From Marinomonas sp. MED121 (GTDB lineage Bacteria; Pseudomonadota; Gammaproteobacteria; Pseudomonadales; Marinomonadaceae), in the NCBI RefSeq assembly GCF_000153025.1, contig NZ_CH672429.1, forward strand, positions 65,822-129,821: DNA of 64,000 nucleotides. The letters run 5' to 3'. Of this stretch, positions 1-64,000 are shown piece after piece. The position numbers were made by a program, and so were the translations under genes. The notes under the pieces were generated by a model. That model searched no databases. It was not told where the DNA came from and was given only the letters and a program-made list of their open reading frames with translations. Numbering within the stretch: the first letter of the stretch is position 1; the number at the start of each line of letters is the position of its first letter.

Positions 1-21
1 TATTGGACAGAAAAACCTTAG
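1..21 (+). CDS. C-terminal tail of an upstream gene (partial)
   Basis: The first seven codons of the window read Y-W-T-E-K-P-stop in frame 1, and the stop lies 15 bases before the likely start of the next gene. This fits the end of a co-transcribed upstream gene. In ynb-type loci the neighbour is a CDP-alcohol phosphatidyltransferase (YnbA), so that is a reasonable guess, but nothing in six residues proves it. Confidence 0.35.
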   Translation, partial: YWTEKP

Positions 22-36
22 ATCAGGATGATAACT

Positions 37-1757
37 ATGGACATGCAGACAGGGACTTTTACTAGCTTTGATGGGCAATCGCTTTTTTACCGCAGTTGGC
101 ACCCAAAAGAGGCGAATGGCAAGCTACTTTTATTACTTCACCGAGGCCACGAGCACTCAGAACGGCTAGATGAGATTGCACGACACAAAGCATTTGAAGG
201 TTATTGTATCTATTCATTTGATAACCGAGGGCATGGCCAATCAAGCGCAGAAGCAAGCTATGAGTTTATGCATTTGGTGAGAGATTTAGACAGTTTGTCA
301 CTTTTGTCTGCGATCTAAAAAAGAAACAAACTCAAGATCTTTTCATCATTGCCAATTCAGTTTCGGGTGTCGTTGCCTCTACGTGGGTTCATGATTATGC
401 CCCCGCGATTAAAGGTATGGCTCTGGTAGCACCCGCCTTTAAAATCAAACTCTATTTTCCCTTTGCAAAACCACTACTCAAGCTGGCTTTAAGCTTTAAG
501 CCTAAGCTCAATATTACCTCCTATGTGAAATCACGTTTTTTAACTCACAACATCGCCGAGCAAGAAAAGTACGATCAAGATTCACTTATTACACCAAACA
601 TCCCAGCCAGCCAACTAACCAGCCTGCTAGATACAGGAGAGCGTATCGTAAAAGATGCGGGCATGATTACTGTCCCCACTTTAGTTTTGTCTGCCAGCAA
701 AGACTATGTGGTTGATTCAAAGGTACAAGGGGATTTTTATGCCAACTTATCCTCACCATATAAGCGTTTTATCTCTCTTGAAGGGTTTTATCATGGGGTT
801 TTATATGAAAACAATGCGGATTTAGCGATTCATGAAATTGCTCAATTTGCACAAGAAGCCTTCGCTATCAAACCAGAGGACATCAGTGATAAGTTAATCA
901 ATCTTGCTGAACAAGAGTGCGATAAAATCAGCTTTGGCTCTTTGCCTTTTTACCTAAGAGCAAATTTCGCCTGCCAGCGACTTGCTATGCGACATTTAGG
1001 TTTCATGAGTAAAGGGATGAAAATCGGCCTTAAATATGGTTTTGATTCAGGCGTTACGCTAGATCATATCTATAAAAACCAACCAGAAGGCGTCACTAAA
1101 GCAGGTAAGCTCATTGATAAGGGCTATTTAAACAGCATAGGTTGGAAAGGCATACGACAGCGTAAAGCTCACAGTATAGAAGCTATCAGGGAAAAGATTC
1201 TCGCCTTAAAGGCACAAGATAAAGACATTAAAATTTTGGATATAGCAGGCGGTCCTGCACGCTATCTGATTGAAATTGCAAAAGAGTTCCCCGAGGCTCA
1301 GATTCAAGTCAGGGATTATCAAATTCAGAACATAGAACAAGGGCAACAACTTGCCCAGGCACTCAATTTAGACAACATTCACTACTCTCAAAGTGATGCC
1401 TTCGACCTCAATAATTATCAAGAGAATGACTTTAAACCCAATATTGTCATCATTTCAGGAGTCTTCGAGCTTTTCCCCAGTAATGACATCATCATCAACG
1501 CGATCAAGGGTGTTTCATCCATCATTGAGGAGGAAGGCTATCTTATTTACACAGGCCAGCCTTGGCACCCTCAACTCACTCAGATTGCCCATGTTTTAGG
1601 CAATCATCAAAATAGCAAATGGGTGATGCGCAGGCGCAGCCAGTATGAGCTTGATAAACTTTTTTCTTCTCACGGCTTTGAAAAAGACAAGATGCAAATT
1701 GATAATTGGGGCATTTTTACTGTTTCCACTGCACTTTTTAGGGGGGGACAATGTTAA
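37..1757 (+). pseudogene. ynbC: YnbC-like alpha/beta hydrolase-SAM methyltransferase fusion, frameshifted
   Basis: Two reading frames together give one two-domain protein of about 573 residues, close to E. coli YnbC. The N-terminal half is an alpha/beta hydrolase: it has the LLHRGHEHS oxyanion-region motif and RGHGQS, and after the frame change a nucleophile elbow A-N-S-V-S. The C-terminal half is a class I methyltransferase with SAM motif DIAGGPARY near residue 400. Frame 1 runs to a stop at 316-318. Homologous sequence continues in frame 3 from about base 291 (QFVTFVCDLKKK...), so one base is missing near 290-291, where GAC-CAG has become GACAG. The start at 37 is chosen because CAGGA lies 8 bases upstream; the ATG at 28 overlaps that site. 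The stop overlaps the next gene. The substrate is unknown; a lipid or phospholipid head group is inferred from the neighbours. A sequencing error could mimic this lesion. Confidence 0.8.
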
Positions 1758-3076
1758 CTTTCGAACCCTCAATGCAAGCAAATGCCAGCTTAAAAGAAAG
1801 AGTTATCTGGGTCCTTTTCATGGGCACGGTTTTCTTTTTACTCTATGGTGCTGCTAATGAAATGGCGAGCCTAACAGGGCCACATCCTTCCTTTTATTTT
1901 GAATGGGAAAAAAGCATCGACTTTATTCCCATCTTTATCATTCCTTATATGTCTTCAGATTTGGTTTTTGTGATCGCATTTTTGCTGCCACAAACTCGAA
2001 TTGAATTAAGAACACTGGCTTTAAGAGTCCTCTTTATTATCTTACTTTCCGTCATTGTCTTTATTTTAATACCATTAGAATTTGCCTTTGAAAAACCTGT
2101 GACTGATCAATTTTCGTTACTTTTCAAACTATTAGAAGCAGATAAACCCTTTAATCAATTACCCTCTTTACACATTAGTTTTGCCATTGTCTTTTGGGCT
2201 AGCATGAAAAACACCCTGTCTAACCATATAGTTAAGTCAGTGCTACTCTGCTGGTTGTTAATGATTATGCTATCCACCTTGTTTGTTTATCAGCATCATT
2301 TTATTGATATTCCAACAGGCTTAGCCGTCGGCATTTTAGCCGTTTGCCTAATACGCAAAGAGACCAAAATGAGTGCCCTCACGCAATTCATGACCCCAAG
2401 ACACTTAAAGATGGCGTATTATTTCCTTGCCTTAAGCATTGTTTTGATCTTGCTAAGCTTTGCACTAAGCCCTGTATTTCTGTACTTTTTCATCTGCACT
2501 TTTAGTGTCAGTGTGATTTATGCCTTTGGCTATAATCACCTATTAGATATCACCTATAAAAAAGCCAGATTGATTCGATGGATTATTTTTCTCCCCTACT
2601 TTTTGGGCTGTAAGATTTCATGGATGCTTTACAAACCATCTTTACCCCTATTATCTAAAGTCGAAAATAACGTCTATTTTGGTCGTCACCCAAGCCTACC
2701 CGAATACGTCACGATAAAGCAGTTAGGCGTGAAGCAAGTGATCAACTTGGCAACCGAGTTACCCTTAAATAAAACCGCCTTGATTCAGCATAGGTTTAGT
2801 TTTTTAGATCAAACAATCCAATGCCCTGAAGCCATCCATAAAGTAGTGATGTTAATTGAAAAACATAAGTCAGATGGTATTTATGTACATTGCGCCTTAG
2901 GGCTTTCTCGCTCTGTAATTGTCATTTGGGCTTGGCAACTCTTTAACGGTAAAAGTCATGAAGAGATCCGAGAGCACCTAAATGAAATTAGGCCTAACTA
3001 TGTACAGTCTAAGTATATGGCCGTCAACATTGCTCTTTATGAAAACTTTTTAAAATCAAAAGCTAAAACCTGCTAA
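1751..3076 (+). CDS. ynbD: YnbD-like PAP2 / dual-specificity phosphatase membrane protein
   Basis: A 441-residue polytopic inner-membrane protein. The N-terminal half has several hydrophobic helices and a PAP2-type lipid phosphatase signature (LPSLH near residue 139, then HHFIDIPTG). The C-terminal third is a soluble dual-specificity/tyrosine-phosphatase domain with the P-loop VHCALGLSRS (Cys-x5-Arg). This PAP2-DSP fusion is the YnbD arrangement. Its ATG overlaps the ynbC-like stop by 7 bases, so translation is probably coupled, and a run of seven G at 1741-1747 serves as ribosome-binding sequence. By analogy it would dephosphorylate a phospholipid-like product made by the neighbouring enzymes; the real substrate is unknown. 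A strong bidirectional terminator follows. Confidence 0.85.
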   Translation: MLTFEPSMQANASLKERVIWVLFMGTVFFLLYGAANEMASLTGPHPSFYFEWEKSIDFIPIFIIPYMSSDLVFVIAFLLPQTRIELRTLALRVLFIILLSVIVFILIPLEFAFEKPVTDQFSLLFKLLEADKPFNQLPSLHISFAIVFWASMKNTLSNHIVKSVLLCWLLMIMLSTLFVYQHHFIDIPTGLAVGILAVCLIRKETKMSALTQFMTPRHLKMAYYFLALSIVLILLSFALSPVFLYFFICTFSVSVIYAFGYNHLLDITYKKARLIRWIIFLPYFLGCKISWMLYKPSLPLLSKVENNVYFGRHPSLPEYVTIKQLGVKQVINLATELPLNKTALIQHRFSFLDQTIQCPEAIHKVVMLIEKHKSDGIYVHCALGLSRSVIVIWAWQLFNGKSHEEIREHLNEIRPNYVQSKYMAVNIALYENFLKSKAKTC

Positions 3077-3149
3077 AAGGGATTACAAAGTAAAAATACC
3101 AAGATAGAACCCAGATAAAACTAAGAAAGCACAAAGCACTACTCACAAA

Positions 3150-3182
3150 AAAGGAGCTGTTTGATACGCAAACAGCTCCTTT
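3150..3182. terminator. Bidirectional rho-independent terminator
   Basis: A perfect 14-bp stem (AAAGGAGCTGTTTG with its complement) closes a 5-base loop, with A/T runs on both sides. It sits between the converging ynbD-like and plsC-like genes and can serve both. Confidence 0.9.
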
Positions 3183-3244
3183 CCTATCGAAATTCTTCCC
3201 TCCATCCCTTAAAGAGCAAATTACTCAGTCATCTTACATACCCT

Positions 3245-3907
3245 CTAACGAAGATCATTACTTTCCCCTAATTGTCGAGTAATGCAAAACTGTGAAAGAT
3301 AATCAAAACTTGAATCCAATTGCTTGATAAAGTCATCGGCATCCTCACTTGGAGCCAGTTCATCCCCCACTATCACATCACAATTAAAAGGCACCAACAG
3401 CGCTTCTCCCTTAGGCAGAGAACGCCCTAAACCATGTATCATAACGGGCGTTGCTTGGGTCTCATTCCTTGCCTTTAATAGATAATGTGCCCCTTTTTTA
3501 AACTGACTAAGTTGCTCCGGCTTACCTCGACTACCTTCAGGGAATAAAATCAAAATTTCCTTATTATCCAAGGCTTTATGACATTCAGAAAAGAGTTCAT
3601 CCTTATTTACCCCGCCTTGTCTGTGCATAGGCACAATGTTAATACAGCGCAGAGACAACCAAGAAAGAAAACCTTTTTTACTTAAAAAATAGTCCACCGC
3701 AGCCACAGGCCTTACCTTATGAATTTGGGACAAGGGGTATAAACTCATTAATACCAAGGCATCCAAATGACTGTTATGGTTAGCCAAAATAATGGCGGGG
3801 CCCTGTGTCGGTAACTTGACTCGATTTCTTACATTTAGCCCTAATACGATCAGCACAACAGGCTTAACGACTAGCGCAAAAAATATAATTTTCAGCAGTC
3901 TTGCCAT
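3245..3907 (-). CDS. PlsC-like 1-acyl-glycerol-3-phosphate acyltransferase
   Basis: A 220-residue acyltransferase with an N-terminal hydrophobic anchor (about residues 5-24). It has the catalytic block NHNSHLD (H-x4-D) and the glycerol-phosphate binding block FPEGSRGKPEQ. It would transfer an acyl group to a lysophosphatidate-like acceptor at the inner membrane. Its ATG lies 2 bases after the stop of the CdsA-like gene, so the two are one transcription unit. PlsC plus CdsA homologues next to ynbC/ynbD-like genes point to a dedicated side branch of phospholipid synthesis rather than the housekeeping enzymes, which usually sit elsewhere. Confidence 0.88.
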   Translation of the reverse strand: MARLLKIIFFALVVKPVVLIVLGLNVRNRVKLPTQGPAIILANHNSHLDALVLMSLYPLSQIHKVRPVAAVDYFLSKKGFLSWLSLRCINIVPMHRQGGVNKDELFSECHKALDNKEILILFPEGSRGKPEQLSQFKKGAHYLLKARNETQATPVMIHGLGRSLPKGEALLVPFNCDVIVGDELAPSEDADDFIKQLDSSFDYLSQFCITRQLGESNDLR

Positions 3908-3909
3908 TT

Positions 3910-4860
3910 TCAGTAACTCACATAATAAATAAAATGAAAAAATAAAGGCGAGGTATAAGTCAGACTATCCATTCTATCTAAAATGCCTCCATGCCCTGGA
4001 ATCAAGCTACCACTGTCTTTGATTTGCAAATCCCGCTTCACAGATGAGATAACCACATCGCCCACAAAGCCACTACTAGCAAGCAGTAAACCCGCAAACG
4101 CACCTTGATAATAATTTAAAGGGGTTAATAAAGGTGCAATGATAGCAGAGCACACAGTTACCGTTGCAACACCTCCAATAAAGCCTTCCCAGGTTTTATT
4201 CGGACTCACTTTAGGGATAATCTTATGACGGCCAAACAACTTGCCCCAAACATATTGGCCCACATCATTAAACTGTGTCATAAAGAGCAAAAACAACACT
4301 AATCCTAATGCTTCATATTCGTTATTAGACTCATTATGAGATCCGGGCAAAACTAACAGATAAGCAATATGGCTAATGCTAAAAACAGTCAGCATACAGG
4401 CCCAATGCACCACTCCTGCCGAGCGAATAAACCCCTTAGTATCCCCAGTAAGCACCATGCGCATGGGCAAGAACAAAAAAACATACACAGGAATAAACAC
4501 AATAAACATGCCATACCACTCGATTGACACCCAGTAATACTGCAAAGGAATAGACAAATAGGCCCAGAAAATCACCTTACGATCAACCGGTCGCATAGGC
4601 ACGATAGATAAGAACTCTTTTAACGCCAAGAAGCTTAAAAATGCAAAAAAGATAATGGATAGGGTCGTACCGCTTAACAGCACAACAAATAAAAGCCCGA
4701 TAATCACCCACCAAGACTTAATCCTTTGCTTTAGCTCCTCATAACTATCTTGCGCCATCCTGCTCTTCATAAAACCGCACACCAAAGAGGCAAAAACCAA
4801 AATGGATAAAACAACCCCCATGGTATAGGCCACACTTCCTGTCAAACTAAAAATAACCAC
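3910..4860 (-). CDS. ynbB: CdsA/YnbB-like phosphatidate cytidylyltransferase
   Basis: A 316-residue protein with about eight membrane segments. It carries the CdsA family signature near the C-terminus: SVKRDLQIKDSGSLIPGHGG followed by ILDRMDS. Earlier there is SPNKTWEGFIGG, also typical. The reaction is phosphatidate plus CTP to CDP-diacylglycerol. A YnbB-type role is inferred from neighbouring ynbC/ynbD-like and PlsC-like genes. The annotated start is a GTG with AGGGAGA immediately before it, which is a very short spacing; an in-frame ATG 13 codons later (MGVVLSI) is an alternative, so the exact N-terminus is uncertain. Confidence 0.88.
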   Translation of the reverse strand: MVIFSLTGSVAYTMGVVLSILVFASLVCGFMKSRMAQDSYEELKQRIKSWWVIIGLLFVVLLSGTTLSIIFFAFLSFLALKEFLSIVPMRPVDRKVIFWAYLSIPLQYYWVSIEWYGMFIVFIPVYVFLFLPMRMVLTGDTKGFIRSAGVVHWACMLTVFSISHIAYLLVLPGSHNESNNEYEALGLVLFLLFMTQFNDVGQYVWGKLFGRHKIIPKVSPNKTWEGFIGGVATVTVCSAIIAPLLTPLNYYQGAFAGLLLASSGFVGDVVISSVKRDLQIKDSGSLIPGHGGILDRMDSLTYTSPLFFHFIYYVSY

Positions 4861-4905
4861 TCTCCCTATGTATGTTTAGAATCTACACCCGTATTTTGAC
4901 AATAA

Positions 4906-4930
4906 AAAAGCCGCTGTGAAAGCGGCTTTT
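4906..4930. terminator. Terminator after T6SS island 1
   Basis: Stem AAAAGCCGCT with AGCGGCTTTT and a 5-base loop. It lies just past the end of the minus-strand lipoprotein gene and before the cdsA-like gene on the same strand, separating the two units. Confidence 0.88.
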
Positions 4931-4947
4931 CCATTTTATAAATTGAA

Positions 4948-5628
4948 TTATTTAGCATTTTCAGGTGGTAAGCTAATCACACCATAGCTTGTCGAGATAG
5001 GCTCTTGATCAAGTTGAAAACGCCAATAAGGCATTTCATTTTTCTCAAGAAACTCTTTGTTCTTATTGTGAAATTCATTAATTCCATATTGCTCTTCAAG
5101 TGCATATGATTTGTCATACTCTGTTTCCACCTCTTTAGCAAAAGCCCGACTTACTAAAACACTCTCATCCCAACAACCATTAAATAAGTACACTTCCACA
5201 TAACCATTTGGAGCAAGGCCAAACACAAGATTTTTAGGAACAAACAAACTCTGACAATTTGAAGCTGAAGTTGTATCCATCATCATTTCAGGTAAGTTTT
5301 TTGGTAAATCTAGAGCAATACCATAACGCTTTTTTGAGACAAAACTTACCCACTCTACAAATGCACCAACTGGCACTCCATGCTTTACACTTCGCTTCCC
5401 TACATGGAAAAATTTAAATTTACCTTTTAAAATTGATTTTTTTTGAAAATCAGAAACAGAGCCTACCTCATAACCTTGAAATAACTTTTTATCTTCGAAA
5501 AAAAAGCCTAATCCTGTGTTATGAATTTCATCGTTTGTCGGCCCTATTCTGTAACGCCACTCTTTTGGTGTGCTAGTAGTACAAGCAACCAGTACAAATG
5601 ATAGTAAAATTACTATGCTTTTTTTCAA
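4948..5628 (-). CDS. DUF2931-like lipoprotein, candidate immunity to the Tle1-like effector
   Basis: A 226-residue predicted lipoprotein: short positively charged N-terminus, hydrophobic core and lipobox LVAC with Cys16 as the lipidated residue. Its general pattern (N-terminal WRYRIGP, mid-protein VEWVS) resembles the DUF2931 lipoproteins often found next to T6SS effector genes, but this family call is from memory and moderate. Its ATG overlaps the last bases of the phospholipase gene, so the two are translationally coupled. Immunity proteins of Tle1 phospholipases are commonly periplasmic lipoproteins encoded directly downstream, so a role in neutralising that effector is the best inference. 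Confidence 0.65.
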   Translation of the reverse strand: MKKSIVILLSFVLVACTTSTPKEWRYRIGPTNDEIHNTGLGFFFEDKKLFQGYEVGSVSDFQKKSILKGKFKFFHVGKRSVKHGVPVGAFVEWVSFVSKKRYGIALDLPKNLPEMMMDTTSASNCQSLFVPKNLVFGLAPNGYVEVYLFNGCWDESVLVSRAFAKEVETEYDKSYALEEQYGINEFHNKNKEFLEKNEMPYWRFQLDQEPISTSYGVISLPPENAK

Positions 5629-7601
5629 GATTCCTCTCCTGGAGTATTTGCAAGATATTCCCTTACAGGTAAATCATTTACAATATTTGCACTATTTACT
5701 ATACCATCAACAAAGCCATTATTTTTAGAACTATGATGACAATAATATCGTCTAATTAATTTATACTTTTTATTGTCTATTTGATTCCTTAAATCCAATA
5801 CACCACTTGAACAAGCACTCTTAAGAAGCTGACTATCAATACCTTTTAGTTCTATAGGTAAAGACCTATCTTTTAAATTTAATTTCAAATCTGGATTTGA
5901 CTCTTTCCATTCTTTAAATGGTGCCCCTGCCTGATAGCCGGCCTCAAACATCATATGAAGTGGAATACGTGACAACTCACCTTCAACCATTCTTTTTAGC
6001 ATAACATCAACGTGTATCACTTTACGCTTATAGTTTTTACGCCTTATAAAGCGGTATTTCACTTTTAGTCCTATTTCACCAAATGCGAAATCGTCATTAT
6101 ATGACTTGTCGCCTTTAACTTTAGTGACAATTTTATCACCCCAACCTTCTGATAATTTAAGTTTTGCATAGCTTAATGCGTCTCTATAAGCCTTATTATC
6201 TGTATGTAACTTACCAGCCTCCTCCCTCTCAGAACATACAAAATAGCGCAATCGACTCCCTTCGATCATAGCAGCATCCGCATTAGCAGAATATGAATGA
6301 CGGCTTCTATAACCACCACCCACATCAGAGTGAGCGCCTGGTAACATTACCTCAGTAAATTGCGGCGCTATCTTTCTTCCTTCAACGTCTGAGGTAATCC
6401 GGGTCAAGGGAAAGTTTTTACGATATTCATCGCCCGCACATAAATGCACAACCCTTTCAGCACAATCTTCAGACAATCCAAGCAAGGTGTCCTGCACAGC
6501 AGACTCAACCGTATCAAAAATACCAACAAAGCCAATACGACTGTCTTCACGCTTTGTCCAGTCAAAGCCAAGCTTAAAGCTAAATCCATTAATAGTCGGT
6601 AGTGACTCAACTAAACCATGATCATCTTTAGTATCTATCGTATTTACGAAGTGACGAGCCGCTGCTGCCCCTCGACTAAAGCCAAAGACATCAAATATAA
6701 TTTTTAAAACACCATCATATTCGATATTACCTTGAATTTTTTCAAGTTCATCTTTAATTAGTACTTCACATACCTGCTCGACTCTAGCCTTAATTGAAGT
6801 ATCACCCAAACTAAAAGCAGACCCCAAGATATTGTCGCTTTCACCTTCAGTGGTACCTATACCCTCTACGTAAATTCCAGTTGCCAATTGACTATTCGCT
6901 TCATCAAATTGATTTAGATACAAAGCATAAAGTTTTTCCACATTCGTTTTATCATTAGCATAGCTACCTTCCACTGGTAATTGGCCTTCACGACAGAGTT
7001 CTAAATTTTCTTCTAGCTCAGTAGGATCATTACAAACTTTTGTTAACCACTCTTCAATTTCTTGCTGTCCATTTAAGGCATTCTCTGTATTGTTTCCTGT
7101 ACCATCAAAAAACACACCCAATCTCAAAGTTATGTAGTTAAAGCCAGCTACTTTAATCACATAACTATTATCGGCGATAAGGCTCAGGCAACCGGTTGCC
7201 ACATGCTTTTCAGGTAGTTTTTGTTCGCCTTCAAGAACAATTAAATCCCCTGTGGTAACAGATTGAAGCACTTTTACACTGGCTTTATTACCGGGTTTAG
7301 AAAGGTTTTTATCAAGCTCTGCTGCAATTTCTGGATCACTGCCATCATCAGGTTTACGGGTTTGTGCTTCTGCCAACCAAGTTTCATTATCAAGCACCAA
7401 GGTCACAGGCCCTGGGGCTAATTTATTAACCAGAATAGGGCCATCTTTTAAGGTGATTTCATACTCAGTGCCAGCGCCATCAGTTAACAGGCCTTTAATA
7501 CCAGCAAAACCCTTATTGTGTTCATCAATAACTTGAAGCTCGATCCAATGAGTTAAAGCTTCACACTCAATACAGGTACCATCGCCCGCTAAAGCTGCCA
7601 T
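5625..7601 (-). CDS. tle1: Tle1-family (DUF2235) T6SS phospholipase effector
   Basis: A 658-residue effector candidate. DUF2235/Tle1 motifs in order: FFDGTGNN at residues 164-171, the nucleophile elbow GFSRGAAA with Ser309, FDTVES with Asp363, and PGAHSDVGGGY with His424. These give a complete Ser-Asp-His triad. Residues about 18-75 form a small all-beta region (IELQVIDEHNKGFAGIKG...) like the transthyretin/carboxypeptidase-regulatory domains that tether cargo to VgrG. The family hydrolyses membrane phospholipids of rival bacteria after T6SS delivery. It is third in the vgrG-DUF4123-effector-lipoprotein operon, overlaps the adaptor gene before it by 13 bases and the lipoprotein gene after it by 4. 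The C-terminal 200 residues have no motif I recognise. Confidence 0.9.
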   Translation of the reverse strand: MAALAGDGTCIECEALTHWIELQVIDEHNKGFAGIKGLLTDGAGTEYEITLKDGPILVNKLAPGPVTLVLDNETWLAEAQTRKPDDGSDPEIAAELDKNLSKPGNKASVKVLQSVTTGDLIVLEGEQKLPEKHVATGCLSLIADNSYVIKVAGFNYITLRLGVFFDGTGNNTENALNGQQEIEEWLTKVCNDPTELEENLELCREGQLPVEGSYANDKTNVEKLYALYLNQFDEANSQLATGIYVEGIGTTEGESDNILGSAFSLGDTSIKARVEQVCEVLIKDELEKIQGNIEYDGVLKIIFDVFGFSRGAAAARHFVNTIDTKDDHGLVESLPTINGFSFKLGFDWTKREDSRIGFVGIFDTVESAVQDTLLGLSEDCAERVVHLCAGDEYRKNFPLTRITSDVEGRKIAPQFTEVMLPGAHSDVGGGYRSRHSYSANADAAMIEGSRLRYFVCSEREEAGKLHTDNKAYRDALSYAKLKLSEGWGDKIVTKVKGDKSYNDDFAFGEIGLKVKYRFIRRKNYKRKVIHVDVMLKRMVEGELSRIPLHMMFEAGYQAGAPFKEWKESNPDLKLNLKDRSLPIELKGIDSQLLKSACSSGVLDLRNQIDNKKYKLIRRYYCHHSSKNNGFVDGIVNSANIVNDLPVREYLANTPGEES

Positions 7602-8536
7602 GCACTATTCTCCATCCATTCTTGTACATATTCTTGCTGCTCAGTATCCAGTTTTAGACTGGAAACAAGCTCATCCAATTCCGTTTGTGTTGCATGGGCA
7701 ATATGGGCTAATACCCAAAGCTCAGCGTCATCTTTTGACAGTTTTTGCTCTTTTGCTTTTTCAAAGCCCATTTCTAACTTAGCAAGTGGCTCCTTTAGTT
7801 TGCTCATGAGGCTCGGCAGTACTTCCCATAAGCGACGAGAAATAGCATAGGCATGGTGTTTAATATTGTATAAACCCTCTAAATGCTCAGGCGCGATAAT
7901 CCACCAAGGCTCAGTACGTACTTGATATTCTGCCGCCTTATCATTTTCTAAGGTAATAAAAGCCTTTTCAACATCAGCTGATTCTTCTAAAGAGCCCTCA
8001 GCGGTTTCTTCTGAAGAGCCTTCTGCTGGTTCTTCTAAAGAGCCCTCAGCTTTTTCTTCTGAAGAGCCCTCAGCGGTTTCTTCTAAAGAGCCTTCATCAA
8101 AAGCAGGTTGAATCAGCATGGAATCAATATTTCCCATAAATTCCGACTGTTCGGCTAGGCTAAAGATAGGCAACATTTGTGATAACACCTTGGTGTCATA
8201 AAACCTAAAAAGCACTTGCTCTTCTGCTAACTCAGCATTCAACAAACTACGTAAATGCCTGGCGATAAGCGCCTTTTCAGCTTGGGAATGCAACAAAATT
8301 CCTTGAGATAAAATACTCTCAGGTAAAGATAAAGCCACATCAGATATTGGAATAAGCCAAGGCGTTTGCGCCTTTAAAGTATCAAAAGGCGGCTCGATAA
8401 AAAGCGGCTCAGCAGAGGCCATAAAGCCCTGTACAGCCTGCTCTAAAAAGTAATCTTTTGCCTTTTCACAGGTACCATGATCAAGTAGCCAATAACAGTT
8501 TTGCTGATCATATTTTGCAAGCCAAGCTTCGCGCAT
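7589..8536 (-). CDS. DUF4123 T6SS adaptor/chaperone (Tap/TEC-like) with an internal repeat
   Basis: A 315-residue DUF4123 protein: the core block HLRSLLNAELAEEQVLFRFYD (residues about 92-112) is characteristic. DUF4123 proteins load a specific effector onto its cognate VgrG and are encoded between the two, as here. The ATG shares one base with the vgrG stop (TAATG), so translation is coupled. In the middle, five copies of an 8-residue acidic unit (EGS-L/S-EE-x-A) are encoded by a 24-bp tandem repeat at 7976-8095, just after the family core; this Glu/Ser-rich linker is not part of the domain and probably varies in copy number. Confidence 0.88.
   Translation of the reverse strand: MREAWLAKYDQQNCYWLLDHGTCEKAKDYFLEQAVQGFMASAEPLFIEPPFDTLKAQTPWLIPISDVALSLPESILSQGILLHSQAEKALIARHLRSLLNAELAEEQVLFRFYDTKVLSQMLPIFSLAEQSEFMGNIDSMLIQPAFDEGSLEETAEGSSEEKAEGSLEEPAEGSSEETAEGSLEESADVEKAFITLENDKAAEYQVRTEPWWIIAPEHLEGLYNIKHHAYAISRRLWEVLPSLMSKLKEPLAKLEMGFEKAKEQKLSKDDAELWVLAHIAHATQTELDELVSSLKLDTEQQEYVQEWMENSAWQL
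7976..8095 (-). repeat. 24-bp in-frame minisatellite, five units
   Basis: Five 24-bp units encode EGSLEETA, EGSSEEKA, EGSLEEPA, EGSSEETA and EGSLEESA without a break. Because 24 is a multiple of three, gain or loss of units would keep the frame and only change linker length in the DUF4123 adaptor. Confidence 0.92.
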
Positions 8537-10569
8537 TATGCACCCCCTTCAGCTAAGGGACAAAGCTTAACTGCCACCACATTGGCTTCTTCTGCTTTTA
8601 AGAAACCAGCTAAAGAGATACGTCTTGCTTCTGCTAATGGTTCAGGATTTTCTAACGCATTCGGCAGCTCTGCCGCCACCCCCTGATAGCCAGATCCTTT
8701 ACCTGCTGCACCACCCGCATTAAGGTTAATTGCCCCACCGACAAGGTGCACGCCACCGCCGTCAATTTGCATAAAGCTACCACCCGCTTTAATCGTAATG
8801 GCGCTACTGGCTTCAATACTGACTTTTGAGCCACTTTTAAGATGGATTTCATTTCCGGCTTCGTTAACTAGGGCTTCGCCCTGTTTCAGGGTTAAAGAGC
8901 CTTCAACCACCAAGGTTTGATTTTGAACCACATGCTCGCGCCTCTCCCCTTCTACTGTAAGAGAATCATCTAGTTTGATGTGATCAAAACGACTATTGGC
9001 CACCTTAATATGATGATCATTTTGAATGTCATCGGTACGATCATTTTGAACTAAAAGGTTAAGGTCTTTTTGTGCGTGCAAATACACTTCTTCTTGCTCG
9101 GCTTGGTCTTCAAACCTCAGCTCGTTATAACCATCCCCTTGATGGGACTCAGTGCGCAATACGGTTTTTGTTTTATGTTCTGGTAAGGCATAAGGCGCTT
9201 GATTAGCCGTATGATAAGTACGACCCGTAATAATCGGCTGATCAGGATCACCTTCTAAAAAGCTGACGATAACTTCATGTCCAATCCGCGGCAGGGTCAC
9301 CATCCCATACTGTGCCCCTGCCCACGCCTGTGAAACCCGCACCCAAGCACTGGAAAATTCATCACCTTGGCTGTATCTGTCCCAAGGAAACTGAACTTTT
9401 ACTCGCCCAAACTCATCGCAATAGACCTCTTCCCCTTCTGGTCCCACCACGATGGCAATTTGTGGCCCAGTAACTCTCGGCCTAGCATCGCTATTCGCAC
9501 GCCACTGCCGATATGCTGGTATCACATCGAATTGATTATGATATTTGGTTGCCCCTTCACCACCCATTTCTTCTAAGGCCTGGGGCTGTTCGCCTTTGTG
9601 CTTAATACTGACTAATAACCAAGCCTGATTACAATTCTCTTGGGGGTGATCCATTAAGGTCACCTTATATCCCGTTGTTAACGCCGCAAAGTTACTTTTA
9701 CCTTGTGCATAAATGGCATCTTTTCTCAGTGCCTGCATGCGATATTGCGCAAACGCCTTGCCACTTTCATCATCTTTATAGCGTCCAGGATAATCAAAAT
9801 GTTCATAATTAATCTGCTGAGCATCAAGCTCAGTGCCCATAGCATCTTGCAAAAAACTATAGTCAGGCTGTTTAAAGCTATAGTCTTTAAATTGCACGCT
9901 AGAAGGTTTAACTTGGGTGTGTCTGATAAAGTTTTGCGCAAAGGGTAAGCCAGCTTGTCCACCTGATAAGGTGTTATACATCATGGCTTTTGCCACATTA
10001 GGTAAGGTCTGGGTATCATCACTAAACACTAACGTGTGCTTACCCTCAAGATGGGTAAAGAAGTAAAAAATCCCTTCTTCTGCAGCAAGCCTTGCGACGA
10101 AATCTAAATCAGACTCTCGATATTGAACACAGTATTCTCTTTGTTGGCATTCTCGCCCTAAAGAAAAGGCATAATCTTGAATCCCCATTTCTTGTAATAA
10201 AATAGAGATAATTTCTGGAGCCGTTTGTAATTGAAAAATACGGCTATTGTGTCTTAAGGCCAAACGGCTTAACGCTGGCACCATGGCTAAACGATAAAAC
10301 GTATGATGATGTCCCGTGTCACCTTGCTCAAACCCTTTAACAACACCATGCCATACTTGCTGAGCAACACCGTCTTGATAAACACTTAAGCACACATTTT
10401 TATCAACCACATCTTGTGCTGTTATCGTCTCCACACGACTTGCCAAACTGACATTGAAATTGAAAGGAAGGGAGAGAGACTCTTCACCAGTAAATGCAGT
10501 CACAACAAACGCATTTTCTGCTAAGCCTTCAACATTAAGGGTAAATTGCAATCCAGTTTGCTGTGCCAT
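8536..10569 (-). CDS. vgrG: VgrG spike protein of T6SS island 1
   Basis: A 677-residue VgrG. It has the gp27-like N-terminal region (LQFTLNVEGL; REYCVQYRESDLDFVARLAAEEGIFY broken here into its parts), the gp5 OB-fold region (ATVVGP-like IAIVVGPEGEEVYCDEFGR, RVSQAWAGAQYGMVTLPRIG) and the beta-helix spike with GLTV-like repeats (LVGGAINLNAGG). The C-terminus adds about 50 residues after the spike but no catalytic domain. It forms the trimeric tip of the T6SS tube and should carry the downstream Tle1-like effector via the DUF4123 adaptor. No tssA-M genes occur in the window, so this is an orphan island served by a machine encoded elsewhere. It shares its leader layout with the second vgrG at 32650. 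Confidence 0.95.
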   Translation of the reverse strand: MAQQTGLQFTLNVEGLAENAFVVTAFTGEESLSLPFNFNVSLASRVETITAQDVVDKNVCLSVYQDGVAQQVWHGVVKGFEQGDTGHHHTFYRLAMVPALSRLALRHNSRIFQLQTAPEIISILLQEMGIQDYAFSLGRECQQREYCVQYRESDLDFVARLAAEEGIFYFFTHLEGKHTLVFSDDTQTLPNVAKAMMYNTLSGGQAGLPFAQNFIRHTQVKPSSVQFKDYSFKQPDYSFLQDAMGTELDAQQINYEHFDYPGRYKDDESGKAFAQYRMQALRKDAIYAQGKSNFAALTTGYKVTLMDHPQENCNQAWLLVSIKHKGEQPQALEEMGGEGATKYHNQFDVIPAYRQWRANSDARPRVTGPQIAIVVGPEGEEVYCDEFGRVKVQFPWDRYSQGDEFSSAWVRVSQAWAGAQYGMVTLPRIGHEVIVSFLEGDPDQPIITGRTYHTANQAPYALPEHKTKTVLRTESHQGDGYNELRFEDQAEQEEVYLHAQKDLNLLVQNDRTDDIQNDHHIKVANSRFDHIKLDDSLTVEGERREHVVQNQTLVVEGSLTLKQGEALVNEAGNEIHLKSGSKVSIEASSAITIKAGGSFMQIDGGGVHLVGGAINLNAGGAAGKGSGYQGVAAELPNALENPEPLAEARRISLAGFLKAEEANVVAVKLCPLAEGGA

Positions 10570-10596
10570 GACATCAATCCATTTAATCTTTAATAG

Positions 10597-10627
10597 ATAA
10601 TAAGCTCATCGTCCTGATGCTTATTAT
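10597..10627 (-). other. Hairpin in the vgrG1 5' untranslated region
   Basis: A 9-bp inverted repeat (ATAATAAGC / GCTTATTAT) lies 28-58 bases upstream of the vgrG start, inside the predicted transcript. There is no long T tract after it, so it is not a classical terminator; an effect on translation or RNA stability is possible. Confidence 0.5.
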
Positions 10628-10691
10628 TTTCTGAGCAATGAGCCCAATTATTTAGGTTAGCGCCACATACATGGCGAAGCAGGCATATAAA

Positions 10692-10706
10692 GCAAATATT
10701 AGGCCA
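10692..10706 (-). promoter_or_regulatory. Sigma-54 (-24/-12) promoter of T6SS island 1
   Basis: On the minus strand the sequence reads TGGCCT-AATAT-TTGCT, matching TGGCAC-N5-TTGCW with the invariant GG and GC exactly 10 bases apart. Transcription would start about 112 bases upstream of vgrG. The equivalent site occurs at the same place before the second vgrG. Confidence 0.72.
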
Positions 10707-10756
10707 GAGAGGGTAAAGGCTTGAAATGACTAAGCTTTCAATAATAAAGCATGCCA

Positions 10757-10798
10757 TTAGGCAAACTATTGCTAAAAGCTGAGTAAGTTATTGCCTAA
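10757..10798 (-). promoter_or_regulatory. 42-bp dyad upstream of the sigma-54 site, candidate enhancer
   Basis: Outer arms TTAGGCAA and TTGCCTAA form a perfect 8-bp inverted repeat enclosing TTGCTAA and GAGTAA. It lies 51 bp upstream of the -24 box, a usual distance for a bacterial enhancer-binding protein. An ungapped copy with 30 of 42 identical bases occurs at 32841-32882. Confidence 0.65.
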
Positions 10799-10822
10799 GA
10801 AGGCCTTTCAACAATGACTTAA

Positions 10823-11085
10823 GGAACCTGCGATTAAGTCACCTCTTCTCAGTCTTATCAGAAAAAGAGTCAAACAAGGCGTCACTTTGAAGTAATGTAG
10901 GTACCTTTCAAGAAGGGACAACGAAGAGTGACATTTTTTCTGAAAGACCCGAAGGGCGTGGTCTAAAAGCCCTATCTTTAAGTTGAGGACCTTATCAATA
11001 GAATAACTATTAAGTTGCGCCCCTCGCCATAAATCTAGTTGCTTTTATCCACACGCTGAGGCGGGAGGACTTATTCGCAGGTTCC
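10823..11085. mobile_element. IS5-like MITE, copy 1
   Basis: A 263-bp non-coding element. It starts GGAACCTGCGATTAAGTC and ends with the inverted version (GACTTATTCGCAGGTTCC), an 18-bp terminal inverted repeat with one mismatch. TTAA stands directly on both sides as a 4-bp target duplication. The ends resemble IS5-type termini (GGAAGGTGCGAA...), and TTAA fits the IS5 target rule YTAR. No transposase is encoded. Related copies are at 53800-54114 and 61162-61425. Confidence 0.88.
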
Positions 11086-11119
11086 TTAACATTTATGGTG
11101 AGGATTCACAGGCAAAAAT

Positions 11120-11150
11120 AAACCCAATTAAAGTGGCTTTAATTGGGTTT
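11120..11150 (-). terminator. Terminator of the malate dehydrogenase gene at 11177
   Basis: A 14-bp stem (AAACCCAATTAAAG with its complement) and 3-base loop follow the gene's stop; on the minus strand it ends in a T-rich run. Confidence 0.88.
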
Positions 11151-11176
11151 CATATAAGTTTTGCGAGTGGTATTTA

Positions 11177-12157
11177 TTAGGGTAAAAGGTGGTTAATACT
11201 CGCCCTTTCTGCCATCAATTCTTGCTGTGTTTCTAACATGCGCGCTTTACTAAACTCACTTAACGCCAACCCCTGTTTTATCTCACACACGCCATCATGA
11301 CATTGCATAGGAAATGAATAAAACAAGCCTTTTTCAATCCCATAACTACCATCACTAAAGGTGGCCATACTGACAATGTCATCATTTTGAGTGCCCAAGG
11401 CCCAATCATGCATATGATCGATAATTGCTTGTGCCGCTGAGGCCGCTGAAGAGTGGCCACGGGCTTTAATGATTTCACTGCCGCGTTGCTGAATTTTAGG
11501 GATTAATTCATGATGATAATATGACTCATCAATTTGATTTAAAACCGATTTACCCGCTGCTTGTGCTTGGTTTAAATCAGGGTATTGAGTCGAAGAATGA
11601 TTGCCCCAAATAATCACATTTTCAACCGCTTCAGCGGTTACACCAAGATGTTTTGCCACCAAGCCTTTGGTCCGATTATGATCAAGCCTTGTTAAAGCGC
11701 TAAATTGTTTTGGATCTAAATCAGGTGCATTACGTGAGGCAATTAAGGCATTCGTATTCGCAGGATTACCCACCACCAGCACTTTCACATCTGGGCTTGC
11801 AAAGTCATTTAGCGCTTTTCCCTGACGCTCAAAAATTTGCGCATTAGCCGTTAATAGATCATTACGTTCCATACCCGCACTTCTTGGTCGAGCGCCAATC
11901 AAAATGGCGTAGTCCGCCCCATTAAAACCCTCTTCAGGGTTATCAAAAATACGGATATCTTGCAACAGAGGTAAAGCACAATCTTCCAATTCAAGGGCTA
12001 ATCCAGCTAGAGATGTCATTGCTTGTGAGACTTCCACCAGCTGCAATATAAGAGGCTGGTCTCTGCCAAGCATCTCCCCTGCAGCCAAACGAAATAAGAG
12101 TGAACTACTAATGCCACCAGAGGCACCTGTAACAGCAATACAAACGGGCTTTTTCAT
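11177..12157 (-). CDS. mdh: Malate dehydrogenase (type 2), paralogue 1
   Basis: A 326-residue NAD-dependent malate dehydrogenase of the cytosolic-like type 2 group. The Rossmann start [17 protein letters not shown], the substrate-binding [14 protein letters not shown] and the catalytic region [13 protein letters not shown] (catalytic His in the WGNHS motif) are all present. It interconverts malate and oxaloacetate in the TCA cycle. I place the start at the MKKP ATG because GAGGGGAG precedes it; the reading frame extends 19 codons further upstream but without a ribosome site. It ends at NHLLP, the normal family length. A close paralogue lies just upstream on the same strand with its own terminator between. 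Confidence 0.9.
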
Positions 12158-12381
12158 TATTCTCCCCTCAACAGGCAAATCTAAATAACTAAATAAGTGA
12201 ATCGTCTTACACATTCAATTGAGATGAGAATACAGGAAAGCACCACAGAGTGAAACGTATGTTTTATAATGTGAAATTGAGATATTTATATTTTATATAA
12301 GAATTCTCGTTAACCATTTTAGAAGGCTAAATGCCCTAATGATTTTAATAGGACAGCACAGGCTAATTGCCAATAAAAAAA

Positions 12382-12406
12382 GCCTGCTATCAATCCAATA
12401 ACAGGC
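12382..12406 (-). terminator. Terminator between the two malate dehydrogenase genes
   Basis: GCCTGTTAT pairs with ATAGCAGGC on the minus strand (one G-T pair), followed by a run of seven T. It separates the transcripts of the two paralogues. Confidence 0.8.
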
Positions 12407-12440
12407 CTTTAATGGGTTTGTCTTTTGCTTAAAAAACCTT

Positions 12441-13538
12441 TTATAAAAGGCGGTTAGTTTCCAACACAGCTGAACCTGATTTTAACAAACCGTCTCCTAC
12501 CAAGGTCTTCCCAGAGCGCAAACAAATGGTGAGGTTGGAATGAGACTCTTCTGTACCTTTAGGCAGTAAATGATTCACCGAGGCTTTTTCGTCCAATAGC
12601 TCAGCTTCTGTAATTTTCATTCTCTCTTTACTAAAGTCAGAAAGCTCAAGTCCTGTCACTATCTGATAACGGCCATAACGACAACGCACAGGGAAAGAGT
12701 AAAAAATCCCTTTTTCGATGCCATAACTACCGTCACTGACAATCGCCATGCTGACCAATTCATCCTCTGCTGTCCCTAATGCCCAATCTCGCATGTGATC
12801 GATAATCGCTTGAGCGGCTGAAGCGGCCGATGAGTGGCCACGGGCTTTAATAATTTCACTCCCCCTTTGCTGAATACGAGGAATTAACTCATCCCGATAA
12901 AAAGAGGTATCTAGCTGACCAAGAACTGCATCGCCAAAGATCCTGGCTTGATTTAAATCCGGATACTGAGTCGATGAATGGTTACCCCAAATGATCACCT
13001 TATGAATCTCTTCAGCATTAACCCCTAAATAATTTGCGACCATCCCTTTGGTTCTATTGTGATCTAAACGTGTCATGGCGGTAAATTGTGTCGGACTTAA
13101 ATCAGGAGCATTTCGACTAGCAATCAGAGCGTTAGTATTGGCAGGGTTACCCACCACCAAGACTTTTACATCACGTGCTGCGGTTTCGTTTAATGCTTTA
13201 CCTTGGCGCTCAAATATTTCGGCATTGGCCGTTAATAGGTCGTTACGCTCCATACCTGCAGAGCGCGGGCGAGCACCGATTAAAATCGCATAATGGGCGT
13301 TTTCAAAACCCGCTTCAGGGTTATCAAAAATTCGAATGGTGTGCAGCAAAGGTAAAGCACAATCCTCTAACTCCATCGCTAAACCACGTAATTGCTCCAT
13401 TGCCTGGGGCACTTCAATAAGCTGTAAAATAACAGGCTGATCCGTGCCAAACATTTCGCCAGCGGCGACACGAAACAATAAAGAACTGCTGATTGCCCCA
13501 GCAGCACCAGTGACAGCAATACGTACGGGTTTTTTCAT
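12441..13538 (-). CDS. mdh: Malate dehydrogenase (type 2), paralogue 2, with C-terminal extension
   Basis: A 365-residue paralogue of the gene at 11177-12157, matching it along the whole catalytic fold ([40 protein letters not shown]). After the point where paralogue 1 stops (NHLLP) it continues for about 39 residues ([18 protein letters not shown]...), an extension I do not recognise. The start is the MKKP ATG, aligned with paralogue 1. Two intact enzymes with different C-termini suggest different regulation or stability; which one is the main TCA enzyme cannot be told from sequence. Confidence 0.9.
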
Positions 13539-13933
13539 TATTTTGCCCTTTTTTAAATATGAGTTTTGCTAAAATTTGATGATTAGACCCCCTCATACTC
13601 AATCGTCTCAGGGTATCCTTTAAACCATTAAAACATTCGCCACAAAACACTTTTATCTTAAGACGACTCTCACCAAGTTAATCAAACCAAGGGAGCGTCC
13701 TCTTATTAAATACATAAAAGTAATAGAGCCCAAAGCCATTTAAGAGACTTAAACTTGTCTTAATGAACCCTCAAATTACCCTATTTAAAAAACCAGCTAA
13801 AATGAATTTTCATCCTCTTTTATTGAGTAAAATAAATATAAAAAATATCCACTATAAATAAACTATATACTTGGAATTTTAAAGATAAAAACACTTTAAA
13901 ACCAAATAATTACAAGTATAAATCACTATTCGT
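13539..13933. other. Intergenic region upstream of mdh paralogue 2
   Basis: About 395 bases without a gene, very AT-rich towards 13820-13920. It must hold the promoter of the minus-strand mdh gene and the 3' end signals of the asnC-type gene. A distant inverted pair ATACTTG/CAAGTAT is visible near 13868-13917, but I see no convincing terminator or operator. Confidence 0.5.
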
Positions 13934-14416
13934 TCAAATCACCAATGGCACAGATAACCCCACTTTTACCGGGTCCATGACCACATTTGTTTCAAAATGG
14001 CGAATGTTTAAGTTTTCAAAAAACACATCGCGAGTAAAAGCTTCGTAATCTGCCATATCTTTTGCTGTGACCACTAAAATGAAATCGGCGCTGCCTGTTA
14101 CGTAATAACATTGCTGCACATAAGGGTGACGTTTCATTTCCTTTTTAAAGGTATCCAACAGATCCAACCTTTCTCTTTCTAAAGTGACCTGCACAATCAA
14201 GGTGACCGCACGCCCCACTGCTTTTGGGTTCACTAACGCCACATCGGCACTGATAATGTTTTGCTCTCGCATACGCTTCATTCGCCTTTGAACGGCAGCA
14301 GCAGACAAGCCGACTTGCTCAGCAATTTGCTCTGAAGTGGCTCGATTTGAAGCTTGGATAATATCAAGAATTTTCGCATCGAATGCATCATAGCTTGTTG
14401 ATTGAAGGTCACTCAT
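13934..14416 (-). CDS. Lrp/AsnC-family transcriptional regulator
   Basis: A 160-residue regulator. Residues about 10-60 form the winged helix-turn-helix (ATSEQIAEQVGLSAAAVQRR) and residues about 70-150 the RAM ligand-binding domain (YYVTGSADFILVV). Such proteins sense amino acids or related metabolites and often control a divergent catabolic operon. Here it diverges from the EutA-like/M20/TRAP/M24 operon across 286 bases, so it is the likely local regulator. Two direct 10-base repeats just upstream of its start may be its operator. Confidence 0.88.
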   Translation of the reverse strand: MSDLQSTSYDAFDAKILDIIQASNRATSEQIAEQVGLSAAAVQRRMKRMREQNIISADVALVNPKAVGRAVTLIVQVTLERERLDLLDTFKKEMKRHPYVQQCYYVTGSADFILVVTAKDMADYEAFTRDVFFENLNIRHFETNVVMDPVKVGLSVPLVI

Positions 14417-14432
14417 AAATCACACCACCCAC

Positions 14433-14455
14433 TTGGTTTCAAAATTTGGTTTCAA
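14433..14455. promoter_or_regulatory. Direct repeat, candidate operator of the Lrp-type regulator
   Basis: TTGGTTTCAA occurs twice, 13 bases start to start, 17-39 bases upstream of the regulator's ATG and inside the divergent promoter region. Confidence 0.4.
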
Positions 14456-14702
14456 TAGAAGCTCAGCTCAAGCGCCTTCTATTTATAGGATTAAAGAAAG
14501 CTTTCATAGTGAAGAATTGTGACGAGAGTTTTCACGCATTTTTATCAAAATTTTGCGGCGGTTCTTCATCCTGCCCTCATTATTGCATGAAATTCCGCAT
14601 TTCAAAGGCGTAGCATGGATACATGACTTAGCCGCAGAGCAAATACAAGGTTTAACTTGCTGTTCATAGGCCATACCAAGGATCCAAAATCGATAAGAGA
14701 GC

Positions 14703-15464
14703 ATGATGAAAATATTCAATGTACAGCATCAGCAACCTTTAGAACGCCTCGCTCCAGCAGGACGTATCGGTGTGATTGCGTTAGCAACAGACTTCAATAT
14801 CGAAATGGATCTGTCTCGTATGTATCCAGATGATGTGCAATTTTTTACCAGCCGCGTCAAAAACATCAACCCTTTGACGATTGAGAATCTGCGCACCATG
14901 GCACCCGGCATCACAGAGACGGCGGCCACACTATTACCCGGTACGCAACTTGATGCCATTATGTATGCCTGCACCTCTGGCACTATCGCCATAGGTGTAG
15001 AGCGCATTACTCAGCTAATTCAACAGGTACAACCAAATGTGCCAGTGACTAACCCTGTCACCTCTGCCTTAGCGGCATTCGATCAATTCAAAGCAAAAAA
15101 AATATCGATTCTTACCCCTTATACCGAAGCCGTTAACCAAGAAGTTGCCGATTTTTTCAGTAACCAAGGATACGAAGTACTCAGTATTGCAGGGTTTGGC
15201 TTTGAAGATGATACAGCCATGACTTATATCACAGCACAGGATATTCAAGATGCCGCTCTCGCTACATGCGATGAAGAGGCAGATCTCATGTTTATCTCCT
15301 GCACCGCATTACGCGCCTCGTTAGTGCTAGACACGTTAGAAGCCAAACTCAAGATCCCTGTGATTAGCAGCAATCAAGCTTTAACTTGGCACAGCTTACA
15401 GTTACTGCAATACCCTAAGCGAGTCACTGGATTTGGCCGCTTACTGTTACAAAAACACCTTTAA
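14703..15464 (+). CDS. Asp/Glu racemase-superfamily protein, EutA/maleate isomerase-like
   Basis: A 253-residue member of the Asp/Glu racemase-maleate isomerase-arylmalonate decarboxylase superfamily. Both catalytic cysteine motifs are present: YACTSGT near residue 90 and SCTALR near residue 200. Two Cys favour a racemase or cis-trans isomerase over a decarboxylase, which needs only one. The closest recalled group is EutA of ectoine-utilisation loci. First gene of a plus-strand operon with an amidohydrolase, TRAP transporter and M24 hydrolase. Two ATGs (14703 and 14706) overlap and either may be used. The substrate is not known. Confidence 0.75.
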   Translation: MMKIFNVQHQQPLERLAPAGRIGVIALATDFNIEMDLSRMYPDDVQFFTSRVKNINPLTIENLRTMAPGITETAATLLPGTQLDAIMYACTSGTIAIGVERITQLIQQVQPNVPVTNPVTSALAAFDQFKAKKISILTPYTEAVNQEVADFFSNQGYEVLSIAGFGFEDDTAMTYITAQDIQDAALATCDEEADLMFISCTALRASLVLDTLEAKLKIPVISSNQALTWHSLQLLQYPKRVTGFGRLLLQKHL

Positions 15465-15501
15465 ACAAGCTTAACCCTGATTAGAAAAGAGAAGTTTAGA
15501 T

Positions 15502-16662
15502 ATGTCCTTAGATCCACAACTCATACAACAAATGACCCAATGGCGTCGCCACATGCATAGCTTTCCTGAATGTGGCTTTGACCTACCATTAACAGCTGAT
15601 TTTATTGCAGAAAAGTTAGAAAGCTTTGGCCTTGAAGTCATTCGTCATATTGGCAAACAAGGCATAATCGCCGTGTTAAGAAGTGGTGATGGCCAAAAGA
15701 GCATAGGCCTTAGGGCTGATATGGATGCCCTTTTTATCAATGAAGAAAACACCTTCGCTCACTGCTCAATGCACCAAGGAAAAATGCACGCCTGCGGCCA
15801 TGATGGACACTCTGCCATGTTATTAGGCGCAGCCAGTTATCTTGCTCAAAACAAAGATTTTAACGGTACGGTTTACTTTATCTTTCAGCCGGATGAAGAG
15901 CATGGCGAAGGTGCACAAGCCATGATAGATGATGGCCTGTTTGAACGCTTTCAGATTGATGCGGTTTATGGGTTACACAATATGCCGGGGCTCGCTGAAG
16001 GTAAATATATTGTGAGACCCGGCTCTTTAATGGCCAGTGAAACCAGTTTTGAAATTGTCATAAATGGCATAGGTGGTCATGCGGCTATGCCACATAAAGG
16101 CGTTGATCCGATTGTAGTGGGTTCTCAAGTCATTTTAGGGCTTCAAACCATCGTCTCACGTAACCTCAACGCCATTGAAGAAACCGCGGTTGTGTCTGCC
16201 ACAGAGTTTCTCACCAATGGCACAGTCAATGTCATCCCATCAAAAGTCACTATTAAAGGTGACTGCCGCTGCTTTAGTGAGGCAAGCCTTGCCAAAATTG
16301 AAGAGAGCATGGAACGCATTGTTTCTGGTATTTGTCATGCAGCGGGTGCGCAATATGAATTCACCTTTAGCAATGCATTTTACCCAACGGTGAACAATCC
16401 AGTTCAAACCCAGCATGCTATTGCGGCTGCGAACAAAGTATTTGGCAAAGACAATGTCGACCCAGATTGCTTACCCCTTACGATTTCAGAAGATTTCTCC
16501 AGCATGTTAAGGGTTAAACCAGGCTGTTACGCCCTTATCGGCAATGGGGTGGAATCCGTTGGTGGCTGTGCACTTCATAACCCTAATTACGACTTTAACG
16601 ACAATATTCTAGGCTTTGGCGCTCAATACTGGGTACAGCTGGTCTCGGATCAATTGGCCTAA
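15502..16662 (+). CDS. M20D amidohydrolase (N-acyl amino acid hydrolase family)
   Basis: A 386-residue metallohydrolase of the hippurate hydrolase/IAA-amino acid hydrolase type. Metal-binding motifs: ACGHDGH near residue 96, QPDEEHGEGA near residue 130, and LHNMPG; the dimerisation-domain motif GGHAAMPHKGVDP follows. The family removes acyl groups from N-acylated amino acids or cleaves small amides. It is not of the AstE/AspA family to which the ectoine enzyme DoeB/EutE belongs, so a different or variant substrate is likely. It sits 37 bases after the EutA-like gene and 70 before the TRAP binding protein. Confidence 0.85.
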   Translation: MSLDPQLIQQMTQWRRHMHSFPECGFDLPLTADFIAEKLESFGLEVIRHIGKQGIIAVLRSGDGQKSIGLRADMDALFINEENTFAHCSMHQGKMHACGHDGHSAMLLGAASYLAQNKDFNGTVYFIFQPDEEHGEGAQAMIDDGLFERFQIDAVYGLHNMPGLAEGKYIVRPGSLMASETSFEIVINGIGGHAAMPHKGVDPIVVGSQVILGLQTIVSRNLNAIEETAVVSATEFLTNGTVNVIPSKVTIKGDCRCFSEASLAKIEESMERIVSGICHAAGAQYEFTFSNAFYPTVNNPVQTQHAIAAANKVFGKDNVDPDCLPLTISEDFSSMLRVKPGCYALIGNGVESVGGCALHNPNYDFNDNILGFGAQYWVQLVSDQLA

Positions 16663-16732
16663 TTTGGCTATCTAAAGGCAAAAATCAATCAAGCAAACCT
16701 TAACTCTAACAATAAAATCTAAGGAAATTCAC

Positions 16733-17770
16733 ATGAAAAAACTATTAACTACATTACTGGCAATGGGCATTAGCATGGGTGCTAGCGCAGAAACTTGGAA
16801 GTTTGCCTCAGAAGAAGATAAAAAAGATGTGCAAGATATCTTTGCACAAACCTTTGCTAAAACGATCAAAAAAGAATCCGATGGTGATATTCGCGTCAAA
16901 GTTTATTACTACGGCCAGCTTGGCACAGAGAATGACATTGTTGAGCTCACTGCTAAGGGCACGGTGCAATTTGTCTCTGTGGGTACTGGGCACCTGGGTT
17001 CTTATGTCCCTGAAGTACAAGCGCTTAGCGTACCTTATGTAATGGGCACAGAAACAGACGTTGTGCGTGAAGTATTAACGGGCAGTAAAACCATTTATCA
17101 AGACCTTGCTGATAAATTTGAGCGCGTAAACTTGAAGCTACTGACCATGATATCTGAAGGTGAAATGGTATGGGGAGCGAATAAGCCAATTCGTAGCCCA
17201 GAAGATTTTGCAGGACAGAAAATTCGTACTTTCACCTCAACGATCCCAGTTGAAACCTATAAAGCCTTTGGTGCAACACCCACACCTTTATCTTGGGGCG
17301 AAGTCTATGGTGCACTTCAACTTAAAACCGTGGATGGCATGGTTAACCCTATTTACTTCGTATACAACGCCAAATGGCATGAAGTACAAGATTACCTAAT
17401 GCTGCCAGGTCAACAACCTTACGTAGGCACAGTGTCAACTAACAGCAAATGGTTCAATGGCCTTTCAAGTGATAAACAAGCCATGGTTCGTAAAGCCATT
17501 AAGGTTGCAGAGCAAGCCGCCCATGATTACCAGCTTAAAATCAATGCTGAAAACATGAAGAAAATCATGGCTGAACGTCCTGACATGCAGGTTGTAACCC
17601 TTAATGCAGATGAACGCGCTCGTTTCAAAGCACTGAGCACAAATCTACATGAGACTTACTACAATGTGGTTGAAAATGCTTACCAAGCTAGCGATAAAGC
17701 AGAAGCCCGTGCCGGCGCGAAGAAGATACTTCAAAGCTTAATTAAAGAAGTAAACGACGCCTCTATGTAA
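16733..17770 (+). CDS. TRAP transporter solute-binding protein (DctP family)
   Basis: A 345-residue periplasmic binding protein with a Sec signal peptide (MKKLLTTLLAMGISMGASA, cleavage before ETWKF). The DctP-family features are present: GQKIRTFTS, whose Arg usually contacts a carboxylate, and TPTPLSWGEVYGALQLKTVDG. It captures an organic acid or zwitterion for the adjacent permease. The operon suggests an N-acyl or cyclic amino acid derivative, but the ligand cannot be read from sequence. Confidence 0.9.
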   Translation: MKKLLTTLLAMGISMGASAETWKFASEEDKKDVQDIFAQTFAKTIKKESDGDIRVKVYYYGQLGTENDIVELTAKGTVQFVSVGTGHLGSYVPEVQALSVPYVMGTETDVVREVLTGSKTIYQDLADKFERVNLKLLTMISEGEMVWGANKPIRSPEDFAGQKIRTFTSTIPVETYKAFGATPTPLSWGEVYGALQLKTVDGMVNPIYFVYNAKWHEVQDYLMLPGQQPYVGTVSTNSKWFNGLSSDKQAMVRKAIKVAEQAAHDYQLKINAENMKKIMAERPDMQVVTLNADERARFKALSTNLHETYYNVVENAYQASDKAEARAGAKKILQSLIKEVNDASM

Positions 17771-17858
17771 TACCCCAAGCCTTAGGCCTAACCCTTTACG
17801 TCAAGACAAAGGTTAGGTCTAAGCATTTGCTTTTACTGCTTTATTAAGGTGTGTTCTT

Positions 17859-18374
17859 ATGAAAAAAATCCTCTTTCACATCAGCCGTGTTACTGAAACC
17901 ATCGAAAAAACCATTGTTTTTTCATCTATTCTGCTGATGATGGCCAACTCTACTGCGAACGCAATTGGCCGTTATGCATTTGGAAAGAGCCTCTTCTTTT
18001 CGGAAGAACTCAACCAATTTTTAATTGTTGCGATTACCTTTATAGGCTTTGCTTACGCGGTTAGAAAAGGCCGTAATATTCGCATGACAGCCTTATATGA
18101 CTCGCTTAATTTCCCTGCCAGAAAGTTCATTGCCACATTAATTGCTATCACAACAGGCCTATTAATGTTTTACCTTTCTTATAAAGCCTGTCTCTATGTG
18201 ATGGAAGTAAAAGACCTAAATCGTTTAAGCCCCGCCTTACAAATCCCCGTTTATTGGGTGTTTTCCATCATCCCAATTGGCTTAGCCATGGCAGGACTTC
18301 AATACATGATTGCCTTCTTTATGAACCTTACCCATAAGGAGATTTACTTATCTCACGACACAGTTGATATCTAG
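17859..18374 (+). CDS. TRAP transporter small permease (DctQ)
   Basis: A 171-residue inner-membrane protein with four hydrophobic segments and the DctQ pattern (NAIGRYAFGKSLFFSEELNQF in the first loop, then GFAYAVRKGRNIRM). It pairs with the large permease 56 bases downstream to form a sodium-driven tripartite transporter. Confidence 0.88.
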   Translation: MKKILFHISRVTETIEKTIVFSSILLMMANSTANAIGRYAFGKSLFFSEELNQFLIVAITFIGFAYAVRKGRNIRMTALYDSLNFPARKFIATLIAITTGLLMFYLSYKACLYVMEVKDLNRLSPALQIPVYWVFSIIPIGLAMAGLQYMIAFFMNLTHKEIYLSHDTVDI

Positions 18375-18430
18375 CCCAAACAATACACATCAGGTTATCA
18401 ACTTTTTTAAGGTTTAATGAGTACCCTTTT

Positions 18431-19777
18431 ATGAGTTCATTTATCGAGTTTTTTTCAGACATTATTGCCGGTGAATTAGACATCTATGTTGTCACTTTCA
18501 CACTCGTGGCAAGCATGGTTATTTTATTATTCTTAAGTTTTCCTATGGTGGTGCCACTCGCGGTTGGTGCCTTGATTGGCTTAATCCACTTTTCAGGCAT
18601 AGATACTGGTGTCATCATTCAACAAATGATCACAGGTATTTCCCCTAATGCCTTGATTGCCGTACCCATGTTTATTTTGGCAGCCGATATTATGACACGC
18701 GGTCATACGGCCAATAATCTATTAGGTTTAATTCAAGCCTTTATCGGCCATTTACGTGGCGGCTTACCTATTACAGCTTGTATTAGCTGCACCTTGTTTG
18801 GCTCTGTTTCAGGCTCGACACAGGCGACTGTGGTTTCTGTCGGCCAGATCATGCGTCCACGATTATTACAGGCAGGCTATAAAGACAGTTTTGTCATGGC
18901 GCTGATTATCAATGCCAGTGACATTGCCTTTTTGATACCACCCAGCATAGGTTTGATCCTGTATGGCACCTTGGCCAATACCAGTGTGGGCGAGCTCTTT
19001 ATTGCCGGGATTGGACCAGGCATTTTGTTGGCAATCATGTTCTCAGCTTATTGCTATTTTTATAGCGTCTTGCAAGGGGACAGCATTCGCTTAGTTGAAA
19101 AAGCGACACTTAAAGAGAGAGTCACTGCCTTTAAAAAAGCACTGATTCCACTGGGGTTCCCTGCTTTGATTGTCGGTGGTATTTACTCTGGCGCGGTAAC
19201 ACCAACGGAAGCGGCATCTTTTTCGGTGCTTTATGCCATCATAGTTGAGTGCTTTATTTATCGTCAGCTTAGCTTAAAAGATGTGATTGATGCGGCTTTA
19301 AGTACGGGTTTAATTACCGCGGTGGTTTTCATCCTTGTGGGGATGGGGCAAGCTTTTTCTTGGTACATTTCATTTGAGCAAATCCCACAAGACTTACTGG
19401 CACCACTTAACCTTGAAGATGCCTCTAAAGAGTATATTCTCTTTGTGATTGCCTTAAGCTTTTTTGTGGGCTGCATGTTTGTAGATTCACTCGTCGTACT
19501 CGTCATTCTGACACCTATCTTTGTCCCTATCGTAGATGCTGCCGGTTTAGACCCTGTGCTTGTAGGTGTCATGATTACCTTACAAATGGCCATTGGGTCC
19601 GCCACACCTCCTTTTGGTTGTGATATTTTCACTGCTATTGCTATTTTCAATAAGCCCTATATGGAAGTGATTAGAGGGACATTACCCTTCATACTTATCT
19701 TATTTACCATGTCGGCCTTATTGATTTACTTCCCTGATATTGCCCTATTATTACGGGATCTGGCATTTTCTGACTGA
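18431..19777 (+). CDS. TRAP transporter large permease (DctM)
   Basis: A 448-residue polytopic membrane protein of the DctM family with about twelve membrane segments. Family motifs include FGSVSGSTQATVVSVG, LIPPSIGLILYG and the later SATPPFGCDIF. It is the translocation subunit for the substrate bound by the protein at 16733. Gene order P-Q-M is the usual one. Confidence 0.92.
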   Translation: MSSFIEFFSDIIAGELDIYVVTFTLVASMVILLFLSFPMVVPLAVGALIGLIHFSGIDTGVIIQQMITGISPNALIAVPMFILAADIMTRGHTANNLLGLIQAFIGHLRGGLPITACISCTLFGSVSGSTQATVVSVGQIMRPRLLQAGYKDSFVMALIINASDIAFLIPPSIGLILYGTLANTSVGELFIAGIGPGILLAIMFSAYCYFYSVLQGDSIRLVEKATLKERVTAFKKALIPLGFPALIVGGIYSGAVTPTEAASFSVLYAIIVECFIYRQLSLKDVIDAALSTGLITAVVFILVGMGQAFSWYISFEQIPQDLLAPLNLEDASKEYILFVIALSFFVGCMFVDSLVVLVILTPIFVPIVDAAGLDPVLVGVMITLQMAIGSATPPFGCDIFTAIAIFNKPYMEVIRGTLPFILILFTMSALLIYFPDIALLLRDLAFSD

Positions 19778-19827
19778 CTCATACATAAGCCAATTTAGCC
19801 CATTTAACACAGAGAATAAAACGAATC

Positions 19828-21021
19828 ATGAAGACAGAACTAATTGCACCACCACGGGGTTTTGATCAAGTCGAATTTGAACAAAGAACCGAAAGGCTTC
19901 AAGCTTTAATGGCTAAACAAAATATTGACGCCCTATTTTTAACCACTGAGCCTGAGTTTCGTTACTTCAGCGGTTTTAAGTCTCAATTTTGGGAAAGCCC
20001 AACAAGGCCTTGGTTTTTAGTCATTCCAGTGACAGGCAAGCCAATTGCTGTGGTGCCAGAAATTGGTAAAGCAGGCTTTGATGAAACTTGGATAGAGGAT
20101 GTCAGATGTTGGCCCTCTCCAAGGCCTGAAGATGACGGTATCAGCTTACTAAGAGATACCTTGATAGAAGTATCAAACACCAGTTTTCAAATTGGTGCCA
20201 TGCTTGGCCCAGAAACACACCTGCGTATGCCTGCTGATAACTACCAGTCTTTAAAGCGTTCATTAAACCAAAGTGTTGGACGTCATCAAATACAAGACAT
20301 TAACGGCTTAATTAGACAAGTGCGCAGTGTTAAATCCCCTGCTGAGGTTGCCAAAACCCGCTTTGCTTGTGAAGTTACGGCTGCAGGCTTTGATTATCTA
20401 CTTGAGAACCTAAAAGCAGGCATGACAGAAAGACAAGCCTGTAAAGCCATGCAATTAGAAATGCTTCGTCTTGGCGCTGATACTTGCCCTTACCTTATCT
20501 CCGCATCCGGTCAAAATGGATACGACAATATCATCATGGGGCCAACGGATCGTATTCTCACCCAAGGAGATGTATTGATCATAGATACAGGTGCGAATTT
20601 TGATGGCTACTTTAGTGACTTTGATCGCAACTATGCCTTTGGCCAAGTCGATAAACACACCCATTATGCTTACGAGGCTGTTTACGCTTCCACAGAAGCA
20701 GGGCTAGAAACGGCGAGCGCAGGCAAAACCACGGGAGATGTCTGGCAAGCCATGTGGAATGTACTCGAAAATGCCGGCGCACTGGGTAACGATGTGGGCC
20801 GTATGGGTCACGGATTAGGTATGCAGCTCACTGAGTGGCCCTCTAATGTCGAAAACGGTGACGTGACTTTAGAAGCCGGCATGATACTCACACTTGAGCC
20901 TGGGATGACCTTTGCACCAGGAAAAATGATGGTGCATGAAGAAAACATTCTCATCACTGAAACAGGCTGCGAGCTTCTACACAAACGTGCTTGGCCAAAA
21001 CTGCCTGTGATAAATAGCTAA
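19828..21021 (+). CDS. M24-family hydrolase (Xaa-Pro peptidase/creatinase/ectoine hydrolase-like)
   Basis: A 397-residue protein with creatinase N-domain and pita-bread C-domain. All five metal ligands of M24 peptidases are present: Asp in IIDTGA (about 252), Asp in FSDFDR (about 263), His in GHGLGM (about 326), Glu in LEPG (about 356) and Glu in HEEN (about 371). So it should be a metal-dependent hydrolase, not a metal-free creatinase. Length and context fit DoeA/EutD ectoine hydrolases or prolidases; sequence alone does not decide. Last gene of the operon, followed by a terminator shared with the T6SS island. Confidence 0.82.
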   Translation: MKTELIAPPRGFDQVEFEQRTERLQALMAKQNIDALFLTTEPEFRYFSGFKSQFWESPTRPWFLVIPVTGKPIAVVPEIGKAGFDETWIEDVRCWPSPRPEDDGISLLRDTLIEVSNTSFQIGAMLGPETHLRMPADNYQSLKRSLNQSVGRHQIQDINGLIRQVRSVKSPAEVAKTRFACEVTAAGFDYLLENLKAGMTERQACKAMQLEMLRLGADTCPYLISASGQNGYDNIIMGPTDRILTQGDVLIIDTGANFDGYFSDFDRNYAFGQVDKHTHYAYEAVYASTEAGLETASAGKTTGDVWQAMWNVLENAGALGNDVGRMGHGLGMQLTEWPSNVENGDVTLEAGMILTLEPGMTFAPGKMMVHEENILITETGCELLHKRAWPKLPVINS

Positions 21022-21040
21022 ACTAGATGTCAATAAAACA

Positions 21041-21065
21041 ACCCAGTCTTAGATAAAGACTGGGT
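21041..21065. terminator. Bidirectional terminator between the TRAP operon and T6SS island 2
   Basis: Perfect 10-bp stem ACCCAGTCTT / AAGACTGGGT with a 5-base loop between converging genes. Confidence 0.85.
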
Positions 21066-21087
21066 ATAAAAACGTCATTTACGTTTT

Positions 21088-21513
21088 CTATATAACCAGC
21101 TTTTCCTCTACTGATTTATGAACTAATGACAGTTCAAAGAACTCACCATATTTTTTATATGATTCAATATTTAATTTCATAGACTCAGGCATATCTGAAT
21201 CGTTTAAATCAATCATCTCGTTAACAGTTTTTTGTATTCTTTTTGAATAGATTTTTTTTGCAACATTCTCAAGGTAAAAAGATGACATAACAATGAAGCA
21301 TCCTATTATGCTTAAAGATCCAGGATAGCTCTGTAAACTCACAAAAAAATCAGGACCTGGAAAAGGTCCAAAGATCACAAATATAGTGCCAACAATAAAT
21401 ACAAACACGCCTGTTAGAGCAAGGTCTAAAAACGAACCTGGTTTTGGTGGGAGGGCAATTCTTATTTTACAAGGCAAATCACTGACCTTAATTTTATCCT
21501 TAGTGTATTCCAT
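21088..21513 (-). CDS. Small two-helix membrane protein at the end of T6SS island 2
   Basis: A 141-residue protein not recognised from any family. It has two hydrophobic segments (about residues 30-50, LTGVFVFIVGTIFVIFG, and 62-82, SLSIIGCFIVMSSFYL) joined by a short loop, and a charged cytoplasmic-looking C-terminal tail. It is the last minus-strand gene of the island, separated from the LRR gene before it by a terminator hairpin, so it may have its own promoter. Small inner-membrane proteins are used as immunity factors against membrane-acting T6SS toxins (the VasX/TsiV2 type), which makes that a possible role here. Confidence 0.6.
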   Translation of the reverse strand: MEYTKDKIKVSDLPCKIRIALPPKPGSFLDLALTGVFVFIVGTIFVIFGPFPGPDFFVSLQSYPGSLSIIGCFIVMSSFYLENVAKKIYSKRIQKTVNEMIDLNDSDMPESMKLNIESYKKYGEFFELSLVHKSVEEKLVI

Positions 21514-21580
21514 TAAACATCCATTTTTAAAATTAACTTAAAATCAAACTCAGCTTAAAACGGTTTCAGTACAACTTCAT

Positions 21581-21610
21581 AAAAAAGCCCGAAACAGGTC
21601 GGGCTTTTTT
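21581..21610. terminator. Terminator after LRR gene 3
   Basis: AAAAAAGCCCGA-AACAGG-TCGGGCTTTTTT, a perfect hairpin with flanking A and T tracts. The same hairpin core recurs after LRR gene 1, and a decayed form after LRR gene 2. Confidence 0.9.
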
Positions 21611-21620
21611 AATAATGAAA

Positions 21621-23150
21621 TTAAAACCTTAGATATCTATGCGTATCATAATATTTTTCTTTTTCTTCGTCGGTCAAAACATCAGAAAGAGGTGTGTCCC
21701 TAATAATGAGCTTGGTATTTTCTAAGCCCACTATCGATTGATAGTCAAAGGTATCAATTGGATTATTATTCAAAGAAAGAACATCTAGCCAAGTCATAAA
21801 ATTAATCGCGTCTATTTCTTTAATTTCATTATATCCCAGCAAAACACTTTCCAAATTAGGCAAATTTTCAAAACCTTCAATTTTTTCTATTTTATTATAT
21901 TGAAGATTTATTTTCTCTAGACCAACCAATTTAGATAGCCCTTGTATTTTCATAATACCATTACCTAAAAGATTTAAAACTTTAAGATTTTTAAGGTTAT
22001 TTAATCCTGAGATTTCTGAAATCTCATTTTTAATAAGATTAAGTTTTTCAAGTTCTTCAAGTCTTTCAATGCTTCTTATTCTTGTTCTTGAAATTGTTAA
22101 ATCCTTTAAATTTATATTTCCTTTTAAGTTAGGCATTCTAGTATTTTGCATACCAGCTAATTGTAAATGTACTAAAGAATCAGGAAAATCAATTTCTTGA
22201 AAATTAAAAGATGAACCCACAGAAAGTCTTTTAAGACTCTTTAAAGAACTAATGTTTTTAATTTCTTCAATATTTTTCGAGTTAAAAGTCAAATAAACAA
22301 GATTTATAAAACCAGATAAGTCAGGAATTTCTTTAATAGAGTTGCTGCTACTAATTATATCCATTCTTTGTAAATACGAGTTCTCAGTTAATTCATTTAA
22401 GCTTTTTATTTTAACTCCGTCGAGAACTAGGTTTTGCAAAGAAGTCATTGATTTCAGGTTTGAAATTTCATTTATTGGAGTGAAAAGAATTTCCAAACTA
22501 ACAATTTCATTCTCTGATGGTAATATCAATTTCTTATATTTAGACTTGTGAATTTTAACATAGCTTACATTTTTTAATTTTTTTAAATCTAAAACAGCCA
22601 AACCTGAGTTATCATTTCTTATAGAAAGTCCTTTTAAAGCATTAAAATTTTCAATTACATATTTAATTTCAAAACTATATTTAGGAGAAACGCTTAAATA
22701 AGTAACATTTCCAGAATCATTTAAAACAACATAATTTTCTAAAAATTCAAAATTTTTTATTTTAGTTTTTCTATGTATATTAATATTAGGAAACGCCCCA
22801 TAAACAATATCGCTCAAATCATCGGTAGTGTTTATCAAGTTTGTATTATAACCATCAACAAAAGTCTCAAACTTTCTAACCCTATCACCATTTTCCTGTG
22901 CAATTTTCTCCTGAAAAGCTAAAAAATCCTGATACTGTTTAGATTTTTTTATGATCTCAGCCGCCTTACCTGATTTATCGGCATAATCCAGCTCTTGTGC
23001 ATAGGCATTAAATTGCCAAGTTAAGCCAAGCATAAGGCTTAAGAGCATAAAAAATGATTTACGAATGTTCGACATGGATTTTTTAAAACCCTTACCTGAA
23101 CTTAACTCTGCAAGATTATTGTCTTTTAGGCTTGTTCCTAAATTCATCAT
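21621..23150 (-). CDS. Exported leucine-rich-repeat protein, copy 3
   Basis: A 509-residue protein. A Sec-type signal follows a long N-terminal lead (SFFMLLSLMLGLTWQFNAYA, predicted cut before QELDYA). A conserved 35-residue block (SGKAAEIIKKSKQYQ...GDRVRKF) comes next, then about 300 residues of SDS22-like leucine-rich repeats with the pattern L-x-x-L-x-x-L-x-L-x-x-N-x-I (for example LKVLNLLGNGIMKIQGL). Its first 70 codons are nearly identical to copy 2, but the C-terminus (DTPLSDVLTDEEKEKYY) differs from copies 1 and 2. The location is probably periplasmic. The gene is clearly more AT-rich than the vgrG and housekeeping genes around it. Function unproven; it lies downstream of a large T6SS cargo candidate, so immunity is a strong guess. 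Confidence 0.75.
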   Translation of the reverse strand: MMNLGTSLKDNNLAELSSGKGFKKSMSNIRKSFFMLLSLMLGLTWQFNAYAQELDYADKSGKAAEIIKKSKQYQDFLAFQEKIAQENGDRVRKFETFVDGYNTNLINTTDDLSDIVYGAFPNINIHRKTKIKNFEFLENYVVLNDSGNVTYLSVSPKYSFEIKYVIENFNALKGLSIRNDNSGLAVLDLKKLKNVSYVKIHKSKYKKLILPSENEIVSLEILFTPINEISNLKSMTSLQNLVLDGVKIKSLNELTENSYLQRMDIISSSNSIKEIPDLSGFINLVYLTFNSKNIEEIKNISSLKSLKRLSVGSSFNFQEIDFPDSLVHLQLAGMQNTRMPNLKGNINLKDLTISRTRIRSIERLEELEKLNLIKNEISEISGLNNLKNLKVLNLLGNGIMKIQGLSKLVGLEKINLQYNKIEKIEGFENLPNLESVLLGYNEIKEIDAINFMTWLDVLSLNNNPIDTFDYQSIVGLENTKLIIRDTPLSDVLTDEEKEKYYDTHRYLRF

Positions 23151-23193
23151 TTTTCTTTATTTAGCTCATTTATGCACAGATAAAATTCAAAAA

Positions 23194-23213
23194 AAGCCCT
23201 ATACTGATCGGGC
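23194..23213 (-). terminator. Decayed hairpin after LRR gene 2
   Basis: AGCCC / GGGCT with a 10-base loop, in a spacer nearly identical to that between LRR genes 1 and 2; the stem has lost two base pairs and the T tract is weak. Confidence 0.5.
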
Positions 23214-23233
23214 TAAACTTACAATATGAAACA

Positions 23234-24788
23234 TTAAAAACCAAGCTGTCTATTCAATTTACGATATTTCTTCTTTTCAGCCTTAGTCATAGCATCGCCT
23301 ACAGGTGTATCGTAAAGAAGAATTTTGGTTTGATTAAGCTTCTCAACTTCTGAGTAATCAAAAGCTTCAATAGGGTTTTCAAACAAAGATAACAACTCTA
23401 TTCCTTCAAGTTTATTAACATCTTCGACCTTTTCAATCTCATTATAACTTAGCAAAATTTCTTTTAAATTTGGAAGATTATCAAAACCTTCAATTTTCTT
23501 TATTTTATTATATTTTATTATATTTTAGGTTTATTTTTTCAACATTTTTTAGCATTGACAAACCTTCAACTCTTTTTATTTTATTTCCAGATAAATTTAG
23601 CACTTTAAGATTAATAAGATTATTTAGACCTGAAATTTCTTCAATATCATTACTTACTAAATTAAGAGTCTCTAAATAATTAAGGCTATCCAGTCCTTCA
23701 ATTTTTTTTATTTTTGTTCTTGTTATACCTAACTCTCTTAATTTTTTATTATTTTTTAAATTGGGTATTTTAATATTTTCAATGCCAGACAAGTAAATTT
23801 CTTCGATTTTATTCGGAAACCTTATATCATTGAACTTGTAATTTGAATTTACATATAAAAACTTTAACTCTAACAAATCAGAAATCCCTATAAAGGGCTC
23901 AATGCTTTTTGAGATAATAGATAGATACTGTAGTTTTTTATAATTGAATAAATTTGGTATTTTTAAAGTTGAATCTTTAGAATTCAAAATATCCAATTGC
24001 TTAAGTTTTTTAGATTTTTCTAAGAGACTAAAATCATTTAAAATCAGACCCTTTACTTCAAAATTTTTAAGACTTTCACTTTTATCTAAGTTTATTATTC
24101 TTTTAGTATTTGTACTATATAATCTAATAGACTCTAAATCACTTACTTTTGGAAGATACAACTTTTCGATATCAACATCATTCAAATGTAAATATTTAAT
24201 ATTCCTGAAGCTTGTAAAGTCTAATTTTTCATAATGAAAATCATTACCAAAAGAAGGCGAAGAAGAAAAACCTAACAATTCTTTTTTGTTTTTAAAAAAA
24301 CCTATAACTCTATTTAATTCTGTTTTATATTTAGGTGATAAGTTAATATATTTAATAGTTCCATCAAAATTTAAATATAAAAAATCCTTAAGTAGCTCTA
24401 TGGATTTATTGTTTTTCATTTCTATATATGGGTAGTAGCTTTCCTTTTTTGTTATTTCATTAAACTCTCGATAAAATTCCTTTCCGTTAACACCATCAAC
24501 TACTATTCTAAATTTTCTAACTCTATCCCCATTTTTCTCAGCAATCTTCTTCTGCAAAGCTAAAAAAGCTTGATACTGCTTCGAGTTTTTTATGATCTCA
24601 GCTGCCTTACCTGATTTATCGGCATAATCTAGCTCTTGTGCATAGGCATTAAACTGCCAAGTTAAGCCAAGCATAAGGCTTAAGAGTATGAAAAATGATT
24701 TACGAATGTTCGACATGGATTTTTTATAACCCTTACCTGAACTTAACTCTGCAAGATTATTGTCTTTTAGGCTTGTCCCTAAATTCAT
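23234..24788 (-). pseudogene. Exported leucine-rich-repeat protein, copy 2, frameshifted by a 10-bp duplication
   Basis: The first 426 codons (24788 to 23508) and a second frame (from about 23500 to 23234) together give a 514-residue paralogue of the flanking LRR proteins. The frames are separated by one extra copy of a 10-bp unit at 23501-23520. With one unit removed, the sequence reads KYNKIKKIEGFDNL in a single frame and the length equals that of the paralogues. The signal peptide and first 70 codons match copy 3, while the C-terminal 30 codons (DTPVGDAMTKAEKKKYRKLN) match copy 1, so the gene is a mosaic. GGGA before the ATG supports the start. As it stands, translation stops inside the last repeats; the truncated exported protein may still be made. 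Confidence 0.8.
23501..23527 (-). repeat. 10-bp tandem duplication causing the LRR2 frameshift
   Basis: The unit TATTTTATTA occurs twice in full and a third time for seven bases. The intact paralogues correspond to one full unit plus the partial one. Loss of one unit restores the frame, so slippage could switch the gene. Confidence 0.9.
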
Positions 24789-24836
24789 AATTTCCCTTTA
24801 TTTAGCTCATTTATGCACAGATAAAAACCATAAAAA

Positions 24837-24856
24837 AGCCCGAAACAGGTCGGGCT
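24837..24856 (-). terminator. Hairpin between LRR genes 1 and 2
   Basis: AGCCCGA-AACAGG-TCGGGCT, the same core as the terminator after LRR gene 3, but followed on the minus strand by six T only. It may reduce read-through from gene 1 to gene 2. Confidence 0.7.
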
Positions 24857-24872
24857 AATTTGAAATTGATTT

Positions 24873-26423
24873 TTAAAAGAAAAGCATTTTATTTAATTTA
24901 CGATATTTCTTCTTTTCAGCCTTAGTCATAGCATCGCCAACTGGTGTATCTGAAAGTCTAATTTTAGTATTCGTTAAATTATTAACGGTGCTATAATCAA
25001 ATTCTTCAATTGGGTTAAATACTAGATCTAATACAATCAGGTTAGTTAAGTTATTTACATCTTCAACTTTCTTGATTTTATTATTTTCCAAATTTACTCT
25101 TTTCAAATTTAAGTTTTTACTCAATCCTTTTGTACTTTCGATCATGTTATAACTTAAATCAAGTTCTTCAAGTAAATTTAGCTTTTCTATATTTTCAATA
25201 CTTCTTATACGATTACCAGATAAGCTAAGAATTTTCAAACTTTTTAGACTATCCAGGTCAGAAATCTCTTTAATTTCATTGCTTACCAAATTAAGTTTTT
25301 CTAGTTTCTTTAAATCTGAAAAACCCTCAACTTTACTAATACTTGTTCTAGCAATACCAAGCTCTTTCAATTTATTATTTCCAAACAAATTCGGCATTTT
25401 ATTATTTTCCAACCCTGCCAAATGCAAATACTCTAAACTATCAGGAAAATCTATTCCTTCGTAATTAAATTCGCTCCCTACATGTAATCTTTTCAAGTTA
25501 TGTAAATTTTCAATACCATCAACACCTTTTGTATACTTTGAATTAAATATAAGCAATTCAAGTTTACTAAAATTAGATAAGTCGGGAATATTTTCAATAT
25601 GAAATCCTTTTTCTTTTGGCGCTCCAATATCTATTCGTTTAAGATCTTTACTATATTCTAGTCCATTTAAATCACTAACCTTAACTCTTATTAAGTTAAG
25701 GTTTTCTAAATGTTTCAAAAAACCAATACCTTCAATATTTTTCACTTTAGAAAAGGCTACTTTAAAATCTTTAATCGAATTTTTTTCTGGTATTTTTATA
25801 CTTTCATAACTTACTTTATATAATCTCAAATATTTAACATTAGAAAACCCGTGTAAATCTAATTCTTTTAATTCGTATGAATCTTCCTCTATTGAAAAAC
25901 CTTTTAAACTTTCAATTTTTTTAAAAAAAGAAATTAATTTTTTTATTTCACCATCATAAATTGGTTTTAAGTTAATAAATTCAAAACTTCCTTTTTCGTT
26001 TAAAATAATTGAATCATTTCTTTGAAACACATAATCATAAGCATTTTTTCTAAATAAATTTATTCTAGGATAACCATTATAGGTAACCTCTGTTATAGAA
26101 TCATCAGTTGGTACAATGCGAACATTAACGTTGTTAACAAAAACTTCGAACTTTCTAACTCTATCGCCATTTTCCTCGGCGATATTCTTTTGTAAAGCTA
26201 AAAAATTCTGATACTGCTTCGAGTTTTTTATGATCTCAGCTGCCTTACCTGACTCATCTGAATAATCTAGCTCTTGTGCATAGACATTAAACTGCCAAGT
26301 TAAGCCAAGTATAAGGCTTAAGAGCATAAAAAAGAATTTACGAATGTTCGGAATGGATTTTTTAATTTTCTTACCAGTCCCCAAGATTTTAAGGTTAATT
26401 ATTAGGTTTATCCTTGTAATCAT
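24873..26423 (-). CDS. Exported leucine-rich-repeat protein, copy 1
   Basis: A 516-residue paralogue of copies 2 and 3. Its hydrophobic signal (FFFMLLSLILGLTWQFNVYA, cut before QELDYS) is shared, whereas the codons before it differ from the other copies. The conserved post-signal block and SDS22-like repeats follow (for example LKKLEKLNLVSNEIKEISDL), ending in DTPVGDAMTKAEKKKYRKLN. AGAGGAAAG precedes the start. It comes 49 bases after the 1179-residue cargo candidate, so it is the first gene behind it, the place where a cognate immunity gene normally sits. LRR folds bind proteins, and export to the periplasm would place it where many T6SS toxins act. This role is inferred. Confidence 0.78.
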   Translation of the reverse strand: MITRINLIINLKILGTGKKIKKSIPNIRKFFFMLLSLILGLTWQFNVYAQELDYSDESGKAAEIIKNSKQYQNFLALQKNIAEENGDRVRKFEVFVNNVNVRIVPTDDSITEVTYNGYPRINLFRKNAYDYVFQRNDSIILNEKGSFEFINLKPIYDGEIKKLISFFKKIESLKGFSIEEDSYELKELDLHGFSNVKYLRLYKVSYESIKIPEKNSIKDFKVAFSKVKNIEGIGFLKHLENLNLIRVKVSDLNGLEYSKDLKRIDIGAPKEKGFHIENIPDLSNFSKLELLIFNSKYTKGVDGIENLHNLKRLHVGSEFNYEGIDFPDSLEYLHLAGLENNKMPNLFGNNKLKELGIARTSISKVEGFSDLKKLEKLNLVSNEIKEISDLDSLKSLKILSLSGNRIRSIENIEKLNLLEELDLSYNMIESTKGLSKNLNLKRVNLENNKIKKVEDVNNLTNLIVLDLVFNPIEEFDYSTVNNLTNTKIRLSDTPVGDAMTKAEKKKYRKLNKMLFF

Positions 26424-26472
26424 CTCTTTCCTCTACTTAATTTATAATTCCTAAAAAATTAAAACCTAGAAA

Positions 26473-29400
26473 TTATTTTTCCACGATAAGGTATAAATGC
26501 TTCTTTTGCTTAAAAGCATCATGATTCCACTTTTCAGACTGATAATATAGATTATGATCTGGTGGTAAAAAAGTGCCTCTTTCCATTAAAACATAGATAG
26601 GCATAGATTTGGGCTGTGCACTTTCACCCTCCCCATCTTGTTCAAGAGAGTCCACATAATAGGCTTTATTCCATTTGGATTTTGGCAGTACTATATTTTT
26701 TTCATCGCCAGCTTTAACTTCATTGTAATATTGAATAACTTGGGCAACGCTTTTCATTCCATCAAAAAAAGCACTATTAAACCAACTAGTAGGGAATTCT
26801 ACCATGTCTTCAATATCTGATTCTTGATAGCCCATTTGTAATAATGGCACTATGGCTCGCCAAGAAAGCTTTCCAAGATAAACACTATCATTATCAAAAA
26901 AGAAGTCTTGACGATGTAGATCATTGACAATTAAAGCAGGTTCTTTGGTTAAACCTTCATCGCTCCAAAAACCTATATTTCTTGCCTCTTTAATGTTGCC
27001 ATTATTATCCACACCCACCTTATCTAAATTACCAACATAAACATCATAAGGCGCTTTATTATAAGCAGTTAGTATTTCTATACCTTTACCACGCTCATAC
27101 AATAAATCTGTTTCAATCTGATACACTCTGTCATCAACTTTATCGTAATTCAATACTTTTAACCCGTAAGCTTCTACTTTTGATCGAGTTAATTTAGAGT
27201 TATCTTTCAAGAATTCTTGCCAATAACCTTCTAATAGGTTTTGTGATGCACTTTTACTTTTTGAATGCCACAACTCTGCCAGCATCAAAGCTAACAAACC
27301 AATATTAATTACACTACCAACAACTAAAAGCACCCCAGCTAAGGCTAAGCGATATGCAAATAGCTTAAGAATTTGTGAGGCAACTAGCATGCTACCAGCT
27401 ACAATATTTAAACCATCAATAAATAACTTTTTATATTCACCTGATTTAAGGTGATCTGCTGCTGCAAAACTCGATACTATAACCTGCAATATCCCAGTAA
27501 GCATCGCAGTTTTATTTAGTAAAGAGCTTAACCCTTCTGGTTTAACCATCCAAGATGACCTTAAATGGCTAAACGTATTGGTTCTCGCTGCCACCATAAA
27601 GACACTTTGCGCGGCTGACCCTGTCATTTGAAACACTTCAACAGTACTGGCTGCATACGTTGTAAGTAAGCGACCTTGGCTCCAGTTTTCTTTTACTGCC
27701 TTTTCTTCTAAAGCCTGAAGCTGTTGTATCGACAAAGCAAAATTAAATAGCCCATAAACCACCTTGCCATAAGCTGCCCCTAAACTAACCAACTTATTGT
27801 TATGCTCGCTTATACCCGTATAAAACTTGTGCGCAGTACCTTTACCAGAATTAATGTCATCATCTAATGAAGCAAAAAAGTCCATCATTTTAGAAACTAT
27901 ATACTGCCCTCTTTTATTCGAAGCGCTAATATCTTTAGTGACAATTAACGCTTTAAAAATATTTAAAAAGCTACCAACATCTAATTTAGTGATGGAGTCT
28001 CGCCCATCTAGTATAGAAAATAGAACTAGTACATTTTTAAACATTCTTATGTGATAGGATAGATCCGTTCTTAACGCCTGTTTAATATGACTATTCACAA
28101 AACTATCATAACTTCCAAGTATCACTTGTAAAATACAGGGTGCGCCAGCACTGGGAATTAAAGCATTTAAATAAGGTTTAGCCAGAACTTCATACTGACC
28201 TATAATATAAGAAGATAGAGACATTTCTGTTTGTAAACTATTATCTTCAATGAAATTACTACTTGATTGATCTAAGAGGTATTCAGGAACGTCTTTAAAA
28301 TCCTCCTCAGTATGTTTTCTATCTGCATCAGGATCTGACAAACTTTCCCATAACTCTTTTATTTGCTCATCAACCTTATCTCCTGATAACTTACTTAACG
28401 AATCTATTGAATAAACTAAATCTTCATCCCAGATCATTTCACCATAAAGCTCAGAATGAGACAGGGCCGCATAACACCTTGAAATAGTGATAAAGATCTC
28501 ACGCCACCTGTCTTCTTTCTCCATGTAGGGACCTGCATCCATGGTGCCTTGTTCAATTTCTTTACTCTCTATATGCTCAACATAATGCTTCAACTCTGCC
28601 AATAAGGCAGGGGAGCGGATGAGATGATACAACTTACCTGCAGCGCTTTCTTGATCTTGCTTAGCTAAAGCTAAGTCAGAAATGGGTGCATTTAGGACAT
28701 TAGGAGTGTGAACCACAGTATCAATTCCACGGTATAGATCTTCTAATGCCTCACTTAGCTTTGTTCTACGGCTGACTTTAGAAGTATTTATAAAGAGATT
28801 ATTGGAATCAAAGTAAGGGAATTTAACATGAAGATCGACTAGCGATTTCATTTCCTGCGCTATCATCATTTTTTCTAAATGAGGCGACACCATTAAATTA
28901 TATTCGTTGGTTTGCTGCTCTACATCAGAGAGTGCTTTTTTAAGGCGATAGTTCCATTCTGGCAAGGTGCAATGCAAGTAAATTTCTTTAGGTGCTGGCG
29001 CATCGCCCCCATCATAAACAATGGAAGTCACTTTTTGAGCCATACCTTCTGACTCAGGGACTTTTATTGCTGGTAGATCATCTAGTTTGTTAGTGACAAA
29101 TGGCCCTTGATCTAAGGGGTACAAAAGGAAGTGTGTTGGTGAATTAAGGTTAATAATTGAATCACTGTGTCCATATTCATTATGAACCCCAGAGGTTGCC
29201 ATTAACCCTTTTGTTAAAACAGGTTTTACCAATTCAAACTTTTGCGCCCGTAATTCTGAGTCTTCATACTTACGTTTAAGCACATTGCCAAAGTCATTTT
29301 TATAGGTGGTTTCTTTAAAATGGGTGCATTGAGCTTCTCCACTTTTAATATAAGCGGCTCTTAAATAGTCAGGACTAAAAGAATGAGTGGTTTTCGACTG

Positions 29401-30012
29401 CGCTTCTAGTGCTTCTTTGGTATGACTCTTCCAATACAAGACAAATCTATCATGAATGACTGAGCCATCATCAGCATATCTAAATATGGTATTGCTGTAG
29501 TTGTAGTATTTTTCGAACTGCACCAAGGTTTTTTTATCTGGCGTTTCTTTGTGAGTATGTACACTTCTAACGCATCTAGGGACAAATGGCTCAGGCAGTT
29601 CACCTAAGTTATCTAAGTCTAAAGACCACTGATTAGGGGCTAAAATACTCCCACTTTCTTCAAAAATAAGGCTTACCTTTTCATCTAGATACAAGGCATC
29701 ATATTGCTCTCTTCTAGCCTCAAGCTCCTCTAAGTTAAAGTCGAGGTCTTCTTTATAGTTATCGTAAGGATAGGAATGCTTTTTATGTTCAGAAATGGCA
29801 TCTTTTATATACTGCTCTAACCCTTTCACTCTTAGCTTTAGTAGTTCAACCTGCGAGCGCGCTTTAAAGGCTAAAATGTTGTATTGCGCTTCATTTTCTT
29901 TAACAAGTTCGTCTGCTTTTGTTTTGATTTTCTCAATTAGCGCATTGTCATGGGCGATTTGTTTATTTTCTAAATCAAAGTTGGGTAAGTATTTTTCAAG
30001 TTCTGATAGCAT
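26473..30012 (-). CDS. Large T6SS cargo candidate with a C-terminal hydrophobic region
   Basis: A 1179-residue protein I do not recognise at family level. The first 110 residues are charged and helical (coiled-coil-like, KIKTKADELVKENEAQ). A mixed region runs to about 820. Three hydrophobic helices lie between about residues 828 and 915 (ILQVIVSSFAAADHL; GLNIVAGSMLVASQIL; LALAGVLLVVGSVINIG), and a soluble tail of about 260 residues ends the protein. This layout resembles pore-forming VasX-type T6SS toxins, but the Cys-rich N-terminal signature of that group was not seen. It follows vgrG by 85 bases and precedes three exported LRR genes. There is no signal peptide, as expected for T6SS cargo. 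Effector status is inferred from position and architecture. Confidence 0.65.
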   Translation of the reverse strand: MLSELEKYLPNFDLENKQIAHDNALIEKIKTKADELVKENEAQYNILAFKARSQVELLKLRVKGLEQYIKDAISEHKKHSYPYDNYKEDLDFNLEELEARREQYDALYLDEKVSLIFEESGSILAPNQWSLDLDNLGELPEPFVPRCVRSVHTHKETPDKKTLVQFEKYYNYSNTIFRYADDGSVIHDRFVLYWKSHTKEALEAQSKTTHSFSPDYLRAAYIKSGEAQCTHFKETTYKNDFGNVLKRKYEDSELRAQKFELVKPVLTKGLMATSGVHNEYGHSDSIINLNSPTHFLLYPLDQGPFVTNKLDDLPAIKVPESEGMAQKVTSIVYDGGDAPAPKEIYLHCTLPEWNYRLKKALSDVEQQTNEYNLMVSPHLEKMMIAQEMKSLVDLHVKFPYFDSNNLFINTSKVSRRTKLSEALEDLYRGIDTVVHTPNVLNAPISDLALAKQDQESAAGKLYHLIRSPALLAELKHYVEHIESKEIEQGTMDAGPYMEKEDRWREIFITISRCYAALSHSELYGEMIWDEDLVYSIDSLSKLSGDKVDEQIKELWESLSDPDADRKHTEEDFKDVPEYLLDQSSSNFIEDNSLQTEMSLSSYIIGQYEVLAKPYLNALIPSAGAPCILQVILGSYDSFVNSHIKQALRTDLSYHIRMFKNVLVLFSILDGRDSITKLDVGSFLNIFKALIVTKDISASNKRGQYIVSKMMDFFASLDDDINSGKGTAHKFYTGISEHNNKLVSLGAAYGKVVYGLFNFALSIQQLQALEEKAVKENWSQGRLLTTYAASTVEVFQMTGSAAQSVFMVAARTNTFSHLRSSWMVKPEGLSSLLNKTAMLTGILQVIVSSFAAADHLKSGEYKKLFIDGLNIVAGSMLVASQILKLFAYRLALAGVLLVVGSVINIGLLALMLAELWHSKSKSASQNLLEGYWQEFLKDNSKLTRSKVEAYGLKVLNYDKVDDRVYQIETDLLYERGKGIEILTAYNKAPYDVYVGNLDKVGVDNNGNIKEARNIGFWSDEGLTKEPALIVNDLHRQDFFFDNDSVYLGKLSWRAIVPLLQMGYQESDIEDMVEFPTSWFNSAFFDGMKSVAQVIQYYNEVKAGDEKNIVLPKSKWNKAYYVDSLEQDGEGESAQPKSMPIYVLMERGTFLPPDHNLYYQSEKWNHDAFKQKKHLYLIVEK

Positions 30013-30097
30013 GTTATTAATCCATTAGTTACTGGCTATTTATCGCTTTAATGGGCTTTATCCCTAGCTTGTATGAGTTTGGTAAAAGAGCTGGCGT

Positions 30098-32650
30098 CTA
30101 GACTTTATAATCACCGCTTTCAAACCAAGCTAGCAGCTCATCGTCCGCCTCCCCACTTAAATCTAACTGTGCAACATATTGCAGTGCTTTAATGTTTGAT
30201 TCAGTTAGTGGCCCAATTGATCCATCTATCTTGCTGTCTAAATACCCTAGATTTGCTAAACGCTGTTGTACGCCTTTTGGTTCTTCTGCAGGCGCTAACT
30301 CCTCTAGATAAACATGCATTTGATGATAAAAATCATTGTCTGCTTCAGGCCAAAATTTCACATCTACTTCTTTAATTGATAAATCAAAATCAAAAAACAA
30401 GGTTCCATCTGCTTCAGTTTGTGTTTCGATTATCTCGGTACCTGTGTCAATTTCACACTGACAATTAGCGTAGGGTTCAGCATTTTGATCTTGTAACAAT
30501 ATTGCTCTGAAATGATCCTTTTCTTCTTCTGGAGCCTCTTCTTCAGCGACGTTCTCTTCGATGACTTCGCCAACAGCCCCTTTCACAGGCACAGCAGCTA
30601 TAGCGGCCGCTTCTAGCTCAGGAGACTCAACCTCTACCGCTTCAAACACCACGTCTTGTACATTGGCTTCCCCTGCTACGGCTGTGCCTTTTTCAAGGGC
30701 TGTCATAGTGGGATCGATGACTTCGGCTTGTTCTAAGAACTTAGGTAATTCTGCTAGCTGTCCAGCGTATGCAGCGCCACTGCCAGCGCCGCCGCCTGAG
30801 TTTAGGTTAATGGCCGCACCTGACAGGCTCACCCCAGCGGCGTCGATTTTGACGGTACTGCCGCCCGCGCTTAATAACATTTCAGCGCCCGCTTCGATGA
30901 CGACCTTTGTACCCGCTTTTAAGGTAACATCCGTCCCCGTTTCGATAAGGTGTTTATCTGTGATTTTAATGTGTAAAGAGGCATCGGTCTGCTGACTATG
31001 ATCCCCTGTGATGGTCTCAGTTTGGTTACCTTCTACTGTCAGGTTGTCATTCAAGCCAACTTGCTCGAACCTGTCATTGCCGACGGTTTGAGTCAGATCA
31101 TGTTGAATGGTTTCGCTTCTATCGTTTTGTACCTTAAGGTTTAAATCCTTTTGCGCATGCAGGTAGATTTCTTCTTGCTCCGCTTGGTCTTCAAAACTCA
31201 GCTCGTTAAAGCCTTCCCCTTGGTGAGATTGAGTACGAATCACCGTCTTACTTTTATGTTCTGGCAAGGCATAGGGAGGCTGGTTATTGGCGTTGTAAGT
31301 GCGCCCTGTCACTATGGGCTGATCAGGGTCCCCTTCTAAAAAGCTAACAATCACTTCATGGCCGACTCTAGGCAGTGCTTGCATGCCATATTGGCCGCCT
31401 GCCCAACCTTGAGAGACCCGCATCCAACAACTAGAAAACTCATCCGCTAGACCTAGTCTATCCCAGCTAAATTGCACCTTGATACGGCCAAATTCATCAC
31501 AATAAATTTCTTCACCCGCAGGGCCAACCACCGTCGCAATTTGCGGGCCATCGACACAGGGTTTGCTATTCACATCTGGGCGCCATTGGCGAGCACCTGG
31601 AATCACATCAAACTGGTTGTTATAGGTGGTTGCCCCTTCACCGCCCATTTCTTCTAAGGCTTGGGGCTGAGTGCCTGTGTGTTCTATGCTGACAATTAAC
31701 CAGTCTTGATTACATTCATCTTGCGGGTGCTCTAGCAGAGTCAACTTATGACCACTTACTAGGTGAGACAGATTACTCTCCCCTTTTGCGGTGATGGCAT
31801 CCCTTCGTAACGCATCAATTCGATACTGAGCAAAGGCTTTACCACTATCATCACTTTTATAACGACCTGGGTAATCATAGTGCTCGTAGGTAAGCTGTTG
31901 AGCCTCTAGCTCTGTGCCCATGGTTTCCTGCAAGAAACTGTATTCAGGGCGTTTAAAGCTATAGTCTTTTAATTGCACAGAAGACACTTCAGATTGGGTA
32001 AAGCGTTTGAATGTGCGCACATAGGGCTGATTGGCTTTCCCCCCTCCTAAGGCATTATAACTTGCTGGCAGGGGTAAAATTGGCAGGTTTTGACTGTCAT
32101 CACTGAAAACTAAAGTATGCTTATCATCTAGGTGGCTAAAGTAGTATAAAAGCCCTTCTTCAGCAGCGAGACGAGTGATAAAGTCGAAATCAGTTTCACG
32201 ATATTGAACACAGTATTCTCTTTGTTCACATACCCTTGCCGTTGAAAAGGCGTACTCTGTAATGCCCATTTCTTCTAATAATGTGGCAATGATCTCTGGT
32301 GCGGATTGAAGCTGAAAGATACGGCTATTGTGCCTAAGGGTAGAACGCTTAAACGCCGGCACCATTTCTAAGCGGTAAAAACTGTGGTGCAGCCCGGTAT
32401 CCCCTCGCTCAAACGCTTGAGCAATACCCTGCCATTTTTGAGTTATAAAGCCATCTTGCCAGACACTCAAACTGACATTTTTATCTAATACCTGGTCTAC
32501 TGTGATCTTTTCATCACGACTGGCCAAGGACACATCAAACTGAAATAAACGTGAGAGGGACTCTTGCCCTTTAAATTGAGTGACGACAAAGGCCGTCTCA
32601 GGTAGGCCCTCTACCGTGAGGGTAAATTGCAGTCCGCTATTTAGTGCCAT
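30098..32650 (-). CDS. vgrG: Evolved VgrG with transthyretin-like and peptidoglycan-binding C-terminal domains
   Basis: An 850-residue VgrG, clearly paralogous to the one at 10569 through the gp27/gp5/spike core (REYCVQYRETDFDF, RVSQGWAGGQYGMQALPRVG, ending near SGAAINLNSGGG). After the spike come an Ala/Glu-rich linker (EEEAPEEEKDH), a small beta domain (ILLQDQNAEPYANCQCEID..., transthyretin-like) and at about residues 775-850 a PG_binding_1 domain (VQQRLANLGYLDSKIDGSIGP). Such tails help tether cargo and bind the target cell wall. It heads T6SS island 2 without a DUF4123 gene, so cargo loading probably uses the tail. The leader has the same sigma-54 site and dyad as vgrG1. Confidence 0.93.
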   Translation of the reverse strand: MALNSGLQFTLTVEGLPETAFVVTQFKGQESLSRLFQFDVSLASRDEKITVDQVLDKNVSLSVWQDGFITQKWQGIAQAFERGDTGLHHSFYRLEMVPAFKRSTLRHNSRIFQLQSAPEIIATLLEEMGITEYAFSTARVCEQREYCVQYRETDFDFITRLAAEEGLLYYFSHLDDKHTLVFSDDSQNLPILPLPASYNALGGGKANQPYVRTFKRFTQSEVSSVQLKDYSFKRPEYSFLQETMGTELEAQQLTYEHYDYPGRYKSDDSGKAFAQYRIDALRRDAITAKGESNLSHLVSGHKLTLLEHPQDECNQDWLIVSIEHTGTQPQALEEMGGEGATTYNNQFDVIPGARQWRPDVNSKPCVDGPQIATVVGPAGEEIYCDEFGRIKVQFSWDRLGLADEFSSCWMRVSQGWAGGQYGMQALPRVGHEVIVSFLEGDPDQPIVTGRTYNANNQPPYALPEHKSKTVIRTQSHQGEGFNELSFEDQAEQEEIYLHAQKDLNLKVQNDRSETIQHDLTQTVGNDRFEQVGLNDNLTVEGNQTETITGDHSQQTDASLHIKITDKHLIETGTDVTLKAGTKVVIEAGAEMLLSAGGSTVKIDAAGVSLSGAAINLNSGGGAGSGAAYAGQLAELPKFLEQAEVIDPTMTALEKGTAVAGEANVQDVVFEAVEVESPELEAAAIAAVPVKGAVGEVIEENVAEEEAPEEEKDHFRAILLQDQNAEPYANCQCEIDTGTEIIETQTEADGTLFFDFDLSIKEVDVKFWPEADNDFYHQMHVYLEELAPAEEPKGVQQRLANLGYLDSKIDGSIGPLTESNIKALQYVAQLDLSGEADDELLAWFESGDYKV

Positions 32651-32774
32651 GGGTAATTTCCATATAAATCAAAAAAGTAAAAAGCGCCCAATCCATACGC
32701 CTATCAAAATTTGCTTGTTCACTTTCATCGCTGAGTTAAGCACACAATGAAAGGCGAAAGCAGCCACTAATAAG

Positions 32775-32789
32775 GCAAAATTTATACCA
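32775..32789 (-). promoter_or_regulatory. Sigma-54 (-24/-12) promoter of T6SS island 2
   Basis: Minus strand TGGTAT-AAATT-TTGCC, with GG and GC 10 bases apart as the -24/-12 class requires. The predicted start is about 114 bases upstream of vgrG, nearly the same as in island 1. Confidence 0.68.
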
Positions 32790-32840
32790 AGGCGTAATAA
32801 AGCTGCAATCAGCGCTAATTAAGCGTCAAAGGCCCGACTT

Positions 32841-32882
32841 CTAGGCAAGTTGTTGCTAATTTTCGAGTAACTAATTGCCCAA
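32841..32882 (-). promoter_or_regulatory. 42-bp dyad upstream of the sigma-54 site, island 2 copy
   Basis: Aligns without gaps to 10757-10798: TAGGCAA, TTGCTAA, GAGTAA and TTGCC are conserved at identical spacing. It lies 52 bp upstream of the -24 box. Confidence 0.65.
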
Positions 32883-32887
32883 AAACA

Positions 32888-32923
32888 AAAAAGCCGATAA
32901 TGAAACGTCATTATCGGCTTTTT
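32888..32923. terminator. Terminator after cobO
   Basis: A perfect 16-bp stem (AAAAAGCCGATAATGA with its complement) and a 4-base loop; strong in both directions. It isolates island 2 from the cobO-metH side. Confidence 0.92.
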
Positions 32924-32960
32924 AAAAAGAATCAAAGGGACCTATAAAATCAATTCAGAT

Positions 32961-33569
32961 TTAAAACTCCAGCCCTTTTTGCGCTTTGATCCCTCGCTTA
33001 AAGGCGTGTTTTACTTCTTTGATGTCACTGACTGTATCGGCAATTTCCATCAAGGCATCAGAGGCGCCTCGACCTGTAATCACAAGGTGCTGAGTATCGG
33101 GTCGCTGCATGATGGCATCTAACACCTGATCTTCTTCTAGATAGTCATAATGCAGAAGGTAGGTCAGTTCATCCAATACAACAAGGTCATAACTTGCGTC
33201 TTCTAACAAGGCTTTGGCTGACGACCAAGCCGCTTTTGAAGAGGCGATATCTTGTTCTCGATTTTGGGTTTCCCAGGTAAAACCTGAGTCCATAATAAAC
33301 CAATCTACATTGGGTTGAGCCTTGAAAAAACTGATTTCACCTGTATCCCAGTCTCCCTTTAAAAACTGTACCACGCCCACTTTCATACCATGGCCTAACG
33401 CCCTTGCTACCATACCTAAGGCTGAACTGGATTTGCCCTTACCATTACCCGTTAACAAGACAAAGGTGCCTTTATCTTGCTGAGCATTAGCAATACGCTT
33501 ATCCACATGCATTTTAATTTTTTGCATGCGTTTAGCATGTTGTTCTGGATCTTTAATCACTTTAGACAT
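32961..33569 (-). CDS. cobO: Cob(I)yrinic acid a,c-diamide adenosyltransferase
   Basis: A 202-residue CobA/CobO/BtuR-type corrinoid adenosyltransferase. The P-loop GNGKGKSS (residues about 42-49) is the family hallmark, followed by VVQFLKGDW and VVLDELTYLLHYDYL. It adenosylates cob(I)alamin or its precursors using ATP. AGGTG lies 8 bases before the ATG. The gene is downstream of metH on the same strand, which uses methylcobalamin; together they indicate B12 use or salvage. Confidence 0.95.
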   Translation of the reverse strand: MSKVIKDPEQHAKRMQKIKMHVDKRIANAQQDKGTFVLLTGNGKGKSSSALGMVARALGHGMKVGVVQFLKGDWDTGEISFFKAQPNVDWFIMDSGFTWETQNREQDIASSKAAWSSAKALLEDASYDLVVLDELTYLLHYDYLEEDQVLDAIMQRPDTQHLVITGRGASDALMEIADTVSDIKEVKHAFKRGIKAQKGLEF

Positions 33570-33654
33570 GATCTAATCACCTATTTTTAAGGTTTAACTG
33601 AAGGATTTTATTGTCCATTAAACAAGCATTTTAATAGGCACTTTTATTTAAGGG

Positions 33655-33710
33655 CTATGTAACAAGAGCTATGGAACAAGTGTTATGGAACAAGAGCTAT
33701 GGCATAAAAT
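33655..33710. repeat. 14-bp imperfect tandem repeat at the 3' end of the SRPBCC gene
   Basis: Units CTATGTAACAAGAG, CTATGGAACAAGTG, TTATGGAACAAGAG and a decayed fourth CTATGGCATAAAAT run head to tail. The last one contains the stop codon of the SRPBCC gene. Confidence 0.8.
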
Positions 33711-34179
33711 TCATGTCATCGAGACTGTCATCATAATCGAGGGTTTCTAATGTCTCTTTTAAGGCGATAAGATGCGCTTCTAGCAAGGCCTTAGTAAGCA
33801 AGTACTCAAAATGAAAAGCACGTGTTTTCATCCAGCCGTTATATTTAAGCTCCACCTCAAGCTTAGTATTGCCTCTCTTATCAGAGCTGAGATTAAAACA
33901 CCAAGACTCTGAGAGCCACCAAGAATAAGGCCGAGTAAAACTGAAATATAACCGATTGGGCGCACTTAACTCCTCAACCCTACCTTGCCTTATCTGGCGT
34001 CCACTTAAGGTATTTAACGTAAACTTTACTGGGCTTGATAATAAGGTCGGCGCACTGGCAGGAATTTCAACATGCATAACAGACGGTGACCAAAGGCCAT
34101 AACGCTCGATATTAACCAATTGCAGCCAGACCTCATCTTGGCTGGCTGCAACCTCTATTTCAAGTGAACCAGAGAGCAA
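33697..34179 (-). CDS. SRPBCC-family small ligand-binding-like protein
   Basis: A 160-residue protein of the START/SRPBCC (polyketide cyclase-like) fold: N-terminal IEVAASQDEVWLQLVNIERYGLW, central beta strands with RPYSWWLSESW, and a long C-terminal helix. The ligand is unknown. It starts with TTG two bases after the metH stop; AAGG 7 bases before supports this start, and the gene is likely co-transcribed with metH. A role in methionine or B12 metabolism is only suggested by this coupling. Confidence 0.7.
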   Translation of the reverse strand: MLSGSLEIEVAASQDEVWLQLVNIERYGLWSPSVMHVEIPASAPTLLSSPVKFTLNTLSGRQIRQGRVEELSAPNRLYFSFTRPYSWWLSESWCFNLSSDKRGNTKLEVELKYNGWMKTRAFHFEYLLTKALLEAHLIALKETLETLDYDDSLDDMNFMP

Positions 34180-34181
34180 GG

Positions 34182-37100
34182 TTACACCTTATCATCTTCT
34201 GGATCATAACCCAGATTTGGTGCCAACCAGCGCTCGGCATCATCCTTCGACATGCCTTTACGATTCGCATAATCTTCAACCTGATCAGGGCCTATCTTAC
34301 CGACACCAAAATAACTTGATTCAGGGTTAGCAAAATACCAGCCACTTACCGCTGCCGTTGGCAACATGGCATAGCTCTCAGTGATGCTAATACCTGTATT
34401 TTCCTCAATATTCATCAAAGACCATAACTTATCTTTTTCCGTATGATCAGGACAAGCAGGATAACCTGGTGCTGGGCGCATACCTTGGTATTTCTCTTTA
34501 ATGAGCTCTTCATTGCTTAAAGATTCATTAGGCACATAAGCCCAGATCTCTTTACGTACTTTTTCATGTAGGTATTCAGCGCACGCTTCAGCCAGACGAT
34601 CTGCCATCGCCTTAATCATAATGCTGTTATAGTCATCATGATCCGCCTCATAGGCAGCAACGAGCGGGTCAATACCAAAGCCGGTCGCACAGGCAAAGGC
34701 GCCCATGTAATCAGCAACACCCGTTTCTTTTGGCGCGACAAAGTCTGCTAAACAGTTATTGTATTTACCAGGGGCAGTTAATTCATTTTGCAAACGTAAG
34801 AAAGACAAGGTTTCTTTGACCTCGCTACGGGTTTCATCCGTATAGATTTCGATATCATCATGATTGACTTGGTTCGCTGGGAAAATCCCCACAATGGCTT
34901 TTGCTTCTAATAGCTTTTCATCAATAACCTTATCCAACATCACCAAGGCATCTTTATAAAGTTTGGTGGCTTCAACACCAACCACTTCATCTGTCAAAAT
35001 TCGAGGGTAAGCGCCCGCAAGCTCCCACGTCATAAAGAATGGGGTCCAATCGATATAGTTTTTAAGCTCTGCTAAATCGATATCTTTTTCAGTGAAGACA
35101 GTTACCCCTAATTTCTTAGGTTTTGGAATTGGCAAGGTCCAATCAATGGGTGCTTTGTTTTGACGTGCTTTATCCAATGATACTCGACGACCCGCTTTAC
35201 TACGTTCTTTATAACGCTTACGGGTTTTCTCGTAATCTAGCTTAATATCATCAATAAAGGCTTGGCGTTTCTCTGTATCTTTACTCAATAAATTAGAGGC
35301 GACACCCACACTTCGTGAGGCATTGGTCACATGAACCACCTGGCTACGTTTATAACCCTGTTCTATTTTAACCGCCGTATGAGCTTTCGATGTGGTCGCC
35401 CCACCAATTAGAACCGGAATATCGAACTCTTGACGTTCCATTTCTTTGGCCACATGCACCATTTCATCAAGTGAAGGGGTAATCAAACCAGACAAACCTA
35501 TTAAATTTGCATTTTCTTCACGGGCTGTTCGTAAAATTTTCTCAGCAGGCACCATGACACCTAGGTCGATCACTTCATAGTTATTACATTGAAGTACCAC
35601 ACCCACGATATTTTTACCGATATCGTGTACATCCCCTTTCACGGTCGCCATGACAATTTTGCCATTACTTGAAGAGGCCATATCTTGATTACGGGCTTTT
35701 TCCTCTTCGATAAAAGGCATGAGATAAGCAACGGCTTTTTTCATCACACGGGCAGACTTCACCACCTGAGGCAAGAACATTTTACCTGAGCCAAATAGGT
35801 CGCCCACTATGCCCATGCCATCCATTAACGGCCCTTCAATGACTTCTAATGGTCGAGTATGAGCAAGGCGAGCTTCCTCAGTATCCTCATCAATAAATTC
35901 GGTAATACCTTTCACAAGCGCATGACTGAGACGTTCGTTAACCGCTAAAGAGCGCCATTCTTGCACCTGCACTTCATTGTCGTTAGAGCCCGTTCCTAAA
36001 AACTCGGTCGCAATATCTAATAAGGTATCGGTGGCATTATCGGTACGGTTTAACACCGCATCTTCAACCGCATCTCGCAATTTAGCCGGAATATCATCGT
36101 ACAAGGCTAACTGGCCTGCATTGACAATACCCATTGTCATCCCTTGTTGAATGGCGTGATATAAAAACACCGCATGGATGGCTTCACGCACGGGATTATT
36201 GCCACGGAATGAGAAAGAAACGTTCGACACACCTCCCGAAATAAGCGCATGGGGTAATTCACGCTTGATATCACCGGTTGCTTCAATAAAGTCCAAGGCA
36301 TAACGGTTGTGTTCTTCAATACCGGTTGCAATGGCAAAGATGTTAGGGTCAAAGATAATGTCTTCTGGCGGAAAACCCACTTCCTCAACCAAGATTTGAT
36401 AAGAGCGTCGGCAGATCTCAATTTTACGTTCACGGGTATCCGCTTGGCCCACTTCATCAAAGGCCATGACGATAACGGCAGCACCGTATTTACGTAATTT
36501 ACGGGCTTGTTCGGTAAAGTTTTCAACCCCTTCTTTCATGCTGATGGAGTTAACAACACCCTTACCTTGAATACACTTAAGGCCGGCTTCTAAAATTTCC
36601 CATTTAGAAGAGTCCAACATAATAGGCACACGAGAGATATCAGGCTCAGAAGCAATCAGTTTCAAAAAGCGCACCATGGCCGCTTCTGAATCCAACATAC
36701 CTTCATCCATGTTGATGTCGATAATCTGAGCACCATTTTCAACCTGTTGACGTGCAACCGTAAGGGCACTGTCAAAATCACCCTCTTTAATCAGACGTTT
36801 GAAAATTGCAGAACCAGTCACATTAGTTCGCTCACCCACGTTTACGAACAGGGTGTTCTCATCAATATTAAAAGGCTCTAGACCGGATAAACGACAGGCT
36901 TTTGGAATCTCTGGAATGGCTCTTGGCTTGGCATTAGCCACCGCATCTGCAAAGGCCTTAATATGCGAAGGCTCAGTACCACAACAGCCCCCAATAATAT
37001 TAAGGAAGCCAGAGTTAACCCACTCTTGCATCTCTTCAAGCATTTCTTCTGGGGTTTCGTCGTACTCACCAAAGGCATTAGGTAAGCCCGCATTAGGGTG

Positions 37101-37919
37101 AGCAGACACATTCACATCGGCAACACGTGAAATCTCTTCCACATATTGGCGTAGATCTTTTGGGCCAAGTGCACAGTTAAGGCCAACAGAAATCGGATTC
37201 GCATGAGACACTGAATTCCAGAAAGCCTCGGTTGTTTGACCCGAAAGCGTACGGCCAGAAGCGTCAGTAATGGTGCCAGAAATCATCACAGGGTAACGCA
37301 CACCTGTAGTTTCAAAATATTCGAGTACCGCATAAATGGCGGCTTTTGCATTTAGCGTATCAAAGATGGTTTCGATCAGAATCAGGTCTGAGCCACCCTT
37401 AATCAAGCCATCTACGGCTTCGGTATAAGCAACCACAAGCTCATCAAATTCGATATTACGATAACCTGGATCATTCACATCTGGTGAAATCGAACAGGTG
37501 CGGCTTGTCGGGCCAACGGCACCGGCAACAAACCTTGGCTTATCTGGATTCTGCTTGGTAAATTCATCGCAGGCTTCACGGGCAAGACGAGCGGATTCAA
37601 AGTTCAATTCATAACTTAGCGACTGCATACCATAATCAAGCATGGAAATCGCATTAGCATTAAAGGTATTGGTTTCAACAATATCTGAGCCAGCGGCTAA
37701 ATAAGCCTTATGAATATCCTTGATAATCTTAGCTTGAGTCAAGGATAAGAGGTCATTGTTCCCCTGTACATCACTCGGCCAATCAGCAAAGCGGTCACCT
37801 CGAAAATCATCTTCCGTTAGCTTATAGGCCTGGATCATGGTCCCCATAGCACCATCTAATACCAAGATATTTTGCGCTAGACGTTCTTCTATTAATGAAT
37901 ATGACTTTGATTTAACCAC
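34182..37919 (-). CDS. metH: Cobalamin-dependent methionine synthase
   Basis: A 1245-residue MetH, full length for the family. Domains in order: homocysteine-binding with zinc Cys ([19 protein letters not shown] near 320), pterin-binding ([17 protein letters not shown] near 360), cobalamin cap and Rossmann domain with DVHDIGKN (near 760, His as lower cobalt ligand), and the SAM-dependent activation domain ([14 protein letters not shown] near 1140). It transfers methyl from methyltetrahydrofolate to homocysteine. The start is a GTG with GAGGT 7 bases upstream; the frame continues 7 codons further to a TTG without a ribosome site. No cobalamin riboswitch is evident in the 150 bases upstream. 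Confidence 0.97.
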
Positions 37920-38048
37920 TGATCTTACCTCAAAAAACAAAATGCAAGGCTACTATACCCAAAAGCAGGTAACTTGTTAGTGAAAATTAATAATAACTAA
38001 ATGAAAAATATCGGAATAAATGGATCAACCTAAGCTTATAAAACAAAA

Positions 38049-38079
38049 AAAGCAGAGGCACTCTTGCGCGCTCTGCTTT
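38049..38079 (-). terminator. Terminator of the coiled-coil lipoprotein gene
   Basis: Stem AAAGCAGAG / CTCTGCTTT with a 13-base loop, located 19 bases past the stop and followed on the minus strand by a T run. Confidence 0.75.
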
Positions 38080-38097
38080 GATTCTTTCAAGTTAGCC

Positions 38098-39942
38098 CTA
38101 TACGTTAGACGATGGCGCCTTATTAAGCTTGCCAATTAAGAAACCACCCATTAGTCCTGCAAAAATAGCAATCACCCAAAAGCCATATTTCTCAAACAGG
38201 TTATCATTCACCAAACTTAGAATTTTTTGATCCCGATAAACTTGTCTTAACACCCTATCTTCTTGGTATTGAATGTCTTGATGTATATAGAGATTTACTT
38301 GGGCTGTTTGGCTCTCACTCACACCTTTTGCTCGCCAGCGCCATTGTAATTGTCCGTCAATAGCTTGCGCCTCAGCACTGATTGAACTCACAAACTCGAG
38401 CGAGCTATCACTTGTTAACTCAGCTATAAATACTTGACCTGCTAAAGCATCATTGACGTTTGCGGTTAAGATAATTTCAAATGACGCATCTAATTCCACT
38501 TGCTTAGGAATCTGCCACTGCACATTACTCAAACTGGTGGTCAACTGGTTTTTAAAGCCTTCGCTGATCGCTTCGAGTTCGATAAGATCAGATAATTGAT
38601 TTTCTAAACTTTGGCGTGTTTCTTTTGCTGACTCTAATGCCAAAAGGCTATTTTCATAACGCCCTTGCAAATCAATCAATTCAGTTTGAGCCAGTTTAAG
38701 ATCCTCTTCTAATCTTTGCTTTTGCAAGGTCAGTTCCGCTAGGTTTGCTCTAGCTTGGGTGAGGTCTTGTAACAGTGTGAGCTGTTGTTCTTGGCTAACC
38801 TGTTGTGCCAATTCAATCTGCTCAAACTCATAGGTTAATTCTTTATGCTCAGACTCTAAATCTGCTAAAGCCTGTCCTAAACGGGCAATTTCGATATTCT
38901 TAAGATCCGACTTATCATCACTTTGCTCAAGATTAGACAGCTTACTCTGATATTCAGACAATAATTTTTTCTGAGCAGCGATCTCACTCTCTAACACCAA
39001 AACTTTAGCATTGAGCGTGCCAAGCTTTAGCGAGTTATCAACCGCTGGTAAGGCTGTTGTCACCTGCCCTGAGGTGATGCTTTCTATGGCGCTGGATTGG
39101 TCTCGCAATGCACTATTATCAGCCTCTAAGCGACTAATAATATTATCCTTCACCTGAATTTGATCCCACAAGGTTTGCTGCTGCGCCCTCGCATCAGAAA
39201 TCGCACCTCCAAGATCTAAATTTTGCTGCTTTAACAAGGCATAATCAGATCGAGACTTTTGATTGATTTGCTCTAATCTCGCATATTGAGTTTGCAAATC
39301 ATCCAGCTCTTTTTGTTTCGATAAGTATTGTGTATCTAGAGACTGGTAGTCAGCATCTAAGGCAGAATATTTATGCAATAAGGTACGATGCATTTTGTTT
39401 AATACATCATAATCAGGTTCACCTTCATCAATCGCTTTTTCATACTTTGATTCAACTAGCTCAGGCGCTTCTACTTCTTTTAGAATTAAATTATTTGCTA
39501 GGATTTGAGTTTTATATTCTTGATTCAATGCTTTAAGTTGCTCAAGGGATAAAGCTAGCTGCTCATTTTCTAATTTAAGCGCAATGTATTTAGCCTCTAA
39601 CTCAACAAGCTTTTGCTTTTCTGCTTCAATCTCAAGTAAATGGGCGGCTTTGGTATCTTGCTGATTCGCTTTTAATTGGGACAGCTTTGCTTCTTGAGAA
39701 TCTAATTGACGGGTTAATTGAAGGATTTCATCCTGATTACCCGCTAACGTTTGTTCCAGCTGATTAATTTTAACCGTTTGCTTAGCAAGTAAACTATTTT
39801 GAGTGTCCAAATGGGTCTGGCTCGTTGACGAGCTAATTAAGGGGTCACTTGTACTTTGATCTGAGGTGGTGGAAGTTGTGCTACAGGCAGTAAGAAAACC
39901 AGCTAAAGAGAACAATACAAAATATTGCTTTTTCAATTTCAT
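38098..39942 (-). CDS. Coiled-coil lipoprotein with a C-terminal membrane anchor
   Basis: A 614-residue protein of no family I recognise. The signal peptide ends in lipobox LTAC; Cys20 would be lipidated and is followed by Ser, which favours sorting to the outer membrane. Residues about 45-470 are almost entirely heptad-rich coiled coil (for example QEAKLSQLKANQQ; QKRLEEDLKLAQTELIDL). A beta-rich segment of about 110 residues follows (about 480-580), then one hydrophobic helix (YGFWVIAIFAGLMGGFLIG) and a short basic tail. Lipid at one end and a membrane helix at the other would let it span the periplasm. Function unknown; single-gene unit with its own terminator. Confidence 0.7.
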   Translation of the reverse strand: MKLKKQYFVLFSLAGFLTACSTTSTTSDQSTSDPLISSSTSQTHLDTQNSLLAKQTVKINQLEQTLAGNQDEILQLTRQLDSQEAKLSQLKANQQDTKAAHLLEIEAEKQKLVELEAKYIALKLENEQLALSLEQLKALNQEYKTQILANNLILKEVEAPELVESKYEKAIDEGEPDYDVLNKMHRTLLHKYSALDADYQSLDTQYLSKQKELDDLQTQYARLEQINQKSRSDYALLKQQNLDLGGAISDARAQQQTLWDQIQVKDNIISRLEADNSALRDQSSAIESITSGQVTTALPAVDNSLKLGTLNAKVLVLESEIAAQKKLLSEYQSKLSNLEQSDDKSDLKNIEIARLGQALADLESEHKELTYEFEQIELAQQVSQEQQLTLLQDLTQARANLAELTLQKQRLEEDLKLAQTELIDLQGRYENSLLALESAKETRQSLENQLSDLIELEAISEGFKNQLTTSLSNVQWQIPKQVELDASFEIILTANVNDALAGQVFIAELTSDSSLEFVSSISAEAQAIDGQLQWRWRAKGVSESQTAQVNLYIHQDIQYQEDRVLRQVYRDQKILSLVNDNLFEKYGFWVIAIFAGLMGGFLIGKLNKAPSSNV

Positions 39943-40040
39943 TTCCTACTCCGTCAACATCAATTAAAACAATGACCTATAAAAAATATGAACAGGTCAT
40001 CATAATTCAAAAACCGCCTCCATTGCAAAACCTTGATAAG

Positions 40041-40155
40041 CAGCGAACAAGCCTTCCCGCCTCAGCATATGGATAAAAGCGCTTATATTTATGGCGAGGT
40101 GCGCAGCTTGACCCTTATTCTATTGATAACGCCCTCAACATATAGATAGGTTTTT
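40041..40155. repeat. Degenerate half-copy of the IS5-like MITE
   Basis: From GCGAACAAG through CCCGCCTCAGC, GGATAAAAG, TTTATGGCGAGG and TTATTCTATTGATAA to CCCTCAAC the sequence follows the left half of the element at 53800-54114 with many substitutions. The outer terminus and the other half are missing. It is an old, immobile remnant in the gap between the GGDEF/EAL gene and the lipoprotein gene. Confidence 0.8.
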
Positions 40156-40198
40156 TAAAAATTCAATCACTGAGCAAAGGCTTATTTTAACGATTTGA

Positions 40199-42649
40199 TC
40201 AATCACTTTTTACCGTTTTAGCATTGTCTTTATCAAGGGTTTCAGACAAATTTCTCATTAATAACTGGTAGAAATCTTGTTGCTTAATTGGCTTGGAAAA
40301 TAAATAACCTTGGTACATCATGGAATGCTGCTTTAGCCAATCTAATTGAGCTTGCCATTCGACACCTTCGGCCACGATATCTAGTTTTAAGTGTTTACCA
40401 ATTGAGATAATTGCGGTCACTAACGCTTGGTCATTATGATCAATAATTAAATCTTGAATGAAGCTACGATCAATTTTGATTTTATTCACTGGCAAACGCT
40501 TTAAATAGCTGAGCGAGCTATAACCTGTACCAAAATCATCTAATGAAAAATGCACGCCGATCAAAGCCAGCTTTTTCATTTTAGCGACTGACTCTTCGAT
40601 ATCTTGAATGGCAGAGGACTCAGTAATTTCAAGTTCAAACAAATCTGCTGGCATTGCATAGTCTCGCAATGTCGCTTTAAAGGTTTCGATGAAGTTCTTA
40701 GAGTGCAGCTCTATCGCACTGACATTTAATGAAATTCTAAACCCTTCAGGTAAAACAGATAACAAATCTTTTTCATTAATAAAGGCACATAAATCTCGTA
40801 ACAAACCATCACTGATATTACAAATAAGCCCAGATGACTCTAAAAAGTCGATAAACTCATTTGGCCCAATAATGCCTTTTTCAGGGTGGTTCCAACGAAT
40901 TAACGCCTCAGCCCCTTTCACTTGATTTGAGCCTACACATACGATGGGCTGTAAATAAAACTCAAACTCATTGTTTTCAATTGCGCTTTTTAAATCATTT
41001 TCTAGACGCACATAACTGGCAACTTCTTGCGTCATCTCCATCTTAAACATGGAAATACGATTACGCCCTGCAGATTTAGCGTTGTACATGGCGGTATCAC
41101 CAAACTTAAACAGCTCTTCAGCATCGGAATCTTCTTCAGAAAAAATCACAACACCAATACTTGCGGTGACTCTAAACTCATTGCCTTTAATGGTTAGGGG
41201 CTGCCTAATGTCACTTAAAATAAGCTCAGCGGTACTCACTATTTTATTAATTGCGGCTTCTTTATCTTCGTCTACACCACTTAAAATGATACAAAATTCA
41301 TCGCCACCAATTCGGGCCAATGTGTTACTGCTGTTTACTTTAGACGCGAGTCGATCAGACAAAGCCAGTATTATAGAATCACCGACAGAGTGGCCTTTGG
41401 AATCATTAATCAATCTAAACTCATCTAGGTCTATGTATAACAGAGCCCCATATTGCTTATGGCTAGCAGTATAAGTAATCGCCATACCTAATCTATCCAG
41501 AAAGAGTTCGCGATTTGGTAAACCGGTTAACTGGTCCTGATAAGCAACCTGAATCAGTTGTTTCTCGCGGGTAATCTTCTCAGTCATGTCACTTGCGACT
41601 AATAAGAGGCTCGCATGACCTTCATAAACAATGGCGGTATAACTGATTTGTAAAACTCGCTTACGCGCCATACCATCAGTTAACTCGCGCTCTACCTCAT
41701 AAGATTCTTCTAGGTTATGGATAACTTGAATCAGCTCATGGGCAAACCTATCCGCCTCTTGAGAGTTAACACTTCGATGCAACTCTAAAAAATTAGCGCC
41801 CAAGATTTGCTCAGCTTTTACGCCATAAAATAAGTTGGCAGAGTTGTTAGCAAACAAGACAGTTAAATTGCGATCCAATGCCATCACGATATTTGGGTTT
41901 ACATCAATTAAGGCCTTTAATTGATCTCGATTTTCACGAAGCACACTTTGATTAATTTCTAACTGGTTTAAAAGTGAGTTGGTGGTATCAACAATATCTG
42001 AGATTTCACCACTGTTGTGATGTTTAACAGGCTCAAGACGATAACCTGCTGGTTTTTTAGGATCAATTTTCATTAATTGATCTCGTAATTTTATTAACGG
42101 AATAGCAAGAATATTTTGGAAGACAACAGACAGAAGCAGGCCCAATAACAAGTTTCGTAAAACACCAGATAGCACAACATACCAAGCTCGTTGAAAGAAG
42201 GGAGCCATGGCCGCATCACCATTCACTTCAAGGACTAGCTCCCCTTCACTGACTTGTGCATCATTTATTAGATCAAATAAGTATTCTTCAGTGGAATAAC
42301 CAAATAAATTAGAAAGCCAATAGGTATTAGACGGTACGGCTTGTCGGCTAAAGGATGCCAAGGTATTTTTGCGGTCGTCGACCAACTTCACTTTATTTAA
42401 AAATTCAAAATGGGATAAGCCATTGACTAATTCAGACGCTAAGCCTGGATCAAGTTGATGCACTGCACGCTGTGCTGCTGGTGCAGTGATGGAGAAAATT
42501 TCTTCGACTTTATCATCTATAAGTTTAGCCTGATTATCAAAGTCACTGTAAAGCTGTAGCAAGCTCACCAACAAGCCTAAAATAAAGGCAATGGAGACAG
42601 TTGACCTAGTCAACTTAAAAGATAAACCAGTTAAAAATTTATTATTCAT
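40199..42649 (-). CDS. Membrane-bound PAS-GGDEF-EAL cyclic-di-GMP protein
   Basis: An 816-residue signalling protein. Two membrane helices (about residues 15-35 and 160-185) flank a periplasmic sensor region; then come a HAMP-like stretch, a PAS domain (about 240-360), a GGDEF domain with intact RIGGDEF near residue 443, and an EAL domain with intact EALIRW near 581 and DDFGTGYSSLSYL near 700. Both catalytic signatures are complete, so it could make and degrade c-di-GMP; which activity dominates is not readable. The sensed signal is unknown. It is a single-gene unit. Confidence 0.92.
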   Translation of the reverse strand: MNNKFLTGLSFKLTRSTVSIAFILGLLVSLLQLYSDFDNQAKLIDDKVEEIFSITAPAAQRAVHQLDPGLASELVNGLSHFEFLNKVKLVDDRKNTLASFSRQAVPSNTYWLSNLFGYSTEEYLFDLINDAQVSEGELVLEVNGDAAMAPFFQRAWYVVLSGVLRNLLLGLLLSVVFQNILAIPLIKLRDQLMKIDPKKPAGYRLEPVKHHNSGEISDIVDTTNSLLNQLEINQSVLRENRDQLKALIDVNPNIVMALDRNLTVLFANNSANLFYGVKAEQILGANFLELHRSVNSQEADRFAHELIQVIHNLEESYEVERELTDGMARKRVLQISYTAIVYEGHASLLLVASDMTEKITREKQLIQVAYQDQLTGLPNRELFLDRLGMAITYTASHKQYGALLYIDLDEFRLINDSKGHSVGDSIILALSDRLASKVNSSNTLARIGGDEFCIILSGVDEDKEAAINKIVSTAELILSDIRQPLTIKGNEFRVTASIGVVIFSEEDSDAEELFKFGDTAMYNAKSAGRNRISMFKMEMTQEVASYVRLENDLKSAIENNEFEFYLQPIVCVGSNQVKGAEALIRWNHPEKGIIGPNEFIDFLESSGLICNISDGLLRDLCAFINEKDLLSVLPEGFRISLNVSAIELHSKNFIETFKATLRDYAMPADLFELEITESSAIQDIEESVAKMKKLALIGVHFSLDDFGTGYSSLSYLKRLPVNKIKIDRSFIQDLIIDHNDQALVTAIISIGKHLKLDIVAEGVEWQAQLDWLKQHSMMYQGYLFSKPIKQQDFYQLLMRNLSETLDKDNAKTVKSD

Positions 42650-42982
42650 AAAATAAAAACAAGCACCTAAGAACTGAACACGTTTCAGCCTTTCTCATAA
42701 GATTATAGTTACTTGTTTAATTACCTCCAGCTAAACACAGTTCGGCAGCTAATTTGCAGACCCATTCAGTTTAACTTTCAGCATGTCAGAGTCGTAATTT
42801 AAATCAAGGTTAAAACCATGATATTACAGAAAGATTAAACAGGCTTTGCAAATTTCATAAAAAAAACCTAAGCAATGATAATCACTTAGGTTTTTACATT
42901 AATCTATTAAGTTAGACTATTAAAGTATTTTTTTTGTTTAAGTCATGCTGGACGACTTGATACTAAAAAAATAATTCATTAA
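42650..42982. other. Intergenic region between pepN and the GGDEF/EAL gene
   Basis: About 330 bases without a gene. It contains the pepN terminator (42862-42895) and must hold the promoter of the GGDEF/EAL gene. I see no other structured element. Confidence 0.5.
42862..42895 (-). terminator. Terminator of pepN
   Basis: Stem AAAAACCTAAG / CTTAGGTTTTT with a 12-base loop, ending in T on both strands. Confidence 0.85.
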
Positions 42983-45616
42983 CTAGGCTAATGACTTAGA
43001 AATCACTTCATATACATCTTTTGACAAATCTTGCGCCTGAACTCTTTCCAATTCCGCCTTCATCAAGGCCGACAAACTTGCTTCCATTTTGCGCCAGCGA
43101 GACAGTGGCGTACAGAGTCGAGAGGCTAGCTGAGGGTTTCGTTTATCCAGCTCGATAATCAAATCCGCTAAGAAAGCATAACCACTGCCATCTTGATGAT
43201 GAAAACAAGGCACATTTTGTGTTAAGCCACCTAACAAAGATCTGACTTTATTAGGGTTTTTAAGATCAAAAGCAGGATGTTCCATTAAGGTTTTAATCTT
43301 AGCAAGCGCATCACTTCCTTCTTGAGACGCACTTAACATTAGCCATTTATTTACCACTAATGACTCATTTGACCATTTGTCATAGAAACCAGCTAATAGC
43401 TTATCCGCCTCGCTATGCTCGCTGTTCACAGCAATAGATAAAGCAGCAAACTCATCCGTCATATTGTCTGAGGTTAAACATTGTTCAGAAATAACCTTCG
43501 CCACAGCAGTGTCATGGGTAACAGACCAATAGCCTAACACCACATTTTTCAATTGACGTTTTGCCATTTGTTCAGCATTGGGCAAATAAGCATCACTCAT
43601 CTTATTACGCTCATAACAAGTCACTAATTCAGCCTTAAGCTGGTTTGCAATCTGCTCTTTTAAGAACTTTCTTGCCTTAGCGATCGCCTTAGGATCAATA
43701 CTGTCAGCCAGCTCAGCCAAATAAGAAGCACTAGGTAACGTTAAAATGAGTGCAACCATCGCTGGGTCTAAATTTTCATCTTTTAAGATGCTGGCAAAGC
43801 CTTCAACCAAATGAGACTCAATGTTTAATGTCTCACCATTTTTGGCCTGTTCAATTAAAACACTTAATTCATTTACAGCCAGTTGCTGTGCAGCACACCA
43901 TCGATTGAACCCATCCGTATCACTCGACAACAGCAATAGTAACTCTTGTGCATCTAGGTCAATATTTAGCTTAACAGGTGCTGAAAAGCCTCTTAATAGA
44001 GAAGGTACAGCCGCTTGTGAAACGCCTTTAAATTCAAACGTTTGAGATAACTGATTAAGGTGCAATACATGCTCTTTCGCTGCGACACCTTGATGCTGAG
44101 TCGTTAACTCTTGGCCATCCTTACCAATCAATCCCATTCTAATTGGCATATGTAAAGCAAGCTTAGTTGGTTGACCCGGTGTTGCGGGTGTCATTTGCTT
44201 AACAGTCAAGGTCAGGCTGGTCTCTGCTTCATTATATTCGAAAGCCACACTTAAAACGGGTGTACCCGCTTGTGAGTACCAACGACTAAATTGTTTAAGG
44301 TCTACCCCACTCGCATCTTCCATGGCTCGAATAAAGTCATCACAGGTTACGGCTTGTCCATCATGACGTTCAAAGTAAAGATCTGAGCCTTTACGGAATG
44401 CATCCTCCCCTAGCAAGGTATGAATCATGCGCACAATTTCTGCGCCTTTCTCGTAAATCGTTAGGGTATAAAAATTCGAAATTTCGATAAAAGACGCGGG
44501 ACGTACAGGGTGCGCCATTGGGCCAGCATCTTCAGCAAATTGTGCCGTTCTTAAAAAGGATACATCTTCGACACGCTTCACTGTCGGTGAGTTCATATCC
44601 GATGAAAACATCTGGTCACGAAATACGGTGAAACCTTCTTTTAAACTTAATTGGAACCAGTCACGACAGGTTACACGATTACCTGACCAGTTATGAAAAT
44701 ACTCATGAGCAACAACGGCTTCTACACGTAAAAAGCCATCATCCGTGGTAGTTTCTGGGGTTGCCAACAAACAAGATGAGTTAAAAATGTTTAACCCTTT
44801 GTTCTCCATTGCCCCCATATTGAAATCATCGACAGCAACAACCATAAAGATATCAAGGTCGTACTCACGCCCATAAACCTCTTCATCCCATTTCATCGAA
44901 CGTTTGAGAGAATCCATTGCATAATCGACTTTATCGATATTATGGCTTTCTGTAAAAATCTCAAGCGCGACATTTTTACCTGACATAGTGGTAAAAGTAT
45001 CTTCAATTTTATTAAGGTTGCCGGCTACTAAAGCGAACAAATAGGCTGGTTTAGGGAAAGGATCATGCCAAACAAGAAAACGTTTGCCCTCTTCCGTTTC
45101 ACCTTCATCTACCTGATTACCATTAGCCAACATGGTTGGATAAACATTGGCATCAGCAATAATCTTTGTGGTGAAAACAGACATGACATCAGGTCGGTCT
45201 AAATAGTAGGTAATATGCCTAAAACCTTCTGCTTCACACTGGGTACAAAACATGGATGAAGAGCGATATAAACCTTCTAAGCGAGTATTGTTTTGCGGCT
45301 CAATCAGGGTTTCACAGGTCAAAACAAAAAGATCAGGCGTGGCTGTAATAATGAGCTGATTGTCATCTAATCGATATTCAGCAGGAGGAAGCTGGTAATC
45401 ATCAATCGCCACAGCCACAAGCCTGACATCTTCGCCACCATCTAGTACTAACGGCGCATTAGCCTTTTTCGAGGCAGGATTTCGGCGCATATGAAGACGT
45501 GAAGTCACTATCGTCACTGACTCATCAAGGTCAAATGTTAACTCTGTTTTATCAATTAAAAAGGGAGGGACTTGATAATCTTTTAAGTGAATCGCTGCCG
45601 GTTGAGCTTCTTTCAT
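42983..45616 (-). CDS. pepN: Aminopeptidase N
   Basis: An 877-residue M1-family zinc aminopeptidase, close to the E. coli length of 870. Visible motifs: the exopeptidase motif GAMENKGLNIFN (about 262) and the zinc site HEYFHNWSGNRV with the third ligand Glu in LKEGFTVFRDQ (about 302-335). It cleaves N-terminal residues of peptides in the cytoplasm. It is followed by its own terminator; the DUF2797, YeaC and GlpG genes precede it on the same strand with small gaps, suggesting one operon. Confidence 0.97.
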   Translation of the reverse strand: MKEAQPAAIHLKDYQVPPFLIDKTELTFDLDESVTIVTSRLHMRRNPASKKANAPLVLDGGEDVRLVAVAIDDYQLPPAEYRLDDNQLIITATPDLFVLTCETLIEPQNNTRLEGLYRSSSMFCTQCEAEGFRHITYYLDRPDVMSVFTTKIIADANVYPTMLANGNQVDEGETEEGKRFLVWHDPFPKPAYLFALVAGNLNKIEDTFTTMSGKNVALEIFTESHNIDKVDYAMDSLKRSMKWDEEVYGREYDLDIFMVVAVDDFNMGAMENKGLNIFNSSCLLATPETTTDDGFLRVEAVVAHEYFHNWSGNRVTCRDWFQLSLKEGFTVFRDQMFSSDMNSPTVKRVEDVSFLRTAQFAEDAGPMAHPVRPASFIEISNFYTLTIYEKGAEIVRMIHTLLGEDAFRKGSDLYFERHDGQAVTCDDFIRAMEDASGVDLKQFSRWYSQAGTPVLSVAFEYNEAETSLTLTVKQMTPATPGQPTKLALHMPIRMGLIGKDGQELTTQHQGVAAKEHVLHLNQLSQTFEFKGVSQAAVPSLLRGFSAPVKLNIDLDAQELLLLLSSDTDGFNRWCAAQQLAVNELSVLIEQAKNGETLNIESHLVEGFASILKDENLDPAMVALILTLPSASYLAELADSIDPKAIAKARKFLKEQIANQLKAELVTCYERNKMSDAYLPNAEQMAKRQLKNVVLGYWSVTHDTAVAKVISEQCLTSDNMTDEFAALSIAVNSEHSEADKLLAGFYDKWSNESLVVNKWLMLSASQEGSDALAKIKTLMEHPAFDLKNPNKVRSLLGGLTQNVPCFHHQDGSGYAFLADLIIELDKRNPQLASRLCTPLSRWRKMEASLSALMKAELERVQAQDLSKDVYEVISKSLA

Positions 45617-45641
45617 GATTCTTCTTTCCTTTGCGCTGCTG

Positions 45642-46469
45642 CTATTGGCTAAATGAAACTTGGTAGCCAGTATATTTACGTATATTAATTACCCCAGTAT
45701 CCAGTAACCAATATTGACCTTTAATACCTAACAATGTGCCTTCCACTAAAGGCGTCTTTTCTGCATTAATGCTCACCACTTTAGTCGGAAAGCTTAAAAC
45801 AGGATACTCAAACGAATGAGTTTCATTTTCTTCTGAGAGATCTGTAATTGACTGTATGCCAAATTCAGATTGTAGGCTATCTAAACCCTCACCTAAGATG
45901 GAAATAAGCCGCTCTTGTTCTCTTTCTAAATCAAGATCATCCGCATTACCCTTGAGCATATTGCGCCAATTGGTTTTATCAGCAACTTCTTGCTTGAAAA
46001 GGGTTTCCACTAAACCTGACATACGACGATTTTGAACACTAAAGATAGCACGACCTTGCGTGGCCCCTTGGTCTATCCAACGAGTAGGTAATTGATCACC
46101 TCGCGTGATCCCCACTTTAATCCCAGATGAGTTAGCTAAATACACATAATGGCTCTGCATACAGTACTTTTGCGCCCATTCAGGCTCTCGACAAGTACCT
46201 AGGTGGTGATGACACTTTTCAGGGCTCATAATACACGTATCGCAGGCAGCTAACTTTTTAAAGCAAGGAAAACAGAACCCCTGACTAAAAGACTTCTTGG
46301 TCGGTCTGGCGCAATTAACACACTGTATTGATCCATCAAAATTCAAGCTTACTTTTTGGCCCAGCAACGCATTCATTTCAATGCTAGTGTCTGCTAGGTT
46401 TAATTGATAATGCACCTTGCCATCAGCACTAACTCGGCTCGCCATTTTTTTGATATTGCCTGTGATCAT
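45642..46469 (-). CDS. DUF2797 family protein
   Basis: A 275-residue protein of the DUF2797 family. It has a Cys-rich N-terminal part (CVNCARPTKKSFSQGFCFPC, then CDTCIMSPEKCHHHLGTCREP) that looks like a zinc-binding module, followed by a GIY-YIG-like block (YVYLANSSGIKVGITR). The biochemical role is not known to me. Its start overlaps the yeaC stop by 4 bases, and pepN follows after 25 bases, an arrangement common in marine gammaproteobacteria. Confidence 0.85.
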   Translation of the reverse strand: MITGNIKKMASRVSADGKVHYQLNLADTSIEMNALLGQKVSLNFDGSIQCVNCARPTKKSFSQGFCFPCFKKLAACDTCIMSPEKCHHHLGTCREPEWAQKYCMQSHYVYLANSSGIKVGITRGDQLPTRWIDQGATQGRAIFSVQNRRMSGLVETLFKQEVADKTNWRNMLKGNADDLDLEREQERLISILGEGLDSLQSEFGIQSITDLSEENETHSFEYPVLSFPTKVVSINAEKTPLVEGTLLGIKGQYWLLDTGVINIRKYTGYQVSFSQ

Positions 46470-46759
46470 GATTTATCACTCTCGTTAGGCGCAATTGGCT
46501 GATCAACCCACTTCACCGTTTCGTGTTCTAAGGTCTCTTTTTTAGAAGAACAACCAAGGTGCGCATTACGATCAATAAAGCCCACTCGCTCGTCTTCATC
46601 TTTATTCGCATAATCAAATGTAATGACAGCTTGTAGACACAGCTCTTTTTGCTCATCAGTTAAACGCACACCATTTGGCCATTTACCAAGCTCAACGGCG
46701 AGTTTCAAACTTTCATAAACTTCTGGCGACATATTGTCGATCATTTCTTTAAAATTCAT
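46466..46759 (-). CDS. yeaC: YeaC family protein (DUF1315)
   Basis: A 97-residue protein starting MNFKEMIDNMSPEVYESLK, with the YeaC signature GKWPNGVRLTDEQKELCLQA. AAAGAGAAA immediately upstream supports this ATG rather than the in-frame TTG six codons earlier. Function unknown. Lies between glpG and the DUF2797 gene. Confidence 0.85.
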   Translation of the reverse strand: MNFKEMIDNMSPEVYESLKLAVELGKWPNGVRLTDEQKELCLQAVITFDYANKDEDERVGFIDRNAHLGCSSKKETLEHETVKWVDQPIAPNESDKS

Positions 46760-46788
46760 AATTTTCTCTTTGTTCAAGCTTTAGCAAA

Positions 46789-47661
46789 TTAACGTCTGCG
46801 AGAGTTTGCATAAAGGTAATACAGGTAAGCGCAAATTAAGCCACTAATAAGACCAACAAGATGGGCAGTGTTAGCAATTTTCCCTAGGCCTATTTGCTCA
46901 AAAAAAGTCGTGTAGCCTAAGGCAAGCCAGACCATTAAAAACATCATAATAGGCTTACTAACAAGGTTGGGACAATTGGGAATGAGCTTAGGCATCAACC
47001 AAGCAAAACCTATAATCGCATAAACAACCCCTGACATGCCGCCAAATAAAGGAGACTCTGTCACTAGGTATTGTAGGTAGTTACTTGCCAATGCGGTTAT
47101 CACCACCAAAATTAAATAGAGTACTGAGCCAATGACTTTTTCAATTTTTCGGCCGATATCCCATACCCAAAGCAAATTGAACGCAATATGCATCATAGAA
47201 AAATGAATAAAAATCGGGGTAATCAGACGCCAGTATTGATGATTGTCCAATACATAAGAAAAATGTGTGGTGGTTAGATAGTCACCACTGACTTGAATAG
47301 GTAAAAAGCTAAACCAAGACAAGCTTTCAAATTGACTGCCAAGCCCTGTGAGAATGGCCACCAGAAAGCTCAATAAAATTAAACTCACATTGACAGGGTA
47401 AAGGCGAACTTGGTGTGTCAGTCCAGATACATTAAAAGTGCCATTACCTTTATTGTTAGCAGGAAGTTGGGCCAGCTTATCAGGTGAACCTAAGTACATA
47501 TTGATAATTTGTTGCGCGATAGGAAGATGGCGCTCATCTAACAGCCAAAGTTGGTCTATCCCCTCTTTCTGAATCACTCTATGGGGGATTTTTTGCTGCC
47601 ATAAAGCCTTACTTAAGGCAGCGGGGTCTTGCTCTAATGCAAACTCATAAACAAAAATCAT
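46789..47661 (-). CDS. glpG: Rhomboid intramembrane serine protease
   Basis: A 290-residue GlpG-type rhomboid: N-terminal cytoplasmic domain (FALEQDPAALSKALWQQ) and six membrane helices. Catalytic Ser lies in GGMSGVVYA (near 210) and the His in ANTAHLVGLISG (near 265). The first loop has the usual HFSMMHIAFNLLWVWDIG. It cleaves membrane-embedded substrates at the inner membrane. Confidence 0.95.
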   Translation of the reverse strand: MIFVYEFALEQDPAALSKALWQQKIPHRVIQKEGIDQLWLLDERHLPIAQQIINMYLGSPDKLAQLPANNKGNGTFNVSGLTHQVRLYPVNVSLILLSFLVAILTGLGSQFESLSWFSFLPIQVSGDYLTTTHFSYVLDNHQYWRLITPIFIHFSMMHIAFNLLWVWDIGRKIEKVIGSVLYLILVVITALASNYLQYLVTESPLFGGMSGVVYAIIGFAWLMPKLIPNCPNLVSKPIMMFLMVWLALGYTTFFEQIGLGKIANTAHLVGLISGLICAYLYYLYANSRRR

Positions 47662-47714
47662 TGTTAAAAACGACTTATACCTAGTATCAAAATGCTTTTA
47701 TCAACTCACCAAAA

Positions 47715-48596
47715 TTAGGATGTGTAACCTGTTTGCCAGCCCAACTTACTGCGGCAAACATCATAAAAATCATGATTTTTAGGATGTATCAGCCTAATGC
47801 CACCTTCTTTGCGACCAATGTGAATTTCATCTCCTGGCGCAGCAGTAATATGTAACTGTCCATCACAACTCACACTTGGGTAAGTTAAGTTTGAATCACA
47901 AACCACAATACGAATTTTTGCATTCGCATCAATTACAATCGGTCGATTACTCAAGGTATGGGGGTGCATTGGCACTAATACAATGGCATCCAGTTTAGGT
48001 AACATAATCGGACCACCTGCAGATAATGCATAGGCGGTTGACCCTGTTGGGGTGGCGACAATCAGACCATCTGATTTTTGATTCATTACAAATTGATCAT
48101 CAATAAACATATCAAAGCGAATCATTCGTGCGGATTTACCCGGGTGTAAAACAATGTCGTTGAGGGCGTTACCTTCACCACTAGGCTTATTATTTCGGGT
48201 AATCTTGGCATCAATCATAAAACGCCTTTCTTCTAGATACTCACCCGCAAAAATAGGGTCTAGCTCTTCTTTTAAAGAGATAGGTGAAATATCGGTGAGA
48301 AAGCCTAAGGTACCTCGGTTAATACCTAAAACCGGAATATCGTAATTGCAAATGGCTCGCGCAGCGCCTAAAAAACTGCCATCACCACCTACCACCATGG
48401 CCAGGTCACAGTTATCCCCTAATTCTTTTATAGGAGCGATATCCACTTTGATCCCAGGTAACATGGTACTTAGGTTTTCTTCTAAAACCGGTTGTATCCC
48501 TTTTTTGATTAAATAATCCAGCAGTTTTTTAACCGTTTCCAATACTTTGGGGTTATCCAGTCTGGCAATAATGCCTACCCTTGCAAACTGACTCAT
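47715..48596 (-). CDS. nadK: NAD kinase
   Basis: A 293-residue ATP-dependent NAD kinase. GGDGSFLGAAR (the GGDG motif), LGINRGTLGFLTDI, and NDIVLHPGKSARM plus TPTGSTAYALSAGGP are all present. It makes NADP. The reading frame offers GTG, ATG and ATG starts within four codons; the last (MSQFARVG) has AAGAG at 8 bases and matches the family N-terminus. Confidence 0.96.
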   Translation of the reverse strand: MSQFARVGIIARLDNPKVLETVKKLLDYLIKKGIQPVLEENLSTMLPGIKVDIAPIKELGDNCDLAMVVGGDGSFLGAARAICNYDIPVLGINRGTLGFLTDISPISLKEELDPIFAGEYLEERRFMIDAKITRNNKPSGEGNALNDIVLHPGKSARMIRFDMFIDDQFVMNQKSDGLIVATPTGSTAYALSAGGPIMLPKLDAIVLVPMHPHTLSNRPIVIDANAKIRIVVCDSNLTYPSVSCDGQLHITAAPGDEIHIGRKEGGIRLIHPKNHDFYDVCRSKLGWQTGYTS

Positions 48597-48734
48597 GTGC
48601 ATCACTCTTTGATAATCAATACTAAAAACAAAAGGATAAAATCACTGTCTTAAAAACAAGTGACAAATAATTCGGTGCGAACTTTACCACGTCAGACTAA
48701 AGAAAACTAAATGCTTAGGTATTTTTGTCGGATA

Positions 48735-49634
48735 TTATTGATATCCGCGCCAACCCTGCAGCCCTCCTGTATGAATAAGCAACAGCTTTTGATTCGTCAA
48801 CTTACCTTTGCGTATTTCTTGCTCTACCCCATAGACAAGTTTGGCCGTATAAACAGGGTCTAACCTTAAATGAGGGTTAAGTTGATGCAGTTGCTCAATA
48901 TAGTCCTTTAATTCACTTGGCAGTCTCGCGTAACCGCCATGGTGATATTCACCCACAATAGATAAACGTTGCAAGTGACTGTCAGGGTTTTGTTGCAGCG
49001 CAAGGGAGTGAATATCTGATAGCAAGGCCTCCCCTCCTTTTAACGCGGGAAAGACAAGCATATTAGGAACATTATCATTGGCTAAAAAACCTGCACTGGT
49101 TGCACCTGTTCCCGCACTTACCAGCCAGGTATCAAAGCTGCCAATTTCATCCGCTTGCTGCTTTATAGCATTTGCCCAGTAATAACAACCTTTTACCCCC
49201 AAGCTATTAGACCCGCCTTCTGGCACCCAAAAAGCGTCTGGATAATAACCTTTAAGACTCGACACAAAGTCAGATTCCATGCCTGCTCGGTAATCAACAC
49301 GCTTACTTGGCCACAAAATACCGCCAGCTGCTACAAAATCACGTAAGGTCGGCGTCAGTTGAGGCTGTAATTCTCCCCGAACAATCGCAACAGGTATCAT
49401 ACCTTCTTGTTGTGCCGTATTAGCTAACGCGTGCAAATGGTTAGAGAAAGGTCCACCAAAACTTATCAGATGCTTTGCACCTTGAGCTTTGGCTGCTGCC
49501 AGATTAAATCTTAATTTATGCCACTTATTACCCGGTGCGTCTGCATACTCAAGATCCCCACGATAAATACACACACTGATATTTCTATCACGTAAAAGCT
49601 GATCATCTAAGGTGAGTGTTAAGGGGTGTATCAT
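48735..49634 (-). CDS. D-cysteine desulfhydrase / ACC deaminase-like PLP enzyme
   Basis: A 299-residue PLP-dependent enzyme of the ACC-deaminase group. The PLP lysine lies in GNKWHKLRFNL, the phosphate loop in SAGTGATSAG, and SFGGPFSNHLHALA is typical. These enzymes open D-cysteine or cyclopropane amino acids to a keto acid and ammonia; YedO/DcyD-type activity is more likely than true ACC deamination in marine bacteria. The start MIHPLTL has CGGA upstream and is preferred over a TTG 14 codons earlier. A terminator-like hairpin lies in its 5' leader. Confidence 0.82.
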   Translation of the reverse strand: MIHPLTLTLDDQLLRDRNISVCIYRGDLEYADAPGNKWHKLRFNLAAAKAQGAKHLISFGGPFSNHLHALANTAQQEGMIPVAIVRGELQPQLTPTLRDFVAAGGILWPSKRVDYRAGMESDFVSSLKGYYPDAFWVPEGGSNSLGVKGCYYWANAIKQQADEIGSFDTWLVSAGTGATSAGFLANDNVPNMLVFPALKGGEALLSDIHSLALQQNPDSHLQRLSIVGEYHHGGYARLPSELKDYIEQLHQLNPHLRLDPVYTAKLVYGVEQEIRKGKLTNQKLLLIHTGGLQGWRGYQ

Positions 49635-49682
49635 GAAGATTCCGTACTCGTTCTCATAACAATAAAAGGCAGGCAAAAAAAA

Positions 49683-49701
49683 GCCTCATTAAAAATGAGG
49701 C
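49683..49701 (-). terminator. Terminator-like hairpin in the leader of the PLP-enzyme gene
   Basis: On the minus strand GCCTCATT-TTT-AATGAGGC is followed by eight T, a textbook intrinsic terminator, but it lies about 50 bases upstream of the gene rather than after one. It could attenuate transcription of the gene or end antisense transcripts from the ydiJ promoter region. Confidence 0.65.
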
Positions 49702-49866
49702 GAATACTAACATACTAAGGAATCAATAAATTTGAGCAATCTCAAAGTTAAAATATCTGACATGCATAAAAATGATTAGTTCAATATTTTTTTTCATTTT
49801 AGATATCCCCAAAAGCGACAGGTTATTTGTTAAAATCACCGAGCCATTCAAGTAGAGACAATAAAC

Positions 49867-52800
49867 ATGATCCCTAAGCTGTCAGATATCACCCCAACTC
49901 AATCCCTATATCTAGGTTTTATCGAACGTTTAAAGGCCGATGGTTTTAGTGGTGATACTAACCCTGACTATGCAAATCGAGTTGTACTCGCCACGGACAA
50001 CTCGATTTATCAAGTACTTCCTCAAGGTGTTATTTACCCCAAGTCCGTCGCTGATATTCAGCTATTAACCCGCCTTGCCCACCTTGAAGAATTTCAGTCC
50101 ATTGTACTAAGCCCACGAGGCGGTGGTACTGGCACTAATGGCCAGTCATTAACCGATGGTTTGATTGTGGACTTATCCAAGCACATGAATCAGGTGCTTG
50201 AAATTAACGCGGAAGAAGGCTGGGCCAGAGTCCAAACCGGTGTGGTAAAAGATCAGTTAAATGCGGCGGTGAAAGAACACGGACTTTTCTTTGCACCAGA
50301 ACTTTCCACCAGTAACCGTGCCACCATAGGCGGCATGATAAATACCGATGCCAGTGGTCAAGGTTCTGTCATGTACGGTAAAACCCGTGATCATGTCCTT
50401 TCACTTGATACGGTATTACTTGATGGCACCCTTATTAGCTCTGGTCCTATTTCTGATGAGGCGCTGGCTGAAGAAAAACAGCGTGAAGATTATGCAGGCC
50501 ATATTCACCGTGTGGTTGATGATGCCTTTAACCAGAACCAAGCTAAAATCGATGAGATTTTCCCTGAATTAAACCGTTGCCTTACTGGCTATGATTTAGC
50601 TCACATACGAGATGAGAACAAAGCCTTCAACCTAAACTCGGTACTTTGTGGCTCAGAAGGCACCTTAGGTTTTATTGTCGAAGCCAAGGTTAACCTGCTT
50701 AAGATTCCTACCTTCGCCACCTTAGTCAACATTCGTTATGACAGCTTTGAAGGCTCATTACGTCACGCCAAAGAGTTACTAAACGCGGCCCCAACCTCGA
50801 TTGAAACCGTAGACTCTCGCGTACTTGGCCTTGCCAAAGACGACATCATTTGGCATTCAGTCGCTGATTTCTTTCCAAATGAAAGTGGGGATAATGTCGG
50901 TAAAGAGCTTCAGGGTGTGAACTTAGTTGAATACACAGGTAACGACCAAACTGAAGTAGACAATCGCATTAAGGTCCTGACGGATTTATTAGATACCGCT
51001 CTTGCTAAGCCTAATAGCAAGGTACTGGGCTACACCTTGGCCCAAGGCCATGAAAATGTGAAAAAAATCTGGGCCATGCGTAAAAAGTCAGTTGGCCTTT
51101 TGGGTAATGCCAAAGGCGAAGGTCGCCCGATTCCCTTTGTTGAAGATACGGCGGTGCCGCCCGAAAATCTTGCTGACTTCATTATGGAGTTTCGTGCCGT
51201 GCTCGATGCCCATGATTTAAGCTATGGCATGTTTGGTCATGTGGATGCCGGGGTTTTACATGTACGCCCTGCTATCGATATGAAAGATGAAAAGAACGAA
51301 AGCTTGATTCGTGACATCACAGATAAAGTGGTTGCCCTAACGCAGAAATATGACGGTCTTTTATGGGGTGAGCACGGCAAAGGGGTTCGTTCTGAATACG
51401 CGACTGAATTCTTTGGTGAGCTTTACCCTGTGATTCAGCAGGTAAAAGGCGCGTTTGACCCACACAACCAGTTAAACCCAGGCAAAATTGCCACCCCATT
51501 CGAGCTTGGCGTTGAACTATTAAAAATTGATGAAGTGCCGATGAGGGGTCAGTTTGATCGTCAAATCCCGCTGGTTAACCGCGATCAATTTCAAGCCGGC
51601 ATGTACTGTAATGGTAATGGTGCTTGTTATAACTTTGATCCAAACGATGCCATGTGCCCTTCTTACAAAGGGACGCGCGAGCGTATTCACTCACCAAAAG
51701 GCCGTGCGTCTTTAATGCGTGAATGGCTAAGAGGCATGAGTGAGCAAGGGGTCGACACTCAAGCTGTCAGTGACAAGATAAAAGAAACGGGTTATCTAGG
51801 GAGTTTTATTACTAGCTTCATCCCTCGCCTGAGTAATACCTTGAAAAAACGCCGTGGTGACTATGATTTCTCCAACGAAGTCCATGAATCCATGATGGGC
51901 TGCCTTGCCTGTAAATCCTGTGTAGGCCAATGCCCGATTAAGGTCGATGTGCCTGAATTTAGAGCCAAGTTCCTAGAGATCTATTACTCACGCTATTTGC
52001 GTCCAGTAAAAGATTATGTGGTTGGTTCAATGGAATACATTATGCCGACTTTAGCTAAATTCCCTCAGCCTTATAATTGGATGATGGAACAAGCTTGGAT
52101 CAACCGCTTGAGCGCTAACTATTTAGGCATCACAGATAGCCCAACACTCTCTAAACTCAACATCAAAAAAGAGATGGATAAGCGTGGTATTCGCTTCGCA
52201 ACACCAATGGCGCTTGATGCAATCAACCCATATGAAAGACATAAAGCGGTCATCATAGTGCAAGATGCTTTTACCAGTTATTTTGAGACACAATTGGTAC
52301 TAGACACCATGGAGTTATTGACGCGCCTTGGTTTTCAAGCCTTCTTAGCGCCTTACAAACCAAATGGTAAACCCTTGCATGTACATGGTTTCTTCAAGGC
52401 ATTTGAGAAAGCGGCGAATAAGAACCTAGACATGTTAGAAGAATTAGCAGCTTATAAGATTCCATTTGTGGGGGTTGATCCTTCCATGACCTTAAGTTTT
52501 CGCTCAGAGTACCCTAAAGTCATTGGCGATAACCGTGAGATTCCAACCGTCAACCTATTACAAGAATGGTTAGTCGGTAAAACAAAGCATCTGTCGAGTC
52601 AGCCTTTTGCCTTAGAAGATGAAACCTATCATTTATTGGCCCATTGTACGGAAAAAACCAATGCGGCAGCCTCTATCCAAGATTGGGTTAAAGTCTTCTC
52701 TTTACTGGGTTTAAGCTTAAAAGTTGAGAATGTGGGTTGTTGTGGCATGGCAGGCACTTATGGCCATGAGACAGCAAACCTTGAAACATCAAAAGACATT

Positions 52801-52965
52801 TATGAGTTGTCTTGGAAAGACAAGGTAAACGATGAAACCTTGCAAGATCGTATTGTAGCAACAGGCTATTCATGTCGTAGTCAGGTGAAACGTTTTGATC
52901 AAAAAGCCGTATTACACCCGCTACAAGCGCTGCTAAAACACTTAAAAGAAGCGGCCCAAGTTTAA
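49867..52965 (+). CDS. ydiJ: YdiJ-type FAD/Fe-S 2-hydroxyacid dehydrogenase
   Basis: A 1032-residue fusion like E. coli YdiJ. The N-terminal half is a FAD-binding type 4 oxidase (SPRGGGTGTNGQSLTDGL near residue 80; GLCxEGTLGF-like LCGSEGTLGFIVEA; the C-lobe EHGKGVRSEY). The C-terminal half has a 4Fe-4S ferredoxin motif CLACKSCVGQCPI near 678 and a CCG-type domain (VGCCGMAGTYG near 957). YdiJ homologues oxidise D-2-hydroxyglutarate or D-lactate and pass electrons to the respiratory chain; which substrate applies here is not certain. Single-gene unit with a strong terminator. Confidence 0.9.
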   Translation: MIPKLSDITPTQSLYLGFIERLKADGFSGDTNPDYANRVVLATDNSIYQVLPQGVIYPKSVADIQLLTRLAHLEEFQSIVLSPRGGGTGTNGQSLTDGLIVDLSKHMNQVLEINAEEGWARVQTGVVKDQLNAAVKEHGLFFAPELSTSNRATIGGMINTDASGQGSVMYGKTRDHVLSLDTVLLDGTLISSGPISDEALAEEKQREDYAGHIHRVVDDAFNQNQAKIDEIFPELNRCLTGYDLAHIRDENKAFNLNSVLCGSEGTLGFIVEAKVNLLKIPTFATLVNIRYDSFEGSLRHAKELLNAAPTSIETVDSRVLGLAKDDIIWHSVADFFPNESGDNVGKELQGVNLVEYTGNDQTEVDNRIKVLTDLLDTALAKPNSKVLGYTLAQGHENVKKIWAMRKKSVGLLGNAKGEGRPIPFVEDTAVPPENLADFIMEFRAVLDAHDLSYGMFGHVDAGVLHVRPAIDMKDEKNESLIRDITDKVVALTQKYDGLLWGEHGKGVRSEYATEFFGELYPVIQQVKGAFDPHNQLNPGKIATPFELGVELLKIDEVPMRGQFDRQIPLVNRDQFQAGMYCNGNGACYNFDPNDAMCPSYKGTRERIHSPKGRASLMREWLRGMSEQGVDTQAVSDKIKETGYLGSFITSFIPRLSNTLKKRRGDYDFSNEVHESMMGCLACKSCVGQCPIKVDVPEFRAKFLEIYYSRYLRPVKDYVVGSMEYIMPTLAKFPQPYNWMMEQAWINRLSANYLGITDSPTLSKLNIKKEMDKRGIRFATPMALDAINPYERHKAVIIVQDAFTSYFETQLVLDTMELLTRLGFQAFLAPYKPNGKPLHVHGFFKAFEKAANKNLDMLEELAAYKIPFVGVDPSMTLSFRSEYPKVIGDNREIPTVNLLQEWLVGKTKHLSSQPFALEDETYHLLAHCTEKTNAAASIQDWVKVFSLLGLSLKVENVGCCGMAGTYGHETANLETSKDIYELSWKDKVNDETLQDRIVATGYSCRSQVKRFDQKAVLHPLQALLKHLKEAAQV

Positions 52966-52985
52966 CGCTTAACTTCCTCACCATC

Positions 52986-53014
52986 GCACCCGCCATTTAA
53001 GCGGGTGCTTTTTT
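52986..53014 (+). terminator. Terminator of ydiJ
   Basis: Stem GCACCCGC / GCGGGTGC, 7-base loop, then six T, starting 21 bases after the stop. Confidence 0.92.
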
Positions 53015-53029
53015 ATAAAGAGCTAAAAG

Positions 53030-53770
53030 ATGCAAAACTCGCAAGTAATCTATTTTTGCCAAGATGAACTGGGAAAGATGACGGTCCATGAAGATGGTCA
53101 ATATCGCCTATTATCTTTTGCCCAAGGCGATGAGCAAAGTCGTATTAGCTTGGCTAAACCTAATGTATTGCAACACGAATACACCCAAGCAATGATGCTA
53201 AGCCTGCTTTTTTGCAAGCCTAAAAGAGCCACGGTTTTAGGCTTAGGCGGAGGCTGCCTATTAAGAGCGCTGCTAGATACAGTACCTGGCATCAAACTAA
53301 ATGCCGTTGAGCTGCGCCCTAAAGTGATTGAGATTGCAGAAAAGTACTTTCACTTACCCAGGTCAAAGCGATTACAAGTCATTGAGCAGGACGCAAAAAA
53401 GTATATCGCTCAAAAACAAGACAAAAAAGTCGATCTACTTTTTACTGACTTGTATTTAGAGCAAGGTATGGATAAATCTGTCATTGCCAGTAAATTCATT
53501 GAAAACTGCGATGCTCAGCTTAAAAGTGAAGGCTGGCTCGTCATTAACTGCTGGGAAGAAGAACACAACTACACGAACCTCATAGAGGTATTAAGAGAAT
53601 ATTTTGTTGATATAAGGAGCGTCAACACAAGCAGTGGTAATTGGGTTATTTTTGCAGGGAAACGAATTGATTATCAAACAGCAAAAGCACTTAAACAAGA
53701 AGCGACCAAACTCTCCTCTCAACTGGATTTTCAACTCACTAAATGGCTCAATCGGCTTGCCCAAGTATAA
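53030..53770 (+). CDS. Spermidine synthase-like SAM-binding protein
   Basis: A 246-residue Rossmann-fold protein with the nucleotide-binding loop VLGLGGGCLLRAL (about 65-77), acidic strand NAVELRPKVIEIAEKYF and DLLFTDLYLEQG, in the arrangement of polyamine aminopropyltransferases. It lacks the usual N-terminal beta domain of full spermidine synthases, so it may be a related methyltransferase. It starts 22 bases after the ydiJ terminator's loop side and is followed by a MITE. The exact reaction is unknown. Confidence 0.7.
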   Translation: MQNSQVIYFCQDELGKMTVHEDGQYRLLSFAQGDEQSRISLAKPNVLQHEYTQAMMLSLLFCKPKRATVLGLGGGCLLRALLDTVPGIKLNAVELRPKVIEIAEKYFHLPRSKRLQVIEQDAKKYIAQKQDKKVDLLFTDLYLEQGMDKSVIASKFIENCDAQLKSEGWLVINCWEEEHNYTNLIEVLREYFVDIRSVNTSSGNWVIFAGKRIDYQTAKALKQEATKLSSQLDFQLTKWLNRLAQV

Positions 53771-53799
53771 AAAACAACCTAAATAAGCACCTAAGCTAA

Positions 53800-54114
53800 G
53801 GAACCTGCGAATAAGTCCTCCCGCCTCAGCGTGTGGATAAAAGCCGCTAGATTTATGGCGAGGAGCGCAACTTAATCGTTATTCTATTGATAAGGTCCTC
53901 AACGTAAAAATAGGGCTTTTAGACCACGCCCTTCGGCGTCTTTAAATAATACCTATACGGCATTTCAGAAAAAGTAACACCCTGTGTTGTTACTTCTCGA
54001 AAGGTACCTACAGTGACTTTCTATTAATAAACGCAAAGTGACGCCTTGTTTGACACTTTTTCCCCTATACCTTAAGAGAGCAGACTGAGAAGAGGTGACT
54101 TAATCGCAGGTTCC
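53800..54114. mobile_element. IS5-like MITE, copy 2 (long form, inverted)
   Basis: A 315-bp copy in reverse orientation to copies 1 and 3. Ends GGAACCTGCGAATAAGTC and GACTTAATCGCAGGTTCC are inverted repeats, and CTAA is duplicated directly outside both ends, again a YTAR site. It is 52 bp longer than copy 1 because of extra sequence near the middle (around 53935-54010 and 54020-54080). It lies between the spermidine-synthase-like gene and the chemoreceptor gene; the following 256 bases up to the next gene show nothing else. Confidence 0.9.
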
Positions 54115-54370
54115 CTAACAATAGATTCATTTATGAGGCTCAAAGCAGGTTGTAATTTAAAGGCTATAATGAAGAAATCTTGTTTTTACACGAAACAAGC
54201 ATACTTGACTCATACATATATTTACATTGTGTTAGCTGTATTCAAGTAAAATTAAAATGGATTCATTATAACAAGCCAACACATACTAAGATTTTGCTTT
54301 TTGAAAATATGGACATGTCATTTTCATTCTCCTAGTGGCTAATTACCTTTAAATAAAAAGAGAAGCACAC

Positions 54371-55987
54371 ATGTCCTTATCCAAAAAGCTACTTAGTATC
54401 ATTTCGATTGCTATTGCAGCTGCTTTATTAGTTGCCTTAGTCGCCATTAACAATATCAATCAAGGCTTTAATAATTACGATGAAATTTTTTCAACCGAAT
54501 TAACGGCAGAAAGAACAGCCTTAACCTTAAATATAGAGTTTAAACGTCAGGTTCAAGAATGGAAAAATGTTCTCATTCGCGGCAAAGACCCTAAGCAATT
54601 AAAGAAATACTGGGGTAAATTCAAAGACCAAGAAGAGAAAGTACAAGGTATTTCAAGCCAGCTGATTTCCTATCTTGATAACTATCCTGAACAACTCAAT
54701 ATTGCCAAAGCGTTTAAAAATAACCACTTACAAATGGGCGAAAAATACCAACAAGGTTATAACGCCTTTGTCGCCGCAAACTTTGACATCAAAGTAGGAG
54801 ATAAGGCTGTTTCTGGCATTGATAGAGAACCCTCTGCCCAAGTTGAGCAGCTATCAAATACCCTGGCTGAAATTAGCATTGCAAAGCGAACTTCAGTGTC
54901 TGACTCAGTCAATAAAAGTATCATCGGCTCTTTAATAGCCTTAATTCTAGTGCTTATTGCGATTACATTTGGTGCATCTACCGTTATTAACAAGACCATT
55001 ATTTCGCCTCTACTCATCCTTATAAATAATGTCTCTCAACTTGCACAAGGTAAAATTAGTACGGATATTTCAGTCAAACGCAGTGACGAGTTGGGTGAAT
55101 TAGGCCAGGCTACCCAAGCATTAAAAGACTTCTTATCAACCCTATCCGGGCAACTTAAAAACTCAACCGTATCACTAACAACTAGTTCTCAGAACTTACA
55201 TGATATTGCCGAAAATTTGACCGAAAATTCTAACGCTCAAGAGCAACAAAGCCTAGAAGCGAAAACAGCAATCAATACCATGAGTGAGCTATCTGATGAC
55301 TCTGTTGAAAGGGTCGAACAAACTGCACAAGCAAGCCATCACAGTAAGGAAGTTGCGACAGAAAGTAAGGACGCAATGCAGCTAACCTTAAGCGGTATAG
55401 ATAAACTGGTAGGCGATATAGACTCAGCATCAAAGGCAATAGAATCACTTGCTAGTCAAACAGAGCAAGTAAACTCAGTGTTAGAGGTCATTCAAGGCAT
55501 TGCAGAACAAACTAACTTACTTGCTTTAAACGCAGCCATTGAGGCTGCGCGTGCAGGAGAACAAGGCCGTGGCTTTGCCGTGGTGGCAGATGAAGTGAGA
55601 AACCTAGCACAAAAGACCCATGTATCAACGGAAGAAATACAAAAAGTGCTACTAAATGTCACAACAGGGACAAATGAAGCCGTTAAAGCAATACAAGGCG
55701 GCAAAGATCAAAGTAACCATATACAAACCAGTATCAACCAAGCTAACGACAAACTAAGTATCGCGGTTGATTCCATTGCAGAAATCCACCAGCTAAACAA
55801 ACTTGTCAGCTCTGCCATCACAGAGCAACAAACCTCCTCTAAGCACATTGAGCAACAAATTGAAGATATTAATGACAAGGTAAAAGCTAATGCTGGGCAA
55901 GTCACTCAAGCCACTCAAGCGAGTAATCAAATCTTAAATGTGGTTGATGACTTTAAAGGGTTATCTGGCTGGTTTAAAACACAATAA
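54371..55987 (+). CDS. Methyl-accepting chemotaxis protein
   Basis: A 538-residue chemoreceptor. An N-terminal membrane helix (about 8-27), a helical periplasmic sensor of about 160 residues, a second membrane helix (about 185-205), HAMP (about 206-260) and the signalling domain are in order. The highly conserved tip [20 protein letters not shown] lies near residue 380. It controls flagellar or pilus behaviour via CheA; its ligand is unknown. No CheA-docking pentapeptide for CheR was seen at the C-terminus. Own terminator downstream. Confidence 0.95.
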
Positions 55988-56001
55988 TCAAATCAAGAGA
56001 T

Positions 56002-56029
56002 AAAAAAAGGAGCCTAGGCTCCTTTTTTT
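56002..56029. terminator. Bidirectional terminator between the chemoreceptor gene and pgm
   Basis: A7GGAGCC / GGCTCCT7 with a 2-base centre, between converging genes. Confidence 0.9.
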
Positions 56030-56046
56030 ATCTCTAAACAGAAAAC

Positions 56047-57684
56047 CTAAGCAAGCGCTTGATCAACCAATGCTTTAGCATCAATTTCTAATTGCGCTAA
56101 ATGTGCTTCTGAGACAAAGCTCTCCAAATAGATTTTATAAATATTTTCTGTGCCTGAAGGTCTAGCAGCAAACCAACCATTGCTGGTTTCGACTTTTAGT
56201 CCTCCTATCGCAGCCTGGTTACCCGGCGCTTTAGTCAAAACGCGACTAATCTTATCTCCTGCTAAGCTATCCCCTTTTACAGCACTTTCATTAAGGTTCG
56301 CTAAAATCGCTTTCGCTTCACCAGAGCAAGGCACATCAATGCGCTTATAATATGGTTGGCCATATTTCGCCACTTGCTCTTGGCTAATTTGATGAGGGTC
56401 TTTGCCTGTCACGGCAATAATTTCTGCCGCTAAAAGGGCTAAAATAAAACCATCTTTATCGGTTGTCCAAACACTCGCATCATGACGTAAAAAAGAGGCA
56501 CCAGCGCTTTCTTCGCCACCAAACCCCATCTCACCAGAATATAGCCCATCCACATACCACTTAAACCCAACAGGCACTTCACACAATTCACGTCCTAAAC
56601 CAGTAACAACACGATCAATCATACCGCTTGACACCAAGGTCTTACCAAATAGAGTACTGCTAGGCCATTGGGGTCTGTGTTTTGCTAGGTATTCGATGGC
56701 GACGGCTAGATAAGCATTAGGGTTCATCAAACCCGAAGAGGGGCAGACAATACCATGACGATCAAAGTCTGGATCATTTCCCACTGAGATATCAAATTTA
56801 TCCTTCATATTAAGCAAGTTATTCATCGCATAAGGAGAAGAGCAATCCATCCGAATTCGCCCATCTTTATCCAATGGCATAAAAGCAAAACAAGCATCTA
56901 CCTTGGTATTGACGATTTCTATATTAAGGCCATATTTTTCTGCAATCGGCTGCCAAAATTGAATACCAGAACCCCCCATGGGGTCCACGCCAATCCTAAC
57001 ACCTGCTTTTGCGATAGCCTTCATATCAATCACATTTTCAAGGTCAGCAACATAATGCTCAATATAATCAAACTCTTCAATTAAAGCAGAGGCAAATAAA
57101 GCGCGCCCTTGAAGGCGCTTAACATCCATTAAATTTTGACTTAAAAGTACATTCGCACGTTCAGCAATCTGATTGGTAATGTCAGTATCGGCAGGCCCAC
57201 CTTTAGGCGGATTGTATTTGATGCCGCCATCTTCTGGAGGATTATGGGATGGGGTAATGACAATACCATCTGCAATATCATTCTGGACTTGATTATGAGT
57301 TAAAATCGCATGGGAAATAACGGGAGTGGGTGTATAGCTATCAGTTTGCACTCGCACCCTAACACCGTTAGCAACCAAGACTTCCAATGCGGTTTGAAAA
57401 GCCGCCTCAGACAAAGCATGAGTATCCTTACCAAGATATAAGGGCCCATTAATATTCTGCGCAGCTCGATACTCTGCAATAGCCTGACAAATCGCTAAAA
57501 TATGGTTTTCATTGAAACTGGTATTAAGGGCTGAGCCCCTATGGCCAGATGTACCAAAGACAACTTTTTGACTTGCATCTGCCAATACATCTGGCTTTTT
57601 ACAAAAATACGCCGTCATTAATGCGGGAATATTCACCAGTTCAGTGTGGGAAGCAAGCTGTCCTGCTTGAGCATGAATTGCCAT
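56047..57684 (-). CDS. pgm: Phosphoglucomutase (alpha-D-glucose specific)
   Basis: A 545-residue Pgm, matching the E. coli length of 546. The phosphoserine loop [11 protein letters not shown] (Ser near 145), metal loop DPDFDRHG, sugar loop GEESAGAS and phosphate loop [13 protein letters not shown] are intact. It interconverts glucose 1- and 6-phosphate. The start MAIHAQAGQ aligns with E. coli MAIHNRAGQ and has AGAGG 5 bases upstream; the 21 codons before it are not part of the protein. Confidence 0.96.
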
Positions 57685-57840
57685 ATTAGCCTCTAAAGTG
57701 ATTAACTTAAACTTATGGTCGCTTAAATTTATTGCAGATTCAATCACTTAAACTTATTAAAAACAAAATGAGGCTTATCTGGCAACAAGCACTGATTTGC
57801 ACAGAAGCTAGCAGCGAAAAAGCTCACCTGCTGCTCAAAC

Positions 57841-59202
57841 TTACCCTTTGCTAAAAGGAGAATTCGAAATGACAGGACTTAACCTTGAACCCAATGGCAG
57901 TGCAAACTTTCTGGCAAGAAACCCTGTTTTCTCTGTCAAGGTCAAAACCCTGAGAGGTAGGCGTTTCTTATTTTGGTTATCTCTTCGCAGCACGTCTATT
58001 TGACGACGGGCCATACTTTGATATTGCTCCACCCCATTAATTTCAGTCTCATCAAGTTGTACTTGGTGAAAAGAAGGACCATTAAAAAAACCTTGAAAAA
58101 CATAGGGGCCTCTAACAACCTTATTATTTAATGCTTCTTGTGAATTGCCTGTATCTAAAATAACTTTTTTACTTGCCAAACCCTCTTCCATCACAATGAC
58201 TTGCTGCAACTGGCAAGCAAGCAGGTCATGCACTCTTTTAGCCTGCCCAGGTGTTAACCCAGCACAACCTAGCTGTAGCAATTTCAGGCTTGGCAAAGAG
58301 TCTTGAGATTTTGTTGCGTACTCTAACCACAAATTTAACCAGACAGGCGTTAAGGCCGTCATATTAACCTGGTGTTTGCGCACTAAATCAAAACATTCGA
58401 CAGGGTCTGGTGAGTTTGCAATCACCAAACAAGCTCCAACATAAAACACCCCAATTGCACCTGGCGCACTCATAGAGAAGTTATGATGTAACGGCAAAGC
58501 ACACAAGTAGCGTGTCTCATTATTTAAACCACAAGACTCAATGCTTTTTTGCACACTATAGAGATAATCATTATGGGTACGAGCAATTAGCTTTGGCCTA
58601 GTATTAGATCCAGCAGAAAGCTGATAGAAAGCAAGTTGATCAGCATCAGACGCTTGATCTATGGTTTTTGGTTGGCCTTGCTTGGTTTCGGATAAAATGG
58701 ATGCCAAAGAGTTTGCATACTCACAGTCACCTAAGGACAAAACAGCCTTAAAATCATACTGAGATGGGTTAATTCCCTGTACAAAAGCATCATTTGAAAA
58801 TAATTCATGGGTTTGAGAAACAATGAGAACATTGGGTTTTAATTGCTCAAGACAGTGACTTAACTCACTTTCTTGGTAATGAAAGTGCGCATTCACCGAT
58901 GCGACGCCCAGCTTTAACAAGGCAAAGTAAACCACGTAAAACTCTGCGCAATTAGGCAATTGCACCAAGGCCGTATCAAAACGCTTAACCCCTTGCTGCT
59001 GTAAATAAAGGGCCAAATTATTTGCCATTTGCTCTAATGCTAAATAGGTAATTTGTCTATCGCCCTCTATAATAGCCACCTTATGAGCATTTGCCTCTGC
59101 TTGCTCGAACAGGATTTGGGTTAACGGCTCATCTCGCCAAAAACCCGCTTTACGATAAGCCTCTTCAAACCCCTGCTCCACCTGACTTTCAAATTGGCTC
59201 AT
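57841..59202 (-). CDS. EntE-like aryl-acid AMP ligase, truncated and altered
   Basis: A 453-residue adenylating enzyme that follows 2,3-dihydroxybenzoate-AMP ligase (EntE/DhbE) through the large domain: FWRDEPL, YFALLKLGVASVNAHFH, LIARTHNDYLYSVQKS and KHQVNMTALTPVWLNLWLEY. EntE-type enzymes have about 540 residues. Here the section after VVMEEGLA is shortened, the family's DE-V-W and GD-L blocks are absent, and the C-terminal domain with the catalytic lysine is missing. The phosphate-binding loop reads LSAGSNTRPK instead of SGGSTGTPK. Catalysis is therefore doubtful. Its ATG overlaps the stop of the small gene before it (ATGA). Either a pseudogene in early decay or a repurposed ligand-binding protein. 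Confidence 0.75.
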   Translation of the reverse strand: MSQFESQVEQGFEEAYRKAGFWRDEPLTQILFEQAEANAHKVAIIEGDRQITYLALEQMANNLALYLQQQGVKRFDTALVQLPNCAEFYVVYFALLKLGVASVNAHFHYQESELSHCLEQLKPNVLIVSQTHELFSNDAFVQGINPSQYDFKAVLSLGDCEYANSLASILSETKQGQPKTIDQASDADQLAFYQLSAGSNTRPKLIARTHNDYLYSVQKSIESCGLNNETRYLCALPLHHNFSMSAPGAIGVFYVGACLVIANSPDPVECFDLVRKHQVNMTALTPVWLNLWLEYATKSQDSLPSLKLLQLGCAGLTPGQAKRVHDLLACQLQQVIVMEEGLASKKVILDTGNSQEALNNKVVRGPYVFQGFFNGPSFHQVQLDETEINGVEQYQSMARRQIDVLRRDNQNKKRLPLRVLTLTEKTGFLARKFALPLGSRLSPVISNSPFSKG

Positions 59203-59393
59203 AACTCATCTCCTTGCTTGATTGCTAACCTTTCAAAGCCAAATGTACTCACCATAGTGGCCAATCCTATTGATATTTCTAACCCGTTTGCTTCTGGGCT
59301 AGTCGCTTCAAACATGTCAACACAAGTAAACAGACCTACTTGATACTGAGCAGCAGTGTTGCAGCGAATAGCCTCTCCCTTTTCATTAAGCAT
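59199..59393 (-). CDS. Small unrecognised protein between mbtH and the entE-like gene
   Basis: A 64-residue reading frame starting MLNEKGEAIRCNTAAQYQ that I do not recognise. It overlaps the mbtH-like stop by 8 bases and ends in an ATGA overlap with the entE-like start. This double coupling is the main evidence that it is translated. The C-terminal part has a hydrophobic stretch (ISIGLATMVSTFGF) too short for a membrane helix. It could be the remaining fragment of a larger siderophore gene. Confidence 0.45.
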   Translation of the reverse strand: MLNEKGEAIRCNTAAQYQVGLFTCVDMFEATSPEANGLEISIGLATMVSTFGFERLAIKQGDEL

Positions 59394-59577
59394 TCTTTTT
59401 GGGATGCGCCCAATGGCGATCGATATAATCAATACAGGTATCCCTATCACCAGGCCCATATTCCAAATACCATCCCATAGGAATATCCTGTAACTTTGGC
59501 CATAAACTATATTGCTCATGCAAATTACTTAGCACCACAAAGCCAATATCCTCTTGCTTGTTAGTTGAAGCTCCCAT
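59386..59577 (-). CDS. MbtH-like NRPS accessory protein
   Basis: A 63-residue MbtH-family protein. The invariant core is present: FVVLSNLHEQYSLWP, then the second and third family Trp regions IPMGWYLEYGP and CIDYIDRHWAHP. MbtH proteins bind and activate adenylation domains of non-ribosomal peptide synthetases. The start is set by GGAGG 7 bases before the ATG; the frame extends 16 codons further without support. No peptide synthetase is in the window, so its partner is either elsewhere or lost. A Fur-type site lies about 100 bases upstream. Confidence 0.85.
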   Translation of the reverse strand: MGASTNKQEDIGFVVLSNLHEQYSLWPKLQDIPMGWYLEYGPGDRDTCIDYIDRHWAHPKKNA

Positions 59578-59652
59578 CGACACACCTCCAAACCGTCTAA
59601 TTTCTAGTTGCAGCAGGGAGAACAAAGATCGCCTCTTCCTGTGCCATATTTG

Positions 59653-59681
59653 GAATATACGTCAAACCAAAAATGAATTCA
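59653..59681 (-). promoter_or_regulatory. Promoter of the mbtH operon
   Basis: On the minus strand a -35 box TTGAAT (59676-59681), a 17-base spacer and a -10 box TATATT (59653-59658) lie about 75-105 bases upstream of the mbtH-like ATG. Confidence 0.65.
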
Positions 59682-59696
59682 AGAATCATTCTCATT
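59677..59696 (-). promoter_or_regulatory. Fur box overlapping the -35 of the mbtH operon
   Basis: TGAGAATGATTCTT on the minus strand matches the Fur core TGATAATCATTATC at 10 of 14 positions, including the key TGA-AAT-ATT triplets. Its place on the -35 box fits iron-dependent repression. Confidence 0.65.
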
Positions 59697-59746
59697 TAGA
59701 TTAACATTATTGATTTTTGCATTTATTCCTGTTTTTAAAACAAAAA

Positions 59747-59779
59747 AAAGCCGCCTAGGAAATCTCCTAGACGGCTTTC
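59747..59779 (-). terminator. Terminator of the KAS III gene
   Basis: GCCGTCTAGGA / TCCTAGGCGGC (one mismatch) followed by eight T on the minus strand, 18 bases after the stop. Confidence 0.88.
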
Positions 59780-59796
59780 TAATAAAAGCTTGTGCG

Positions 59797-60939
59797 TTAA
59801 CGCTTTTTCAATACCAAGCTACCAATAGAATAGCCAGCACCGAAGGAACAAATTACCCCGATATCCCCTTTTAGCAAGTCCGTATGGTTTTTAGCAAAAG
59901 CAATAATAGAGCCTGCTGATGCTGTATTAGCAAAGGTATCCAGCACCACTGGTGCTTCATCAGGTGTGGCATCTCTGCCCAGCAAACGCTTACTAATCAA
60001 TAAGTTCATATTAATATTCGCTTGATGTAGCCACCAACGTCTCAAATCAGACACCTTGACCCCTAAATCTGACAAGTGGTTTTCAATATGTTCCGCTGCC
60101 ATAGGGCACACTTCTTTAAAAACTTTGCGGCCATTTTGATGAAAAAGCTTATCTGTCGCAAAAGGATCTTCGTCGGTGACTCTGGCAACATAACCAAAGT
60201 TAGAGCGAATATTATTTGAGTATGACGTGACACAGCGAGTCCCCATAACATCAAAACTATACTCTGACTGGCAAGTAGCAGAGGTTTCAACAACCACAGC
60301 GGTAGCGACGTCACCAAAAATAAAGTGTGAATCTCTATCGGTATAATTTACTTGTGGCGAGGTCAGTTCAGGGTTAATCACCAATACACACTTAGCACTG
60401 CCTGCTGCCACTGAGTCATGTGCCCGCTGCAAACCAAAAGTCGCGGCAGAGCACGCCACTAACATATCAAAGCCAAATCCTTGAATACCCAGTTTGGCTT
60501 GCACTTCAATCGCAATGGCAGGATATGATCGCTCAGTATAGGCACAGGCGACTATCACCATATCAACATCAGCTGGCGTCTTATTCGCCGCTAACAGGGC
60601 TTTTTCGGCCGCTGAAACCGCCATTTGTGCTTGATGAGAGAGCTCATCATCACTTCGCGGTTCCAGTTTAGGACGCATTCGATCAATATCCAACACCCCT
60701 TCTTTGGCATAAACATAACGACTTTTAATACCTGAGGCTTTTTCAATAAAGGCAGCACTTGATAAAGGTTTAGCGGCTATTTCTTCGGCGGCTATTTGAA
60801 CTTCATGCTCATGATTAAATTTAGTTGCCCATGCATTATAACTTTCAACGAGTTCTTCATTTGTAATCGTATTTTCAGGTGTCCATAGGCCAACGCCACT
60901 GATGACAACATTATTTTTATTACTGACTTGGTTTTCCAT
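59797..60939 (-). CDS. Beta-ketoacyl-ACP synthase III family protein
   Basis: A 380-residue thiolase-fold enzyme. The catalytic triad is Cys in VACSAAT (about 161), His in WWLHQAN (about 303) and Asn in FANTASAG (about 336). It is longer than housekeeping FabH (about 317) because of an N-terminal insertion (FNHEHEVQIAAEEIAAKPLSS); this longer group is common in Vibrio- and Shewanella-like bacteria next to or instead of FabH. It condenses an acyl-CoA or acyl-ACP with malonyl-ACP. Own terminator; not in the mbtH transcription unit. Confidence 0.88.
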   Translation of the reverse strand: MENQVSNKNNVVISGVGLWTPENTITNEELVESYNAWATKFNHEHEVQIAAEEIAAKPLSSAAFIEKASGIKSRYVYAKEGVLDIDRMRPKLEPRSDDELSHQAQMAVSAAEKALLAANKTPADVDMVIVACAYTERSYPAIAIEVQAKLGIQGFGFDMLVACSAATFGLQRAHDSVAAGSAKCVLVINPELTSPQVNYTDRDSHFIFGDVATAVVVETSATCQSEYSFDVMGTRCVTSYSNNIRSNFGYVARVTDEDPFATDKLFHQNGRKVFKEVCPMAAEHIENHLSDLGVKVSDLRRWWLHQANINMNLLISKRLLGRDATPDEAPVVLDTFANTASAGSIIAFAKNHTDLLKGDIGVICSFGAGYSIGSLVLKKR

Positions 60940-61161
60940 GGGTTCTACTCATTTTTTGTCAATCATTTTCATTCATTGTCTCGTAACTGAAACAATTAGT
61001 CCATTTAGATTATGTCGTTATTAGTAATAATAACTATAAGTAATATCAATAATTTAAATAAAACGTTAGGTTAAACTGCTTACTATAAGCAGGCCTTATT
61101 AACTTAAATTTCACCTTATCTAAAACTAGCTCGCGAATAGTCAAAATGAAATATTTCCTAG

Positions 61162-61425
61162 GGAACCTGCGATTAAGTCACCTCTTCTCAGTCTTGTCAG
61201 AAAAAGTGTCAAACAAGGCGTCACTTTGACGTAATGTAGGCACCTTTCGAGAAGGGACAACGTAGAGTGACATTTTTTCTGAAAGACCCAAAGGGCGTGG
61301 TCTAAAAGACCTATCTTTAGGTTGAGGACCTTATCAATAGAATAACTATTAAGTTGCGTCCCTCGCCATAAATCTAGTTACTTTTATTCACACGCTGAGG
61401 CGGGAGGACTTATTCGCAGGTTTCC
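61162..61425. mobile_element. IS5-like MITE, copy 3
   Basis: A 264-bp copy very similar to copy 1 and in the same orientation. The left end is GGAACCTGCGATTAAGTC with CTAG outside (a YTAR site). The right end carries one extra T (GGTTTCC) and is followed by TGTC, so the target duplication is lost or mutated. It fills most of the 596-base gap between the KAS III and patatin genes; the remaining 220 bases before it are AT-rich without clear features. Confidence 0.88.
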
Positions 61426-61535
61426 TGTCATTTAATTGATTCATAAACAAAATTCATATCAGAATTACAAAAATCTTTATTGAGGCTTACCTGACTCTAG
61501 CTTATGCTTAAAAGACAAAAGAGAAGGAGGCGCTT

Positions 61536-62687
61536 GTGGTTAAAAAAGATCATACGGCTTTAATTCTCTCTGGCGGTGGTGCCAGAGCAGCCTATCAAGT
61601 GGGGGTATTATCTGCCATTGGTAAAATGATGCCTAAGCACTCAAGCATCCCCTTTCCCATTATCTGTGGTACCTCAGCAGGTGCCTTAAATGCGGCGATG
61701 CTTGCGGCAAATGCAGATAACTTTACCCGAGCCATTAGTAAATTATCTTACCTATGGCGACACTTAACACCAGACCAGATTTACCAGGTAGATTCCATGT
61801 CTATGGTGTCTTCAATTGGTCGAATTTTATTATCTTTATTTCAAAATGGACATCCGACCCAGCAATTATCCCTGCTAAATAATCAACCATTAAGGCAGCT
61901 ACTACAGCGTTTTTTAGACCTAGATAAAATTAATACCTGCATTCATCACAAACAATTAGAAGCCATTAGCATTACCGCCATGAGTTATAGCTCAGGCAAA
62001 ACCACCAGCTTTTACCAAGGCAAATCCTCCTTATCCAATTGGGAAAGCAATCGTAGCTTGGGCTTAAGAAGTAGGCTGACTTATAACCACTTACTCGCCT
62101 CTAGTGCCATTCCTACCATCTTTCCAGCACAAAAAATTGGCGAACACTATTTTGCGGATGGGGCCATGCGCCAACAATCCCCTATCAGCCCAGCCCTGCA
62201 CCTTGGTGCCAAAAAAGTCATGATTATTGGTGTCAGTGGTAATCGCGCGCCCAAACACTGGCATAGTGAGGTCTCAAGACCACACCCACCTTCCATCGCA
62301 CAGATTACAGGGCAACTCCTCAACAGTGCATTTATTGATAATTTAGAAGATGATATTGAGCAGCTTGAACGCATTAATAAATTAAGTGCCAACCAGCCTC
62401 AATCTCAATATCAGCCAATTGAGACCATGATTATTTCACCCTCTGTGGAGTTAGATCAGCTTGCTGCCCAACATTTTTCCGACTTACCCACGGGGTTAAA
62501 ATGTGTGATGGGAGCAATCGGCGCGACACCAAAAGCAGGCGGTAGCTCGGCTGCAAGTTATTTGCTCTTTACCCAAGATTATTGTCGAAGCCTGATTGAA
62601 CTTGGCCAAAAAGATGCCAACTGGGAAAAAGAAAAAATCATGTCCTTTTTAAACATTCCCTCCCACGCTAAACCTGTCTATGAATAA
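61536..62687 (+). CDS. Patatin-like phospholipase
   Basis: A 383-residue patatin-family lipid acyl hydrolase. Oxyanion loop SGGGARAAYQVGVL (residues 11-24), nucleophile GTSAG (Ser near 48) and catalytic Asp in DGAMRQQ (near 208; DGA instead of the usual DGG) are present. No signal peptide is seen, so it is probably cytoplasmic and may act in lipid turnover. The start is a GTG with AAGGAGG 6 bases upstream. Confidence 0.9.
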   Translation: MVKKDHTALILSGGGARAAYQVGVLSAIGKMMPKHSSIPFPIICGTSAGALNAAMLAANADNFTRAISKLSYLWRHLTPDQIYQVDSMSMVSSIGRILLSLFQNGHPTQQLSLLNNQPLRQLLQRFLDLDKINTCIHHKQLEAISITAMSYSSGKTTSFYQGKSSLSNWESNRSLGLRSRLTYNHLLASSAIPTIFPAQKIGEHYFADGAMRQQSPISPALHLGAKKVMIIGVSGNRAPKHWHSEVSRPHPPSIAQITGQLLNSAFIDNLEDDIEQLERINKLSANQPQSQYQPIETMIISPSVELDQLAAQHFSDLPTGLKCVMGAIGATPKAGGSSAASYLLFTQDYCRSLIELGQKDANWEKEKIMSFLNIPSHAKPVYE

Positions 62688-62877
62688 ATCGCTTTCACAC
62701 GAACCTTAAGCACAAGCAAACCTGTGATTAACCCTTTCCAAGATAAAACAGCATCAAACCTAATACTTATCAGACACTAAATTGCAACAAAAGCGTCATC
62801 TTAATGTCCTGAATCAGTCATAAAAAAAGGTCATTATCTAAGCTCCCAATGCGCCACAACTCCACTAAGAGGTTAGA

Positions 62878-64000
62878 ATGAAAATTCAGTTTTCGTCGAA
62901 TAATAAGATTAAACACTTACCTAAAACCTTAATAGGCTTAGCGTTAGCCTCAGCGATAGGCAGTGTACAAGCTGACGCCTTTAATCGAATTGCAACCTGG
63001 TCTGTAAAAAACAACTTGCCAAGCAAGGTTTCAGTGACAACTGAAACATCAGCAGAGATCATCACCGCCAGCAAAGACGGAAACACGCTAATTTATTCTG
63101 ATAGCCCATTGGGCGGCCTTGGCTTTATTGATATCAAAAACCCTAACACGCCAAAAGCAGCGGGCTTTTTAGCATTAGATGGGGAACCAACATCGGTTTC
63201 GACCACTCAAAAGTATGCTCTGACTGGTGTTAACACCTCAGAAAATTACTTAAAACCAAGTGGTAAACTCAGCGTCATTGATTTAAAAACACACCAAGAA
63301 GTAAGATCTTGTGATCTAGGTGGTCAGCCAGATTCAGTGGCGGTTTCTAAAGATGAGACGTTTGTAGCCATCGCCATTGAAAATGAACGCGATGAAGATC
63401 TAAACGATGGGGCTATGCCTCAATATCCAGCGGGTAACTTAGTTATCCTCCCTCTTGCACAAGGTTTACCTGTGTGTGAGCAAAAGAAAATGGTGGACCT
63501 TAGAGGGCTAGCCGCTGTCGCTCCAACCGACCCTGAACCAGAATTTGTTGACTTTAATGATGCCAATGAAATTGTTGTCACCCTACAAGAAAACAACCAC
63601 CTTGTAATAGTGGAAGCAGAGAGCGGAAAAATCTTATCTCACTTCCCAGCAGGTAGTGTTAACTTAAACAATGTTGACCTTAAAGAAGAAAGAGCCCTGA
63701 CATTTGATGGCCAACAAGTACAAAGAAAGCGTGAACCAGATGCGGTTCAATGGCTAGATAATGACCGCTTTGTGACAGCCAACGAAGGTGACTTTGAAGG
63801 TGGTTCACGTGGTTTTACTATCTTTAATAAACAAGGTGATGTGCTATTTGAATCTGGTTTAGAGCTTGAGTATCGCATGGCGATGGCAGGTCACTATCCG
63901 GATAAGCGTTCAGGTAACAAGGGGGTTGAACCTGAAGGCCTTGAAGTTGCTCAATTTAACGGTGAAACCTATATTTTTGTGCTAGCAGAACGTGCAGGTT
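62878..64000 (+). CDS. Exported beta-propeller protein, esterase-like/phytase-like (partial)
   Basis: An open frame of at least 374 codons that continues beyond the window. GAGG 6 bases before the ATG supports the start. A signal peptide (LPKTLIGLALASAIGSVQA, cut before DAFNR) is followed by propeller-type blades (SKDGNTLIYSDSPLGGLGFIDI; GQPDSVAVSKDETFVAIAIEN; REPDAVQWLDNDRFVTANEGD). The combination of NEGDFEGGSRGF and KGVEPEGLEV resembles the esterase-like/choice-of-anchor alkaline phosphatase group. It is likely periplasmic or secreted and may release phosphate; the family call is tentative because the C-terminus is missing. Confidence 0.75.
   Translation, partial: MKIQFSSNNKIKHLPKTLIGLALASAIGSVQADAFNRIATWSVKNNLPSKVSVTTETSAEIITASKDGNTLIYSDSPLGGLGFIDIKNPNTPKAAGFLALDGEPTSVSTTQKYALTGVNTSENYLKPSGKLSVIDLKTHQEVRSCDLGGQPDSVAVSKDETFVAIAIENERDEDLNDGAMPQYPAGNLVILPLAQGLPVCEQKKMVDLRGLAAVAPTDPEPEFVDFNDANEIVVTLQENNHLVIVEAESGKILSHFPAGSVNLNNVDLKEERALTFDGQQVQRKREPDAVQWLDNDRFVTANEGDFEGGSRGFTIFNKQGDVLFESGLELEYRMAMAGHYPDKRSGNKGVEPEGLEVAQFNGETYIFVLAERAG

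Follow-up and report, generated by a model that had tools for sequence, protein, structure and literature searches.

The operon described here would, on the reading we prefer, import an ectoine-like zwitterion and break it down by a route ending in an elimination of the diaminopropionate ammonia-lyase (DAPAL) type, with pyruvate and ammonia as products; we put the probability of this reading at slightly better than one half. The endpoint probably differs from that of the ectoine route, in that a diaminopropionate-type amino acid is split. The best-fitting candidate for the substrate is N-acyl or cyclic 2,3-diaminopropionate, with hydroxyectoine as the main rival.

Gene content and conservation of the operon

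The seven open reading frames listed in a preliminary description of this DNA (Lrp, EutA-like, M20, the three TRAP components P, Q and M, and M24) are all present in the window, by which we mean the whole 64,000-nucleotide stretch analysed, and each matches its named family (Table 1). Genes of the plus-strand run are separated by gaps of 37-88 bases. The same seven-gene order is found in seven further loci of Gammaproteobacteria, whose proteins are 60-99% identical to those of the window (66-90% for Lrp across the 7 orthologous loci), and so the arrangement is above chance. Scans for promoters and for terminators did not exceed the level of shuffled sequences. In automatic annotation the pathway is hidden behind the names 'Asp/Glu racemase', 'Xaa-Pro peptidase' and 'amidohydrolase'.

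Table 1. Features of the operon region, with positions counted from the first nucleotide of the window
Feature	Position	Strand	Basis
Lrp/AsnC-type regulator	13934..14416	-	PF01037 and PF13404 over cut-off; divergent from operon
Divergent Lrp-Amd intergenic region	14417..14702	.	imperfect copy of palindrome (predicted operator)
EutA/Asp-Glu racemase superfamily (Amdase) protein	14703..15464	+	TIGR02990 225 bits, cut-off 318
M20D aminoacylase/deacylase	15502..16662	+	TIGR01891 316 bits, cut-off 154
TRAP solute-binding protein (DctP), probably of the TeaA/UehA ectoine-binding type	16733..17770	+	profile and structure matches
TRAP small permease DctQ	17859..18374	+	family profile match
TRAP large permease DctM	18431..19777	+	family profile matches
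M24 metallohydrolase	19828..21021	+	PF00557 145 bits, cut-off 23; metal site intact

Among open reading frames of 100 aa or more between positions 10000 and 26000 (nine scanned against NCBIfam, the others judged by eye), we recognised no eutB/eutC, no AstE-type deacetylase and no transaminase/semialdehyde dehydrogenase pair (Atf, Ssd). The seven genes themselves include neither an EutE/DoeB deacetylase of the AstE type nor an EnuR regulator. The absence of the dehydrogenase/transaminase pair, noted in the preliminary description, is thereby confirmed for this region, and two of its other points stand in part. It had stated that an M20D enzyme takes the place of an AstE/AspA-type deacetylase, which agrees with our scan, but an M20 enzyme alone does not separate the operon from ectoine loci because the M20-type DoeB2 (NF038260) is itself a curated ectoine family. 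It had also reported that eutB/eutC are lacking; this holds near the operon, but a related PLP lyase, the DAPAL, adjoins most of the orthologous loci and in this genome lies elsewhere, beside a second Lrp gene.

Enzymes and transporter compared with ectoine catabolism

The M24 protein keeps all five metal ligands (D253, D264, H328, E357 and E371). These are kept in all covered cells of an alignment of 64 M24 proteins, and are lost in 11 of 11 aligned EutD proteins (the alignment covers 11 of the 20 EutD loci fetched). On the EutD/DoeA models the window protein scores far below the cut-offs (59 bits vs 613 for TIGR02993; 79 vs 575 for NF038259), and the host genome, which is 97% complete, contains no EutD over cut-off, the best match being 49 bits. 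By these sequence criteria, with the M24 metal site intact and a genome lacking EutD over cut-off, the operon is not a plain ectoine locus, which supports the earlier proposal that the locus, though ectoine-like, may serve a different amino acid, N-acylated or cyclic. A search of the host genome for ectoine synthase gave no match, and its positive control was likewise silent. We also considered the co-occurrence of EutD and M24 as evidence. An EutD match (E <= 1e-150) is present in 18 of the 23 phylum-sample genomes with M24, vs 37 of 374 genomes, and only 6 of those 18 matches exceed the curated cut-off; the comparison was set aside as confounded by ancestry, since 17 of the 23 genomes come from one family.

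The M20D protein retains C98, H100, E133, H159 and H359, which we take to be the metal site of this family. It matches the model of DoeB2, an M20-type N2-acetyl-diaminobutanoate deacetylase, over its full length with 310 bits (cut-off 550), and the generic M20D model scores it slightly higher (316 bits). The EutA-like protein is a full-length EutA homologue that falls below the TIGR02990 cut-off, a threshold reached in none of the 390 genomes of the order sample and hence one that may be strict. It keeps both active-site cysteines (C90 and C200), and the second of these, C90, is present in 43 of 43 relatives. Arylmalonate decarboxylases are recognised by a glycine at position 74 and a single active-site cysteine, according to the available part of PMC4996985. 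That identity was rejected, as the second cysteine is present and the NF052327 score is 78 bits vs a cut-off of 225; with both cysteines kept, the protein is assigned to the racemase/isomerase type rather than to the decarboxylases.

For the TRAP binding protein the closest solved structures are TeaA and UehA (E 1e-64 to 2e-59), and ectoine-type binding is therefore likely on sequence grounds; alone, such binding would not define a plain ectoine locus. The DctM permease is 57% identical to the permease of two EutD loci (L151, L152). We compared the positions that we take to form the TeaA pocket (E9, F66, W167, F209 and others). Two of these, F66 and F209, are replaced by H and Y, respectively, and the replacements are invariant across eight orthologues. 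The binding protein of L151 carries the same H and Y pair and that of L152 has F and F, and pocket residues were rejected as a discriminator of substrates because an EutD locus shares the pair with the window.

Taken as a whole, the operon has in common with the ectoine catabolic cluster (the doe cluster of Halomonas elongata) a protein of the EutA superfamily, an M24 protein, a deacylase, an AsnC/Lrp regulator and a TRAP transporter of probably the same type. It differs in that its M24 retains the metal site missing from EutD, M20D replaces EutE and DAPAL replaces EutB; EutC, Ssd and Atf were not recognised in the window operon. Of the ectoine-cluster features, an EutD/DoeA and an EutA over cut-off and the lost metal ligands are missing, EutE/DoeB and DoeB2 are missing among the seven genes, and Atf/Ssd were not recognised near the operon. 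Lrp-type proteins occur in 12 of the 20 EutD loci; 11 of them are 27-32% identical to the window Lrp and the twelfth 55%.

The lyase partner and the loci of related M24 enzymes

Of the seven orthologous loci, six (L015, L016, L051, L081, L089 and L115, not L014) carry a DAPAL gene next to the unit, and in L015, from Neptunomonas antarctica, all eight genes stand together. In the host genome the DAPAL gene lies on contig C5, encodes a protein 71% identical to the L015 DAPAL, and faces a second Lrp gene whose product is 72% identical to the window Lrp. Among 48 genomes of the genus, the M24 (E <= 1e-60) is found only in this genome, and so is the C5-type DAPAL, one other genome having a 48% relative. 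More widely, with neighbourhood gene content scored by tblastn, a DAPAL-family lyase lies within 8 kb in 28 of 40 M24 loci of the sampled genomes (within 100 bases in 21 of the 28), likewise in 12 of 17 plasmid loci examined, and in none of 20 EutD control loci. The pairing is found in marine Gammaproteobacteria, roseobacter plasmids and Rhizobiales plasmids. Three groups of DAPAL-family lyases, 31-36% identical as judged from one representative of each, adjoin M24, and RidA is additionally present in five loci (L053, L055, L082, L116 and L117). Our reading rests on this linkage, on the presence of both proteins in this genome alone of the genus sample, and on the recurrence of three lyase groups and of RidA, a protein that removes the 2-aminoacrylate which PLP enzymes of this kind produce (as stated in the available part of PMC9127364).

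The C5 protein is a DAPAL by curated model (505 bits on NF006058, cut-off 276) and by catalytic residues, and its activity is predicted accordingly. It falls below the narrower TIGR03528 (357 vs 532 bits), and the EutB model gives it 59 bits where 413 are required. The residues aligned to K77, D120 and D189 of 4d9g, presumably the catalytic ones, are all kept; of these, D120 presumably acts on the D-isomer and D189 on the L-isomer. An EutA-like neighbour is found in 17 of 20 loci with A120 lyases and 17 of 25 with D120, and the idea that an L-only lyase is paired with a racemase was dropped, the difference not being significant (Fisher p 0.30).

The DAPAL might be co-regulated with the operon. 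The predicted operator is a palindrome near TGMGGAAWTTCCKCA, of which the Lrp-Amd intergenic region holds a copy with 3/15 mismatches, and the site upstream of the DAPAL likewise matches it with 3/15 mismatches; the consensus was written after both upstream sets had been viewed, so that the shuffle test (0/300 for each set) is not independent. On C5, the sequence preceding the second Lrp gene holds no copy (7/15 mismatches, a figure that all 300 shuffles equalled or bettered). Both the imperfect match upstream of the DAPAL and this missing copy weigh against our reading, as does the fact that the DAPAL is unlinked to the operon here.

The transporters found with M24 differ from locus to locus, and several are of osmolyte types (Tea/Ueh TRAP, EhuABCD, BCCT), which is a further reason for the reading of an osmolyte-type substrate. 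EhuABCD is present in L087 and L096, with EhuB over cut-off, and the BCCT carrier of L082 has the betaine model as its nearest match, though below the cut-off (463 vs 650 bits). Transporters of the amino-acid ABC type replace these in L083, L086, L092, L094 and L098. Some M24 loci do not fit the reading: in 12 of the 40, some of which end at a contig edge, no lyase of the DAPAL family lies within 8 kb, five lack DAPAL, Amd and M20, and EhuABCD occurs without DAPAL in L087 and L096. Other partners also count against it: L083 has a cystathionine beta-lyase, L088 and L095 have a D-amino acid dehydrogenase, and L091, L099, L108 and L123 have a large FAD/GcvT-type protein. Since both partners and transporters vary among loci, the M24 family need not share one substrate.

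Proposed route and alternatives

In the route that we propose, the TeaA/UehA-like TRAP system would import an ectoine-like, osmolyte-type zwitterion, which the M24 metalloenzyme would open or cleave. The M20D enzyme may then take off an acyl group, and the two-cysteine EutA-like enzyme may adjust the stereochemistry of an intermediate. Finally, the DAPAL-type PLP lyase would convert 2,3-diaminopropionate, or another beta-substituted alanine, to pyruvate and ammonia, so that the endpoint would be pyruvate and not aspartate via a transaminase and dehydrogenase. A precedent that speaks for this reading is the reductive uric acid degradation of E. coli, in which the M20 hydrolase YgeY frees 2,3-diaminopropionate from albizziin and the DAPAL YgeX cleaves it to pyruvate and ammonia (PMC12507026, as far as available). 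The available part of that source names no M24, EutA-like protein or TRAP system for the uric acid pathway; the window operon, for its part, has no purine-ring enzymes, and with the YgeY models its M20 reaches only 20-24 bits against cut-offs of 321.

A more specific version, which we consider doubtful, is that the operon would be the dedicated uptake and degradation route of a so far unreported marine ectoine-family compound built on 2,3-diaminopropionate, for example a five-membered ring like DHMICA or N-acetyl-diaminopropionate. Here M24 would open the ring, M20 would remove acetate and DAPAL would yield pyruvate and two ammonia. DHMICA is a five-membered-ring analogue of ectoine so far known as a synthetic compound. 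A diaminopropionate osmolyte that is both natural and abundant is not known to us, which counts against the main reading. New members are still being added to the ectoine family, among them 2-homoectoine from phyto- and bacterioplankton, described in a 2024 paper cited in the available part of PMC11644330. We found no description of this gene cluster in the open-licence literature on DAPAL, alone or together with ectoine, TRAP, Xaa-Pro, BMAA or marine osmolytes. If an ectoine-like solute is degraded via diaminopropionate, a part of marine dissolved organic nitrogen has a source and a sink apparently unnamed in the literature. The purifiable binding protein of the operon can reveal the substrate directly.

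An alternative hydroxyectoine pathway is unlikely, although it is the main rival. M24 would open 5-hydroxyectoine, M20 would deacetylate the product to 3-hydroxy-2,4-diaminobutyrate, the EutA-like protein would invert a centre and the DAPAL-type lyase would eliminate water. The parts do parallel EutA, EutB, EutD, EutE and AsnC of the hydroxyectoine arm, as given in the available part of PMC5924519, and the kinship of the TRAP protein to TeaA and UehA and the H and Y pair in one of the two EutD-locus proteins compared (L151) are in keeping with this pathway. However, the window operon yielded no EutC-like gene, its M24 is distinct from EutD, and the lyase clears the DAPAL threshold and not that of EutB. 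A second route would also often be redundant in genomes with an EutD match, a point to be read with the few matches over cut-off and the shared ancestry noted above.

Rather less probable is an operon for scavenging dipeptides or N-acyl amino acids, with a prolidase-like M24, an M20 aminoacylase, a racemase for D-residues and the DAPAL for serine- or cysteine-like residues. The solved structures closest to M24 are proline dipeptidases (E 7.6e-27), and Xaa-Pro dipeptidase/aminopeptidase P (M24B) likewise has an intact metal site; for the M20, YxeP and an IAA-amino acid hydrolase homologue come nearest; and in some plasmid loci of Rhizobiales the ABC binding protein resembles the lysine/arginine/ornithine type, below cut-off. 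However, the M24 reaches 108 bits on the PepQ_Arch model (cut-off 630), the TRAP and Ehu transporters accompanying the unit are probably of the ectoine type, a DAPAL-family lyase is unexpected in general peptide use, and the genomic context is not that of peptide use.

Breakdown of an N-methylated diaminopropionate (e.g., BMAA) or an N-methyl betaine, with demethylation by sarcosine/dimethylglycine-dehydrogenase-like or DUF1989-type proteins, is very improbable. It would account for the large FAD/GcvT-type protein near M24 in the four loci listed above (best models sarcosine oxidase alpha, GcvT and trimethylamine N-oxide demethylase, none of which reaches its cut-off) and for L113, where the EutA-like gene is followed by one whose product resembles, by eye, the DUF1989-type protein of L012, the second locus of the host genome; but it leaves both the M24 and the M20 step unexplained, and neither the window operon nor any of its seven orthologues gave a match to the FAD/GcvT protein. 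The least credible reading is that of a plain ectoine locus in which enzymes have been substituted, since EutD is excluded by score and metal site, the transaminase/semialdehyde dehydrogenase pair was not recognised near the operon and, by chemical reasoning, 2,4-diaminobutyrate from ectoine would offer DAPAL no beta leaving group, although the transporter, the EutA-like protein and the Lrp-type regulator resemble those of ectoine loci.

Gene content of the operon and its partner lyase

As the preliminary description had it, the window holds seven adjacent ORFs in the order given in the table; the ORF listing confirmed them and profile searches assigned their families, with intergenic gaps of 37-88 bases within the plus-strand run. 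The seven-gene unit is conserved, since the same order (Lrp on the opposite strand, Amd, M20, TRAP P-Q-M, M24) is found in seven further loci with 60-99% identity per protein: Marinomonas sp. SBI8L (L014), Neptunomonas antarctica (L015), Motiliproteus sp. (L016), a Photobacterium plasmid (L081), a 1.8-Mb Vibrio replicon (L089), L051 and L115 (L-numbers denote the loci compared). The closest named relative found is SBI8L (90-99% over all seven proteins). Few members of the genus have the operon: among 48 Marinomonas genomes searched, the window M24 occurs only in that of the window, and SBI8L, from a separate collection outside those 48, also carries it.

Features of the operon, its surroundings and related loci
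Feature	Sequence	Positions	Strand	Basis
Operon, seven genes	window	13934-21021		ORF listing
Lrp/AsnC regulator	window		-	profile match
EutA/Amdase-family protein (Amd), M20D amidohydrolase, TRAP P, Q, M, M24 protein, in that order	window		+	profile matches
VgrG type VI secretion spike-like gene	window	8536-10569		by eye
Two tandem malate dehydrogenase genes	window	11177-13538		both above NF003916 cut-off
Paralogous proteins with common N-terminus, leucine-rich-repeat-like	window	21088-27000		by eye
DAPAL orthologue	contig C5, same genome	530431-531618		71% identical to L015 DAPAL
Stretch with a second EutA-like gene after its own TeaA-like TRAP system	L012 (contig C7, same genome)	9736-15630		EutA-like protein 45% identical to the window's
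FAD/GcvT-type large gene, like that of L091	L052	3693-6182		by eye
EutA-like gene adjoining the large gene	L052	6157-6918		

A gene for diaminopropionate ammonia-lyase (DAPAL) adjoins Lrp in L015, L016, L051, L081, L089 and L115, and none adjoins it in the L014 locus; the three scored (L015, L016, L081) reach 507-511 bits on NF006058 (cut-off 276). The orthologue in the window genome lies on C5, where it and a second copy of Lrp (72% identical to the window Lrp) meet tail to tail. Of the arrangement found in the other loci, C5 has the left half and the window the right half. Among the 48 Marinomonas genomes, DAPAL of this type is found only in the window's, with a 48% relative in one other.

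The malate dehydrogenase pair, directly before Lrp, is also present in SBI8L, with no match in the six other orthologous loci, and a gene similar to the VgrG-like one occupies the same place there. Directly after the operon, G+C falls from about 0.43 to 0.27 across the row of paralogues.

Survey of M24 neighbourhoods

With the window M24 as query (E ≤ 1e-60), 369 genomes of the class gave 16 loci and 398 of the phylum gave 24 (in 23 genomes) besides the window's own. All 40 neighbourhoods, L115 among them, were fetched and matched by tblastn to reference proteins, some taken from the same loci. A DAPAL-family lyase lies within 8 kb of M24 in 28 of the 40 (within 100 bases in 21), as do EutA-like genes in 29, M20 in 8 and Lrp in 5. 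Five loci (L100, L101, L114, whose neighbourhood ends at a contig end, L119 and L123) have neither DAPAL, Amd nor M20 within 8 kb. Plasmids gave 29 records with an M24 match, and the 17 loci examined (two from strains of one species) contain the lyase in 12, Lrp in 14, M20 in 11 and EutA-like genes in 7. As a control, 20 of the 57 matches to EutD, the ectoine hydrolase, were taken from the phylum sample, and DAPAL is present in none of the 20; two show low lyase matches (28% and 33%; 58 and 64 bits), which we take to be EutB.

The lyases adjoining M24 fall into three groups, with 31-36% identity between single representatives. One exceeds the YgeX-type TIGR03528 cut-off of 532 (567 and 557 bits, two scored), the main group is below it (321-357 bits, five scored), and the third is slightly under the NF006058 cut-off (264 versus 276 bits, one scored). 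An Aminobacter plasmid has a cystathionine beta-lyase downstream in place of DAPAL. That differing lyases stand at the same place suggests that what the pathway needs is a beta-eliminating PLP enzyme. RidA adjoins the lyase in L053, L055, L082, L116 and L117, which fits beta-elimination because RidA clears the 2-aminoacrylate released by such enzymes (PMC9127364).

The L052 stretch has no match to the window M24. On two Mesorhizobium plasmids (L088, L095) an M24 relative lies beside an annotated D-amino acid dehydrogenase, heme-binding protein and aminotransferase, with Lrp and an amidohydrolase a few kb off.

Active sites and relation to ectoine loci

At what we take to be the M24, M20 and DAPAL sites, each of the 64 aligned M24 proteins retains D253, D264, H328, E357 and E371 wherever covered (one is incomplete), while the five M20 metal-site residues are kept in 26/26 and the DAPAL lysine and second aspartate in 46/46; the first aspartate is present in 26/26 of the main lyase group and 0/20 of the other two. 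EutD has E, P, Y, M/I and T at the five M24 ligand positions (11 proteins, all above the curated cut-off). In the EutA-like proteins both cysteines are kept in 43/43 where covered; since two cysteines mark racemases as against arylmalonate decarboxylases (PMC4996985), these proteins are of the racemase type, and the decarboxylase identity is rejected.

The operon works like an ectoine locus, yet the EutD score, the retained metal site, the score for DoeB2 (the M20-type deacetylase family) and the EutA cut-off all place it outside that definition, and it is therefore not filed as one; the last is weak evidence, because none of 390 genomes in the order sample reaches that cut-off. The earlier reading, an ectoine-like locus perhaps serving another N-acylated or cyclic amino acid, holds in that this is not a plain ectoine locus, and gains DAPAL as the missing partner. 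The word diaminopropionate is absent from the main text of a 2026 survey of ectoine catabolism (PMC13188858).

The best solved relatives of the TRAP binding protein are 3gyy and 2vpn (TeaA) together with 3fxb (UehA) (E 1e-64 to 2e-59; names of 2vpn and 3fxb from PMC5924519), and its pocket is similar, with two changes that do not discriminate. Other carriers accompany the module elsewhere: EhuABCD in L087 and L096 (EhuB above cut-off; both loci without DAPAL), an EhuB of 178 bits against a cut-off of 191 in L091, which has DAPAL, and a BCCT carrier in L082 (best model betaine, score under cut-off). EhuABCD and BCCT carriers point to import of an osmolyte-like zwitterion; EamA carriers (L053, L116, L117) and amino-acid type ABC transporters (L083, L086, L092, L094, L098) are less specific pointers. 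In the L012 stretch, the TRAP binding protein is 41% identical to the window's, the other genes include a LysR regulator and, in divergent orientation, one similar to urea-amidolyase-associated proteins, and no match to the window M24 or M20 was seen.

Proposed pathway and regulation

Most likely, the substrate would be imported, M24 would open a ring or cleave an amide, M20 would deacylate, the EutA-like protein would epimerise, and DAPAL would eliminate to pyruvate and ammonia, an order of steps that we infer. The M20 and DAPAL steps have a precedent in YgeY and YgeX, which convert albizziin to pyruvate (PMC12507026). An end in DAPAL elimination would account for the pathway needing neither a transaminase nor a dehydrogenase. 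DHMICA, a five-membered ectoine analogue of which we know no report in nature, would by simple chemistry yield N-acetyl-diaminopropionate when hydrolysed. PMC6890836 describes DHMICA as synthetic.

All eight loci carry a palindrome near TGMGGAAWTTCCKCA in the gap between Lrp and Amd, with 0-4 mismatches in 15 positions, and seven lyase genes have one upstream, with 1-4. For neither set did any of 300 shuffles match as well, a test on the same data from which, after inspection of both sets, the consensus had been composed. The region upstream of the C5 Lrp has no such site (7 mismatches of 15), and the window and C5 lyase sites have 3 mismatches each.
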